A stretch of 64,000 nucleotides of DNA from Hyaloperonospora brassicae (lineage: Eukaryota > Oomycota > Peronosporomycetes > Peronosporales > Peronosporaceae): assembly GCA_947650285.1 (NCBI GenBank), contig CANTFL010001256.1, forward strand, positions 434,001 to 498,000, read 5' to 3'. Positions 1-64,000 of this stretch are shown here, piece after piece (position 1 is the first letter of the stretch; the number at the start of each line of letters is the position of its first letter). Made by a program: the position numbers and the translations under genes. A model generated the notes under the pieces. It saw nothing but the letters and a program-made list of their open reading frames with translations, searched no databases and was not told where the DNA came from.

Positions 1-141
1 ATATTCTTTATACAATATCACAAAGGATGATGATATTGTTGGGATGACCGAAGGGTCTACTCATTGGTTGATATCGTGATGATTTCAACCCACCAATAGC
101 TGCTAGACGCGCGCAATGGGTGGTGAGTAGACGTCATCATA

Positions 142-164
142 CAGTCTTCCCTCTGCTAAGTTAT
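142..164 (+). repeat. left terminal inverted repeat of pogo-like element
   Basis: The 23 bp here are the exact reverse complement of 2429-2451. The adjoining TA at 140-141 is the target-site copy. Confidence 0.92.
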
Positions 165-416
165 AGACTTGGTGGAAGGCAAATCTTATAACATAGCAGA
201 GGTTATTCCATAGCAGAGATATGCTGAGGAAAAATTATTAATTTAATTAATTAAAGAATCAAAAACGCAACAAACCTCCAGGCTTCCAAAACCTGTCTGT
301 CACGTGTCACGTGCCCTTTGACGATTTTGTGATTTTGGTTGCCCCACCAGTCTCTGGTGATTTTGCTATCTCTGGTTAAGAAGTTCCACCAACTGTACCT
401 TGCTCACTCACAACAG

Positions 417-2215
417 ATGTCGCAGATACGTCTTACCAACGAGCAGAAGCTGCGCATCTGCAAGCACCAGGATGCTAACCCGCGCATCACCCAGACTGCC
501 CTGGCGGCTTGGACAAAGGACGCCTTTGACCTCCAGAAGGCACTTTCCCAGGCAGCGATCAGCAAAATCATCAAAAAAAGGAAGGAGCTTGAGGCAATGG
601 ACACCACTAACCTCAGCGCTAAGCGTCCTCGGACTGTCCAGCACCCATCTGTGGAGGAGGCCGTCGCCTTCTGGGTCTTGCAGTGCCAGCACCGTGGGGT
701 CGCTCTCACTGGAGATCTCATACGGGCCAAGGCTCAGGCTTTTGCGGGATCAATGGGCGTCTCGGAGGGAAACATCCGCTTTTCGAATGGGTGGCTCCAC
801 AAATTCCAGCAGCGCCACAAACTGCGATCTGTCCGCATTCATGGCGAGAGTGGCTCAGCAGATATGGGCGCTTTAGAGGAGGGTCTTCCACACCTCAAGG
901 CAGTGGTTGCTGGTTATACTCCACGTGACGTGTACAACATGGACGACACTGGTAGGTCTGAGAATACAGTACAGTACTGTACTCATTGTACAGTACAGAA
1001 GCATCTCAAAGGCTCACTTTCTGTTCAGGGTTGTTCTACAGTATGACGCCCGACAGAATGATTGCCCAGCCAGAGGTCGAAGGGTATAAAAAAGACAAGG
1101 TACAATATTGCTCTCATCTTGGTTTCCTGCGTTTCTCTGACACTAACAACTATTCTAGACGCGCATCACAGTTGCTCTCACGGCAAACGCTGATGGATCC
1201 GACAAACTCCCGCCGTTCTTCATTGGACACGCCAAAAAGCCGCGGTGTTTTGAGCGCAAGACAGCTGAGCGACTGGGCTTTCTCCACCGCAACAACAAGA
1301 AAGCCTGGATGACTGGCATACTCTTCCAGGAATGGCTGGGAGACGTCGACAAAAGTATGAAGGTAATTTGGGGCATGCCTTGAACATCATCGTTGTGGTA
1401 CAGTAAATGAGGTTTGACTAACGCGTTGACCACAGCAAAAGGATAGAAAAATCCTGCTTCTCATGGACAACGCTCCTTCACACATTGTTGCTGACCTGGA
1501 ACTCACCAACATCACGGTCCAGGCTCTTCCTCCTAATACGACTTCAAAGGTCCAACCCATGGATGCTGGGATCATTGCCGCATTCAAGAGGCACTACCGC
1601 CGGCTGCATCTGCAGAATGCCTTGGACCGTGACGAGCGCGGAGAAACCAACCTTTACAAGGTTGATCAGCTCACGGCCATGCGTTGGTCGCTGGCTGCGT
1701 GGAGCGAGATTTCCAGTGCCACAATCGCCAACTGCTTCCGTCATACGGGACTCATGGACGGTCCGGCTCTGCCGACTGGTGGGGGTGAAAACGAAGCCGG
1801 CACTGTTGGCCAGCAGGCCCAGCAGGAGGCAACAGCTGCTGCAGTTGAGGAGCAGCGCGTGGAACAGGATCTTGTTTCGGCGCTGGAAAGGCTCCCGCTC
1901 CGCAATCCCATTTCGATCGCTTCTCTTTTCAATCCGGCTGAGGAGGAGGAGACGGCGCATGCGGAGCTGACCGATGCCGAAATCATCAAGCTTGTTGAGG
2001 ATCCGTATGGGGAGGAGGAAGGTGCTGCTGAGGTGGAGGAGGAGGTGGAAAAGCATTCAAAGGCTGAAAAGCTTGCCAGCCTTAGTCTATCCATCGCCCT
2101 TCTCGACCTTTCTCAGGAGTCCCATCGTATAGCTCACCGCACCCTTCGCCAAGTCCAAGCTGATATCCGTAGTGCGAGCACCACTCAGGCCACACTTGAT
2201 TCCTGGCTGAAGTAG
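417..2215 (+). CDS. pogo/Tigger-like transposase, four exons, 529 aa
   Basis: Proposed exons are 417-951, 1029-1099, 1159-1362 and 1436-2215. All introns are GT-AG (77, 59 and 73 bp) and the joined length of 1,590 nt is an exact multiple of three. Order of domains: an N-terminal psq/HTH region (about residues 1-60, starting MSQIRLTNEQK), a CENP-B-type helix-turn-helix (about 80-150), then a DDE_1 catalytic core. The three acidic residues are visible in the motifs YNMDDTG (D176), LLMDNAPSH (D281) and QPMDAG (D313), giving the D-D31D spacing typical of pogo. The C-terminus is acidic and glutamate-rich. The splice joins restore family motifs (TG-LFY, KDK-TRIT), which supports the model. The ATG at 417 is preferred over 339 because homology begins there. 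The protein would cut and paste this element at TA sites. Confidence 0.87.
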
Positions 2216-2428
2216 TTTCCTCTCCTCTTTCCACTCCTTTCTTGCAGTGAATAACAAAAAAAAGGTTCTGCGTACAATATTTCTGCTCACGGCGGACAAA
2301 AATATTCCCTCTGATAAGTTGTATTTGGCCCTCAGGCTATTCCGTATAACTTATTCCGTAGTCACCATAGAACGAGGTCGGTGGAGACCGAATCCTATAA
2401 CTTACCGGAGATTATTACGTAGCCGGGG

Positions 2429-2451
2429 ATAACTTAGCAGAGGGAAGACTG
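2429..2451 (-). repeat. right terminal inverted repeat of pogo-like element
   Basis: Exact inverted copy of 142-164, followed by the second TA target copy at 2452-2453. Confidence 0.92.
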
Positions 2452-2625
2452 TACTTTAAGTTAGATTAATATAATTAAGTCAGGACGAACAGAGACACAA
2501 GAGCGATAGGACATAATTGTATTAATTATCAGTTTTACTTTCACCACGACTAGAGCCTTTGCCTTAGTCGTTACCTTCCTCTGTGTAAGTGTTCACACCT
2601 AGCTGGGCACTGACCTTCACTGTTG

Positions 2626-3257
2626 TCAGTGAAAGGTAAACTCCGTGCTGGTAGTCCAGTACGTAGTCGTCGGTGCCCCGTTACACCAATCGTCTTGCGT
2701 ACCGTCACGAAGCCGGCCACCACATGTAGAGGATGTCGGCTGTACGCAGAGCGCCCGCAAATTCCCTAAAAATCGCGTTTTACACCGCCGGGTTAAACAT
2801 TTACTTCTTGTACATCCCCTCAAGACCTTGGGGTCGATCCGTTCTTCCCCAAAGTCGAAAACCATTTGAAAGCCTTCGCCTACTGCGTAAGTGGTGTCAG
2901 CTAGGCCTGTTTGACCCCGCTGATCATATTTTGCAAAATTGGCTTGAAGGACCAGTCGGTGTTGTACCAACAAAGTTTTAGTCGCCTTCTTGGCATAGTC
3001 TACCCATTTCTCGTAAGAAGCGTCACTTTCCACACATGCTTCCTCGAAGAACTGGTACAAAACAACCTTTTCATCGCTGTATATTTCAGAAATCGTCTCC
3101 CCTTGCCGCACAAGCTCAGCATCGTCTCGGCTGTGTTAAGGACGATAAAGAACAGTTCCGCTAGCGTGGTCATCCGGGCGTCTTGCGAAGGTTCGCAAGA
3201 AGCCGCTTCTCGAGCCTCCATCTCCGCTGCATATATTTCCTGCGGCTGAACCGCCAA
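2626..3257 (-). pseudogene. degraded gag-like ORF pair, identity uncertain
   Basis: Two overlapping minus-strand frames cover this stretch. The upstream one (3257 to about 3120) begins MAVQPQEIYAAEMEAREAAS and resembles the N-terminus of some oomycete retroelement gag proteins. The downstream one (from 3111) continues with SEIYSDEKVVLYQFFEEAC and YDQRGQTGLADTTYAVGEG. A single frameshift near 3110-3120 would join them, so this looks like one broken coding sequence. It runs into the LTR end at 2685, and the last 20 or so codons are probably LTR sequence read by chance. I cannot name the product with confidence. It is on the opposite strand from the LTR, so it belongs to a different insertion. 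Confidence 0.4.
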
Positions 3258-5446
3258 AGCTCGAAAAAATACTAATCACTGAGCAATACAGTGAGATGGC
3301 CCAGTGAAAGATGGATATGTATTATCCTCGTATCGCCCATACCCTTCTCGGTCCTGCTTCGATCTTACGCTTCCATTCTGAGCTTTTTCTATTCTTTCAC
3401 TATTATTCTACGTCTTCTGGCGGTCGGGATAGACTTGGTTTCGCTTGAAAGCGTCCGCTCTCCAATTATATTTGCTCGTTGATATCGGGTTCCAGAGAAA
3501 ACCGATGAGACTGGATTTCTGTCATGTGACCTTTTGAGGCCGGGGCGGGGTTTAACCTGCAATTACATGATTCCACACAGGACGGTATTGCGCCAATACG
3601 CCGGGTGCGAACCCTCGTTGAGTTGGCTAAACGAATACTATTAATCGCGGAGCAACAATGACGTCAAGAACATCAATGAACACATCGTCGCAGTGTCCGG
3701 AATATCGCGATGAAGTCAGGCTCGGCAGCCCATCACGCAGGTGTCATACCGCAAATAGATGTTCTTCCGTCATCAAGAGATTCCGATCCTACAACGAGCT
3801 CTAGTGGAGTCTGAGTCCGTCGGGGCCGTCTTTAGCAGAATTTCTTTGCATTGATCGCTGAATTGCTGAGTCTGCATTTGAACAGGAAACATCGCTCCCT
3901 CTTCTCTATACCGGGTGACAAACGACCACGACGTGGTCTAGAAATCGGGTTCCCAGTAGTCAGTGACGCGGACTACGATCAATGCGATTTCGGTCACTGC
4001 ATCACTGGCTACATTGGATCAGCACTCTGACATGACGCGTGTAGTGTCGTCCATTACACGCATCCTGTCAGTGTGCTGATCCGGGTAACCATTGTGAAGC
4101 TTCTCCAACTGCTTCTTTGTTCAGATATCGATCGAGAACTTATTGGACTGCAAGATGCTCGCGACTTGAGCAGCAAACGGACCGAAGCTTTTGATAGTCA
4201 AGCCGGGAGCTATTTCCGCGTCCTCTGATGCTGAGAATACGCTACTGCGGTTTCTGTAGACGACGAGTCGTCCGTGGAAATAGGTCACGTGAATAAGGGC
4301 AAACGGGTCGTCGCGGAGGTTGCTGTGTCCCATCAGCTGGCTCGTGTGGAAGCACGAAGTGGTCAAGTAACGCCAGTCCCGTTGGCTTCAGGCTAGTCAT
4401 CTTTCACGGCAATCATCACTAGAGCGCGCGAGTGCTGCGCACAATCGACACACACGGCTTCACGCTCACCAATGCATGTTTGGCATTGGTGCTAACGAAC
4501 TCATCGAGTGGCAAAAGCACGTTTGTCACTTGAAAGTAGTTGCGTGGTATGCAGCGTCCGTAAGTCAGCAAATTACATTCCCTCATGTCACTGTATATGT
4601 CTTTGGATGTGTGATCAAGAGCGGCAACATGACGGACGTACTCGGGTAGACTGGCAGCGCATTGGAATGGAGCCGTGATCATACGATATGCAGTATGTCT
4701 GTTCGATTACAACGGAATAGCTCCCCGTGGTCACGCACTGCCCATACGCTGCATGTATGCATGGACACAGGACGTAGACTGGTTTCTTCGGGCTCGTGTT
4801 GTCAATCTCGATTGCAAATACCTCCAGGTTCCCTTTTGTCGACTTGCTGCACGACTGCAGCTCGGCAACTTTCTCCACAACGCATGAGGTCAAAAAGACA
4901 ACCTCTGTGCATCATGTACCCTTTGTGCTGTCCGAGGCTAGTACCATAGGCTAAGCACACCCAAAAGATTGTTGACATTGTTGCGTACGCGCAGTGAAAC
5001 ATTAACAAGCTTTATATGAACGGTGCGGAGAAACTGTACCACGCGCTTGGCATGAGGCCGGCGTCATATGCATTGCTAGTGCTAGTCCAGGCATTGGATA
5101 GCTGCACACAATTTAGCGGTCTGTCGTGGACTCCATTCATCATGAGGTATTGTCGAAGAGATCATCAGTGTTTGCATCCCCTATGCAGGAACGGAGTACA
5201 ACAAGGCTGATGAGAGCTTCTCGGACGTATCAATACAATCCAACACACGTGAGAGAATATCGCACAACTCGTTTGTACTAGGAGCACTGTTTCATTTGCA
5301 ATTTCATCGCTTTACTCTGTGTCGCTCCTGGCGTCTTGTGCGTGTATGTTTGGTATATATGTATGTGCCTCCGCACTTCGTGGCCCACACATCAAATCAA
5401 AACTGCGGCACCGCTTCTTGTCGCTACATTCGCGACTACCAGACGC
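3258..5446. other. decayed intergenic sequence with minus-strand ORF fragments
   Basis: No intact gene is visible. Between about 5008 and 4121 on the minus strand, successive short frames follow one another (4802-5008, 4615-4893, 4419-4682, 4121-4366) with protein-like composition, for example the stretches SLPEYVRHVAALDHTSKDIY and RNYFQVTNVLLPLDEF. This pattern fits a frameshifted pseudogene of roughly 290 codons, but I do not recognise the family. The rest (3260-4120, 5010-5440) shows nothing I can assign. Confidence 0.35.
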
Positions 5447-7285
5447 TCACATGCCCGCTTCTTGGTATCCGTCGCTGGAAGCTGCTTTATCTTCAAATTG
5501 AGCCTCTCGGTGAGTGTCTCGCTCAGCTACTTCAACTAGTCCAGCACTGTGACGACGGTGCCGTCTCTTAGTCTGTTGTTGACGACGCGTAGCCGCAGCT
5601 TGGACTTCCTCCGAGAGTTGGCGCAATGTAAAATTTGGAAACACCTGCGTTGTCGGCATATGCACGCCCGTCATCGGCGACATGTCGCTCGTTGCAAACC
5701 ACTGCAGGATCGCCTCCCGCTCATAGGTGTGCCCATCCGCAGCCACAACGGGATCTAACATCGGGCACCCAGTGATAGGACAGATGAGTTGCTCCGGCAC
5801 AGCAAGACCGCCTTCGTACCTATCAACACCATCGTATGACTCGTTGTCTCCACTGTCTTCGTACGTCTCCCAGTCCAGCGTCGTCGTCGCCTCCTCGGCA
5901 TGGTCCTCATCATCGACCGCCAAGCGGTCTGCAGCCGTAAATGCACGCACGATCCGTCCGCGATTGGTGCGAGGCCCACAGTCGATCAGGTCATCATCGT
6001 AGCCATCATTGAGGTACCCAGAAGTGACGCGCCTTGGTGCACTCCAATACGCACGGACAAACTCATGCTTCACTTGACCGTACGCATCCTTCGAGCTCGA
6101 TACAAACGTTTGTACGCCAGAATACACACCAGAGCGAAGAAGATCTTGCACACTACGCATCATCGTTGAATATGCTTGAGCGCCAAAAAACGCCACAAAC
6201 ATCGCCGAATTCTCGAAGTGGATTCGTGGTGTGTCGGGTAGAGCGCACCATATGCGCTGCGCACTTGTGACAATACGAAATTGGCGCACACGTGTCACTT
6301 GGTTCTGCAGTTGATCCGAAGCGTCAAGAAGCAGTGATGGACGGCGCTCGACATGCACGAGATTGCGGTGCAGCTCAAAGCTCAGAGGCCATCCTTCTTG
6401 GCTACGCGTCTGAGCAAACACTTGGTCCTGGAATATGTCGACCACTTCCAATCTTGCGCTAGGCGGCAAGATTTTCGAGTAGTACTCCAGTCCCCCAAAT
6501 CCCATCAGTCGCACAATATCTCCTTTCCGTGGCTCTAGTGCGTTGGTAGCGGCGGAAATATCGAAACTAAGTGAAAGCTGGAGTTGTCCAGCACGCTGCG
6601 ACTCGTCGTCTGTCAATTGATACCATCCTCGGGAACTCGATGCGCTCGACAGAAGACACGGTAGCAACGGTACCACAAGCGCCCCAAGAAGTTTATCCTT
6701 TGGTCCCAATGCAGACACATGAGACGACATGGACGCGTTCGACGCCACTGCAGCAGTTGCCTCGGCGGTTGTCGTCTCGTCCGAGCGATGGAAAATCTGC
6801 ACAAACAGCTCGGGCGCACACGGATGGTACTGCCGGTAGCCCCTGGCAATGTCTGCAGCGGGTCCATGTTTCTTGTTTGTCAGCATCTCTTTTTTGTGGG
6901 TGCCTTGACGCTGGCAGTTGTCTTTTCGTGCAGCCGTTGGGCTGGCTGCCCTGCCAGCCGTTTGCAGCACTTCCGTCTCGGACGGAAGCGGTAAACTCAG
7001 TCGACCTGATTCTTTCCATGCTGGAAAGAGGTCATTTGTCTTGACGCTTGACACAAAGTGCTCGCGGTCCAGTGTCAACACCACATACGGGTTCGAGTAA
7101 CCCGCTGTCCACTTGAACAGACTTCCAGGCACAGCAGGCGGCAAGTGGCGCGCACCGATGATTTCGACCGTCAGTAGACCCGCAGAAGCTGCTGCCTCGG
7201 AGCTCGTAGTGTGTCTTGCGCTGCTGCTGCTGCTTCTGTCGGTAGCGACAGCGCTGCTGGTAGTGAGTCCACAAGACGTCGTCAT
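5447..7285 (-). CDS. C2 domain / U-box E3 ubiquitin ligase-like protein, 612 aa
   Basis: A single uninterrupted frame. After a Ser/Thr-rich leader, a C2-like domain spans about residues 36-180 (LLTVEIIGARHLPP, SNPYVVLTLDREHFVSS, FPAWKESG), though the usual calcium-binding aspartates are not all evident. A middle region of about 300 residues is unassigned. A U-box lies at about 499-560 (QLICPITGCPMLDPVVAADG, TYEREAILQWF, SPMTG), the E2-recruiting fold of RING-like ubiquitin ligases without zinc ligands. The tail is basic and glutamine-rich. I infer a membrane- or phospholipid-targeted ubiquitin ligase. The frame is open upstream to 7444, but the ATG at 7285 is chosen because C2 homology follows it directly and the upstream codons look like 5' UTR. 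It diverges from the transporter gene at 7564. Confidence 0.85.
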   Translation of the reverse strand: MTTSCGLTTSSAVATDRSSSSSARHTTSSEAAASAGLLTVEIIGARHLPPAVPGSLFKWTAGYSNPYVVLTLDREHFVSSVKTNDLFPAWKESGRLSLPLPSETEVLQTAGRAASPTAARKDNCQRQGTHKKEMLTNKKHGPAADIARGYRQYHPCAPELFVQIFHRSDETTTAEATAAVASNASMSSHVSALGPKDKLLGALVVPLLPCLLSSASSSRGWYQLTDDESQRAGQLQLSLSFDISAATNALEPRKGDIVRLMGFGGLEYYSKILPPSARLEVVDIFQDQVFAQTRSQEGWPLSFELHRNLVHVERRPSLLLDASDQLQNQVTRVRQFRIVTSAQRIWCALPDTPRIHFENSAMFVAFFGAQAYSTMMRSVQDLLRSGVYSGVQTFVSSSKDAYGQVKHEFVRAYWSAPRRVTSGYLNDGYDDDLIDCGPRTNRGRIVRAFTAADRLAVDDEDHAEEATTTLDWETYEDSGDNESYDGVDRYEGGLAVPEQLICPITGCPMLDPVVAADGHTYEREAILQWFATSDMSPMTGVHMPTTQVFPNFTLRQLSEEVQAAATRRQQQTKRRHRRHSAGLVEVAERDTHREAQFEDKAASSDGYQEAGM

Positions 7286-7563
7286 GTAAGAGCTTTTCGC
7301 GAGAACGATAAGAAAGATAATGATTTCGTCGACGTTTTTTACTACAAAATCTGAGTCCGGTAGCAGACGGGGCACGGTTTTGAATTTACGTCGGACCAAA
7401 AACGAGAACGTCGGGTGGGTGTCCAATTGCCTGTTCTCTAGCACAAGTGCGCGTTTGTGCGAAAAAACACCGTCGGTGTCGCATAAACCTCGCGTCGCTA
7501 TTGCACACGGTCTTGGCCACAGGCGATAGAAATGAAGTGAACCACATCGTTTCTACCTGCGAA
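7286..7563. promoter_or_regulatory. shared promoter region of a divergent gene pair
   Basis: These 278 bp separate the start codons of the C2/U-box gene (minus) and the SLC35F5-like gene (plus). Both promoters must lie here unless UTRs carry introns. I see no clear core promoter motif. Confidence 0.5.
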
Positions 7564-8769
7564 ATGAGTGCGGCGCCACCACCGGATCTGCGCGACGGCT
7601 GCGAGCGCGACGTACTACTTGCGCACGACGCGCTGCCCGTCTACGCCCCGACGCCCGTCCAATTGCCTCATGTGACCGAGCGATCGACCTTTGACTGGCT
7701 CTTGGGCGTGTCATTTCTCGTGATCGTTGCGCTCATTTGGACGTTTGCCAGCGTCTTGGTGCAGTACATTTTCCACACGTTGAGCTTCCAAGGCCCGTTC
7801 TTCCTCACGTACGTCGGCATGTCCCTCTTCTCGATCAATTTGCCACTGTACTACGCTTCGCAGGTGCTGCTGCCGCGACTCCACGCGTGGGTCCACGGCC
7901 TATCGACGTGCAGTGCACTCGGCCATCGGGAACTGCTGCGACGCTCGAGCCGGCAGGCGAGCTACAGTCAGATCTTCTGCATGAGTGCGATCGTTTCACC
8001 TCTGTGGTTCATCGCCAACGTCACGTACAATGAGAGTCTGAACCTCACGAGCGTATCGAGCAGCACGATCGTGAGCTCGACGTCGACGGTGTTTACGTTC
8101 TTGCTGAGTGTTGTGGCCCTGAAGGAGCCTTTTGTCTGGACAAAGCTGGCGGGCGTCATGCTCTGCATGGCCGGTAACATCTCGACGATCATGAACGACG
8201 AAGGGACGCATAGTGGCACGGACCATGTGCTCGGCGATCTGGTGGCACTGTTCGCCGCCTTTATGTACGGCGTGTACACGACGACGATCCGTCGCTTGAT
8301 TCCCGACGAAGAGAGCGTGAGCATCTCGCTGTTTTTCGGCTTCATCGGTGCGATCAATATGGTGTGTCTACTACCAATCGTCGTGGTCTTACACTACTCG
8401 AGCATTGAGTCGCTCAGTGGCTTATCACTCGAGATCGTACTGCTCATCATTGTCAAGGGTCTCTTTGACAACGTGCTCTCGGACTACCTATGGGCGCGTG
8501 CCGTGTTGCTTACCTCGCCGACTGTGGCGACCGTCGGGCTTTCGCTCACAGTCCCGCTGGCTATCGTGGCTGACTTTTGGTGCCACGGGATGCTGCCAAC
8601 CTACGTGACGCTACTCGCCTCTGCGCTTGTCATCTCTGGTTTTGTGCTGATCAACATTGGCACGAAGCAAAAGCAGCACGAGTACCACCCGCAGCGCTCT
8701 ACGGACCGCTCCGTGAAAGCTCCTGGCTCGTGCTCGCGCAGCAACAGGACTAGTGGACTTAGTGAATAG
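7564..8769 (+). CDS. SLC35F5-like drug/metabolite transporter, 401 aa
   Basis: An intronless frame coding a multi-pass membrane protein of the DMT (EamA/SLC35) superfamily. About ten hydrophobic segments can be followed, starting with LLGVSFLVIVALIWTFASVL and including the family-typical stretch NESLNLTSVSSSTIVSSTST, then VVALKEPFVWTKLAGVMLCM and a second EamA-like half ending GFVLINIG. The length fits SLC35F members. SLC35F5-type proteins are poorly characterised endomembrane or vacuolar transporters; the substrate cannot be told from sequence. The frame is open from 7447, but I place the start at the ATG at 7564 (MSAAPPPDL), since the 39 upstream codons look like UTR. The tail is hydrophilic and basic. 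Confidence 0.85.
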   Translation: MSAAPPPDLRDGCERDVLLAHDALPVYAPTPVQLPHVTERSTFDWLLGVSFLVIVALIWTFASVLVQYIFHTLSFQGPFFLTYVGMSLFSINLPLYYASQVLLPRLHAWVHGLSTCSALGHRELLRRSSRQASYSQIFCMSAIVSPLWFIANVTYNESLNLTSVSSSTIVSSTSTVFTFLLSVVALKEPFVWTKLAGVMLCMAGNISTIMNDEGTHSGTDHVLGDLVALFAAFMYGVYTTTIRRLIPDEESVSISLFFGFIGAINMVCLLPIVVVLHYSSIESLSGLSLEIVLLIIVKGLFDNVLSDYLWARAVLLTSPTVATVGLSLTVPLAIVADFWCHGMLPTYVTLLASALVISGFVLINIGTKQKQHEYHPQRSTDRSVKAPGSCSRSNRTSGLSE

Positions 8770-10140
8770 CAATAACGGTATCGACCTGTGGTAAGGCTTT
8801 TGCGTGCTTTCGGTGTTTACTATCTATGGCTTACTGATTCACTCGCGATACAAGTGGAGACCCTCTTGTCGGCATCAACAACGTGCTGTGGTAGTAAAGG
8901 GCAGTGCGAGAGACCGAGAGCATTGCACTTGTTACATGCAGGTGGCATTGCATCGTGCCGCCCTTAGTGCTCGTCTTTGCCATTCATTGTATAGATACAT
9001 GTACATACATGTGCCTCGCATTGGCACTTTCGACAACACTCACTGAGGAAGCAGTACAACCACAAGTGTTTGTGGTATTGTGGTAGTTGCAGCCAAGTGG
9101 ACAATCGAGTACCATATCGAATGGTATTTTATTTTGCACCGTTGGTTTGTACAGCGAAATACGGTCTTCTGTACAAATCAAATCCAGCGTTCGGTGGTAA
9201 GGACCATTTCTAACCGTCAGCTGCGAGCGACGATGTTGAAGTGGCTTTTTCGATCGTCTGAGATATGATTAGAGCGCAACGAGTGTGAGAAACCTCTTGG
9301 TAATCATAGTGCCAGGACTCAACTGGCGGATGCTGAAAAAAGGTCAAGTTCAATGTGGGAGGTAACGGACCCAAGAAACAGCCGCCACTTGTAATCGGTC
9401 GACTCCATGTTCACGAAATCCACTTTTATCCTCACCCAGCATTTTGAAACCGACTGGATTCTGCACCAAGACTCCCATAGCTGATATCTCCACCTGACAT
9501 CCAGCCGCCTCTTATTACGATAGTCGGACGGCTACCAACGAAAAAATCCACGAACGCCCGTTGCTTCGAGAATGTAAACAAAGTGAGCTCCACACGGCCG
9601 AGCCCAAGCGGGTTACTCCATGCCACTTCTCTTGCACGTGCTCACGCGACAAGAAACAGCACAGCGGCCTGCGGTCAATATTCCAAGTCAAAGGGAGCGA
9701 AGGACCGCCCGCCGAACACACCGTCGTACACCGACACGATTCGATCCAGACGCCCTCCAACCCGCGCGCATGCAGTGCGTATCCCCCGTACGCTTCGTCC
9801 GTCCCATCGCTGTGGCACTGCGTCCGACGCCGTGCGACTCGCACGTCCCCTCTCCGCAGCACAAACACACGCGTGTTCCTTTTCCTCAGTGTGCCCACGT
9901 GCACAAAAAAGCGACTTGTCGGTCCGCGACATTTTTCGCCGCAGCGCGTCGGGTCGCCCGTCTGTCTGACGGCCGCGCTGAACGTTCACTCGCCAACTTG
10001 AAGAAGGCGAAGAAGAAGACGAAGAAGAAGGAGAAGAAGGAGAAGGAGACGAAGACGAAGCAGCGCACATAACGACTTGAGCAGCTTCCGAGACAATAGC
10101 AGCAGCAACCGACCGACCGACCGACCGACTGACCGACGAC
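8770..10140. other. intergenic; purine-rich (GAA)n tract before the F-box gene
   Basis: No gene is supported here. Long frames in 9430-10070 have arginine-, proline- and threonine-rich low-complexity translations and no domain. An AAG/GAAG-rich purine tract runs from about 10,000 to 10,067, just upstream of the F-box start codon, followed by (GACC)n at 10,108-10,135. These probably lie in the promoter or 5' UTR of the F-box gene. Confidence 0.6.
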
Positions 10141-11294
10141 ATGGACGACCTGCCGGCGGAGCTGCTGCGCCACGTGCTGCAGTGTCTCGACCACCAGACG
10201 CTGCACGCCGCCGAGCTGACGTCCCGTGCGTGGCGCACCGTCACACGCGACGCCCGTACGTGTGCTCGATCTTTCGTGCTCGTTGCTGTAGCGCGCTCAC
10301 TAACGAACAACGACCTGCCCGCTCTGTCTGTCGTACAGAGCTCTGGCGAGCGCTCACCGGTCCGCGCGTGCGCTCGAGTCCAGCGCGACGGTCGAAGGAC
10401 GCGTGGAAACAGTTGGCGTGCCTCACGCAGCGCCGTACTGAGGACACGCAGCAGCAGCAGCTCCTGGTCGGAGTCCAGTCGTTCTCGTCGGCCGATCGGT
10501 CGAGCGAGTCGCCCGTGAACACGCTCACGCCGTCGCGGTGCTGGATGGAGCTGCACCGGCGACAAGAGCCCGTGGCCGGCCGCGCGACGGACGAGCTGCG
10601 GACAGTGGGCGAGCGCATCCAGCACCGCTGCGGCTGTTCGGCCGGTCGGTCGTGTTACTGGAGCAGCTCGGCGTCGGTGGACCCGAACGCGAGCGAGTTC
10701 ATTGACTACGCCATGGCCGACCCCTGTGTCGTCACGGCCGTGCAGATTGTCCCGTACCGAGTGTTTTGGCATCCCGACAGCCCCACGTACGCGCCGCAGC
10801 GCGTGCGGTTTGCGTTCTTTGACGTTAGTGACCACAGCACAACGAGACAACACGAAGCACGAGGAGCGGTGACGACAACAACAAGACGTGACGCTGACAT
10901 TGAGCCGTTTTACACCTCGCACGACTACAACGTCCAGAACGACATGACGCTGCAGGACTTTGTGCTGCCGCAAAAGGTCGTCGCAAGCGCCAACACAGTG
11001 CTGCGCATCACGCTGGTGGGACGACACCAAGCGCAGACGTTTGAGCTGCCGCCGCAGGACGTGGCCGACGACCATGAGGACCGGCGGCCCAAGTACTATT
11101 GCTGCATCAGCCACGTGAACGTACGCGGCGTGCTGTGGAAGCCCATCGCGCGTCCAACCGAGTCGGACGCAGCAGGGGCTTCGCACATGTACAAGATGAG
11201 TCCAAACCTGCGCGTGGCAGCATTGACTGGTCTGGCCATGTACATCACTGCCTGCTACGAAGGATACATTGGCCGCACTCGACGATGGGAGTAA
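10141..11294 (+). CDS. F-box protein, plant At4g00755-like, two exons, 356 aa
   Basis: Exons 10141-10255 and 10339-11294 are joined by an 83-bp GT-AG intron that falls inside the F-box. The N-terminus MDDLPAELLRHVLQCLDHQT followed by SRAWR, with QLWRALTG after the splice, is a canonical F-box (about residues 1-50) that would bind Skp1 in an SCF ubiquitin ligase. The substrate-side region resembles plant F-box At4g00755 proteins: CCVSHV-like YYCCISHVNVRG near the end, SYYWSS-type CYWSSSASVDPNA, and a DPCVVTAVQIVPYRVFWHPD stretch. The target is unknown. The XPA gene follows convergently, 230 bp downstream. Confidence in the intron is high because it restores both frame and motif. Confidence 0.85.
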
Positions 11295-11524
11295 GCGCCG
11301 CCGCCACCACCACCACCAGACCATCGTGTCGTCTACCACACAGCCCCCCATTCCCTCTCTCTTCCGTCCTCCACGAGAGGAAGCGAGAGCCCCTTGTTCC
11401 AACTAGCTGCATCCACGTCCACGAATACAACTCGAGACGAACGCCCGTCGCCATCTGTACGTACGTACGAACGAACGTACACACGTGTACCTCTCCTCTG
11501 CGTCACGCGATCCCGCAGCACTTG

Positions 11525-12130
11525 TCACCACTTTTCAAACTGCACGTGCACACCACACGCACAGTGTTTCGTCCAGCTCGCGGTCTCCTTGTGATACCGC
11601 TCGACGCTGAACTCGTGTCGATGGTCGCTGTCCCCCGTCCCCACTGCGCCCGTCGCCCTCTTCTTCTGCTTCTTCTGCTGTGTCGCATTGCAGCAGTCGC
11701 TTTCCTGTACACTGTCCATCTCGCTCCGACGCGCGCGCGCCAACAGCTGTTTCGTCCGCTGGGCCGCCGCCGCGAACGCGCGTTGCCGGCGCCTGTGCTT
11801 CTCCTGCTCCAGTCCGTCTGCGTCGCGGTACAAGCGGTGCGCTTCTTGCGCGACGGTCCGCCGCAGGTACAGCCGCAGCGGCGCAAACGACGCGTGGCGC
11901 GGGTTCGGCTTTGTCACACAGGGCAGTCCCTGGAACGACGAGGCCGGCAGCGCGTACTCTGTCTGGGCGCGCGCCTTGGAGAGCAACTCGAACGCGCCGT
12001 CGCGCTGCGTCGCGAGCTGTTTGCACGCGACGCACACGCGCAGCGCAAAGTGCTCGAGCAGGACGCGGTCCAAGTACAGCGCGTCGTCGCGGCACTCGGA
12101 GCATTGGCCCATAGGTACGTCTGTAGCCAT
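11525..12130 (-). CDS. XPA: XPA-like nucleotide excision repair protein, 201 aa
   Basis: A single-exon frame starting MATDVPMGQCSECRDDALYL. The XPA zinc finger is visible as C10-X2-C13-X19-C33-X2-C36. It is followed by the DNA-binding core: LLSKARAQTEYALPASSF corresponds to the XPA LITK-x-EAKQEYLL region, and LRLYLRRTVAQEAHRLYRD to the MKLYL segment. The C-terminus HRHEFSVERYHKETASWTKH, then CACGVHVQFEKW, matches the conserved XPA tail that contacts TFIIH. In other eukaryotes XPA verifies lesions in the NER pre-incision complex. The protein is shorter than human XPA (273 aa), mostly at the N-terminus. The frame is open to 12337, but homology begins just after the ATG at 12130. It diverges from METTL1. 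Confidence 0.85.
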   Translation of the reverse strand: MATDVPMGQCSECRDDALYLDRVLLEHFALRVCVACKQLATQRDGAFELLSKARAQTEYALPASSFQGLPCVTKPNPRHASFAPLRLYLRRTVAQEAHRLYRDADGLEQEKHRRRQRAFAAAAQRTKQLLARARRSEMDSVQESDCCNATQQKKQKKRATGAVGTGDSDHRHEFSVERYHKETASWTKHCACGVHVQFEKW

Positions 12131-12377
12131 CGCCGATGGTGTTGTAGAGTGGCTCTGTCTCGTGGGCTGTGTGAGTGAGTGGGTGCATAAGTGCGATCGT
12201 GTGTCGGTCGGTCGGTCGAACGCTTGTGGGTTTGTCGGGATACGCGAATAAAGCGCTTTTTGCGTAAGTACGCACGGGGGTACGCCGCTGGACGACTGCC
12301 ACCATCGATCTCGTTCTGTTAAGCACTGAAGAGACAAAAGGGTATCGAGTGGTTACTACGTGTCGCGTCGGTCGAAA
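12131..12377. promoter_or_regulatory. shared promoter region of divergent XPA and METTL1 genes
   Basis: The two start codons are 247 bp apart on opposite strands. The interval contains short (GGTC)n repeats at about 12,207-12,219. No specific binding site can be named. Confidence 0.45.
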
Positions 12378-13725
12378 ATGACCGAACGGATCCCACCACC
12401 GGCGACCGACGAGACGCGGGCGGTGAATAAGTTACCGCAGAAGAAGTTCTATCGCGCGCGTGCGCATTGTAACCCATTGTCGCATAACGACTGCTTTGAC
12501 TAGTGCGTACTTTGTATTCGCGTGTGTGTGTGTGTGTGGGGTCCATTGGTGTTATTGTTATTGTTATTGTCGTTGTTGTTGTTGTTGTTGTTATTTTGGG
12601 AAAAGTGTGTGGAAAACTAACCGACTGCACCACTGGATGCAATGAATAGTCCGTCGACACCGACTGCTATGGACTGGTCGAGTCACTTCCCGGGCATTGA
12701 AAATCCGTGAGGGACTGCGCGTACTTTGCTCCTGTGTTTTTTTTATTTTGATGCCGTCGGCCATTGCGCGCGATGGGTCGTGTACATTTACTGACTATAA
12801 CGTGCACATTTCTCTCTCTCTTTCTTTCTTTCTTCTCTTCTTCCTGACGTTGGGCTCGGGGGCAAAGGAGCGTCGACTTTTTGGATATCGGGTGTGGCTT
12901 TGGTGGACTCACAGGTTGGACAGCAGCGCAAACGCACAATTGGCTGCATGCGCATGCGAAACAACTGACGCTGGTCACTTTTTTGTGGGCTGCAATGCAC
13001 AGTGAAACTCGCCGAGCTGTTTCCCGACCGAGTGACGCTGGCGCTTGAGATCCGTGCCAAGGTGACCGAGTACGTGCGTCTGCGTATTGAAGCGCTGCGG
13101 GCCGAGCACCCGGAGCAGTTTCAGAACGTGTCTGTGCTGCGCACAAATGCCATGCGGTACCTACCGCACTACTTTGGAAAGGGACAAATCCGCAAACTGT
13201 TCTTTTGCTTCCCGGACCCGCAGTTCAAGACGCGGCTGCACCGGCGCCGCATTGTCCAGTAGGTGATTCGGTTTGCAAAAGCGGTCGTGCACGTGTAGCT
13301 ACTGACGAGTTGGTAATGGTGATGATGATGTTATTGCTTGCAGCACGCCGCTACTTGCCGAATATGCCTATTTGTTGGCTCCTGGTGGTATCTTGTACAC
13401 TATCACGGACGTGGAAGAACTACACGAGTGGCACGTGGACAAGTGCTCGACTCACCCGTGTTTCACGCGCGTTCCGGATAGTGAGTTGGTACGGTAAAGT
13501 ATTGTTGTGTGGGGGGGATGCAAGAGGTTTTGGTGGACGCAAAGGCAGTGTACTGATCCATTGGAAATGGACGTGGTGCAACAGGATGCTGATCCGTGCG
13601 TGAAGGCCATGACGGAGGAGACGGAAGAAGGCAAGAAAGTTGCTCGTGGTGGCGGCAAAAAGTATGTGGCAGTGTTTCGACGGAAGGCCAACAAAGATGT
13701 TGCTACTGACAATCTCTTTTGGTGA
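12378..13725 (+). CDS. METTL1: tRNA (guanine-N7)-methyltransferase, METTL1/Trm8 type, six exons, 267 aa
   Basis: Exons 12378-12502, 12650-12706, 12871-12914, 13003-13258, 13344-13488 and 13549-13725 give 804 coding nt, with GT-AG borders throughout. Family landmarks sit in order: KLPQKKFYRARAHCNPLS (N-terminal signature), TAMDWSSHFPG, SAM-binding VDFLDIGCGFGGLT (residues 62-75), LALEIRAKVTEYV, PHYFGKGQIRKLFFCFPDPQ, TPLLAEYAYLLAPGGILYTI, and TEEGKKVARGGGKKY near the end. The enzyme makes m7G46 in the variable loop of tRNAs, with a WDR4/Trm82 partner not seen in this window. Several introns end next to motifs; exon 3 is only 44 nt and carries the SAM-binding loop. The last intron (13489-13548) is the least certain border. 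Confidence 0.87.
12521..12596 (+). repeat. simple repeats (GT)n and (GTTATT)n/(GTT)n in METTL1 intron 1
   Basis: A GT dinucleotide run at about 12,521-12,538 is followed by GTTATT repeats and a GTT run at about 12,550-12,594. All lie inside the first intron and so do not affect coding. Confidence 0.85.
12811..12842 (+). repeat. pyrimidine (CT)n/(CTTT)n tract in METTL1 intron 2
   Basis: A TC-rich run precedes the acceptor of intron 2 by about 30 nt. It probably acts as an extended polypyrimidine tract. Confidence 0.7.
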
Positions 13726-13911
13726 GAGAGAGAGATGGGATCAGTTCGCGCGAAATGATCGACGAGCATGCACAAAGGGCGTCAGCACCCAGTAAAGACG
13801 GTCTAGACCACTATCGTTCAAATGAATTGCATTGTCTTTCCTTACACGTACGGAGTTCGCGCTGTACAGGTTCTAACTTAGCATGTTGGCTACTACTTTC
13901 CCACATGGCGG

Positions 13912-16900
13912 TTACGTTAAGCACGCAAAGGGGTCGTCGCTCGACACCGGTGGCGGCTTCTCTTCGAATCCACAAATATCGTTGCCAGCAAAAGGGTCGG
14001 TCACGTCGGGGACCAAGGCTTCATCCGTGGCAACCGGTGCGGGCTTCGGTCCACTGCTGTCGCCGCCGCCTGGAACAGGACCAGTCTCGACCGTTGCAGC
14101 AGATGAAGTTGGCGAGCCAACAGCGCCCAGACTCGTTCGATTGACAGACTGCGAGACCTGATCGCTGAATGACCCTGAGGACCGTGGCAACTTGCTTGGA
14201 GATGACGATGGCGGGACGCCCGCGCCCTCTGACAACGTAAGCCCTTCATTGACAGCAGCTGAAGCGTCGCTGATGTTTGTGTTGATGCTTGTTAGAAAGT
14301 CCTCCATCGAGCGCGAAGATGCTCGTCTTTGTTTTCCTGCCGTTGCAGGCACGCTCTGCGAGCGCAACCCCGTCAGCACCGCATCGATGTCACCATCAGC
14401 CTCTTCGAGAACGTCCATGACCCGATCGCTTGTCGTTTGGATCACCACTGCACAATAGACAAAACGAGGTGAGCACGCGCGTCAACATCACATACACATA
14501 CATACATCACGAAGCAGACATGATCTTACTGGAAAAGTTGCCGTAATCGGCGTTCATCTCGTTCCAGAGGTAGTCAAAAAGCACAAACACTTCGGAAAAG
14601 AGCAGATGGAAGGCCTCGTTGTCGTGGAACAGTGGCCAGTTGCTTTGCTGTTCGCGGACGAGCTCACCATTGAACTTCCAGAAAAGACGCGCCACCATAC
14701 ACGTCACATTGATACCTGCAGGACCCCACGGGTAGGTGTGATCGTGCGACCCAGGTACCTGGCTCGTCACCATGCGCACAGCGTGGGCAGTATAATGTGA
14801 TGCAAAGTACACCAAACAATTCAAACTCAGCATGCCACCGGCACGGAAATCTGTCGTCGGGTCCGGACGCTGAAAGCCCAATCGGCTCCACGATTCTCCA
14901 ACTCGTTCAAATTGCAGTTCGGTGGCTGTGTCAGCAGCAACAGCATCACCAGCTGCATGGTCGTCGTCGCTCATATCCAACAGATTGTGTTCCACAGCAG
15001 AATGACTTTGCTCAGGAGCAGAAGCCTTGCACTCGCTTTCAAATGGTGACTGCGAGTAAATTGCCGTCCAGAGGTCACGAAGCAGTTCCTCGTACTTTCC
15101 ATCACCACTCACGCAGTTTTGCTTGAGCAGCACAAACTGCTCCTGCATGTGTGTTACGTACGGCTCTTTCGGCATCCCGGACTTTCCATGCCGTGACCAA
15201 AGAGCGGTGCCTTCACTGCCGCCATTGCCGCGCAAAAAGGCAGGCAGAAACTCCTCCCGTCTTTTGCTCCGCAGCAAATCGCGCTTAGTAGCCTGTGCAA
15301 GGGCAGCACGCTCGCGTTCCCGTGCTTGCTTGTCGAGCCCTACGAGACTCTTGCAGCCATCCGCAACACCGAAATGTAGGGCATAGGCGACCACAGCTCC
15401 ATCCGCATAGCCGCACACAATGCAGCGCTCATCTTGTCCCACGCTCACACTTGTCAGGTCCGCTCCTGAGCGCTTGCAATCGATTCGTCGGACCACAGAT
15501 CGAGGCATACCAGCGTCACGCACTTCGATTGCTGCTTCCGCACCAGCACACGCCGTGATTAGGTATTCGCCTGAACGAGTGAATAGCACACCGCGATCTA
15601 GCAGCAAGTGGGGTATCAGAGGCCTCTCATCTTCAGCGGTTTCTCCATCGTCAACACTTGTGACGAGCTTGTCGTGAGAAATCACGTGACCGTTGATGGA
15701 CACCATGTAAAGCTCCGACTGGTTGTCAGAGCCGTCGCGCGGCTGCAGCTGGTCGTTCGTAGCAACATACCCGCTGCTGGACAAACCGCCAGCCACCATG
15801 CTGCTATTACCATTTCCTTCGCCGACCGTAAGCCTAGCCTTATCGTCAGAGAAGATCGAGCTTGCGCGAGAGTAGCGTCCACTCCACTGGGTCTTGTGAG
15901 TCGTGATCGAGTGAACCAGCGTATCGCCCTGTGCCGAAATGACCATGTGAGCAACAACAGACGTCTCCATCGGTCCCGGTGTGAGCGCCAAAGCGTGAAG
16001 GGGTGTGGACCCGCGCAGCGAATGCAGCAAAAGCACGTTGTCCTTCGAGGCGCTGACCACTACATCCAGATCGACATTGAGCGCCACGGCCACGACTGGG
16101 CTCGTATGACCCACCAGTGACACCCAAGGCAAGCCACCAACGGGTAGCTCCTTCTTGACAAAAAGGCGTCGAGAGCGAGACGCCGAGAGTTTTGACAGAG
16201 CCCACACCGAAACAGTGCAATCTTCGCTACCAAAAGCCAGTGCTAGGTCACCCGTAAAATCGTCTTCGCTTCGAGCCATGCACAGAATGGGCTTTTTGTG
16301 GAAAGCGATCCGTTGCAAAAGCTCGCCGTCAGCTGCCCAGTGAATGCGCCAGCTGCCATCCCAGTAACCACAGCTTATCATTTGCTCATAGAACACCACT
16401 CCTTCGTTTACAAGGCAACCCGCAGGAAGCTTCCACCATTGGTCCACATCCACCATTGAGAATGGACAAGAGCGGGCGGTATCGGGGACCGCGTTCAAGT
16501 AACGTTTTGCCAACACAACGCCATCGCTATCCGTTGTGTACACAACGACCCCATGGTCATTGCTGCCAGTGCTGTGGGCTCCCATGCCAGTGCCACTACC
16601 GAGTCCGGGGCCGGATCCAGTGAGCGCAGTGAGTGCCGCTGCATTATTCAGAGCATTCGAAAAGCGGACGCTCTTTACAGCCGCGGTGTGCTTTGACGGA
16701 AGATCGTAGCGGCGGACCTGCCGACGCGATGAGAGCACAGCCATGCTGTGCGAAGCTGGGTATCGTGCCTCCAATGACTTATCCTGGGTCATTCTTACCG
16801 GGTGTGGCTTACGGAAAAGCTGTATTGGCACAGTTCCGCGCTGAACGAGTTTTGCTCGCACACCGTCGCTCGAGCTGCAAAGATCCAAGCGCTCCGGATA

Positions 16901-19900
16901 GCAGGCGATGTGGTATGAGTTCAAGCTGTCGATGGCAGGTGAGCCAGTCTGTTTGTACCCAAAAATAAGATCAATCCAGTGGTGGAGGTTGCTAGACACA
17001 AAGTCGCTCTCAAGGGCTAAACGGTGAAGCCGCACAAATTCGTATGGCGATGCAGCCCATGGAGGTAGTGCCACTTCACGTGCCAGGCACGCCGTCGCAC
17101 TCACATTCTGTCCCGGACTGAAGTGACGTGCAAGCGTTTTGTTCCGGGCACTTGAAAATAACTCAGGTAAGTAGAAAAACTCCGGCGTCAGCTCAAACAT
17201 GTGACGGTCGTCACTCGTGCACATCTGAAACGCATCACGCATTGAATCAAATGTAGGCTCGCCAGCAGACTTGTGGTAGAACCGCTGCTCCTCACTACCC
17301 AAAACGGCTCCCGTAAAAGGCGCAAGCCGGATCAAGAAGTATAACACAGACTGCAAGTGCGAGTACGCGTTTGCGTAGTGATACGCTGGAATAGGCATCT
17401 TCGGATCCCAGCTCTCATAAGTTGCTCGCGCACGCTGAATAGCCTCAGGCGTTTGCGCACCAATCGGTCGACGCAAGTCCCGATACACGTCTTCGTCGTC
17501 CAAACGAAGCTCAGCAGACTCATAGTCGTTGATCACCCACGGAAAGACAGGGTACTGCGAAGCATCATTGTACGAACGACCCGCCGATACGTTCAGTGCC
17601 ATCAAATATTCGAAGTTGCTGATCTCGCGTCGAACCCACATGTCCGTCCACTTGCTCTTGGAAAACATCCTCTCAGCTGTCAACAACCTCTTGCCCCACT
17701 TTGCAAGGCACGGAGGTTTGCGCTCTCGTAAAACGGCATATACGAGATCAGCTTCGCCAAAGCTCTCTAGACCGAAGAAGCATGAACTGCCGTCCACGAA
17801 GTAGATTTCAAGACCATTCTGACCCTCCATAAGGAAACGCCGTCGGTGAATCACACGAATGACGCGAACGCCCCACACACGACGCTTCAATTGCGAAATG
17901 TAGGTCTCGTGAAGTACTTGCGCGCTGCGCTGCCGAGCAGCAACACCCCCATCCTCATTTGACTTGAACGCGTCAGCAATGCCGCGCAGTGTTACCACAC
18001 GCTCGCCCTCAAAGACAATCGTCGCTGCACCTATCCGTAGGGCACCGTGCACTAAAACGCCCGACGGCAGGACGAGATACGCCTTGGTACGGTACGGCGC
18101 ACCCAACGTTTTCCAGTGATCGTGTTTACTCGGAAACTTCTTGATCACTCGCGATGAAGACGTGGGGGCCGACAAACTTGGTTCTTTCGGGCTGGGAGGT
18201 TTCGTGTTTTCTTTGCTTGGTGAAGCCGTTGCTTCCCCTTCAGTCGTATCTGGGGATGCTAAATCCTGCGAATCTTGCGTGCCACCGCCGTCATCTGATA
18301 TACTCGAGATGCTTCTGGTCAAACCTGAATTCTCCAGACCCGTCGGTCCTGACGAAGTGGCCGAGCCACGCGTACCTGCCAAACGTTTAATGCCGGTGGA
18401 AAAGCGCGTCGATATCGTACCAATGCGGCCCTTCGCTGACTTGACAGTGGTTGCTACATCTACAGAGACAGCACGACGTTCCCTGGACATGTTCGCCATA
18501 ACTCTTGTGGCACCGTCGTAACCGTCTGGTGGTGGCGGTGCTAGCGGTGCAGTTGACACATGGTCTGAATTGAGACCCACAATCTCCAAGTGCAGCGATG
18601 AGCGTGCAATATCTCCGACGCTGCCGCTACTGTTCATGCGGTCGCGCAGCATCGAGAGCGCTCTGTCCCTATCCCTTTTACTAGTATCTTGCTGTGGTGT
18701 ACTATTGTCGTCATCCAGGTACCCCACGTCACTGAGGCGCCGCGCTAATCCGACATACCCCGGGTCTTCATTTTCCGCAGGTTCAGACCCATCTCCACCA
18801 CTGCTATCGGTGCGAGTCTCGTCATCCTCCTCTTCCTCTTCGAATGCCTGGTCCATCAAATCGCCTGATGCAACAAGAGTCGCACCGTCTACGACGATGG
18901 AATCCACCACCGGCATCACCAGTTCATCAGGCATATTGCTCACCATTTCTTGCTTTAGACTCAACGTAGACAAATTCGCATTGCAATGATAAGAAACAGT
19001 GTCGTCTGTATCTGGAAGCAAACGACAACGGATCCAATTGCTGGACGTGTAGATATCAACACGCCAAAACTCATTGTCACCCCAAAGCCCGATGATGGTA
19101 CTGTCACCAACAGAGTTCACAGCGGCCTCTTCTTTCACACCCCAGACGTGACGAACGCCCCACTTCGCCAATACGCGAAGCTTCATCCAGTCGTCAATAT
19201 CTTTGGCCTTTACGCGTTCCAACCAAACGTGATCCTCGCTGTCGTTAGAAGGCCCGCCTAGAGAAGGTGCTGAGCGAGTGAATTTGCTGATTCGCTCCAG
19301 CTCAGTCTTAGCCCGGTTCTTTTCATTCGCTTCTTCGTCGAACATACCGACCCGACGCAAAGCACGAATGTCACGTGCGTGTGCCATCTGTTCGTGGTAA
19401 AAGCAGTCACGACGACGGACTTCTTGGTTGTTTGCGACAAAGTCGCTCCGGGCAAGCAAGTCGGTAAGCTGATCCGACGATCGCAGAGGCACGGACACCA
19501 AAGACGCGAGAATGCTTGCTAACTTGACTGCCGACTCGGACCAGCTCTTCTGTCGAACGCGATCGATCAGCAGAGAGAGCTCAGGAATCAGCCACAAGAG
19601 CAGCGTCGTTTCGTCTCCAGGGACAGACTTTACGCATAGAGATGCTGTGACTAATCCAGCCGTTGTTGTCATGCCGTTCGAGCCTGAGCGAGAAGGCGCG
19701 AAGCTCGATTCAAATTGCGCGGTCTCGTGGCCTAAGCCCATTGCATTGATGAAATATTCCAGTTTGTTGATGCGTGCGAAAAACACCGAGTTGGCTGGAA
19801 GCCGCAGCTTTACAGATGAGAGCTCGTCATTGTCACCGCCATCGTTGGAAGCCGATGTTTCATAGTCGTCGGATATGAGAACAAGGTACAAGCACCGCAG

Positions 19901-22900
19901 CAAGAGCTGCAAGATCTGGCGCATTGGGCCACCGGGGTGAGGACGAGCGGAAATGGTACTCGCGCTTGACGACGGTACCGGTGAAGAATTGGATACCGGT
20001 GTACTAGGACCACCTGTAGGTAGCAGGTTGAATCCGAACCCGAGCATATTCGCGCTGCCATTGGAACGCGCAGACGAGCCCAATGATGGAGGACTTTGCA
20101 AGCCGCTCTCTGCCGAGCGCGACACTGTGCTGCCACGGCGGCTTTGGGCGTTGCTCGATCGCCGGGCGAAGCTGGCATCGGACTCGGTGTGGAAATGCGA
20201 TGCAAAATGCTGCCAGATGCCCAAAATCGAGTCCACAAGCTCAGCCTCGTGCCAAATGGCTCGCTCGCATTTCCAGAACACCAGAGAATGAATCGTATCT
20301 TCACTGCATGTACTCGCACACGCACTAGGATCAACGTCGCCCAGAGTATCGGGGTCGTAGTGCAGCACTACAGCAGCTGCTAGAGATGCCAAACTCTCAG
20401 CATTCCGCCACAGAATCGATTCACGCGATGGAGTGCCGTGGTTTATGCGCAGATTCATCTCGGCCGAAAGCATTTCGTTCATTTTGTCCAAAGTGGTCTT
20501 AAGCAATGACACAACGACCATCTCCAACTCCTCTGTCGACGCAATAAAGCGCGATAGAGCAGTAAACGGGTCCTGTAGTAAGAACCACGCCATTTCATTC
20601 GTTTTTACTTCCAAGCAGATCATGGATGAGATAACGTCGTATGACATATGAGTGATAAAGTCAACACATCCACTGGGCTGGAACACAGCCATCAGTTCCA
20701 CAAGTGCCAGTTTCATGCGACTTGACATGTGGTTGAAACAGCTGGCGCTTATGCCCTGCTTCTTGCGATCCCCATCCCCGTGCAGAGCCAATAGACCACG
20801 CACGAAGTCGACATCGTCCTGGGTAATAATCGAGTACAACGCGTTTACGCGGACCTCATCCGGTTCATGTACGTTCAGCACCATGTCTCGGAGTCGACTC
20901 ATTGTGACACCGGAGCACCCGCGTAGCTCTATACCAAACAAGGATGATGGTGGCGATGGTGAAGACTCCTGTTGGAGCTGCGGATCTCCACGGAGACTGA
21001 GGATGGCCTCGATGATGGGGACTTGTTCCGTCGTTGACGACTCAGTTGCTGTGCCGCCCATGTTCGATATACTTCCGAAGATCAGAACATTGCGGTTGAC
21101 CGCGCTGGCGAAAGTGGACGACGCGAATATGATCTTCAGATGGCGGATAGCAACCATGCGGATTGTGACAGTGCTGGCGCGTAACAGACCTAGAAACGCA
21201 GGCATCATATTGTTGTGCCAAATTGTTGCGGTAGCTAGCACATTTTCGTCGATGAGTGCATCGTATGCTGCCGTTGTTTCATCTAGCGCTTTCATATTCT
21301 TTTCTGTCACTTGGATACCCAAAATCATGAGCAAGATTTCTGAGTAAACGCCCATCGACACAGGTCTTTCGTCAGGTTTGAGTGAATGCATGATCAGATA
21401 CGCATCTCCGACGGAAAGCTGTATCCTGTCCGTCTTATTAGACGCCTCGCGATCCTGAGTACACTCGCACTTTAGAAACAGATACGTTCGTAGCAAACGC
21501 AGAGTCATGACACGGATCACATCGTTCGAAAATTCCAACAGAGGTAGCCAAATACGGAGACCTCCCAAGCGGCCAAAGAGGTCCAGCATTCCTGCTGGAG
21601 CTGTGGACTGTACCGATAGCTCAATCAGCAGGTGCAGCAAGTCGGGCAAATCCGTTTCGGGTACGTTCTCGATGATTGGTCCGCCCCCGTCGAGGTCACT
21701 CTCCGGCGCGGCCTTGGAGCCTGACGACGACGAGACGGTTGCTGATGATGATGTCCCATTCGACAAGCTGCTCTCATGAACGATCTGGGTTCCATCAATG
21801 TTTATTCCCGGGATCATGGGATTGCTAGGCTTCCCAATCATGCAGAATATGAGGCACCGCGTGCTGTCGTATGATAGCTGAGACTTTGCTTCCTTTCCTT
21901 TCCCAGGAAACGGCATCACCGAACCGACATTCTTTATCGGTGAGGACTCACATAACACGATTTGGATCATTGCCAGCACACGCTTCCGTAATAGAACAAT
22001 CTCCTTCGACGAAAACTGACGAGAGCGTCGAAGGGTCGTTGCAGTAGGAACCTTCCAGTAAATCCACGATAGACAACGCACGAAGTGACGCGTAGAAGCT
22101 GGAGACAAGTTCTTGTTGTCCTTACGCGTCATAATTTCCAGTTTGTCAAACAAGATGTCTTGAAGATCCACCGGTGCATTCACCCATATCCGAAAGTTGA
22201 ACAGCAGAAATTTATATATCTCGTCCGCCAGAATACGATCCGAGATCACCGCGCTACGCAATCGCTCAATCGCAACCAGAAGATCGGACGTCAAGTACTG
22301 CGGTGGCAACGAGCGCATTAGCAGTGCCATAAGACGCACGCCTTGGCTGCGCCGGAAGATAAACTTGTTAACCAGTGAATGGCGCATGATTTCTGCGATC
22401 AGCAGTACAACCTTTGGAATGCTGTGTACCCCCATTGGACGTGCAAGCAAATCGCTCATTTGTCTGAGAAAACCTGAATCTTCGTCGAATTGGGTCGTCA
22501 AAGCCACACTCAGTCCTGACAGACTGTTGATTGCAACAAGACATGACTCTGATGTGCCGTCTTCGTTTTGGTTGGTTGCTGTAGCATTTGCTGTCGACAC
22601 AGGCGCAGTTGTAGATGTCACAAGTAGCGGAAGACAGACAAGCGGACCTCCGAGTTGTGCCACCGCTTGCTTAAACGTTCCTGCGTGCCGTAGTCGAACT
22701 CCTGCACTGGCCGCAGCCGCGTGGAAGTCATTGCCGCTCGAATCATAGCACATCCCTTTTAGTCGATCGCAGTGCCGGGCATCATAGGCGAGCAGCAATC
22801 CATCCGTCGAGCTTCCTGTACCATTGGTTCCTCCGGATGTCCCCGTGGGTCCGTTAACACCACCACTCGATGACGTGGATGATGACGAGATGTAAGAATT

Positions 22901-24055
22901 GAACTGGAAAACTAGCGCATCGTACTCGTCGACGCTGCTGATATTGTTGATGATGCTTGCCGGTAAAGCTTGTCCAAAGAGTGCCGTGGGTCCGAGCAGG
23001 ATACGTAGAGAGTTGGATCCATTGCTTTCGCGCATAGCTAAATATGCCTTGACGACAGGGGCCATGAGTGCTGTGTTCGGGTATGCCAAGCGCACACTCT
23101 GACGCAGTTCAGAGTTTAGATAAACGTCAAGTCGCGATCCACGAAACTGGCGATGCGTGTGCGTGATACACAAAAAGTGCCACCTCCCCGGCGTGACGAG
23201 ATCCGGCACCTCAACGTGTCCGTCGTTCTTTCGCTTGTCAAAACTCGTGACCATCAACGACGAGCGCATGAAGGAGCACATGATGCCAACTCCTGTTTTG
23301 CCACAAAAAGTAAAGAGCGGCGCTGCTTCCTCGGGCAGCAGCTCAAACTTAATCCATGCGCAAAAGGTGTATCCATTGTTCGGAAACGCCGGGAGCACAG
23401 GCATCAACAACCCCGAGAACTCGCCGTTCAAGTCGAAAAAAGACGCGGGACCAAACGAGTCGCGCGCAATCATCTCGAGCGTCGACAAGTAGTAGCTGAC
23501 GGACTGATCATCGGGCGCCTCGTGTACCATGCGCTGACTGCGAAACACCGCGAGCATGGCCTGAATGTCGCCAATGCTCACCGAGTGGTAAGCCAAGTAG
23601 AGAAACACGCGCAGCAGTTTCTTGAGCACCGTGTGGGGCAGACTCGGGTCGGCAAAGAGACCGCGCTCACTCAGGAAGCGCAGGATCTCGCGCTGCAGAC
23701 CGGCAGTCGAACAGGCCTCGACATTGCCACAGCTGCTGCGCACGAGACTGATGAGCGCCTCCAGGGCTCGGAGCTGCTCGCTCTCTTCCAGCACGCCAAT
23801 GATGGTACTGAACAGTGTCTTGAGCCGTGACGGCCGCCGGATCTGCAGTCGTGTCGCGTCCGCATCGCTGTAGTCCTTCCCGCCCACTAATCGTGACAAC
23901 AATTGTATTGCAATAGCGACACACGGCACGACAATAGGACGTTAACTCACGCGAAAGATCATACATAGTCTATCCGCATCAGCACACATGAGAGCGTACG
24001 TACGCAGGTCCCGTAGGAAAGTGGAAACGGTCGATTGCGGCTCCCCCGCGCTCAT
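13912..24055 (-). CDS. giant BEACH/WD40 protein, neurobeachin/LRBA-like, 3,328 aa
   Basis: Proposed exons on the minus strand are 24055-23951, 23875-14530 and 14447-13912 (9,987 nt, a multiple of three). The 9.3-kb central exon is uninterrupted. Domains: a concanavalin/LamG-like stretch near residue 190 (FPNNGYTFCAWIKFE), long armadillo-like helical regions, a PH-BEACH domain at about 1950-2090 (KAYLVLPSGVLVHGALRIG, IYFVDGSSCFFGL), BEACH at about 2110-2385 (REISNFEYLMALNVSAGRSY, YPVFPWVINDY, ELTPEFFYLPELF), and WD40 repeats at about 2430-2890 (ILCMARSEDDF, SEDCTVSVWALSK, VVSASKDNVLLLH). Family members act in membrane trafficking, lysosome size and autophagy. The C-terminal exon is Ser/Pro-rich. 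The 3' splice (14530/14447) is well supported; the first acceptor (AAG before 23875) is the weakest point, because a nearer AG would break frame. Confidence 0.88.
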
Positions 24056-26185
24056 GTCGGTCACAAAAGAGGGGGTGAGTGGGGACGCCTCGTGCGACGC
24101 GATTGTGTGTGCGTGTGTCCCGCTCGCTCGCTCGCTCTCTCTCTCGCTCTCGCTCGTTTGCGCTCTTATTAAAGACTGATCCGTCCACGACACTTGTGTG
24201 AAGGCCTTGTTCCTCTCGAAATTGCATGGTATACAAACACCAAGTCATCGAGCCGCACGCGTCGCCTCCTTTTTGTGCGAATTCGATTTTGGGGGCAAGA
24301 AATGGGTACACCGGGACACGAGAGCTGCTCGACGGACGCAAAAGCGTTGACCACCAGATCTGTAAAGTGCCTTCAGGTCCTTTAACTCGGTGTGCACACG
24401 CAGGAACAGCACTAAACGGATAGTAGAGCTCACAGCAGAAACAGCAACACCAGAGCGTGCAGTACCTTTGGCGCAGGCAGCAATGGATGTGCGTCTACAC
24501 TGGAAATGTCGGTGAAGGTGTCGCGCGGATCGCTCGCGTAACATTTGCACCGAGAGCTACATCTTCATCGATAGATGACATGGTACTAGCAATGGAGTTG
24601 TAGCTGCAGGTCGTCATAGTACGCCTCTGATCGACCGCCTGACCGTGTAACGTATGCGCTCGATAGCTCAAGGTGGACTACCGATGAATGGCCCCAGCTA
24701 CGCGATGTTTCCGACGGATCTGTGCGCGGGGGTTCGTGCTGACACAAGTGCTTGACGACTGGCAACGACAATGATTGACCGCCACTAGTCTACGCTTACG
24801 TCTATTGAACAGCAAAGTACTGCATTTGGTTTCGTGGTAGGATCGCAGCGGGTTTGTCGTCATGTCTTTCGGACCAGCAGGGCGCAAAGCTGCTCGAGAT
24901 ACTTTCGATCGTGTACCAGCTATCGCATCGCTACCTTCTCATCGTCCCTGACGCCTGATTTAGACCGGCAGGCACATTCGATAGCTGCAACTCACCCGCT
25001 ATCTGCATGTTACGCTTTACGTCGTGCCGAGACTGGTGGTCATGCTCGCAGATACCATACCACGCAGGGACTTCCTGCTGAATCCGTTGCAGTGTGCACA
25101 AGCGTTTCGCTGGCGGGATAACATAGAGCGCCTCATCGGGAGCTCAAACCTGCGTCTGTCCCCACATGGCGTGCAGCTTGACCGCACTGCAGCGTGACTC
25201 CCGCGAGGATGTGATGGTGCGAGAGCGAGAGTCATCGCATGGAGACAACCACGCAAGTATCGTACTCCAACGCACCAAAACCACCCCCAATCAACTTGTT
25301 GCAGCACCCGCCATCGCCAATCGCTTCACGAATCAAACCAAACACGTCCGCCCACAGCCATTCAACAGAGTGTCGTGGCTTTGCAATCGCTGTCTCGTCT
25401 TTTACCTCTGCGAGCTAATGCAGACGCGTCTGATTGCAGTCGGCGATCACTACGAGCTCATCAGCAGCCACTTCTTCCTCTTTTGTGTTGCGTTCCTTCA
25501 CCGGTATCAACCGCACGAGGAAGCTGCTCCGTAGAAAAATGACGCGTGGTCGCACAGTCTGTGTGTACCATACGCATCGAGGTATTTGCACAGTACCCGC
25601 GTATCGCATTGACAATATGACGACACGCTTTCCGAGAAGAGAAAGAGAACGTTACCATTTTGTTCTTGGGATACCTTTGAGGCCGCAATCCATTCAGTCA
25701 GTGCTTGCGTTGATGGTGACTTTCGGCACAAAAAAGAGCTTTGGAAAAAGCGCCGGGTGCCTCAATTTCAGCAAACACGTCCTACCTGCACACATTGCTG
25801 CCTGTCAGTGGCATCAGTGTCCAGCACTGCACAAGTCTCGTTGTCGCAATCTACGGTGCTCCCTCCGATAGTCAAGGGGTCGATGGATGGAGAATTTCTG
25901 CGCGCTGGCAGAGGCCAGACCTTATCGGGTTGTTGCGCAGTGGCATTCATGTGTGGAGTCAGTTCATCAAACAGCGAACCGCAGGCAACAAAAGGAACGC
26001 CAGTATCTCATCGAGCCATAAACCAAACTGTACAAGACTGGAAATTGATTCCAAAGGTACTTGGCTACAGACTGGTTGACAAGACGCTTTACCTGAACGA
26101 TCCTTCCTCGACTCGGCACGTGCCGAAAGGTGCGAGACAACTTCAGACACGTTTGCGCCTATTTCCATCAGAATTGATGTCATGC

Positions 26186-26480
26186 TGAAGCTGTAGTTGG
26201 ATCGACAGCGTCTCCTTCACTGACAATGTTCCATCGCATGTCACAGATGACTTGACGCTTGCCATCTCAAAGCTCAGCCTCGATTGCTAAAAATGGCGGC
26301 CGAGACCCAGCCAATGCATGCCGGCGTCATCGCGGCACTCAGGCGGCGCTGCAACCACTACTATCAGCAAATGCGATTGATAGTGACGAATCTGGAGAGA
26401 TAGAGAACGTCTGCAAATTAGTTGACATGCCGTCACGCGCCAGTCGGCAGGAGCGTGGACCGAGATCTTGGTCATTACCG
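26186..26480 (+). pseudogene. relic pogo/Tigger-like transposase fragment
   Basis: The DDE signature survives in pieces. At 26222-26239 the frame reads DNVPSH, matching the second catalytic motif DNAPSH, followed by a decayed spacer. After a stop and frameshift, 26292 onward reads AAETQPMHAGVIAALRRR, matching the QPMDAGIIAAFKR third motif but with the catalytic aspartate replaced by histidine. The spacing between the two motifs is about as in the intact copy at 1463-1590. The first catalytic motif is not recognisable and no TIRs were found, so this is a dead copy, apparently of a related but different subfamily. Confidence 0.6.
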
Positions 26481-27110
26481 TTCACAATAGCTTGACCACA
26501 CGAAAACGTTTTCTTCATTCCGTGTCTATGTAGCTGATTTGGCGATGAAGAAAACAGTGATGGTTTGAAGAAGGATGAGGAGGTGGTCGTTGAACAGCAG
26601 CAGAAGCAGGAGCCGGGGCTAAGCTCGAACAGCTGCGTGATCGGACTTTCGTGTCGAATTTGGAGCGCCTTGGTCACATCGAAGAGGACGGCAGTGCTCA
26701 GCTGGAGCTGGACGGAAACGAGATTCCAGGAGAGGTCAGAGGAGGAGAAGAAGGACGAGAAAAGCAGTGAACCGGTCGAACATGCGGCATCCGTTGCAGA
26801 GAGATTCATCGACATTGGAACGATCGACGTCCCATGTGATGCTTGCAGCCTGCTCGATGTATCCCAGGAAGTCGCCGGGATGCAAATGAGCTTCTTTGCA
26901 GTCTCCGACTCGATACTTACAACGCACACAGCGCCCGATGCGTCCTTGACGTGTGGCTCAACCAGCGTTTCCTTCCCGACAAAGTCAAATCCAATCCATG
27001 ACCGTCGCGTTTGACCTGTCTTCTATCATGCTACGAACGAGCCGGATGGACGGATCCACACGAACAAGATTAGCATGTCTATCGTAGCATAAGCTTGTAC
27101 CTTTGCAGTT

Positions 27111-27182
27111 ATTGAACAAGACGCCAAAGTCACAAATTTGTAAACGCTATTGAACAAGACGCCAGTCACAAATTTGTAAACG
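27111..27182 (+). repeat. tandem duplication of about 37 bp
   Basis: The stretch ATTGAACAAGACGCCA...CACAAATTTGTAAACG occurs twice in direct succession, starting at 27111 and 27149, differing by a 2-bp indel. Confidence 0.85.
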
Positions 27183-28210
27183 GCTGTTTACTGAAGGGTG
27201 TAACTAAATGGAGGACAACGTATCGGAAGAAGCGCACGAGTCCACCAATGTCCGTGCTTGTGTCAGATGAGTGCTACGAGCTGACCCTGCAGGATCAAGT
27301 GAGTACCACTCGTCCCATCCGCAGTGGCGCTGCGCTCGAGTGGGCAGCAGGTTATGCGAAGAATGACCTTTGCCTCTATCGGTTTACACACCGGTGAAAA
27401 GACTGTGCATCGGAACTAGTGAATGGACGAGACCTATCGACGACTATCTGACAGAAAACGAGGAAAAGCAAGAAGGACTGCACTGGCGCGGCATGGAAGC
27501 TCACGGTTTTATTGGTGCTTAGGAGGCCTACCCTTCGTTACACGCGGACGGGCCCGTAAAGCATTGACTTACGCGAACGAGTGTGAGACAGTGCTTTGCA
27601 ATCATAACTGACGTATGCGACCATGCTAAACAAAGAGATTAGGTAGTCAGTAGACGTGAGTAAACAAAGGCTTCGAGCACCAGAGAGTGGTCAGGACACT
27701 GTCGAGACTAGCCTACCGAACACGTTACAGCGCGTTGCAAACGATGGAACGGAGAGCAAGTGAGCCACTTGCCGCTCGGGCCCACATAACTCAAAGAATC
27801 GACAACCACATATCGCGCAAATGACCGAAACGTTATGCTTCTCATTCAGACGGTTCTGATCTACGAATAGATGGAGGCAAAAAAGGCATTGCTCGCGTCC
27901 ATGTCGCTGCATCTCTGAGCTCAAACAAAGGCCTTAAAACGGATCAGGCACTAACTACATATCCAGCGCGAAAGCCGCAGCGGCAGGTCAGGGACACTCG
28001 TCCTCATCACATCTGACGGCGTCGCCAATGGCAGTTGCGACTTGTTGTTCCTTTTCTCAGATGCATCCAGATCTTCCCGAATAGAACAAACCCACATACA
28101 CGACTGGAGGATGCATGTCGTGTTTATGCACCACAAACAGGTCCTTTGCCATTCGAGACATGACGTTACTGCAATAATGTGTACCACACCATTTTGACGC
28201 ACACACACAC

Positions 28211-29245
28211 ATGCTGCCGCACCGAGTTCCTGTGGCGACGACCTGGAGACAGCGCGCAATGCCGCGTCAGCGGGTCCTGTACCGCGTGCTGTGCGTCCTG
28301 ATTGTGGTAACGGCTCTTCAGACGCTTCGATTCGTGTATAGCAAGTGCGACACGCGTGCGCCCATGTCAGTGCTGCTGACCAAAACGTCGCGGATCCTCC
28401 AGCACCACGACGTCGAGTACTGGCTGGACAAGGGCACGCTGCTTGGTGTCCATCGCGACAAAGCGCTGATACCGTGGGAGTACGACGTGGATCTGGGCGT
28501 CATGAACGCCACGTGCAGTTCGATCGCAGCGCTAAAGAGCGAGTTCGAAGCTGTTGGGCTCGCGGCGTATGACCGCGAAGACGATATCCCGCACAAGGTG
28601 AAGCTCACGTACGACACGGAGAACCACGAGTTGTACTGGTCGGACTCGCGGCTGCATGATCCGTGCATCCGCGTGTATGACACGACGGACGTCAGCACGT
28701 GGGTGGACATATACTGGTACGTAGAGCTTACGCCCGAAGAAGTGGTAGCTGATCGCACAAACGTGCTGGTGCCGCCGGGCTATAATGGCAGCGACAGCCT
28801 CGTGTGCTGCTCCGAGGGGCTGCAAAACCATACGGAGCACATGTGCTGTGGTGGCTGTGTGCCGAAAAGCTCGCTGTTCCCACTACAGCGCAAGCGCGTG
28901 AACGTACCTGACGGCGTCGAGCCTGTCCAGGAGCAGCCAGTACCAGCGGCAGTGTCACAGTATCTGTCGATCCAGTACGGTGAGGACGCACTTACAAGTC
29001 GTGAGATCAAGGTAAGACGACTGAGGTGTGGTGAAATGCATGGTGTTTCTTGACGACAGCGATGATAACACACTTGCTTGGGCTTTGTACGGCAGGGATG
29101 GAAGAGCGTAGTGTGTGGTTTCTGGACACGTCCGCTGCTATTCCTGGTGCATCTCGTCCTGCTCCTGAGCTTGTCGCTCGGTTTGGCAGTATGGTATCGA
29201 CGCGGATGCGTTGCCACAGGCTCCACGAAGAGGAGGAAGCTCTAA
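28211..29245 (+). CDS. LicD/fukutin-like transferase, membrane-anchored at both ends, 316 aa
   Basis: Exons 28211-29011 and 29096-29245 are joined by an 84-bp GT-AG intron. An N-terminal hydrophobic segment (VLYRVLCVLIVVTALQTL) suggests a type II signal anchor. The LicD/fukutin-type nucleotidyltransferase region begins at VEYWLDKGTLLGVHRDKALI, with WEYDVDLGV supplying the paired acidic residues expected at the active site. A cysteine-rich stretch (VCCSEGLQ...MCCGGCVP) follows. The second exon adds a strongly hydrophobic helix (LLFLVHLVLLLSLSLGLAVW) and a short basic tail. Relatives transfer phosphocholine or ribitol-phosphate to glycans in the Golgi. The acceptor here is unknown. Translation could also begin at 28259 (MPRQRVLYR). 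Confidence 0.8.
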
Positions 29246-30080
29246 GACAGAGACAGATCGAGACAGCACGCCGTCACCAGGTCTAGCCATGAACATGAAC
29301 GTGTACGTCTGGATTGCATCTATTGGCACGGACGTCCGACCTGTTTCCTAGCAGAGTGCTCAATCGCGTGCGCTGCACTAACTCACCATAGTCTGCACCG
29401 CCCCCTGGCAGCCTCCAGCAAACGCACGCACGCCAAAGAGGGACAGGGACCAGCACTTGACAAAGACGCAACGCGGCGGTATCTGAAGATCGTGTCGATG
29501 GACAAACCGCTACTTGTTCTTCTTTGGTTGCAATGAGCGGTTTCGGGCGGCCTTTCGTGGGCCGTCGTGCGTGGCTTTCGTTCGCGTGTTACAACGCACG
29601 GTCTGGTTTTCGCCGTTTTCCGTGCTTTTTCGCCATGTAGAGTACCGCAGACAACGCGTCGATGCATCGCGTTTGACAGTGTATCCGATTCTACGTTTGC
29701 CGTCGCGCGCTTGTCGCCTCCAGCGGGTCTTGCTTCTCGACTATTCTGCGCTCTCTGCTGCTGAACAGGTACCGCTTTGGGCGTGCCGTCAGATATCGCT
29801 TTTCTCAGGGTATTCGATCTCCGCATCGCCTCGGTCGCCCGATCGACCGGCGCCGCCTCTCTCTACCGCCCGCCACGACACGACCGACAACCGACTGCAG
29901 TCATATTCCAAGTTCACTCGTCCAACACAAGTGACCGCAGACGACGTCGTCGTAGAAGTGGCCTCTCGTCCGACACGTACACACCCACACAACAGACGTA
30001 CCACGTCCAAGAACGTAGTCAAACCCACATACCCACATACCCACACGTACCCACATACTCACACACACGCATAGGCTCTG
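29246..30080. other. intergenic region upstream of the PHTF-family gene
   Basis: No gene is supported. A degenerate (CCCACATA)n repeat at about 30,022-30,072 ends directly before the PHTF start codon and is likely in its 5' UTR. Confidence 0.6.
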
Positions 30081-32530
<2,450 letters not shown>

Positions 32531-33132
32531 GAAATGCGGAGAAGAGGGTTCGGCTTCCGACGAACGTCGTGAGCCAAGCGCGGTGCACGACGCGAAAGAA
32601 AACGAACGAGATGGACAGGCAGGTTGAACTGACGAAACAGGACGCATTATCGGATCTTGAGTATCCGCGTTGGCTGCGATTTGCTGCTAGAGTGGCAGCA
32701 CAGTTGCATCGCCGTATCGCGCGTCTTGATTCTTCTGGCCTGTCGAAGCGACAGCGCCTGAACGGTAGTACGTGGCGCATTGTGAGGCATAGAAAACAAT
32801 ACATGTGCTACACACGGGTGGATTTATCCATCTCGCTGTCTGCTTTGCATCATCAGCTCTTCTTATGGCACATGTACGTACCACGTCGATGTCTTCACAT
32901 GGAACTATTCGATTACCATGACGCGCACAGGAATAGCAGCAGAGTTGTACCCACTGCCGATAGATGCAGAAGAACACACCGTACACGAGTCACGCGTGGC
33001 GCAGAGTGAAAAGTGAATTTTATGAGTTATTGCGCTTAAGTTACCTCCTACAGAGGGGACGCGAGTCTTCCGCTACAACGCGCGCGCGCGACAGAGAGGA
33101 AGGGAACCCGCTGACGGTTAAATACTATGCAT
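32531..33132. other. convergent intergenic region
   Basis: About 600 bp between the ends of the PHTF-family gene and the 314-aa minus-strand gene. No motif or repeat of note. Confidence 0.6.
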
Positions 33133-34077
33133 CTAGAATGGCGGGGTCGGGAACTCGCGCGACGTGCGCAGCAGCAGCGACTCGAGCTTAGACGGCTTCG
33201 TCGGACAAATGGGTGTCCGATCGACCTCTGCGTCGGCGACGCCCATGACCTGCGGCACGTCAGCGAACGACACGCGCACGGCCGAAGAGCTCTTGTGTTC
33301 CACTGTTGGCTTCTGCAGCGTGTCGACCATTGCGTGGTCGACTTTCAAGCGCTGGTACTTGAGCGTAAAGCGCTTCATGTACGAGTCCGCCGCGAGCAGG
33401 AACGGCAGCGCCTGTTCCGGTTTGTTCTCGTGCCAGAGCTGAGCGCCGCGGTCCCGGGCCACGGACATGGCGCGCCAGAGCACGGAGATGTCCCGACTGC
33501 TGGCGTCAAAGCCGCTCAGGAGCGGGAATTCACTGATGGCCGAGGGACTGCTGGGCGGCGACGTCACGGCCTCTTGCGCCTGAATGAGTGCCATGGTCCA
33601 CATCTGCTCGGCCTCCATGTGCAGCGTCTCGTTGCGCTCGGTCTGCGCCAATAGCTGCGCCATGCGGTTGCGCGCGAGCTCGAGGAACCGCACGCACGTG
33701 TGGGGCTCGTAGACGCCCATGTCGCTCAAGATCGCCAGCTCTTTGGCAATGGCAAACAAGTTGCGCTCCATCACGACGCTGTTCATGTCCGAGGCCCACG
33801 CCTCGACGAGGATCATCTTGAGCTTGAGCTGCAGCGAGAGGCCCATGAGGCTGCGGCGCAAGAGCTCGTCGCTCTTCTTGTTGGCAGTAGACGACACGGA
33901 CGACGACGTCGCTGGTGCGACTTGCGGCGTCTGCAATGCGCTGCGCACGGGACTCGACGACAGGTGCAGCGACGGCATGGCCAGGAGCTTGCTCGGGGTC
34001 ACGGGCTCGACGCTGCGACGGCGTTTCTTGCTGGCGGTTGCGGTCGTCGCGTCAACACGGTGGAGCACTGTCATCAT
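33133..34077 (-). CDS. unidentified helical protein, 314 aa
   Basis: A clean single-exon frame. The first 70 residues are basic and Ser/Thr-rich with KKRRRS (a possible nuclear localisation signal). A predicted helical core follows, from SDELLRRSLMGLSLQLKLKM through TCVRFLELARNRMAQLLAQ to MEAEQMWTMALIQAQEAV. A second helical stretch reads AMSVARDRGAQLWHENKPEQ, then ALPFLLAADSYMKRFTLKYQ, which looks somewhat like a MIT or TPR-type hairpin. The tail is Ser/Pro-rich. I do not recognise the family. High GC, codon use like its neighbours, and the absence of stops over 945 nt support a real gene. It is convergent with the PHTF-family gene. Confidence 0.7.
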   Translation of the reverse strand: MMTVLHRVDATTATASKKRRRSVEPVTPSKLLAMPSLHLSSSPVRSALQTPQVAPATSSSVSSTANKKSDELLRRSLMGLSLQLKLKMILVEAWASDMNSVVMERNLFAIAKELAILSDMGVYEPHTCVRFLELARNRMAQLLAQTERNETLHMEAEQMWTMALIQAQEAVTSPPSSPSAISEFPLLSGFDASSRDISVLWRAMSVARDRGAQLWHENKPEQALPFLLAADSYMKRFTLKYQRLKVDHAMVDTLQKPTVEHKSSSAVRVSFADVPQVMGVADAEVDRTPICPTKPSKLESLLLRTSREFPTPPF

Positions 34078-37000
34078 CGTAAGTGCGTAAGTTGCGCAGT
34101 GTGTTGCAATCGGCTTTTGGGTGGCGGCGGTGCGACTGTCCTTTTGTCTGGAAAAAGGAAGTGGGTGGGGTGGGCCTCTTGTTGCTCGATGGTCTGATGA
34201 TAGACTGGTGGACTGCTGGATAGTTAGTAGTCGGTCAGTCGCTGAGTCAGTCAGTCACTTTGTCACTCAGTCAGTCGGGTGGAATTGGCGATTCGATGGC
34301 TCGATCCGGTTGGGAGGCGACTGCGGGTTTTGAAAAGTGAGCGCACGGTTTGCAACGGTCTGTGGATTTTCCAGACCAGTCAGTCAGTCAGTCAGCAGGT
34401 CATTACAGACAGCCAGCGTTCGGCCGCCCGGAACGGTAACGGCCAGAGGCGGGCCACGAACGTCAGACCCGCCCTCGCGCGCTGTCACTGGTGGAGGCGA
34501 AAGAGCGGGTTCGCGCCCGCGGCGGGCTCCGGCTCCCTTGCCCGCCCCGAGCTGGCCACATGTCAGCATGGCACGCCGACCGTGGCGCCAGCAGACGGCG
34601 CGTTTTTCGTTTCGTACGACGCGCCGATTGAGCGCCGACTGGTTCTCTGTCGACTGTCTCGAGCTTTTCCCTTGCGGCGTTATTGGCGTTTGCCTGGTAC
34701 GAAAGAGAACACGAGCGAGTGGCGTTGTCGCTCAATACACGCTTTTGTGTATGCAAAAGCCGTACCTGCTTTAGACTCGATGGATGACGGCAGGTGGCAG
34801 TTGACCCTTTGTCTTGGGGGGTCGACAAGTCGCTGGCTTCGACCGTTTGCGACTGCCCGTCGGGCCGTTTCGTTCCAGCACATGTCCGACACGTGGATGG
34901 CTACTCGAAAGCGCAACGCATGGACGAGGAAAGTCGTCGTGGGTCTTTTTGATGGACTTGTTCGCTGCAACGCGACATCTGCCGAGTTTCTCTTCATCCT
35001 GACCTGGACATGTACGCGAAAGACATTTGCAGTCACTCTGACGGCTGCCGTCAGGACAAGACACGCCGGATGTAACTGCTCGAAACCGCTCTGATTAGGC
35101 ATCTGCCGTCCGACGCGCCACAGCGTTTGCAGCGGCGCTTCTACTCGGCGTTTCGAAGGGGGAGGTAGTACTTGCTGGAAACCGTCGCGTCCCACGAAGA
35201 CGAGAGAGAAGCGGGCGAGCGAGCGAGCCGATAGACACGACGACATGGACGGCGTATCCTAGCCATTGCCTCTTTTCTACCATGTCGACATGTTGTGGTC
35301 GCATGCTTCTCGTTTCTGCGCACGCGCTGCTATGGTGGAGCTCAGACGCAACTTGATTCAGAGAAAGGCTGTCCGCTTCCCTCGTCCGCATGGATGGGAT
35401 GCCGCTAGCAAATCGTTGAACGGCTCGACCAGTTCGCTTACCTCACGAGCATAATCGTCGAACGGCCCAACCACAACCAGAGAGAGCCGACCAACGGGCG
35501 ACTCAGTGCTGGCGACGCGCCCACGGGACGAGCTGAATCGACCGGATGGTGCTCGACATTTCTCACGACTTGTCATGTCTCCTTCTCGTTCCACTCGATT
35601 CATTATCAACAACACGTATCGTCAAAGATTCGGTTCCACTGCTCCGGATATGTATCAAGCCGGAACACACGCCGCCGGAGGCACAGCACAGGCTCTCGCT
35701 CGGTGCGAGCCATAGAGATGGCTACCGAGTGTCGTCGGCCGCGACATGTGCCGTCGTACCTTTTCGTAGGATGAACGCCCTTTTAATCCTTGCCGGATCT
35801 CGCGGACAATCGACGGCTCATCTGAGGGAGCCATGATGCGGTCGAGGGGATCAAGGTATTGTCACTGCCCTTTGCTCCATAGGCCGGCCATAGCGAGGTT
35901 TTGTCCAAGGAGGCCCTTCCCGAGCCCGACGCGTCTTGCGTAGTGGTCTGGCTTCCCGACGCCCATCGAGCTTCACGATCGTTGATGGTGCGGTGTACCA
36001 TGATCGTACGTACGACTTATGCTGTCGTGTGAACGCAATGGTTCTGGCTGGATTGGGTCCCTCCACAGGTGTACAGTTGAGCAGTGCAGATAGGTTCATG
36101 TCGTCCGGCCGGCAGCCACACTTGCGCATTTGCCGGTAGACGACAGAGGCAGAGCCTTCAGCTGATTTGCTCTTAAAGATGGACATGTGCAGAGAGAAGA
36201 TTGAGGTGAGCAATGCTCTCGATACCACGGCGCGTAGTTGCATTGGGTCGGTCCTTTATCAAGCCAGGAGCAGTAGAATTCAGTCAAGGGGTCTTATCTT
36301 TCGAAACGCATTTTGACGTCCACAGTTGCTGACGATGTAGACATATTTCAACTTGGAAACAGCAACACCTATCTGTTGTCTTATAGATAGAGAAGTCTTC
36401 TGGCACGACAAGCGCACTGGTTATAGGGGACTTTATCACAAACGAAGGAGTCAGAAATCGTGTTGCGGTGCAATCCTCATGTACCAGCCCATCAACAAGC
36501 CGAAAGGATTTGAGGCTGCTTCGTCGCATACGAGTTGATGACGAGCCTCAGCGCTAGTCCGGACACCGTGAAAGGGCGACAACCTCTGCTCTGGACCAGA
36601 CCTGGTCATTTCACATATGCGACAAGCCGCTGAAACAGAGAATGGCGGAGACCGTCAACAATTGTGAGCAAGATTTGTGTTGCAACGGAGCAAACGCTAA
36701 GAAGCGAATGAAGACAACGACGCTTGAGCGAGTAGGTATACGCTGCATGCATAGTGAACAACTTACTTGCATTCGACGGCTTTGGTTGCTGCATATGTAT
36801 ATCGATGATGATTGAAGTATACATTTGTCGATTTGGAACGCCGGGAGGCTTGATCCCATACCGCTACCGTCAATCACCAGAGACGTGAGAGTAGTGTGGA
36901 ACGTACGCGGAACGCGAGCAAACGTACTGAGACACCGATGGTCTATCGATCCGTGATGTCGCAGGACCTCCAAGTCGCATGAAATCCTGATGTTAGCAGT

Positions 37001-40000
37001 CCTCAACGGAACTACAGTGTAGTTGAGCTCACCGATGCGTTCGCCGCAAAAGCAGGTGCACATGCGCTTGGGCAAAGTGTGAACGGACCCCATGCAAAGA
37101 GATGAAATCGTGCAAGCGGCCTACGAACCAAAGATCACGAGCAGCAACCACGCCACCAACGCAGTCACCGCATTAATATCCACACTACAAAAGTCCACGT
37201 GCAGGCTTTGACTGCCCATTCCTTCGGGCACAGTGTATCGGGTACCGCAGATACCCCCCACATTAAACACGGGGCAGTTCACTCATATCTACTGATCGAC
37301 AAAACAGTCGCTCAGAGTACCATGTCTGCTTTCACGCGTAATGCCAACGGCGTTGCGACTCGCACCTTGGAATATGAGGCCTTGTATCGCGACGCGCATC
37401 CTATCACTTGTGGACACTTGACTTGCCGCTACTGTCGAAACTGTGGCTGACAGACAAGCAAGTAAAGATCCCGTGTGTGCACTTTAGCTTTGCTGTTTCA
37501 GTTGGCCCCGTATGAATTTGCTACAACCTGCAGTCCTCACGGCTGAAGCCACCTTTTGCTGCAGCGTAGCTACGGCAAAATGCTGACCGCGATCAGTTCT
37601 TCGTCTGCTGAAGAATAACAAAATGCGACTCGAAACGCGATGCTAGGCTCTACGAAGCACATGCATCCACTCCTGAGACGAAAGACACGAGCATGAGATG
37701 TGGAGACACTAGTCGTCATGAAAGACTGCGACTGAGCAACGATAACAGCAATGTCGATGGCCCGAACGTATGCTTGCGAGTGCAAAGCCATACTAGATAG
37801 ACTGGAAAGTATTTTCAAGCTCGCGTATGTTAAAACGCAGCCATGTCCTAACGCCACACGAGTCCGCGCAGTATACTGGAAAGACAGTGTGCGGCAAATT
37901 GTGTCGCACCGCCCGAGTTGTTGCAAGGTGTCAAAGCAGTTCAGCGATCCATTGCAGCCAAGAAACACACCTCTACTCCCGGATGTGCGCGCATCCCGAA
38001 CGACGCGGCGCTGTGCATGCTAAGGAAGGGGCGCACGGTGTCAAGGCCCTGATGTCTTTCACCGTGCAGTGCGTTCAGGACAGGGCGTGAAAAGTGCGGT
38101 AAAGCTGTGAGGAGAACATGGCGCATCACATTGCCATGTGCTGTGTAGACTAACGGTATGTGTGGGTCGCGAACGATGGATACGAAGCGCTGTTGCAAAG
38201 ACTGTAGCAAATTTCAGCGATTGCTTTCGGAGCGAGCTAAGTGGTGGAAGTGATGGGAGACCACCTGCGTCGCCGAGATCGTATCGACGTTTGCTGCGAT
38301 TAAAAGTTGCGTTGACGTGCAAACAAAAGCGCCACCGAATTGAGCAGCTTTCGCTTTTGAAGCGGTCAGCCCTAGCTCATCTACCTTCGTGGTACAAGAC
38401 TCTTCGAATTTCCGATGTTGTAAAGCCTGTCGTAGGGGTACAGAACGATTGTAAAGCAAATGCGAATGTGTCAATCTCTTCACGATACGGCAAAAGCCAA
38501 ATCAAGAGCTGTCTTGCTTTCCCAATGCAAAAATTACAAGGTCCAGCGTCTGCCCTTAGCCCTTGTATATCGTCACGGCGGCCAGACGTATACTACTCGC
38601 CGCTGCAGTAACTTCGTTGCGTACAGGGATGCCCAAAGACGAGATGTGCGGAAAGAGGTCAAACAGGCGTTGTTCGAAAAGCGCGCGAGATAGTCCACCT
38701 TCTTCATTGTGGAGGGTCGACGTCTCGTGGCATTTCATAATAGTCGCTTAACCATTTCATGGTCAAGCAACTATCGGTCCAATACTCACAAGAATGGGTC
38801 ACACAAAGCGGTTTTTTGGCCGCGCGTGTCAGATACGTCGGTGACTACATGTACGTCTGGTCCACAACTTCGAAGGACCAGTCAGTCTTGTCCACTCATC
38901 GTCACGACCATTTGAGGTACAATGTCGGATCGAGTACACATGCCACTGATGTGTAAGCTGTTCACGTCTGATCCCCTGCGGTGTGATCGTCTTTTTTGAG
39001 ATATCGACGTCTCACGTCGTGCAAGAGGCCATGAGCGCAGAGATGAGCGACAGCGGCATCCCGCGCACGTTCTTTTGTACAAAGACCTAGATCGGGTCTA
39101 TCACATACTGCTCAGAGCTTTGTCGACGGACGAGCCTTTCGCATTTGTACGCACAATTTGTGGAACAGCTAGGTCTTGTATCGAACGTCTCGTCTAGAGA
39201 AACGCCTGCTGTGTCATTGTCAGAAGGGGCGAATCTGCGCGAAGAATTTGCTCCGCTTTGTTCACTCCAGCGATTGCACATTCTCCTACTGCAGCGTCTT
39301 AAACACTGTTGGCGAAGCTCACATGCTTATCGTGTTTAAAAAGAGCTTTTGGCATTCCGCCCTCTTATGGTTGAACCTGTCAAACCGGTTCTGCAATGTT
39401 CGCCCCTGTTTGTTTCATTTCTAACTCACTGGTTGATGAGGGCCCTTGCGAGTGACTCGCCATGGTCAATTATGCTCAACAACTCTCAGCATGTTGTCAC
39501 GTATATATATAGTACCTTTGCCGTCGCGCAGGCGCTTTGTACTCTTAAGGCGCAAGTGCTCAGTGCTTGCAGCCTCCTGCCCTCCTCCTTCTTTGAGGCA
39601 CCGAAATGGCAGTTGTGCTGTCACATCATCGCATTGTCACTGTCTTTGATGCAGCCACGAATGACCGCATATACACACTCTGTACAGTTGACGCCAGGCA
39701 CGTAGGATACAATGCTCAAGCTTCTGTTGATGCAAAATGCAAAATTATAACCGCAGGCACTTACATGCGAGACAGATGAAGCACCAACCTGATGGGAGTG
39801 TCAATGTAACCTGCTATACAGTCATAGCTCACGACAACGTGCAGTACGTCTATGTTGCAACCTATCTCTTACACCTTGCAGATCGACACCTATACTGTCT
39901 TTGCAATGCCATCTTCGCTCTCGCGTGACTTCCAGTGTTTTTCTCAGTCCACTACTGTAATTATTGCTCACCAGTCAAAATAACCCATTTTTACAACCGC

Positions 40001-40118
40001 AGCAGCAGTAGCTCGCCATCATTTCCTCGTGTCCGTCGCTTGCCCCCCAAACATAATATCCACTCAATATATTACATCTCACAGCCGATTTGTTCCAGCC
40101 AGGACATCCATAGCGACC
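34078..40118. other. six-kilobase region without a supported gene
   Basis: 34.2-34.4 kb holds (CAGT)n-type short repeats. Frames in 34.3-35.3 kb occur on both strands at once and lack domains. From about 37.5 to 39.9 kb there are successive short frames with protein-like pieces on the plus strand (for example EEFAPLCSLQRLHILLLQRL near 39,250 and HLADRHLYCLCNAIFALA near 39,900), suggesting a decayed gene, but with many stops and no family I can name. Confidence 0.4.
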
Positions 40119-40821
40119 ATGCGCGTAGCTGCTGCCCGCGCCGTCGCTCGCTCGCGTCTGTCCCCGCCGCTGCGCACGCCTCCACTGCTGACGACCGTGA
40201 CACGTCCGCAGCTTCTGTGGCGTCTCTCTCCGTGCGCCACGCATCTGCCGCTCCTGTCGCTATGCGCCGCCAGTGGCTCTGTCCGCACCAAAACCAGTGA
40301 GCGCGCGTTGCGGCGCAAGAACTTGCGCAAGATGAAGAGCCAGAAGGGCGGCGAAGTGCCGATGCTGAAGGATACGCTGCGCAAGCTGTACCTGCGCACG
40401 CACCCGGACCTGTTTGGACGGTACCCGGAGCAGCAGCGCGCGAACGAGGAGTCGTACAAGGAGCTGCTGGGCATTTTGGATGCGATTGAGAAGCACAATG
40501 AGTTCCCTCCTGCCAAGACGTTGGTGCTGCGGTTCTTTCTGAAGACGCCAGTCGAGGGCGAGTTCAAGGAAGTGGACCTGCAGCTGCGCACGACTGGCGG
40601 TGCTTGCAACACACTCGTGGAGGAGGCTTTGGGTCGGTTTTTCGGCGAGTGTGGTCTCCCACAGGCATTTCAGTGGGGAGAAGGCAGCTGGGGCAAGGCT
40701 GTGGGCAAGACTGTGGTCGAGAACTCGAATCTGGGCTTCGACAAGGAGGAAGAAGCGCGTGAGAAGGCGAGCAAGGAGGCGGAGGAGGCGAAGCGTGAGG
40801 ATGCAGGTGAGCAGCCGGAAC
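40093..40821 (+). repeat. inverted repeat arm 1 (5' half of TCAIM-like gene A)
   Basis: These 729 bp match the reverse complement of 43124-43852 at the same length, with about six substitutions seen by eye, five of them clustered at about 40,200-40,275. Identity stops abruptly at both borders. Confidence 0.9.
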
Positions 40822-41192
40822 CGGCGTTGGATCTGGATGATCGTAGCGTTACGATGGAGGATGCATCCATTGAAAAGGTGCTGAGCGAACTCAACGAGGT
40901 GTTTGAGATAATTGCTGCAGTGCCGCTGTTGGATGAGAAAGAGTACGGTGAGCTACGAGATCATTTTGAAAAGGGCGAGGGTCTTGATGAGATCGATGAA
41001 CGTGGCTACACGATTAAGGCAGGCACGCACAAGATTTGGAACGGCGAGCGCAATCTCGATACAATAGTTGCCGGTGTCGACACGGATTCAGCTTTGATTC
41101 TACAGCGGATCCTGTTGCACACGCTTAACATTGACGTGAAAGTGCGCGAGATGCTTGCGAATGGTCGCAAAGACGCTGGCGATGACGAGTAG
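40119..41192 (+). CDS. TCAIM/DUF4460-like mitochondrial protein, copy A, 357 aa
   Basis: A single-exon frame. The N-terminus is Arg/Ala/Ser-rich without acidic residues (MRVAAARAVARSRLSPPLRT), a likely mitochondrial targeting peptide. A J-like DUF4460 region follows: LRKLYLRTHPDLFGRYPEQQ, then ANEESYKELLGILDAIEK. This resembles T-cell activation inhibitor, mitochondrial (TCAIM) of animals. A coiled, charged segment (KEEEAREKASKEAEEAKRED) joins it to a C-terminal part with WNGERNLDTIV and DSALILQRILLHTLN. Function in oomycetes is unknown. The frame is open from 40029, but the shared start with copy B favours the ATG at 40119. It is tail to tail with copy B. The N-terminal half is nearly identical to copy B, the C-terminal third only about half identical. 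Confidence 0.85.
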   Translation: MRVAAARAVARSRLSPPLRTPPLLTTVTRPQLLWRLSPCATHLPLLSLCAASGSVRTKTSERALRRKNLRKMKSQKGGEVPMLKDTLRKLYLRTHPDLFGRYPEQQRANEESYKELLGILDAIEKHNEFPPAKTLVLRFFLKTPVEGEFKEVDLQLRTTGGACNTLVEEALGRFFGECGLPQAFQWGEGSWGKAVGKTVVENSNLGFDKEEEAREKASKEAEEAKREDAGEQPEPALDLDDRSVTMEDASIEKVLSELNEVFEIIAAVPLLDEKEYGELRDHFEKGEGLDEIDERGYTIKAGTHKIWNGERNLDTIVAGVDTDSALILQRILLHTLNIDVKVREMLANGRKDAGDDE

Positions 41193-42737
41193 GAACCAGA
41201 AGCGAGCAGTAGATAGGGCATCTAGATTGTACGTCACACGCGGTGGGTTTCATGCCGCAAGTTCTTTTTGTGCTCGACGCACTCACATGTATGAGTCTGC
41301 TCAGCACGGCATACAGATTGATTCATCCGGGGTTAGTCCGCCCTGTAAGTGGAACAACACGTTTGCAATCTCACGACTACGATTTGTGCCACTGGATATC
41401 ATAAGCTGGAGGAACCCGTATCGATTGAAAGCTTGAGGTGGCTCTGGTAGCACGATGCAACCGACATGGACGCCAGCGAATATGTAAAATATTGTTGCGT
41501 AAAGACCTTAGGGACCTGTAAGTCCACATGGCCTGAACCCTCGTGCAAATGACTCGTCTTGAGCCGCACTTCGGTACTGGCGTAGATGTTGCCAATCTCT
41601 ACGAGACTTCACATTGCTGATGAGGTAAACCTTGGCGCTCTCACGTACTGCCTGATCTTCACGACAAACATGTTGCAAGACTCGAAATGTGAACCCTGTT
41701 GCGCTTGCGTGCAGCCCCTTCCGCAATGTTTAGCTTTCGCAACCCATCTTGCTCGAACAAACTGAACGTGAGACTGCATGTGGCGAACACATGACATGTC
41801 AATAGGGTTGCGGGCTTATCGGCATTCAAGACCCAGCAGGTGAAAATGTGAAAGCATTACGCCAAGACTAGACAGCGACTGAGCTGCCAACACTATTGAA
41901 CATGACCAAAATGTCCGATGCGCCAAGTTGTTTGCCTGTCATGACGGGAGGTCTGCACGAGAATAATGCGACGAGATGACAGTCACGTGCCATGCATCCT
42001 AGATACTATCTAGATCGTACATTGCTGTGCAGACCACGATTTCTATCTGGAATACTCGAAAAACATCAGCGGAGTGATGAAATGTGAGTACTGTGACTTC
42101 CACTGGAATGTGCCGAGGGCGGTCACGTTCATCGATGTAGGGTACCAAGGTTCAGCTTGACGAATTGTCTTCTCCAATTTGCGTCCATCGATGGAAACAT
42201 GCGCGGTCTGTGCATGCATCCGGATAGTCGTAGGCTTCACATGTAACTTCTGCTTCAGCGCGACTGCAGCTTTCAGCTGCTTGAACTTTAGCTGCAGTGC
42301 TTTTGTGACGTGGCATGCAATGCAACGAGCTTCGTTCAGGAACATGCGCGTGCTGATGAGCCATAAACTGTCAAGGCGGTCCCGCGCATGATCGGCGCCT
42401 GACTGTTTGGCTTTTGTAGAAACAGCGCATCTTGCCGCCAAACAACAATGTAGACCTTTGGGTGGCACTAATGAGTTCTTGACAACTTTTGCGTGGACCC
42501 TCACACTTCTTTCTGAGCAGAACTAAGTCGGGTGACAATGCGTCACGCTGGCAAGTATGTCTTGACAAAAACTCTACGACCTTTGCAGCCGTGCATAGTA
42601 CAGTAGCATATATATTAGAATGAAAACCTTAAAAACAGCACTCAGAGAATCACCATAAGCTCAAGATGTCTACCCTTGTAACCCAACATTGTTCAAGAGG
42701 TACATGCATCAAGCTATCAACTTGCTAAACTTCGTAC
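41193..42737. other. spacer between inverted TCAIM-like paralogues
   Basis: 1.5 kb, AT-richer than the flanking genes. A minus-strand frame at 42043-42504 (containing ALQLKFKQLKAAVALKQKL) has a helical, gene-like stretch but no recognisable family and is probably a relic. No sign that the inverted duplication extends into the spacer. Confidence 0.5.
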
Positions 42738-43826
42738 CTAACTTCGCGTGCCAGTATCGTTTTCTTCGTCCGCAACGCCTTCGCTGGCAATCATCTCGTT
42801 CATCTGCTTTTCAAATTCGAGCGTGTGCATGTATATCCGTTGTAAAATTATTGCTGAGTCGGCATCCATCCCCTTGATCAACGTGTTCAAATTCCGTTCA
42901 CCCTGCCACATCCGAATCACACCACTCTTTGTCGTAAAGCCCTCCGAGTCGAGGTCGTCCAATCCTGTACCTTGCTCAAAGTGCACTTTGATGGCACGTT
43001 GCTGCTCATCTTCCTCATCCAGGTACGGCATTGCCGCAATAAGCTGAAGTGTGTCGTCTACTTCATTCAACATCTTCTCAATCGAGTGATCTGGAGCGCT
43101 ACCACCGGAACGATTGTACGTTCGTTCCGGCTGCTCACCTGCATCCTCACGCTTCGCCTCCTCCGCCTCCTTGCTCGCCTTCTCACGCGCTTCTTCCTCC
43201 TTGTCGAAGCCCAGATTCGAGTTCTCGACCACAGTCTTGCCCACAGCCTTGCCCCAGCTGCCTTCTCCCCACTGAAATGCCTGTGGGAGACCACACTCGC
43301 CGAAAAACCGACCCAAAGCCTCCTCCACGAGTGTGTTGCAAGCACCGCCAGTCGTGCGCAGCTGCAGGTCCACCTCCTTGAACTCGCCCTCGACTGGCGT
43401 CTTCAGAAAGAACCGCAGCACCAACGTCTTGGCAGGAGGGAACTCATTGTGCTTCTCAATCGCATCCAAAATGCCCAGCAGCTCCTTGTACGACTCCTCG
43501 TTCGCGCGCTGCTGCTCCGGGTACCGTCCAAACAGGTCCGGGTGCGTGCGCAGGTACAGCTTGCGCAGCGTATCCTTCAGCATCGGCACTTCGCCGCCCT
43601 TCTGGCTCTTCATCTTGCGCAAGTTCTTGCGCCGCAACGCGCGCTCACTGGTTTTGGTGCGGACAGAGCCACTGGTGGCGCATAGCGACAGGAGCGGCAG
43701 CTGCGTGGCGCACGGAGAGAGACACCACAGACGCTGCGGACATGTCACGGTCGTCAGCAGTGGAGGCGTGCGCAGCGGCGGGGACAGACGCGAGCGAGCG
43801 ACGGCGCGGGCAGCAGCTACGCGCAT
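42738..43826 (-). CDS. TCAIM/DUF4460-like mitochondrial protein, copy B, 362 aa
   Basis: The architecture is the same as copy A: a basic N-terminal presequence, the HPDLFGRYPEQQ J-like core, a charged linker, and a C-terminal domain with WQGERNLNTLI and DSAIILQRIYMHTLEFEKQ. Residues up to GEQPE differ from copy A at only five positions, all within about the first 53 residues. After GEQPE the proteins diverge sharply but remain homologous (IEKMLNEVDDTLQLIAAMPY against IEKVLSELNEVFEIIAAVPL). The frame is open upstream to 44066; the ATG at 43826 is chosen because it matches copy A and starts the presequence. Both copies are intact, so both may be expressed. Confidence 0.85.
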   Translation of the reverse strand: MRVAAARAVARSRLSPPLRTPPLLTTVTCPQRLWCLSPCATQLPLLSLCATSGSVRTKTSERALRRKNLRKMKSQKGGEVPMLKDTLRKLYLRTHPDLFGRYPEQQRANEESYKELLGILDAIEKHNEFPPAKTLVLRFFLKTPVEGEFKEVDLQLRTTGGACNTLVEEALGRFFGECGLPQAFQWGEGSWGKAVGKTVVENSNLGFDKEEEAREKASKEAEEAKREDAGEQPERTYNRSGGSAPDHSIEKMLNEVDDTLQLIAAMPYLDEEDEQQRAIKVHFEQGTGLDDLDSEGFTTKSGVIRMWQGERNLNTLIKGMDADSAIILQRIYMHTLEFEKQMNEMIASEGVADEENDTGTRS

Positions 43827-43852
43827 GGTCGCTATGGATGTCCTGGCTGGAA
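43124..43852 (-). repeat. inverted repeat arm 2 (5' half of TCAIM-like gene B)
   Basis: Reverse complement of 40093-40821. The match begins 26 bp before the start codon and ends inside the linker codons for GEQPE, in the middle of the coding sequence. Confidence 0.9.
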
Positions 43853-44503
43853 ATGGATGGCGAAGGTGAATCGTACCTACACAGATGTTTGGTGCACGTG
43901 CGTACCTAACGATCCGACGTCCTGTGGACAGTGCATCGGTCGTACAAGTACGACGTTTGCGTGCAGCGGGCGGCTTTACATTTGCCCTATACACAGGACG
44001 ATCAGTCTCTGATGTACATATAAGCAAGCGAACAACCGTGCGCTTGTCGTCGCCGGATTGCGTCATGATCCGAGCATCAACGTGCGGTGGTGCTCACGAG
44101 CAAATCAACGACCAATTGTACGTTCGTTGCCAGCACACTGCGCCGGTACGTTGTACATACAACAAGCGTTGACAGTGTCTCGAATGACGGGGCGGCATTA
44201 CCGCATCAGACGACGTGTCCCACAGCTGTGGCAAAAAACCCCACCAGAGCCAGCGCGTGGGTCGAACAGTCACTTTGGTACAGTGGTATGCCACACAGCG
44301 AGAACAAAAGAAAACGCGCAGCTGCGAACTTATCGATCCGACGACAAAGAGTGTGCGTGTGTGTGTTTTATACACTTGGTCGAATGAAACAACCAGCTGG
44401 GCCATGTTTAAATCGGCTGCCATCGCTCTCGTCGCTCTGTTGAAACCATCTCGCGCTCAAGACGACGACGGACCCCATCGCTTCACTCGCTGCGTCTGCG
44501 CTC
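43853..44503. promoter_or_regulatory. divergent intergenic region, TCAIM-like B / VTT protein
   Basis: About 650 bp between divergent start codons. It should contain both promoters. No clear motif is recognised. Confidence 0.35.
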
Positions 44504-45400
44504 ATGCCCCCGCACGCGTCCGACTGCGCGTCTCCACTGGCCACGACCGCAGACGACTTCCCTGCCATTGACAGCGGTAGGGACAGTCTGCCTGCGTCGT
44601 CGTCCTCTCCACTAAGTGCGTCGAAAGGCTGGCAGCAAGACGTGCGCTCCGTGGGTGTGGTCTTGTCGATAAGTACGGCGCTACTGGGCGTGACGCTGCA
44701 CTCGCTGGTCGTGTCTGCGCTGTTGGAGTCCGAGTGGGAAGCGCTGCGTGTGCCCACGTCGCTAGAGGCGGCCCAGGAACTGGGGCTGACGCTGCAGAGC
44801 TTTGCCGAGCGCCAACGAGGAGCGCTCTTACTCGCGCACATGGCCTCTTACCTCTACCTGCAGACGTTTGCAATTCCCGGCACCATCTTTCTGAACCTCC
44901 TGGCCGGCGCCCTCTTTGGCGTTGCGCTGGGCTTTCCGCTCTGCTTGGCGTACAATACACTGGGCTCCGCGTTCATGTTCGTGCTGTCGCGCCGCTTTGG
45001 TCACCGCGTCGTCATGCGGTTCTTCCCGAACAAACTCGACGTGCTGCGTCGTATGCTGGAGGCGCACCGGGACGACATGGCGCTCTACATGGTCTTCCTG
45101 CGCGTATTTCCTTTCACGCCCAACTGGTTCATCAACCTTGCGTCGCCTCACTTGGCGATTCCACTGCGCCAGTTTATGCTGGGCCCGCTACTGGGGCTCA
45201 TTCCGTACAACTTTCTGAGCTGCAAGGCGGGTCTTATCTTGCGAGAGCTTCGATCGCGTACCGATATTATTGATACCGCTACTACTGTGCAGCTTGTTGT
45301 GGTAGCATTTGTGGGTGGTCTTGTGCTACCTCGGTTGAAGAGACGCTTTGCCACGGGCTCAGATCCTGCACCCGCTTTCGCGCCGGTGAAACGCGAATAG
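44504..45400 (+). CDS. VTT-domain (DedA/TMEM41/TVP38) membrane protein, 298 aa
   Basis: A single-exon frame. A Ser-rich N-terminus precedes a first hydrophobic helix (VGVVLSISTALLGVTLHSLV). The VTT (SNARE-associated Golgi) domain covers about residues 110-270 and shows the family marks: FAIPGTIFLNLLAGALFGVA, CLAYNTLGSAFMFVLSRRFG, and FLRVFPFTPNWFINLASPHL, then GLIPYNFLSCKAGLIL. TMEM41B and VMP1 relatives are ER phospholipid scramblases acting in autophagy and lipid-droplet formation; I infer a similar endomembrane role. Length and helix order fit TMEM41A/B-type proteins. The hydrophilic tail is short and basic. Confidence 0.88.
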   Translation: MPPHASDCASPLATTADDFPAIDSGRDSLPASSSSPLSASKGWQQDVRSVGVVLSISTALLGVTLHSLVVSALLESEWEALRVPTSLEAAQELGLTLQSFAERQRGALLLAHMASYLYLQTFAIPGTIFLNLLAGALFGVALGFPLCLAYNTLGSAFMFVLSRRFGHRVVMRFFPNKLDVLRRMLEAHRDDMALYMVFLRVFPFTPNWFINLASPHLAIPLRQFMLGPLLGLIPYNFLSCKAGLILRELRSRTDIIDTATTVQLVVVAFVGGLVLPRLKRRFATGSDPAPAFAPVKRE

Positions 45401-48400
45401 GCGGCTGAGTGTGTGCATCGAGTGTCGTCAGTGAGTACAAGCGAATGGGCTAGTTCTTGCTACAGGGGTGAGATCGTTGATTAGCGTGCCCGCAGACGAT
45501 GTTGGTACCTGGAGTCCGCCACGCGTTGACTGAGACTCATGCCTGCCAATGAGATGGATGTCGAGTGGACAGCGGTCATAGAGTGAGTACAAGAAGATAA
45601 ACGAGCCGTATGGTAAACTTGCAACACGCGTGCGGTCTTAGCCGTTTTGAGCAACTACCAACAAGCGTGATGATAGTATGCAGCTGAACGGAGATTTGCT
45701 TGATGGAAGTTCACAAGCACGCACCGCTATATGGAACTTCGAAGGTGGCGTGTAGAGTGAGAATGTAGCTGCATGAAGCGGCGCGCTTTGCAATACGGAC
45801 GTATGGAGTGACCTTATACAACTACTGGTGGAAGAGCTCGACTTTGCGAGACATCATCGAGTAATTAAAAGCTTGACGATATGCGACTTTCCGATGCTTT
45901 GTCACACGGCCTCGCTCTAGAGGAGGTCAACAAAGTGGGCAAGCACAGCAGCTTTTAGAACCGTACAGACAGGTGCGACATTCGGAATTGCCGGCACGAA
46001 ACCAAAGGCTTGAGTGACTACAACACCGGTACTTCAGCGGTACCACAAGCAGCCGGGAGTTTTGCTGCTCTCATCCCTCTCGCGACTCACATCCGCATCG
46101 TGCAAAGGTATGTACCAAGCACATTGTGATCTGCATCGACCCTACAAGTACGCACTGTGTGGTCAGCGCCGCGCGAGGTTGTGTGCTAACAAGAAACCGA
46201 TTACGCTGGTCACGTCTCATTTTCGGGACATGCGCCTGGACATGCGTTGATGCGCTACTTCGATTATACGCAAATATCGTACAACTCCGTACTGTGCCAC
46301 CACACACGGTCGCAAAAGATTCGGAAGGATACGTCATCGGAGCGCACTTACACGAGCGTGGTGGTTGTGTGCCAGGGATAGGCTTTCCGTCAACGTGTTA
46401 TTGTCTTCAACATTCCGAAGTCTACTCGCGTGTGTCGATTTGTTAGCCGTGCGGAAAATTTGATAGAAGTGGGTGGAAAACAAAGCGTGACTTTGCCATA
46501 GCGTCCGCAACCTCATTCGTCACAAGACACAGCTTGAAAAGGGAAGTTGTGCTTCTCTGTTTGAAATGAGGTGTTTGCTTGTATGGAAGACCAAAGTCGT
46601 TGCAAGCGTTAGACATTATTAAGACATAAGCGCTCGAGCTTGCGTCTCCGATGTCCTTGTATGTTAGTATCTATATGCACAGAACGTAAGAGTGCGGGCT
46701 CGAGAGCATGAACCTTGTCGAGCTTTTGCCATCGTTGGTGTTGTAGCTGACGTACCCTCCTCTAACAGCAAACACGGCCGCTTCGCAAGGCAGCAGTATC
46801 GGCCAACTTTCTTCCTCACAATTTGTATTAGTCACAGGTGCAAACGCGTGTGCCGAGCAGAACAATGTTGCCGTTTCTGTGCATTATCAGGTACAAGAGC
46901 GCTTCAAGGTCTGTGCAGTCCATCGAATGTCCATACCGAAAGAAAAGGTACTCAGTCTTTGGCTTTTCGATTCCACTTTCTAACAAGCTATCAACTCGCT
47001 GTAAACCGGTTCCGTTTTGACAAGTGAGTCATGGCCAATATTCTGACTGCAAGACCTGTTACAGGCCAAGAGAGCCCGCACCAGATTGGCTGAGAATAAG
47101 AAAGGCAGGATACAGAATGTAAAGCAAATGATCCCTGCGGGTAGAGCAACAAAAGGGTATGGGGGCACGTGATGGACTGGCAGAAGTGATGTCGTTTCTT
47201 GCGTGTCCTATGTTTGTACTGTTTGTAAACGTTTGTCGCGAGGTGGCCCTGTTGTATACTATTGGCAGTGGCGGAAAAATGTCAATATGGACCTCATGTT
47301 GGCGGGTCAATTTCTCCGTAGCTAGTGACACACTACTCAGTCGCTGATACAGGCCACGATAACAGCCAAGAAAATTTACTTCTGGACGCGCGCAACGAGC
47401 GGTGATTAAGATGCCAGTATGCATGTTTGTAGTTTGATCTCCTGTCAGTATGGTTTATCGAATAGATTTGCTGCAGCAGGTACAGTTCAGTTTTTGCGTA
47501 AACACAGCATCACCGTTTGTAAACCGCGATTGTTCTATCCTTTCAGTATACGCGATATTTGGAGCACCCGTCCGCATATGTCTTCAGTGTGGATAGCTTG
47601 TGCTGTGTTCCGCATTTATGTGGGGCACCCCCACACGCGATATCTAGTGACTTACTGCTATGATGCACTGCGAGAATACATGTTGTCCTTTTAGTACTTT
47701 TCATACGCAGTATCCAGTCTGTCACAAACATAGGACCTTACTCCTATGGCTCAAATCTATTCGTGCTTATCGACTTTGGTTTAAAGACAGATGCTTCATT
47801 CAAAAATCTGTACTAGGGGTTTTACAAGCTTTATACAGTAAGGCGATAATGTATAACTTCTGTTGGCCGATATGCGTCGGCATATTGATCTACGGCTTCG
47901 ATGGACATTCCTGTAGTCACTCTTACGTGTCACGAGAAATTTCAATTAGCTAAAACGAGTTTTTTTTCCTGTACCATAGAAAATCGTGAATACTGCTTGC
48001 CGATTCCATACAGCATTTTACATTGCATATGTGCGGCGTAAAGTGTATCATAAACGCCGAGAGAAGTTGTTGAATGTAGATGAAGCAAATCGAAATCAGT
48101 TTTGCGCAAGTGATGCTAACAGAAGACCAATAGAAAGTTGAACTGAAAGCAGGAGAATATGAAGTGGATTTAACTAGGTGAGCGGCCGGATCGGAATGAG
48201 CAAGTGCACGTCAACGCTTTGGCGCACTTGAAGAATGTGAGAGCGACCCGTCACGGGCAAAAAATAAATTGCGGTAGATGTTACAAGAATATAATCACAA
48301 TCAGGTGAGCTGGTTCAATTTACACTAATCCAATCATAGTTGGAATAACATCGTGGTAGCATCGACCGGGTTGTTGTAACTAGTAAACAGATGTAGGGCA

Positions 48401-50540
48401 GTGTCATGGGACGGTATTTGATTGATATATCCTAAAAATGACGATCGAGGTCTACAGTACTCGCGATCGCGGGTCGACGACACAATTAGAGGGGCACAAA
48501 TTTCCAAGAAAGAGCATAGCTAGTCAATGTTATCGAACAACATACATTTGTAAAAGGGACAGACGTTTTTTTTTCGATTTTCTTGCCGCTTAAGAAAAAT
48601 GCTGGCATTTCAGGATGTTTTGTAATTGCAGGTCGATACTGTTTGGTACACAATTATGCAGAGTTCATTTTGATAAGAGAAGTGATACGTAATAAATGTT
48701 GTCATGGATAAACCTCAGCATACAGGACCTATATTTATGAGTATCGGACTCATTGAAATCGAGAGTAAGAAGTCCAACAAGAATAGTGAACCGCATTTCC
48801 GCTGATCAATATCTACGGCATAGCGTAAGTGAATTTTCTATGGACCACATTTCATCGTTCGGTCTTTCGTTGTGCCCAAAACTGTAGCATATCTTGATTG
48901 TCTAGTTGTTTTTAACGCTGGCATGTTCCAAAGTATATATCAACTGATTGTAAAGATATATTGTGATGAATTAGTTCCACTTAATCGATAAACTTGAGCA
49001 AAATATATGATTTGTAAACGTCACTGGCGCCATGATCGTGCCTACTTACAAGATGTCTTAAGTTACGCATGGACCGAGCTTTGCACTTACAGCAGGATGA
49101 GACGTCGTGGTCAACCCAAATGAAGCAAACCGGACCTACTTAAGCGAGGATCGATCATTTTATTAGATTTGAAGGAGGCAACAAAAGAAGACGATTAACG
49201 GCCCGGTAACGCTACTGTAACGACTCACACGCGTTATGTGTATAGAAAGACTAGTATCATGGATGATATACCCTATCAGAGTGACTCATTATTCCACAAA
49301 TCACAGGGAAGATTAGTACGTAAAAGCGGCAGAATAGGCGCCTGTAATGGTATGCGAATAGATTCGTTGTCACCCACATAAAGACGCTAATAGATTCTGG
49401 GGTTGGGTATCTATGAAGTTTGAGACGTGGGACGACGTCCGTCCAAAGTTTTCATCAAAAATGACAATGCTCATGTCATGAATAATGAACGCTATTTTTT
49501 CACGCAGCACCGACGCAGACATGACCCAAGTTTGAGCTGGAAGATATTGTATGTCCCCATCTCACGGGTTTAGTACTAAAATCGCAATTGGACCCGATTT
49601 GGGCTTCAAGAGTAGTAGACTAGTTCCCTAAGACAGAGATATTCCCTTATAATTACTATGAGGTATAGCACTGCTCTCAATCGCGGCTCAAGTCAATTGT
49701 ATCGGCGATGATAGGGGCAGAACGCATATATAACGGTGCAACTTGTGGTTGCTTTAATGACTAAAATGGTGACGAGGATCATCTTCTATGTGGTCTGAAA
49801 AGTTGTAACCAATCACCTTTAGTTGACGAACAATAAAATATGTCGACCTTGATTGACGTACGGTCGTATCTCACTCCGACAACACTAGAATTAATAAAAA
49901 CCTGACCAACCTACTATAAGCAAGTCAATTAGAAGAGTAATGCATATGCATATGAAATGGTATGGGATATAAATGCCACTTTACGACCTATGAAGCGGCG
50001 AGGCAAAGACTAGATTGGCCGTAAGTGGGATCGACTTTATTCTCCCAACTCGGAAAAACTATCTCCCAATCAGTTCTTCGCGATAATTAGGGACACATAA
50101 ATCTGCATACTAGATATGATGAAGCTACAAATAATGACCTTTCGGCATCGCCGCACATGAATGTGAAGCGACTTTGAGCAAAAGGGTTGTGTGGTCCGAT
50201 CTCACGATTAGGGCTCACGATTGGATTAACGACACCCCAAATTGGTGTGTGTTTAAGGCGGATATAATTTCAACAAATTCCTGATCGGAGATAATAATGA
50301 TCGATATTCAGAAAGTCCCTAGTATGTATGGGAGAACTTTACGTCAGACACTTATAATGGATCGGATCTTCATGACGAGAAGACATAATGATCTGCTTCC
50401 ATTTTTGCGAGGTTGACCTTAAAAATCATTTGCAAGCCAGCCAAGCATATGTTAGTGTGGTGCAGAGAATTTCCGAACGCGGTATTCCCTACGTCTGAAT
50501 TGATCATAATGTTGGTGAACTGGACTATAGATGCCGGAGC
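45401..50540. other. AT-rich gene-poor region
   Basis: Five kilobases without a supported gene. 45.4-47.95 kb has only short frames; a hydrophobic plus-strand piece near 47.7-47.95 kb (VLGVLQALYSKAIMYNFCWP) could be a relic membrane-protein exon. From 47.96 to about 50.37 kb no frame of 60 codons occurs on either strand, with a clear AT excess. A fragment at 50370-50660 is covered by the 15-bp repeat entry. Confidence 0.5.
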
Positions 50541-50550
50541 ACATCGAAGT

Positions 50551-50632
50551 GGGTGAACCAAGAATCGACGAGGAAGACTCGACGAGGGAAAGCTCAACGA
50601 GGAATGACTGGACGATCCAAGACTCGACGAGA
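50551..50632 (+). repeat. 15-bp tandem repeat, retroelement-derived
   Basis: About five units of GACTCGACGAGRGAA type run in succession. In frame they code for D-S-T-R-E-like pentapeptides. The same repeat type occurs at 60,236-60,305, so both places probably descend from related retroelement coding ends. Confidence 0.7.
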
Positions 50633-50920
50633 GAGCAAGATGATGACTATTCCATCCCACCAGGTATTAGTATAAGAAGACGAGGGGGATGAAGGAAAAC
50701 CTCCCATGAGTCCTTTTACAATCAAGGAGAGAACAGAAGATAATCAATACAGAGCAGAATTTCCTGAGTCGAAGACACGTGTACACTTTTGAATCAAGTT
50801 TCTTCTTCGGCTGTATTATGCCTTCTGTCGAGACTCGAGGATCGTAGCTTGTAGAGGTCTCGATTGGAAGCGCCAAGAGCTAAGTCGACCCGGGTGGGCA
50901 TTACTCGCTTCTGGCAAAAG

Positions 50921-51335
50921 ACGAGTCTCGTCGCACGGTGAGCCGATGACCCAGTAGACGGCACCGATTTAAGTCTCGTCGCACGACGGGCCGGTGACCA
51001 GTAGACGGCACCGATTTAAGTCTCATCGCATGGCGAGCCGGTGACCCAGTATACGGCACCGATTTAAGCCTCATCTCATTGCGAGTCAGTGACCTAATAG
51101 ACGGCACCGATATAAGCCTCATCGCATGGCGGGCCGGTGACCCAGTATACGGCACCGATTTAAGCCTCATCTCATTGCGAGTCAGTGACCTAATAGACGG
51201 CACCGATTTAAGCCTCATCGCATTGCGAGTCAGTGACCTAATAGACGGTACCGCTTTAGACACGCGAACGGCGAGCCAGTGACCTTATAGACGGCACTGT
51301 CCAAAGTCTCTTCGAGTGACGAGCCGGTGGGTCTT
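50921..51335 (+). repeat. 48-bp tandem repeat array, about eight units
   Basis: Each unit has the form GYCTCATCKCATKGCGAG...GTGACC...TAGACGGCACCGATTTAA. Two variants (GGCGRGCCGGTGACCCAGTATAC and TGCGAGTCAGTGACCTAATAGAC) partly alternate, giving a 96-bp higher-order period in the middle. The unit length is a multiple of three and the core is open on both strands over about 200-360 bp. It lies just upstream of the broken gypsy element and may be part of its leader. Confidence 0.85.
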
Positions 51336-54300
51336 TAACCAAGGACACCTTAAATATTCTAGTAGGGCGTATACTGCGCCCGGTGACCTGTAAAAGCGTG
51401 AAAATGCCGACGTCTACCCATTTGTACGAGGTCACGAGATTGGGAGGAACGGAAGCTGCTGAGCTCGGACAGTCTTTTGAAAAGAAGAGTGAGTCGTTGG
51501 AGCTACTCAGCTAGGCGAGGGCCCCAACTGAGCCCGAAGGGGTGGTTCGCGGGGAGTATTAAACGACGTACAAACCCAACTGCGCCGACTAGCTATGAGA
51601 TTGTTGTGTTGTCACGTTGAGACTATATTGCCACAGATCTGACTAACTGCTATACCACGACTGGTGTCGCGACTCGGGAATTCAGGGTTAGAGATTGTTT
51701 TAGCAGGTATCAAACAACCGAGGAGTACTATGGTCATCGAATCGAAAAAAGCAAGCGGCACAACCCCGGCAACAGCCGGAAGGACTTCGCGTACTGGGCC
51801 AAACTCGGCATTATCGACCATTACCCACGCTGACGCAAGAGTGGATCGGGCCATTCTTTTCGACGAGTTCGAAGCGAGTGACTAAGATAGTAAGGAGACT
51901 CTGATGACAACTATGATGTTTAAATTGGCCATGAAGCGGAAGAACGTTCGCATCATGTGGGCCACGTCAGCAATTCTCGCGGGGTGATAGACGTAAATCC
52001 GACGAGCGCGACGAAGAAGAAGATGGTGGTCAGAAATTGAACCCTGGTGAGCGACCCTGCTAGTACCCAGGGCCACGATGAATGCCGATACACCTATGGC
52101 GAATCGGGCTCTGCGCCGACCCACCGAGTAAATCAAGAAGAGTCGCTGGATTCAATTGTTAAAGCTAAAGGCAGCTTACGAAGCGAAGTGGGCGAACCTG
52201 GGCAAGAAGCTAATGCAACCCCTCAACAGCATGTCTCTAGAACAGCTAGTCGACAGCACGGTGCTGCTTCTATGATCAATGGGGTATGAGTGCGAAATGA
52301 TGCTTACGAATCTGATTTAATCGGAATGTAACGTACGATTAGTGTGTAGCGAGTTGGTGCAGATGAAGCGTAAGCTGAAGGTAGTGTTTAGGGTAGAAGA
52401 CGGAACGAATTCCCTTGTTCCGTTGAACCATCGAACTTAGGCGGACATGGTGCTTGTGGAATAAAAGAGACCGACACCACTCCTCGACGAGCAAGCCGTG
52501 CGAGAAGTCGAGGATATGGGGTTGGTGAACGCGCCGCTGCCGAAAACCCCAGAGCCAACACGGGGAGTCTTCTCGAGGAAGGCTAGCCATACCAATTTGA
52601 TTCCCACATGGTCACACCACCGCGTACTCCGCGGGTGATGGAGACTCCACGACCAAGGTAGTGGGAGGCGACGAAATTGATGACAGGTGATGAGTACTAC
52701 GAAGAATATGATGATGCGTACGATGGCTATTAAGAGGCCGATGAGCTATCAAATAGTCCCAACTGACGGTTGAGCTACAATGATGCTGAAATGAAAGAGG
52801 ACACGTCATGGTAATACGCACACACGCGCTATTAGACAAGTTTACCAGTTTTGAGGGGAAGCGCTATCGTTCGGACGATGCCTTGCAATGGATCAAACGG
52901 TTCGTCTACGAGATGAAAGGGACGTACCACCCGTAAGATGAGTGGTGCGAGCCATTTTCGCTGTACATGGACAAATCGGCCAAGCGTTGGTATTGACAAC
53001 TTTCGAAGAAGACTCAGCGAAAGTGGAAGCTGCTCAGCGAAGCGTTTATGGACTATTACTGATCGCAGTTCGAGCAATCCGGTAGGTCGTGGTTTAACTC
53101 AGCGGAGTGTGGTGAGACCGAGCACGTGTAAGATTCCTACTGCGACTGAGCGGTCATGCACGGACGGCGCAGATTTAATATGAGAAAGAAGGCGCGGATG
53201 CTGCCGACCACGTTGAGCACTTTCTAAAACTGCGGTGATAAAGACCTGATGGATTTGATCTATCCGCAGCGACTCGATGATATTCAGCGCGTGTAGAAGA
53301 TCATCAGTCATCGATTGCTCGGCGAGAAACGAAAGCAATAACGTGATTGAGTAAATACCGGACACAGGCTAAGTCGCCTTAAGATGAAGACACGGGAAAG
53401 CCGACGGAAAAAAAGGGATGATGGTCTTCGTCGGAGTGAACCGCGACGTGAGTCAAAATTCGACGATCGCCAAAGTGGCCGACCTGATCGTCGGAATGAC
53501 CGTCGTCTGAATCACGGTGATGACCGACATGTTCCGTCGAGCTGTAACATCAATCGAGACTATGACTATCGTTGAAGTGTAACCCTTGCATCATCATCCA
53601 TGGGAGATTAGCGAGCAGCGAGCAACAAGCGCAGAGGGAGCCGTGAAACCAACTTAAACGATTCGTCGACTAATTGAAGTGCACAAGAACACCTGATTGA
53701 ATACGGTGCCGGCTCTGACTCGGACTCGAGGGAACCAGGAGCAGATGTGAGTCAAGTCCGAACTCAGTCGACCGTCAATGTCACACACGATCTCACGTAC
53801 CACTGGTACCAAGATCGGACAAGATGTACGGCTGACAGGAAAGAATTCACCGACAAGAACGAACGGATTTGCCACGATCGCGTCGAATGTACAAACCGTG
53901 CGGTGCCATGGGACACGAAACTCATTTTTGCAGGCGACAAAGCGAGTTTTTATAAGCATATACATGACGTCGGTCGGTCCGAGTTGTTGGCAAGATTTGA
54001 GAAGCTGACCAAGTTCGTCAAGACATTGGTGGATAAATCGGCTGTGCCAGAAGACCTTTGCGGCAAATACATGTCGGCTCATTTAAAATATCAAGCCCGT
54101 CGACTCTGACTGGGTATACTAATAACGGTCTGACACATTCAGTTGAAAAATCAGTAGAAGCGAACTACTTGTTTACCTTCGTTGAGTACACACAACGACC
54201 CGACGAGCGGGGAGGTGGCGAACAGGAGATAGCACAAGATTATTGAGACGATGGTGAAGGCCGATCGATCGCAAGGTTGACAAAAACAGGCAGCTATGTT

Positions 54301-54389
54301 CTACGATAGTAGTGACGAAAGAATTAAAGCTGCTATTGGGATAACGACTGGAATGGTGGTCATCCAGGAAGTTCGATCTACGAGCACGG

Positions 54390-54629
54390 ATGCGAGCGCT
54401 AGTCATGGGTGTTGTCAATGACGAACGAGCAAAAATATTGCTGGATACAGAAGCTAACATTTCGGCTATTAGTGACCCATTCGCTAAGAAGCTACGATTA
54501 CGACACCTCACGATAAACGACAAACAAATTGATGTCCAAGGAACCGGAAAGTTGAAGGTCATCACCACATCACGGACAACAGTCAAAATCACTATAGGAT
54601 GGGAATTGGTTTATGAACTTAAAGTGTAG
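54390..54629 (+). pseudogene. gypsy aspartic protease remnant
   Basis: The open piece contains KILLDTEANISAISDPFAKK, the retropepsin active-site region. The usual D-T/S-G triad reads D-T-E here, so the conserved glycine is lost and the enzyme is expected to be inactive. Confidence 0.75.
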
Positions 54630-55856
54630 ATTATGCCACATCGTGCGGAAAGTATCTCATCCTCGGTAGAAATTTCGGGATACCAGTCGGCATCCGGCCA
54701 GACTTGTTCAACACGACGGCCACACTTCTGGACGAACTTGCCATACCTTAATTGAGGTCACAAGAAAAGCCGACGACACCACATACGGAGATGAGATCGC
54801 TGGGGGCCCTTCTCGCTCATTGGATGTCGAGAGCCAGTTGTTTGAAGAGTTCCGGTTGCAACGAAAACAACCCAGCAAATCAACTCACGAGCTGTGGACC
54901 CGTCGACTATTCACAATCGTGCCGACAGTGATGGACAGTAAGAAAAAGAACGGCAACGTGAGTACGGCTAACGAACATCTCTACGAGAAGTGCTTTGCGT
55001 CCAGCACACTTTCCAGTCTTGCTATGGCCACCACACGAAGTTCTACCACGAGACGAAAATTTTGTCAGTCTTAATGCGACGGAACATCACGACTGGCAGG
55101 TGTTAGAATATAAAATTGTGATGGACGGACGTTTGTTCAAAAAATACAACAGCAGTATGCAAATTGGTTGAGTCAACAATTGCCTGCTGTCGAGCGGCGA
55201 GCTTACGCACGAACTGCTAGAATATTACGACGGGATCATCACTTTTACAATGAAAGAACATATTTGTCTACAAGAGCAGTCCAGACACCACTGGAGTGCA
55301 TCGAAGATGGATCAACACAGACCGAGATGGGTCGTGCACACGATACGAAGAACAACACGTTTCTGGATGACACAATGGCTGCCGGGCGAAGATCGGTCAA
55401 CACTGCTTCCGTGAACAAATAGTGTTCAGCAACATGCACGGAGGGTGATGGCGATGATATCAACCAATGCTAGTCAGCTCAACTTGACGGGTCGTGCGCG
55501 GCAAATAGTCAAGTTTATACCAGAACTATTTCCGCCGATCGACTCGTCGAATTGCGGGACGGAGACGTTACGACGACAGGCGGGAACGGGTCACAGTTTG
55601 ACGACTAAGATCAACTATGCCTGATTGCGTCAAAGTCAGTCGGTGCGACGAATACGTATGACCCGTCGACGCCTCCTCTAATCGATACATCGGATTTTAA
55701 GCATATCGCGAGCTTCATCAGCCTGGTCAATTATGCTTAAGAACTCGCGTTCTTACCGAATCTCACCTAGAAGCACCAATCAAAGTGGATTGTACCGAGG
55801 GCAATGTGGTATGCACTGACTACACAGACACATAACGAGCGCAGCTGTTTAGTGCA

Positions 55857-56667
55857 TTGCAGAGACACGCAGGAATATTGATCTCTAGTGGTAACGATCT
55901 ACCACCTCTAGCATATGGAGTAGTGTGTGATATCGACGTCAAAGGTCATGATCCTATTAAGCAACGGTCCAGACGGGTAATACTACACCATCTATCGCAG
56001 CTATACGAGCTGTTGAAAGGGCTCTTGCAGGCAAAACCGGTTTTGTTTTCCCGGAGTCCTTGGGCGTCGCCCAAATTGGTCGTCCCAAAGAAGAATTGCT
56101 TTGACATCCGGTTATGCATTGATTATAAACTTTTCGACGCCTTTAAGGCCAGCATAGAATACGCAATGCCCTTGGTCGACAATTTGTTCACCGAGATCGA
56201 AAGCTGCCAGCGGCTTTGCTCACTCAATGCAAACAGTAAATTTTGGGCGGTATTTATGACTGAACGAGCGCGTCACATGTCAGCGTTTGTATGAATTTTG
56301 AGGAATTTCGGGTGGTTGCGCATGCCGCTTGAACTTTAAGAATTATTTAATGATCTACCAACAAATGGCCGACAACGCGTTGTGGGGGTATGTTCAGCCG
56401 AAAGGTGGGTGGCAAGACCTTGCTTACAACGTAAACGTTGCCGGAAATGAAACTGTGAGTAAGCGCGCAACTAAAACCACAGATCGGAATGAGCTAGGCG
56501 CTAGAGGATCGGCGTTGACAAAGCTGAGAGCTAACTACCGAGCACTCGACGAGTCTGATGCGTTGCAACATCTGATCAGTGATTCGGCAATAAACATGTT
56601 TGTCACGGGCAAACCCGATGAATCGACGGTTGTCCCAGTGTTCCATCGTCCATCGTTTGTGGACTAA
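55857..56667 (+). pseudogene. gypsy reverse transcriptase remnant
   Basis: RT motifs are visible: FSRSPWASPKLVVPKKN, DIRLCIDYKLFDAFKA, YAMPLVDNLFTEIES, then after a stop at 56,292 and a shift, MIYQQMADNALWGYVQPKGG and HRPSFVD. The catalytic F-V-D-D box is broken: the second aspartate codon position is a stop codon (56665-56667). Confidence 0.82.
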
Positions 56668-57027
56668 ATTTGCTTTCGAGACAAGTGCGTTGGTTTCTAT
56701 TTAAAGACGCTTAACAGGTTGTTGGTGCGCTTCACTGAGTGTCGAATTAGCATCATCTGCATAAAGACCATCTTTTTGCAGCCTGAAGTAGACTTCCTTT
56801 GACACAAAGTGACAGCACAAGGCATTGCAGCCGACCCGACCAAACTGGTGAATCTTGCCGAGTAGCCGTTCCCAGCGTCAAATAAGGGTATGCGATCGAT
56901 TCTCAGAGCGATTTACTATTACAGCCGGTCCATCCAGAACATCGCTGTGTATGTAGCATACTGCATAAATTAAGGAAGACGATTTCTTCTCGAGGCAAAC
57001 CTGGTCGGGGTACGCGCTCCCTTCGCT

Positions 57028-58085
57028 ATGCTACAACACATAATCGTCACAGCCCCAAATCTGCGTCATTTTGCCTCCGCAGTCGACGTTCATATGATGG
57101 TTTTAGCCAATGATTGGGCGTTAAGCAGTACGTTGATGCAAATTCCAGACGGAATGTTACACCCGGTTCGGTTTTGTGGTCGAGAGTTGAGGAGAGCGAG
57201 GTATATTACCACCTTGAGGAGTGTGAAGTGCTAGTGCTGCTTCAGTTGCTGAAGATAAAGCATACTCTTCTCGCTAGATAAGTCATCCACGTACATTCGA
57301 TTCTCTACGATGTAATGACACTTCACGTTTAAGCCGTTATACGGAAGGGCTGTCATCTTCGCTGTGTTACTCTCCCCGTATAATCTGAAGATCAAGAGGG
57401 CGAGCAAACGTGATGTGGACTTCGTTTAATTGTTGCAAGCGTCCGTCACGCCGATTATCGGCCTCGACGAGTCGTTACAACATATTGTTTACCTGCCAAA
57501 GACTAAAAACACGGCGAGTGTCCGACTGGATCCAAAGGTTCTCTATGCGCTTGTGCCTTCGACATTTGTTGGCTTTGTACTGTCCCGTCGAAGGCTAAGC
57601 GAGGACCAAGAAGCACGGAGATTTTTGATATTTGCTCGTGAATACTGTAAAAATTGCCGGAATAAATTATTGTGATCGCTTCGAGTGCTTACCTGTCGGC
57701 AACAACTGTCAACCTTTCGTAGTACACAGAAATTAATAACGGAGCACCAGCAGCAATAGAACATAAATTGCCTGACTTGATTATTGTGGGTGACTACAGG
57801 CTCGCAATCCAGCAATCCATGAGGGTAATCGCATGCAAGAAATACTCGTTGCAGATGATGTTAGCGCTTCACAACAAATTAGTCGCCCAATTTAATTCTG
57901 TCCGATATTTGCATGTTATACGGTGTTACAACGCGACCGCAGATACGCTATCCACCGAAGAGTTGGAAGTTAAATCAAGTCAAGTGGTGGAGGCAGAACG
58001 ACTGAGCAATCTGCAGAAGCTTAACAGCATACAAGATAGACTACTCGTTGAGTTTTCTCCGTCGAAAGAAGATAAGGTCCACTAA
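57028..58085 (+). pseudogene. gypsy RNase H region remnant
   Basis: Pieces HFASAVDVHMMVLANDWALS, PVRFCGRELRRARY and LIIVGDYRLAIQQSMRVIAC, with HVIRCYNATADTLSTEEL, follow the order of the RNase H-like region after RT. Several stops separate them. Confidence 0.65.
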
Positions 58086-58919
58086 CGATAACTACTACCA
58101 GGCGGAGTAGAGCTCGACGATCCCGATATGCTGATCAACTAACCCGAGAACAACTGGATACACCTAGTCGCGCGAATAGTTACCTGGCCAAAAACGACCA
58201 AGTCCAAGAGTTGTTCAACAAAATAGACATGCATGGTGAATTCAAGAAGTCCAATCGACAATCCGAGACTCGACGAATACCAAAGCACCCGACAGAAGCA
58301 CCTACTGGCCTCGATATCCGCTGAGTATTGAAGACATCGATCCGCTAGTCGTACAAGCCGAACGCATAGAAAGGATATTGAAAGCTATAGATGAGGAAGA
58401 GAAGTGGGCAACGCTTAAAACTTTCCTTAGAGGTGAGTTCGACAAAATGGCCAATGAACAAGCTTACAACGCGAGAAAATCGTGGATCGTTTCGTACTAA
58501 GCAAAGACGGTACACTTTACTACCTAGAACGACGCCACGAGCCGAGGCAGCTGCTGGACGAAGTTCGGAACTTACGATTGGTAGTTATAACTACTTTAAT
58601 CGATGATATTCTGCTAAATTAATACGACTCTGTGGAAAGCGGACACCAAGGGATCGTAAGGACGTTCCATCGAGTGAAGTCCGACTATCTCTAAACCTAG
58701 CTCTATGCCGTCGTGAAAAAACACACACTAGCATGTGAAGATTGAAGTACCAGCAAGAGCACGCCTCACTTGAAAGGTCACTCGCCGGGTGAAGCCGTAT
58801 CCGACCGGCCTTTTCAAGTGGTCTCAAAGAACTATGTTATTCCATTACCAATAACTCGACGATAAAATACGGCGCTGAAACTGTTCTAAGGTCACGTTAC
58901 AGGATACGTAATTTCAAAG

Positions 58920-59423
58920 GCCACGGGAGCAACAGAAGGCACTAGACGTGGCAAAAGCATTCGAAGAGAACATCTTCATCGTTTTGGAGCTCCCAGCCTC
59001 ATTCGACATAATAAAGCCCAACGACTCATGAGAAAAGTGTTCCAAATTTTTGCCGAGATGATCTGGTCTAAATCACGAGCTACGTTGGGTTACAGACCCC
59101 AAGCAAACAGACAACGAGAACGCAGCGTGAAGACGATGATACAGACAGTGCGCGTGTATGTCGAGGATTTAATTCAAGTAGACTGGGACGATATCGCCGA
59201 GCAATTAGTGCATGCGATCAATAACTCTAGAGACCTTACGAGAAAAGAGACTCTTTTTTACATAGTTCATGCTTGGGGTGCGCACTCTACACTGAAAGCC
59301 ATGACCGAACCGACTCGGCAAACATCAGTCGCAGCAAGCAAAGTGATAAGCTCAGCAGACCCGGTCATGTGGGGACGCGAGTCTAATGAACAACGAGAAA
59401 TATCGCTCAGGCTTGTGAGATAA
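58920..59423 (+). pseudogene. gypsy integrase core remnant
   Basis: The frame from 59028 reads VFQIFAEMIWSKSRATLGYR, PQANRQRERSVKTMIQTVRV and YVEDLIQVDWDDIAEQLVHA, the C-terminal half of a retroviral-type integrase core with the conserved region around the catalytic glutamate (QRERSVKT). The N-terminal zinc-binding part is not intact. Confidence 0.75.
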
Positions 59424-59655
59424 TACCAAGTAAGTGCAAAAGCTCGGCGAGCAAAAGATCATAATGAGGGATTAATCTTGGCTGAACGACAAACCATCTC
59501 ACGAACGAGACGATTCGATCATACTCAAAACGCAAGTCAACAAGATGCAGGAAAAGATGCGCCATTTAAGACAAGGTTTGACGAAGGGGATCAAGCATGG
59601 AGATTTATGGAGAAAGTGAAGCCTAACCTGAAGAAGAAGCTGTTTCATCGATGGC

Positions 59656-59868
59656 ATGGGCCGTCTGCATACAGCGACTAGTGGACGACTTTCTTTCGAG
59701 TTAAACTTACCCGACAGAAGCAGATATAAATTCTATCCTGTCGTACATGTGCCACTCTTGAAGTATGTCAGAGATCATGGCTTACGACCTACAAGGAGGT
59801 CGGCAACTGGAATCGCTGAGACCGACCGTTTCGATTTTGACGAAGAACTCTTACCAGAGGATAGTTGA
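59656..59868 (+). pseudogene. gypsy polyprotein C-terminal fragment
   Basis: The stretch FELNLPDRSRYKFYPVVHVP, then LLKYVRDHGLRPTRR, fits the chromo-like or tether region that follows integrase in this family. Confidence 0.55.
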
Positions 59869-61912
59869 GAGCCAGGCAAAGCGAGCGGGAGATACGAAGT
59901 AGAAGCAATCGTGGATGACGACTTACCACTCTCTTCGAGCATCAGCAGGACTCAGCGACGGTTTCAGGTGAAGTTAAAAAGCTAAGACATCCCTACATGC
60001 GATACTTAATCTAATCTATTGTGGGTAGGTTTGTTATGCGATCAACTACGGCAGAAGAAGAGAGAGAATCAGTTGAAGATGGTGCGGGTGAAGGATGAGT
60101 GCTAGTCCAAGCACCACTGTCACCAACAACCTAACCTCTGTGATGACAAGCAGGCAGAGATGAGGGTGAAAACACTGCGTCCATATTGCATAAAGTACAT
60201 AAAAGAAAGGGACTTTATTACTTAAATGGATTACCTAAAGACTCGAAGAAGGAAGACTCGACGGCGGAAGACTTGACAAGCCAAGAATCGACGAAGGACG
60301 ACTCTTCGAGTCGACTTACCTGCATGGCAGAATATCCGAGGACAAAAGGTCAGTGGCGGCCACCACAGACTCGTCGAGTCGCGAAGTATAATGCTGAGCG
60401 ACCAAAGAGGCGAAAGTCAGCATGTCACGACGATTCTCGGAAATCGGTGCAGCGGGTATCACAGAAGGAGGAGCGGGTTCGTCTAATCCTGACCTCAACA
60501 ATACGAGACGCCACATCGCTCTCAGCAACACCTGCCGGCACAAATACAGGGAAATCAGGATGGTGTGCCCTGAAACAAATGTTGTTGGGGTGCTCCTCCG
60601 GCCTGGTCAACTGTCAGACCTTCCATATCTCAAATTTTTCCCAATGAACCGATCTCGGCAAACCAGTCAGGACCTAAAGGCACCCATTTGTGACTAACGT
60701 GTGGACAGTGGGGCATAGATGGTTCAAATGAAAGTTCGGGACCGAGAGCAGAAGCCAGTCCGTCAGGCATAACCGCTCAGAGACAACCTCGTCAGGACAT
60801 GGTTAAAGACTTCACGTCCAGCCGGAGGGGTATCCACGACGCTTGCAAGAAGAGGGATATTTCTCCGAGATCGCGAATAGGGTGCCTATATCAGCAGTCG
60901 ACCTAGATATGTCGAAGTCTGGGTGCCTCCCCCTCAAGATGCTGAACTCGAAAACCAATGAATTCTCTCCTACAAGGCGAAGTACACCTTCAATTGAGAA
61001 TCAGCAGTATTCTTGCGGTCGACCTAATGACCGAACCCGCGGTATCGGCCCCATACAGGATAGACGGCATCCAGCATACTTCTCGTTCGAAGATACCGTT
61101 TGAAAGAGTAGAGTCCAGCCCGAGCGACTTGAATACGAGCCGCAGCTACAAACATAGGCGATTCCAGGAACATGCCGAAGGTCACCTGGCAGTAGTGAGA
61201 CGGGATGAACACGTCCATTATCGCTCGTAGAGCAGCCACCGAGACGAAGGAAACCGCGACGACAGACCGGCCATGGAGGTTCTCCATGCGGAGAGGCGAC
61301 CGATCGGCAGTAATCTATGCCCAACACCGGGACGAACCTGGGTGATAAACGTGATTTCCACACTCTGGCTTATCGCTGGTTTATGACGAGATCACGTGCC
61401 ACTGCCTGTGCCGCGCGGGTGAGAAGCACCACTACGGGCATACAAAGCGAGAAAGGCAGTTCTAACACCACAGACGCAGGTACGGATGGTGCGGAAGCCG
61501 TCTCAGGCGCCTCACGGATGACAATAGAAGACACGCTTGATTGATTAGTCGACACCACGGGCGCACGAACGGAAGATGCGACAGAGGTCTCAGGCGATTG
61601 ACTGGTCCCAGGAGAAGAAGTGCTCGATCGACGAGTCGACACCGTCCGAGGAAAAGCTTGGGACACAGTAAAAGGGGCCCAGGTGAAGGAGTCTCCCGGG
61701 AACGTTTGTCGGATGACGCAGACAAACCTCTCTACTTGCGCTTCTTCGTCGGCTACACTGGATTTGCGTTAGCGTCGACGGAACTCGGAGGCGATGACGT
61801 CGCGGGGACGAAAGACGACACTGAACACGACGGAAGAACTTAAACTATTACGGTATGGGAGACAGGAGCAGACGTCAACGAGACCGACGTGATCGTCGAT
61901 CCAGACACTTGA
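59869..61912. other. decayed retroelement-derived sequence
   Basis: 60,186-60,647 is an open plus-strand stretch starting with 15-bp repeats coding KKEDSTAEDLTSQESTKDDS, then a basic region. Further pieces (for example AVDLMTEPAVSAPYRIDGIQ near 61,020) show no recognisable catalytic motif. This looks like remains of at least one other retroelement. No intact gene. Confidence 0.4.
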
Positions 61913-62303
61913 TGTAACGGGGCAGCCCGTTACATGGAATTGTCACTTTAAGAAAAGTGACAATAACGAATATGAAGTTGAATATTCTTTAAACAATATC
62001 ACGGAAGCGATGATATTGAAGGGTCGACCAAAGAGTCTGTTCATTGGTTGATATCTTGATGATATCAACCCACCAATCGCCGCAAGACGCGCGCAATGAG
62101 TGGTGACGAGACGTCACCATACACTCAGTTACATTAGCATAATTAAGTTAAGTCAAACAAAGAGAAAGTAGTTTATAGACTTAATTATATTAATATAACA
62201 GTTCTGCTTTTACCTTACCTACGCTTCCTCGCTTGCCTTGTGTACGTCTGTCGGGGCACCGATACCCTTGCGTTAAGTTCACGCAAGGGTGTGCCCCGTT
62301 ACA
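61913..62303 (+). repeat. 5' LTR of a younger Ty3/gypsy element, 391 bp
   Basis: Begins TGTAACGGGGCAGCCCGTTA and ends GTGCCCCGTTACA, with TG...CA borders. The two termini are themselves complementary. The 3' LTR is beyond the window, so the right border is inferred from similarity to the LTR end at 2685 and the gag start 45 bp later. A TGG at 62306, three bases past the end, could begin the primer-binding site. It contains at least seven perfect hairpins (arms 8-10 nt): 61913-61934, 61940-61963, 61994-62018, 62046-62070, 62101-62119, 62264-62290 and the enclosing 62252-62298. Confidence 0.85.
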
Positions 62304-62347
62304 CCTGGTAGCACTTTGTAGTCCTTCCAAGGACCACAACATCCAAC

Positions 62348-63211
62348 ATGAGCATGTTGGATGATGAAGAGACCTTTCACGCCACGCGTGAAGGGTTTAC
62401 CCATTTGAGTGACATCGAATGGGGTGCGGTAGAACGAATGAGTTCTACCGTAGGCGAGTTCGCCATTAGCTCCATGTTGGAGTCTCTAGACAGACACCAA
62501 CAACATGCCGCTATAGCCAAGTTCATCCAAGATGAACTTGTCGCCGAAAGGGATAAAGTAGCCTTGCTTTACCAGCAAGGCTCTCAACAGGCCGAGCAGT
62601 TGAGAGAACTCGGTGCTCAACAGACAGAGCTGTTGAGACAGCAGCAATTCCATGCTTCTGTTGGCGGGACGGCACATGCGCGTCGTCCCGAGGTCATGAA
62701 GGTTGACATCTCCAAGAACAGTGGAGTGCCGGAGGACTCCCTGTTACTATGGTTTGTCGAACTCGACAGAGCCTTAAGGGCTCGTCGCGTCGAAGATGAG
62801 CAAATGAAACTCACATTTGCTCAGACCCACTTGGCAGGGCGTGCCAAAACTTGGTCCCTGGGACTCGAGAGTAGCGACCCACATGTGTTAAGGTCGCTAG
62901 ATGACTTCAAGTCCCGGCTCAGACAAACGTTTGAGCCGCCACGAGCTGAGTTCAGGGCTCGTTCTGAGCTCCTGAAACTCAAGCAGGGTAAGCGTGATGT
63001 TCACGCTTACGCACAACATATACGACTCCTCGCGAGTAGTATAACTGCTAACCCAGTTCATGAACACACGTTGATTACGGTGTTCATGCAAGGGCTCGCA
63101 GAAGGGCCCGTCAGGATCCACCTGTTCCGCCTTGAGCTGAATACTCTTGAAGAAGTGATATCAGCCGCGGAACAGGAAGACTTTAGCATGAGACAGGCTC
63201 ATGCTAGCTAA
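62348..63211 (+). CDS. Ty3/gypsy Gag (capsid part), 287 aa
   Basis: The frame starts MSMLDDEETFHATREGFTHL. A coiled-coil-like stretch (about residues 55-105, Gln/Glu/Leu-rich) precedes a retrotransposon gag core with LLLWFVELDRALRARRVEDE, AGRAKTWSLGLESSDPHVLR, LDDFKSRLRQTFEPPRAEFR and LLKLKQGKRDVHAYAQHIRL, the signature of retrotrans_gag capsids. It ends with TAA at 63209-63211, but the same frame continues open for another 96 codons and there carries the zinc knuckle. Capsid and nucleocapsid are thus split by one stop codon, either a nonsense mutation or a readthrough site. The gene's nucleotide sequence is full of inverted repeats. Confidence 0.85.
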   Translation: MSMLDDEETFHATREGFTHLSDIEWGAVERMSSTVGEFAISSMLESLDRHQQHAAIAKFIQDELVAERDKVALLYQQGSQQAEQLRELGAQQTELLRQQQFHASVGGTAHARRPEVMKVDISKNSGVPEDSLLLWFVELDRALRARRVEDEQMKLTFAQTHLAGRAKTWSLGLESSDPHVLRSLDDFKSRLRQTFEPPRAEFRARSELLKLKQGKRDVHAYAQHIRLLASSITANPVHEHTLITVFMQGLAEGPVRIHLFRLELNTLEEVISAAEQEDFSMRQAHAS

Positions 63212-63502
63212 AACTCTTACCGTCCACCGAGACGACAAGAGATCGGAGATCCAGAACCAATGGACCTCTGCTATGTTGAGAGCGAGAGACCTCTCTCTAC
63301 AAACAACACGCGATTGAAGAGGTGCAATCGCTGTCAAAAGTCAGGGCACTACGCATACGAGTGTAGTGCTCCACGCCCAGTACCAATCAGTACTGAGCGA
63401 AATGGACGACCATTTTCCAGAAAGGGCAATGGGCGTGGGTCCAGCGCTGTTGCGAAGCCGCAACAGCGAGACGGACCATCAAAAAATGGTCGGGGTCAGT
63501 AG
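63212..63502 (+). CDS. Gag C-terminal nucleocapsid with CCHC zinc knuckle
   Basis: In frame with the gag core after the TAA. The zinc knuckle reads CNRCQKSGHYAYEC (C-X2-C-X4-H-X4-C) at about 63,322-63,363, followed by a basic Arg/Gly/Lys-rich tail (RNGRPFSRKGNGRGSS) that would bind RNA. It ends at TAG 63500-63502. Without readthrough of 63209 there is no obvious separate start except the ATG at 63260. Confidence 0.75.
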   Translation, partial: NSYRPPRRQEIGDPEPMDLCYVESERPLSTNNTRLKRCNRCQKSGHYAYECSAPRPVPISTERNGRPFSRKGNGRGSSAVAKPQQRDGPSKNGRGQ

Positions 63503-63524
63503 GGGCGGAGCGCCCTACTGATCC
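63481..63524 (+). promoter_or_regulatory. -1 programmed ribosomal frameshift signal between gag and pol
   Basis: The heptamer A-AAA-AAT at 63481-63487 fits X-XXY-YYZ in the gag frame (TCA AAA AAT). A -1 slip leads into the open pol frame. A hairpin follows: CAGTAGGG (63497-63504) pairs with CCCTACTG (63513-63520), extendable with one G-U pair to 63493-63524. The spacer is 5-9 nt, as in known signals. The gag stop codon lies inside the stem. Confidence 0.7.
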
Positions 63525-64000
63525 AGCAACCTTAAGAGAATTTGCAAATCTCTTGACGAAAGTTGATCCAGATACACAATCATTGTGTGCCTCTGCACCT
63601 GGTGATGACGTTTCGCTCATCACCTTGAAGTTGGAAGCGACAAATGATTTGTCACTTCGTGCCCTAGTAGACTGTGGGGCGTCGAACAACTTTGTTCGAC
63701 GCCAGTCACTAGAGGGTCGTAGGCTCAAGTTCGTTGAGCGCGACATTCCCCTCACAAGGATGACGGTGCGCCTTGCAACAGGCGCATCGATTACCGTTAA
63801 GAAACGTGTAGTCGGAATCCACTACACGTTGGAGGGCGAACAGTACGATGATGACTTCATCGTACTAGATCTGGATGACAAATTTGATGTCATCCTGGGA
63901 TTACCTTGGCTCAGAAAGTACGAGCCAAGGGTGATCTGGCAGCATCGATCCGTGAAGATGCCTGCCACTTGTTCATCAGATGGCCATCTGATGAACATCT
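63481..64000 (+). CDS. Ty3/gypsy Pol, N-terminal part with protease, cut by window end
   Basis: The frame is -1 relative to gag and stays open from the slippery site to the window end. The retropepsin-like domain starts near residue 45 with LRALVDCGASNNFVRRQSL, where D-C-G-A replaces the usual D-T/S-G-A. This variant also occurs in other gypsy proteases, so it need not be inactive. LEGEQYDDDFIVLDLDDKFD and VILGLPWLRKYEPRVIW are the typical second half (DVILGxPWL). Reverse transcriptase would follow outside the window. Confidence 0.85.

Follow-up and report, generated by a model that had tools for sequence, protein, structure and literature searches.

The structure of the genomic RNA has reportedly been treated in papers on Ty1 as well as on Ty3. 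Ty3 itself is a Ty3/gypsy element whose genomic RNA is folded; a well-folded core of ~19% of that RNA is given, and the available part of that report describes no saturation with perfect local hairpins (PMC11381356). In viruses, genome-scale ordered RNA structure (GORS) is an excess of folding energy over long coding RNA that is found in some relatives only; the accessible portion of the study sets a threshold of 3% and gives 9.0% for a murine norovirus segment and 10.9% for a hepatitis C virus segment (PMC3950689). Perfect stems can also be written by mutation. As far as the accessible text of the two papers goes, template switching is an established source of perfect stems and also repairs them, with compensatory changes (Monttinen and Loytynoja 2022; PMC8794818), and arm homogenisation in yeast concerns inverted repeats in coding DNA, in 39 genes of a species (Abraham and Hazkani-Covo 2021; PMC8604942).

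The element described here, from the oomycete Hyaloperonospora brassicae, is like Ty3 in its class and in its folded genomic RNA, which is predicted in this case, and like viral GORS in its excess folding energy. It differs from GORS in being an LTR retrotransposon with discrete perfect hairpins and a family-specific arm size. It shares perfect stems and compensatory changes with template-switch hairpins, but recent multi-base changes in it lack a clear reverse-complement signature, and it resembles the yeast case in having inverted repeats in coding DNA, although here it is one element that is saturated lengthwise. Among the open-licence literature, searched by titles and the starts of abstracts, no report of a hairpin-saturated retrotransposon was found.

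The element and its hairpin array

The window, that is the whole stretch of 64,000 nt that was analysed, ends inside this element: 62304-63997 belongs to the 5' portion of a Ty3/gypsy LTR element of 8 kb (7,985 bases) that continues to a 3' LTR outside the window. The assignment is based on two 391-bp LTRs with TG...CA ends, CTTGA on each side, and the domain order gag, protease, RT, RNase H and integrase, the first two read from the window and the last three from the same-family copy L067 (L067 and L031 are 92.7% identical across 3.5 kb). All features are on the + strand. The target-site duplication CTTGA lies at 61908-61912 and is repeated beyond the window end, past the 3' LTR, and sequence comparison places the 5' LTR (TGTAACGGGG...CCCCGTTACA) at 61913-62303; the two LTRs are 96.7% identical, with 13 mismatches, and the element is young and high-copy. 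Directly 3' of the LTR, TGGTAGCA (62306-62313) was picked by eye as a candidate primer-binding site and resembles what we take to be the motif for such sites. The gag reading frame (62348-63211; profile matches to Retrotrans_gag PF03732 and Ty3_capsid PF19259) precedes a CCHC zinc knuckle, CNRCQKSGHYAYEC, recognised by eye in the translated gag frame (63323-63364), and the window copy has an in-frame stop ahead of this knuckle. The start of pol is a retroviral aspartyl protease (RVP_2 PF08284; 63553-64000), with RT, RNase H and integrase past the window end. A known structured RNA family was rejected on the basis of 0 Rfam matches above gathering score in L031 1900-9900, and one scan of the RT part of L062 against viral contigs found no relative. 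Peronospora matthiolae has relatives, among them a protein cluster of 1,049 members at 71% identity.

The earlier note had drawn attention to a hairpin-rich stretch at 62304-63997; the excess is real, but these limits are too narrow and the whole element is saturated. The array starts at the 5' LTR (61912) and extends to the 3' LTR past the window, through LTR, coding and 3' non-coding parts, with a hairpin about every 95 nt (arms of at least 8), or every 67 nt with arms of 7 included, along 8 kb. Arms are mostly 7-11 bp and loops mostly 2-13 nt. An inverted-repeat search placed six hairpins with arms of at least 8 in the 5' LTR, at 61912-61935 (arm 10, loop 4), 61939-61964 (arm 11, loop 4), 61994-62018 (arm 8, loop 9), 62046-62070 (arm 10, loop 5), 62101-62119 (arm 8, loop 3) and 62264-62290 (arm 10, loop 7). 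From there to the end of gag the same search gave 62340-62363 (arm 11, loop 2), 62427-62450 (arm 9, loop 6), 62518-62540 (arm 10, loop 3), 62560-62582 (arm 9, loop 5), 62581-62606 (arm 8, loop 10), 62616-62637 (arm 8, loop 6), 62797-62823 (arm 10, loop 7), 62872-62899 (arm 8, loop 12), 62988-63010 (arm 10, loop 3), 63059-63088 (arm 9, loop 12) and 63184-63206 (arm 9, loop 5). Ahead of pol stand 63445-63468 (arm 10, loop 4) and 63496-63521 (arm 9, loop 8), and within its start 63601-63624 (arm 8, loop 8), 63678-63703 (arm 12, loop 2), 63803-63830 (arm 10, loop 8), 63842-63866 (arm 10, loop 5), 63873-63895 (arm 8, loop 7), 63904-63930 (arm 9, loop 9) and a 14-bp perfect palindrome at 63970-63997.

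Hairpin excess and folding energy

Between 62304 and 63997 we counted 15 perfect inverted repeats with arms of at least 9 and loops of at most 12, where 14 in ~1.7 kb had been given before, and 26 further ones with arms of 6-8, where ~20 had been claimed; in a separate 14-entry list made under other rules, four entries are short palindromes with overlapping arms. Dinucleotide shuffles of this stretch gave a mean of 0.08 and a maximum of 1 for arms of at least 9 (300 shuffles), which bears out the former chance estimate of ~0.1, and a mean of 4.32 and a maximum of 10 for arms of 6-8 (100 shuffles). With codon-preserving shuffles (200 for each region), 8 were observed in gag against 0.13 +- 0.39 (maximum 2) and 5 in the protease against 0.23 (maximum 2). 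The excess is confined to inverted repeats among the four repeat types compared: the 7,985-base element has 53 inverted, 0 mirror, 0 direct and 1 complement, and positions 1-60000 of the window have 7, 13, 17 and 5, respectively. As previously claimed for the older gypsy copy (52.8-59.9 kb) and for the host, the former has no inverted repeats with arms of at least 8 and host DNA shows no comparable excess; the distant family L065 shows none either. That chance, base composition or an assembly artefact produced the hairpins is vanishingly improbable. Chance and composition were rejected on the dinucleotide and codon shuffles and on the mirror, direct and complement counts, all of which contradict them, and an artefact is contradicted by hairpins that are common to all 30 fetched copies of the family, at 30 separate places, and by other families of the same assembly that have no hairpin excess.

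The folding energy of the element is 41.8% more negative than that of dinucleotide shuffles, whereas the older gypsy copy has an excess of -0.6%, host positions 20001-26000 one of 0.6% and locus L041 one of 0.1%. The element thus exceeds the GORS threshold, as does L065, which was taken as clean and has no hairpin excess, yet still has a folding excess of 3.3%, a result that counts against selection on the RNA. By energy the folding is about four times stronger than viral GORS, with programs and window schemes that differ: ViennaRNA, 26 non-overlapping windows and 12 shuffles each were used here, and the accessible part of the viral study gives UNAFold, half-overlapping windows and 50 shuffles, both with 300-nt windows and dinucleotide shuffling (PMC3950689). 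The spread over LTR, coding and 3' non-coding parts corresponds to the whole-genome spread of GORS, and presence is similarly patchy, since among five families compared the hairpins are strong in the subject family, less so in L062, L063 and L064, and without excess in L065. A further mark of GORS is an association with persistence or with evasion of innate sensing.

Stem variants within and between families

Within the family, variants shared by at least 3 of the 30 copies occupy 23 of the 1,058 core stem sites and 150 of the 2,529 remaining sites (p=5e-7), a depletion not seen for those carried by one or two copies (179 of 1,058 and 438 of 2,529; p=0.81). Circular shifts of the stem footprint never gave a count as low as 23 (0/3,568; null 50.9 +- 7.5), and the depletion is robust to arms of at least 7 or at least 8 and to sharing thresholds of 2, 3 and 5. 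Stems defined by at least two copies give 38/1,141 against 135/2,446 (p=0.004), and, when L003 serves as the reference, third codon positions carry variants at none of 182 stem sites and at 32 of the 468 others. Upstream flanks were compared for 29 copies, and no two of them are clearly homologous. The first two codon positions argue against selection on the stems, as they show no stem depletion with L029 as reference (p=0.81) and, with L003 as reference, the rarer variants are also fewer in stems (36/366 against 144/962, p=0.015). The depletion is weak in the L064 clade (12/165 against 165/1,297, p=0.04) and not significant in the small L062 clade (4/192 against 41/1,185, p=0.39), and fixed differences to the diverged copies L066 and L067 are few events (1/571 in stems against 5/1,147). 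A divergence test on a single reference copy was biased because variants private to the reference count as shared by all others, and the reference was then required to carry the commoner base. Stem-breaking variants are under-represented among shared ones, and folding therefore seems to be kept by selection.

Tolerated stem changes lean to G-U. Shared stem-pair states in three clades comprise 19 G-U, 8 C-A and 4 others, and among private singletons in the subject family the respective counts are 42, 42 and 70; G-U against the rest differs between shared states and private singletons (p=6e-4), and G-U against C-A alone among shared variants, 19:8, gives p=0.05-0.08. Several pairs occur in two paired forms together with an intermediate (T-A/T-G/C-G, A-T/G-T/G-C and G-C/G-T/A-T), and another has C-A alongside C-G and T-A. 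Compensatory changes, which the earlier note suggested looking for in the stems, are present within the family; between the subject family and the others there is no covariation at homologous stems, with double changes not above slid controls. A partial exception is the RT region, where L064 stems are kept in L062 at 50 of 56 pairs but L062 stems in L064 at 51 of 88, a graded series in which unchanged pairs dominate the counts and the counts are not independent. Hairpin positions mostly turn over between families, and what persists is the habit together with a family-specific arm size, 5-6 bp in one family (L063, with hardly any longer), 7-10 in a second and 7-11 in the subject family. The absence of stem conservation and covariation, which had been named as a sign of chance or a neutral artefact, therefore largely describes the comparison between families and does not describe the family itself.

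The proposal that a folded RNA is carried by codon choice is supported in part, in that codon shuffles abolish the hairpins and shared stem variants are depleted. Codon registers in which two of every three pairs include a wobble position are favoured (40:31:15, some subject-family hairpins being counted from two copies). Stem and non-stem codons are little different in amino-acid identity to related families, which ranges from 9 points lower to 5 higher in stems and is lower there in 6 of 9 family comparisons. The earlier note further raised that the hairpins might give rise to small RNAs or shield the element from them.

Mutation, DNA structure and transcript folding

One explanation for the data requires no use of the hairpins. 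The nascent strand would fold back during reverse transcription and copy itself for a few bases, turning imperfect repeats into perfect hairpins that would be fixed points, filtered by protein function alone, and each family's reverse transcriptase would then set its arm size. The hairpins are perfect and their ends sharp, with pairing past the arms at background, which fits such writing, as do the family-specific arm size and the sparser RT region (5 hairpins with arms of at least 9 in 1,446 bases of L031 against 15 in the 1,694 of 62304-63997). Static counts are likewise without a clear preference of G-U over C-A, stems with one internal G-U or one C-A being enriched 4.15 and 3.00 in the subject family (K=7) and 1.13 and 2.56 in L062. 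When polarised by frequency with five reference copies, multi-base changes creating reverse-complement matches numbered 6, 4, 4, 4 and 4 against random values of 3.9, 2.1, 3.2, 3.5 and 1.9, an excess that is not significant in counts that are not independent. Single copies hold 3 double Watson-Crick changes against 4 double changes to a non-pair, and 1-3 double changes each were seen against L066 and L067, where 0.14-0.36 were expected. However, a strict test found a reverse-complement source for 0 of 47 multi-base clusters. In 8 of the 9 comparisons both arms have diverged to a similar extent (in the ninth, of L064 stems with L067, the counts are 26 and 41 of 77); the absolute difference between 5' and 3' mismatch is near null in all nine, a test that is weak because the families are far apart. 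Symmetric correction should also leave about as many double changes as single ones removed, but with ~40 shared stem variants missing only four subject-family pairs have double changes in at least 3 copies. All four have an intermediate in at least 5 copies, and of the three single-copy double changes only pair 2575/2590 also has a shared intermediate. An unpolarised count of matches created and destroyed, 10 and 19 of 209 with L003, the copy richest in hairpins, as reference, became 23 and 11 with L026; it was dropped as reference-dependent and therefore replaced by the frequency-polarised count. The earlier note's idea that the element's own reverse transcriptase switches templates finds no clear support in these recent changes, and we consider template switching rather unlikely as the explanation of the array, although it may be the remote origin of the hairpins.

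Another possibility is that selection acts on DNA, either as single-stranded cDNA or as hairpins (cruciforms), for example in steering strand transfer or protecting cDNA. Both strands fold equally well (MFE ratio 1.004) and G-U is without preference in static counts, as would suit a DNA structure; the equal folding of the strands argues against a selected RNA, as do the static counts and the pooled changes between copies and families (373 G-U and 372 C-A). Considered as evidence on the strand, A-rich loops are significant in L031 and L062, with the opposite trend in L067. The shared stem variants, with their lean to plus-strand G-U, are evidence against selection on DNA, and arms of 5 bp as in L063 would make weak cruciforms; we hold this alternative to be distinctly unlikely.

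We propose, with slightly better than even confidence, that selection acts on the hairpins as a property of the element's transcript, its genomic RNA. Mostly silent codon choices would build local stem-loops in the coding parts, free base choice would build them in the LTRs and in the non-coding part at the 3' end, and selection would keep a dense array of local RNA hairpins. What folds would be the + strand RNA, not the single-stranded cDNA, and the folding may serve to make the RNA inaccessible to small-RNA-guided silencing or nucleases, the helices being probably too short to serve as Dicer substrates. The main alternative use would be packaging or compaction in the particle. A more tentative idea, possible but well short of probable, is a 'hairpin gauge', in which each Ty3/gypsy lineage would fill its RNA with its own standard hairpin size, selected for pairing while most positions turn over and matched to a length-measuring partner. 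If so, the candidate partners would be its own Gag, its own reverse transcriptase or a host double-strand sensor; we know of no example of such RNA organisation in mobile elements.

If selection on the transcript is the correct reading, RNA folding along the whole length would be stronger here than in any other natural coding element known to us, and it is found in a mobile element, not a virus. The many copies amount to a built-in experiment, setting variants inherited through replication against variants gained after insertion, and since one genome holds families that differ in hairpin size, the long-standing question why certain replicating RNAs are folded from end to end becomes directly testable.

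Extent and anatomy of the hairpin-rich element

The interval 62304-63997 is the 5' part of a Ty3/gypsy LTR retrotransposon that extends beyond the window end. In L031, the locus holding this element (contig C786 494001-504000; position 1 is window 60001), LTRs of 391 bp each, with 13 mismatches between them, lie at 1913-2303 and 9499-9889 with a CTTGA target flank at both ends, which places the 5' LTR at window 61913-62303. The window includes gag (Retrotrans_gag, Ty3_capsid) as well as a retroviral protease; RT, RNase H and integrase were identified in L067, a diverged copy of the same family. Stops interrupt the reading frames of the window copy; RT frames of 1,339 stop-free codons occur at some genomic places, at least one of them, judged by position, a family copy. 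A scan of 100.6 Mb in 898 contigs gave 2,045 first-look candidates, of which 40 were scored as family copies (all 40 at ≥96% identity over the query), so this copy number is a lower bound. Among the best 120 of 291 gag relatives many are named Peronospora matthiolae, and one gag protein cluster of that type has 1,049 members at 71% identity.

The saturation with hairpins proposed in the earlier note was borne out: 62304-63997 contains 15 perfect inverted repeats (arms ≥9, loop ≤12) against 0.08 in 300 dinucleotide shuffles, and the excess persisted when protein and codon usage were kept (in gag 8 where shuffles give 0.13, in the protease 5 where they give 0.23). By the same thresholds the whole element has 53 inverted, no mirror, no direct and one complement repeat, and window 1-60000 has 7, 13, 17 and 5 respectively. 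Hairpins with arms ≥8 are also in excess in the LTR (6, with 0.1 expected) and the 3' non-coding part (10, with 0.2 expected). Folding energy of the element was 41.8% more negative than that of dinucleotide shuffles (26 windows); the excess was -0.6% in the older gypsy copy at 52.8-59.9 kb, rightly said to lack the habit, 0.6% in host sequence 20001-26000 and 0.1% in the control locus L041. Upstream of the element, in 60001-61911, perfect inverted repeats with arms ≥9 and loop ≤15 are absent, and the habit therefore begins sharply at the LTR. When window 1-60000 was divided into ten 6-kb blocks, the first two were slightly enriched in hairpins with arms ≥8 (3 each, against 0.8 and 1.1) and the remaining eight had no excess at that arm length.

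Elsewhere in the window, related degenerate 15-bp repeats (AAGACTCGA...) at 50558-50631 and 60238-60304 flank the older gypsy copy on both sides, and a tandem array at 50927-51297 (48-bp unit, 7.8 copies) covers most of a minus-strand 120-aa open frame of repeated peptide. Reading frames 40119-41192 (+) and 42738-44066 (-), oppositely oriented and separated by about 1.5 kb, encode proteins that by eye seem almost the same along most of the chain and diverge at the C-terminal end, as in a putative inverted gene duplication. An open frame of 3,016 codons at 14507-23557 (-) encodes a putative BEACH/WD40-like protein.

Distribution among families and relation to codon choice

Each of the 30 family copies analysed, among them the one in the window, carries 41-65 hairpins with arms ≥8 per 4.1-4.7 kb locus, and 30 other reverse-transcriptase loci (L032-L061) carry 0-4 per 2.6-3.8 kb; L057, with 3, contains an LTR-like piece of the subject family. 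L066, like L067, is a diverged copy of the subject family. Among loci of other Ty3/gypsy families, enrichment at arms ≥8 was lesser in L062 and L064 (23 and 13 hairpins, each in 4 kb), and L063 and L065 had one hairpin each; folding-energy excesses were 15.2% (L062), 15.8% (L063), 5.6% (L064) and 3.3% (L065). L063 has a size class of its own, with 83 against 38 at arms of exactly 5 and 43 against 11 at exactly 6, falling to 4 at 7 (2.1 expected) and a single hairpin at 11; by dinucleotide shuffles (loops 3-10) z reached 13.7 for arms of 5 and 5.9 for arms of 6. At no arm length did L065 show a significant excess. Four related families thus have the habit, with a size that depends on the family, and one distant family lacks it. 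Few arms in the subject family reach 12 or more (2 of the 88 hairpins with arms ≥8 and loop ≤20), about what chance lengthening of 10-11-bp arms would predict. The tiny 5-6-bp hairpins of L063 (C10:31000-35000) occur about once per 35 nt, with a pyrimidine-purine innermost pair in 73 of 89; those of L062 (C42:989000-993000) are GC-rich, with an outermost G-C pair in 22 of 32.

Remnants of long duplexes were rejected as a source, as the hairpins are discrete and pairing just beyond the perfect arms is at background level. Stems fell into the three codon registers 40, 31 and 15 times, wobble paired with wobble being the rarest (1.35, 1.09 and 1.22 in shuffles), counts in which some hairpins figure twice because the L031 protease and L067 pol part overlap. 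Amino-acid identity to other families differed between stem and non-stem codons by -9 to +5 points and was lower in six of nine comparisons. This register bias and near-equal identity uphold the claim that the hairpins are mainly written in codon choice.

Stem variants and the origin of the hairpins

No two of 29 copies (L011, too short upstream, was omitted) showed clear upstream flank homology, and they are therefore separate insertions. Variants of several copies would come mostly from replicating lineages and those of one or two copies mostly from changes after insertion. Shared variants (≥3 of 30 copies) occupied 23 of 1,058 core stem sites and 150 of the 2,529 sites elsewhere (p=5e-7), whereas rarer variants were equally frequent (179 of 1,058 against 438 of 2,529, p=0.81). 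None of 3,568 circular shifts of the stem footprint reached as few as 23, and the depletion was robust to other arm and sharing thresholds, persisting more weakly under a looser stem definition. At third codon positions shared variants numbered 0/182 in stems against 32/468 elsewhere with family copy L003 as reference, 0/187 against 31/462 with L004 and 1/181 against 22/461 with L029, rarer variants being equal. At first and second positions, L003 gave 2/366 against 23/962, with rarer variants also fewer in stems (p=0.015), and L029 gave no shared-variant depletion (p=0.81). Depletion was not significant among the 6 RT-part sequences of the small L062 clade and had p=0.04 in the L064 clade.

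Template switching by reverse transcriptase may have made the first hairpins; it predicts rewriting of one arm, multi-base changes and instant double changes. However, arms diverged alike in eight of nine comparisons (26 and 41 of 77 in the ninth), and a strict search found a nearby reverse-complement source for 0 of 47 multi-base clusters. A looser count polarised by frequency gave, across five references, 4-6 created reverse-complement matches per reference (random, 1.9-3.9) and 8-18 destroyed (random, 13.8-30.2): destruction of such matches is below chance and creation at most slightly above. Three double Watson-Crick changes occurred in single copies, and each comparison with L066 or L067 showed 1-3. 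If correction were symmetric, shared double changes should be roughly as numerous as the missing shared variants, some 40 (1,058 x 5.9% minus 23), but four were observed. Multi-base differences with varying outcomes between copies occur in the 5' LTR and loops (e.g. L003 oriented 1100+328..336 and 1100+70..77), short stretches that look as if hypervariable.

The folded molecule and a possible use

Shared stem-pair states, classed by eye from variant lists, were G-U 11, C-A 6 and other 3 in the subject family, 4, 0 and 0 in the L062 clade and 4, 2 and 1 in the L064 clade; private singletons of the subject family were 42, 42 and 70. Shared states differed from singletons for G-U against all else (p=6e-4), and for G-U against C-A only at p=0.05-0.08. 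Two Watson-Crick forms of one pair were seen at four pairs in the subject family, with single-change intermediates in at least five copies (three of the four G-U), and at two in the L064 clade. RNA is more likely than DNA to be the folded molecule, although static counts show no preference for G-U and plus and minus strands fold equally.

Covariation between families did not emerge, as double Watson-Crick changes at homologous stems were not above slid controls (for L062 stems in L064, 12 against 17-22). For subject-family stems the pairing rate in L062 and L064 was 0.41, close to the nucleotide identity (0.61) squared. L062 and L064, whose RT parts are 75% identical, have some stems in common: 50 of 56 pairs of L064 RT stems are paired in L062, against 51 of 88 in the reverse direction. 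What persists between families is thus mostly the habit rather than the stem positions. In P. infestans, according to passages of one study (PMC3522703), LTR retrotransposons are the source of most small RNAs, 21 nt being the commoner class, and shielding from small RNAs is therefore a natural guess as to what the hairpins may do for these elements.
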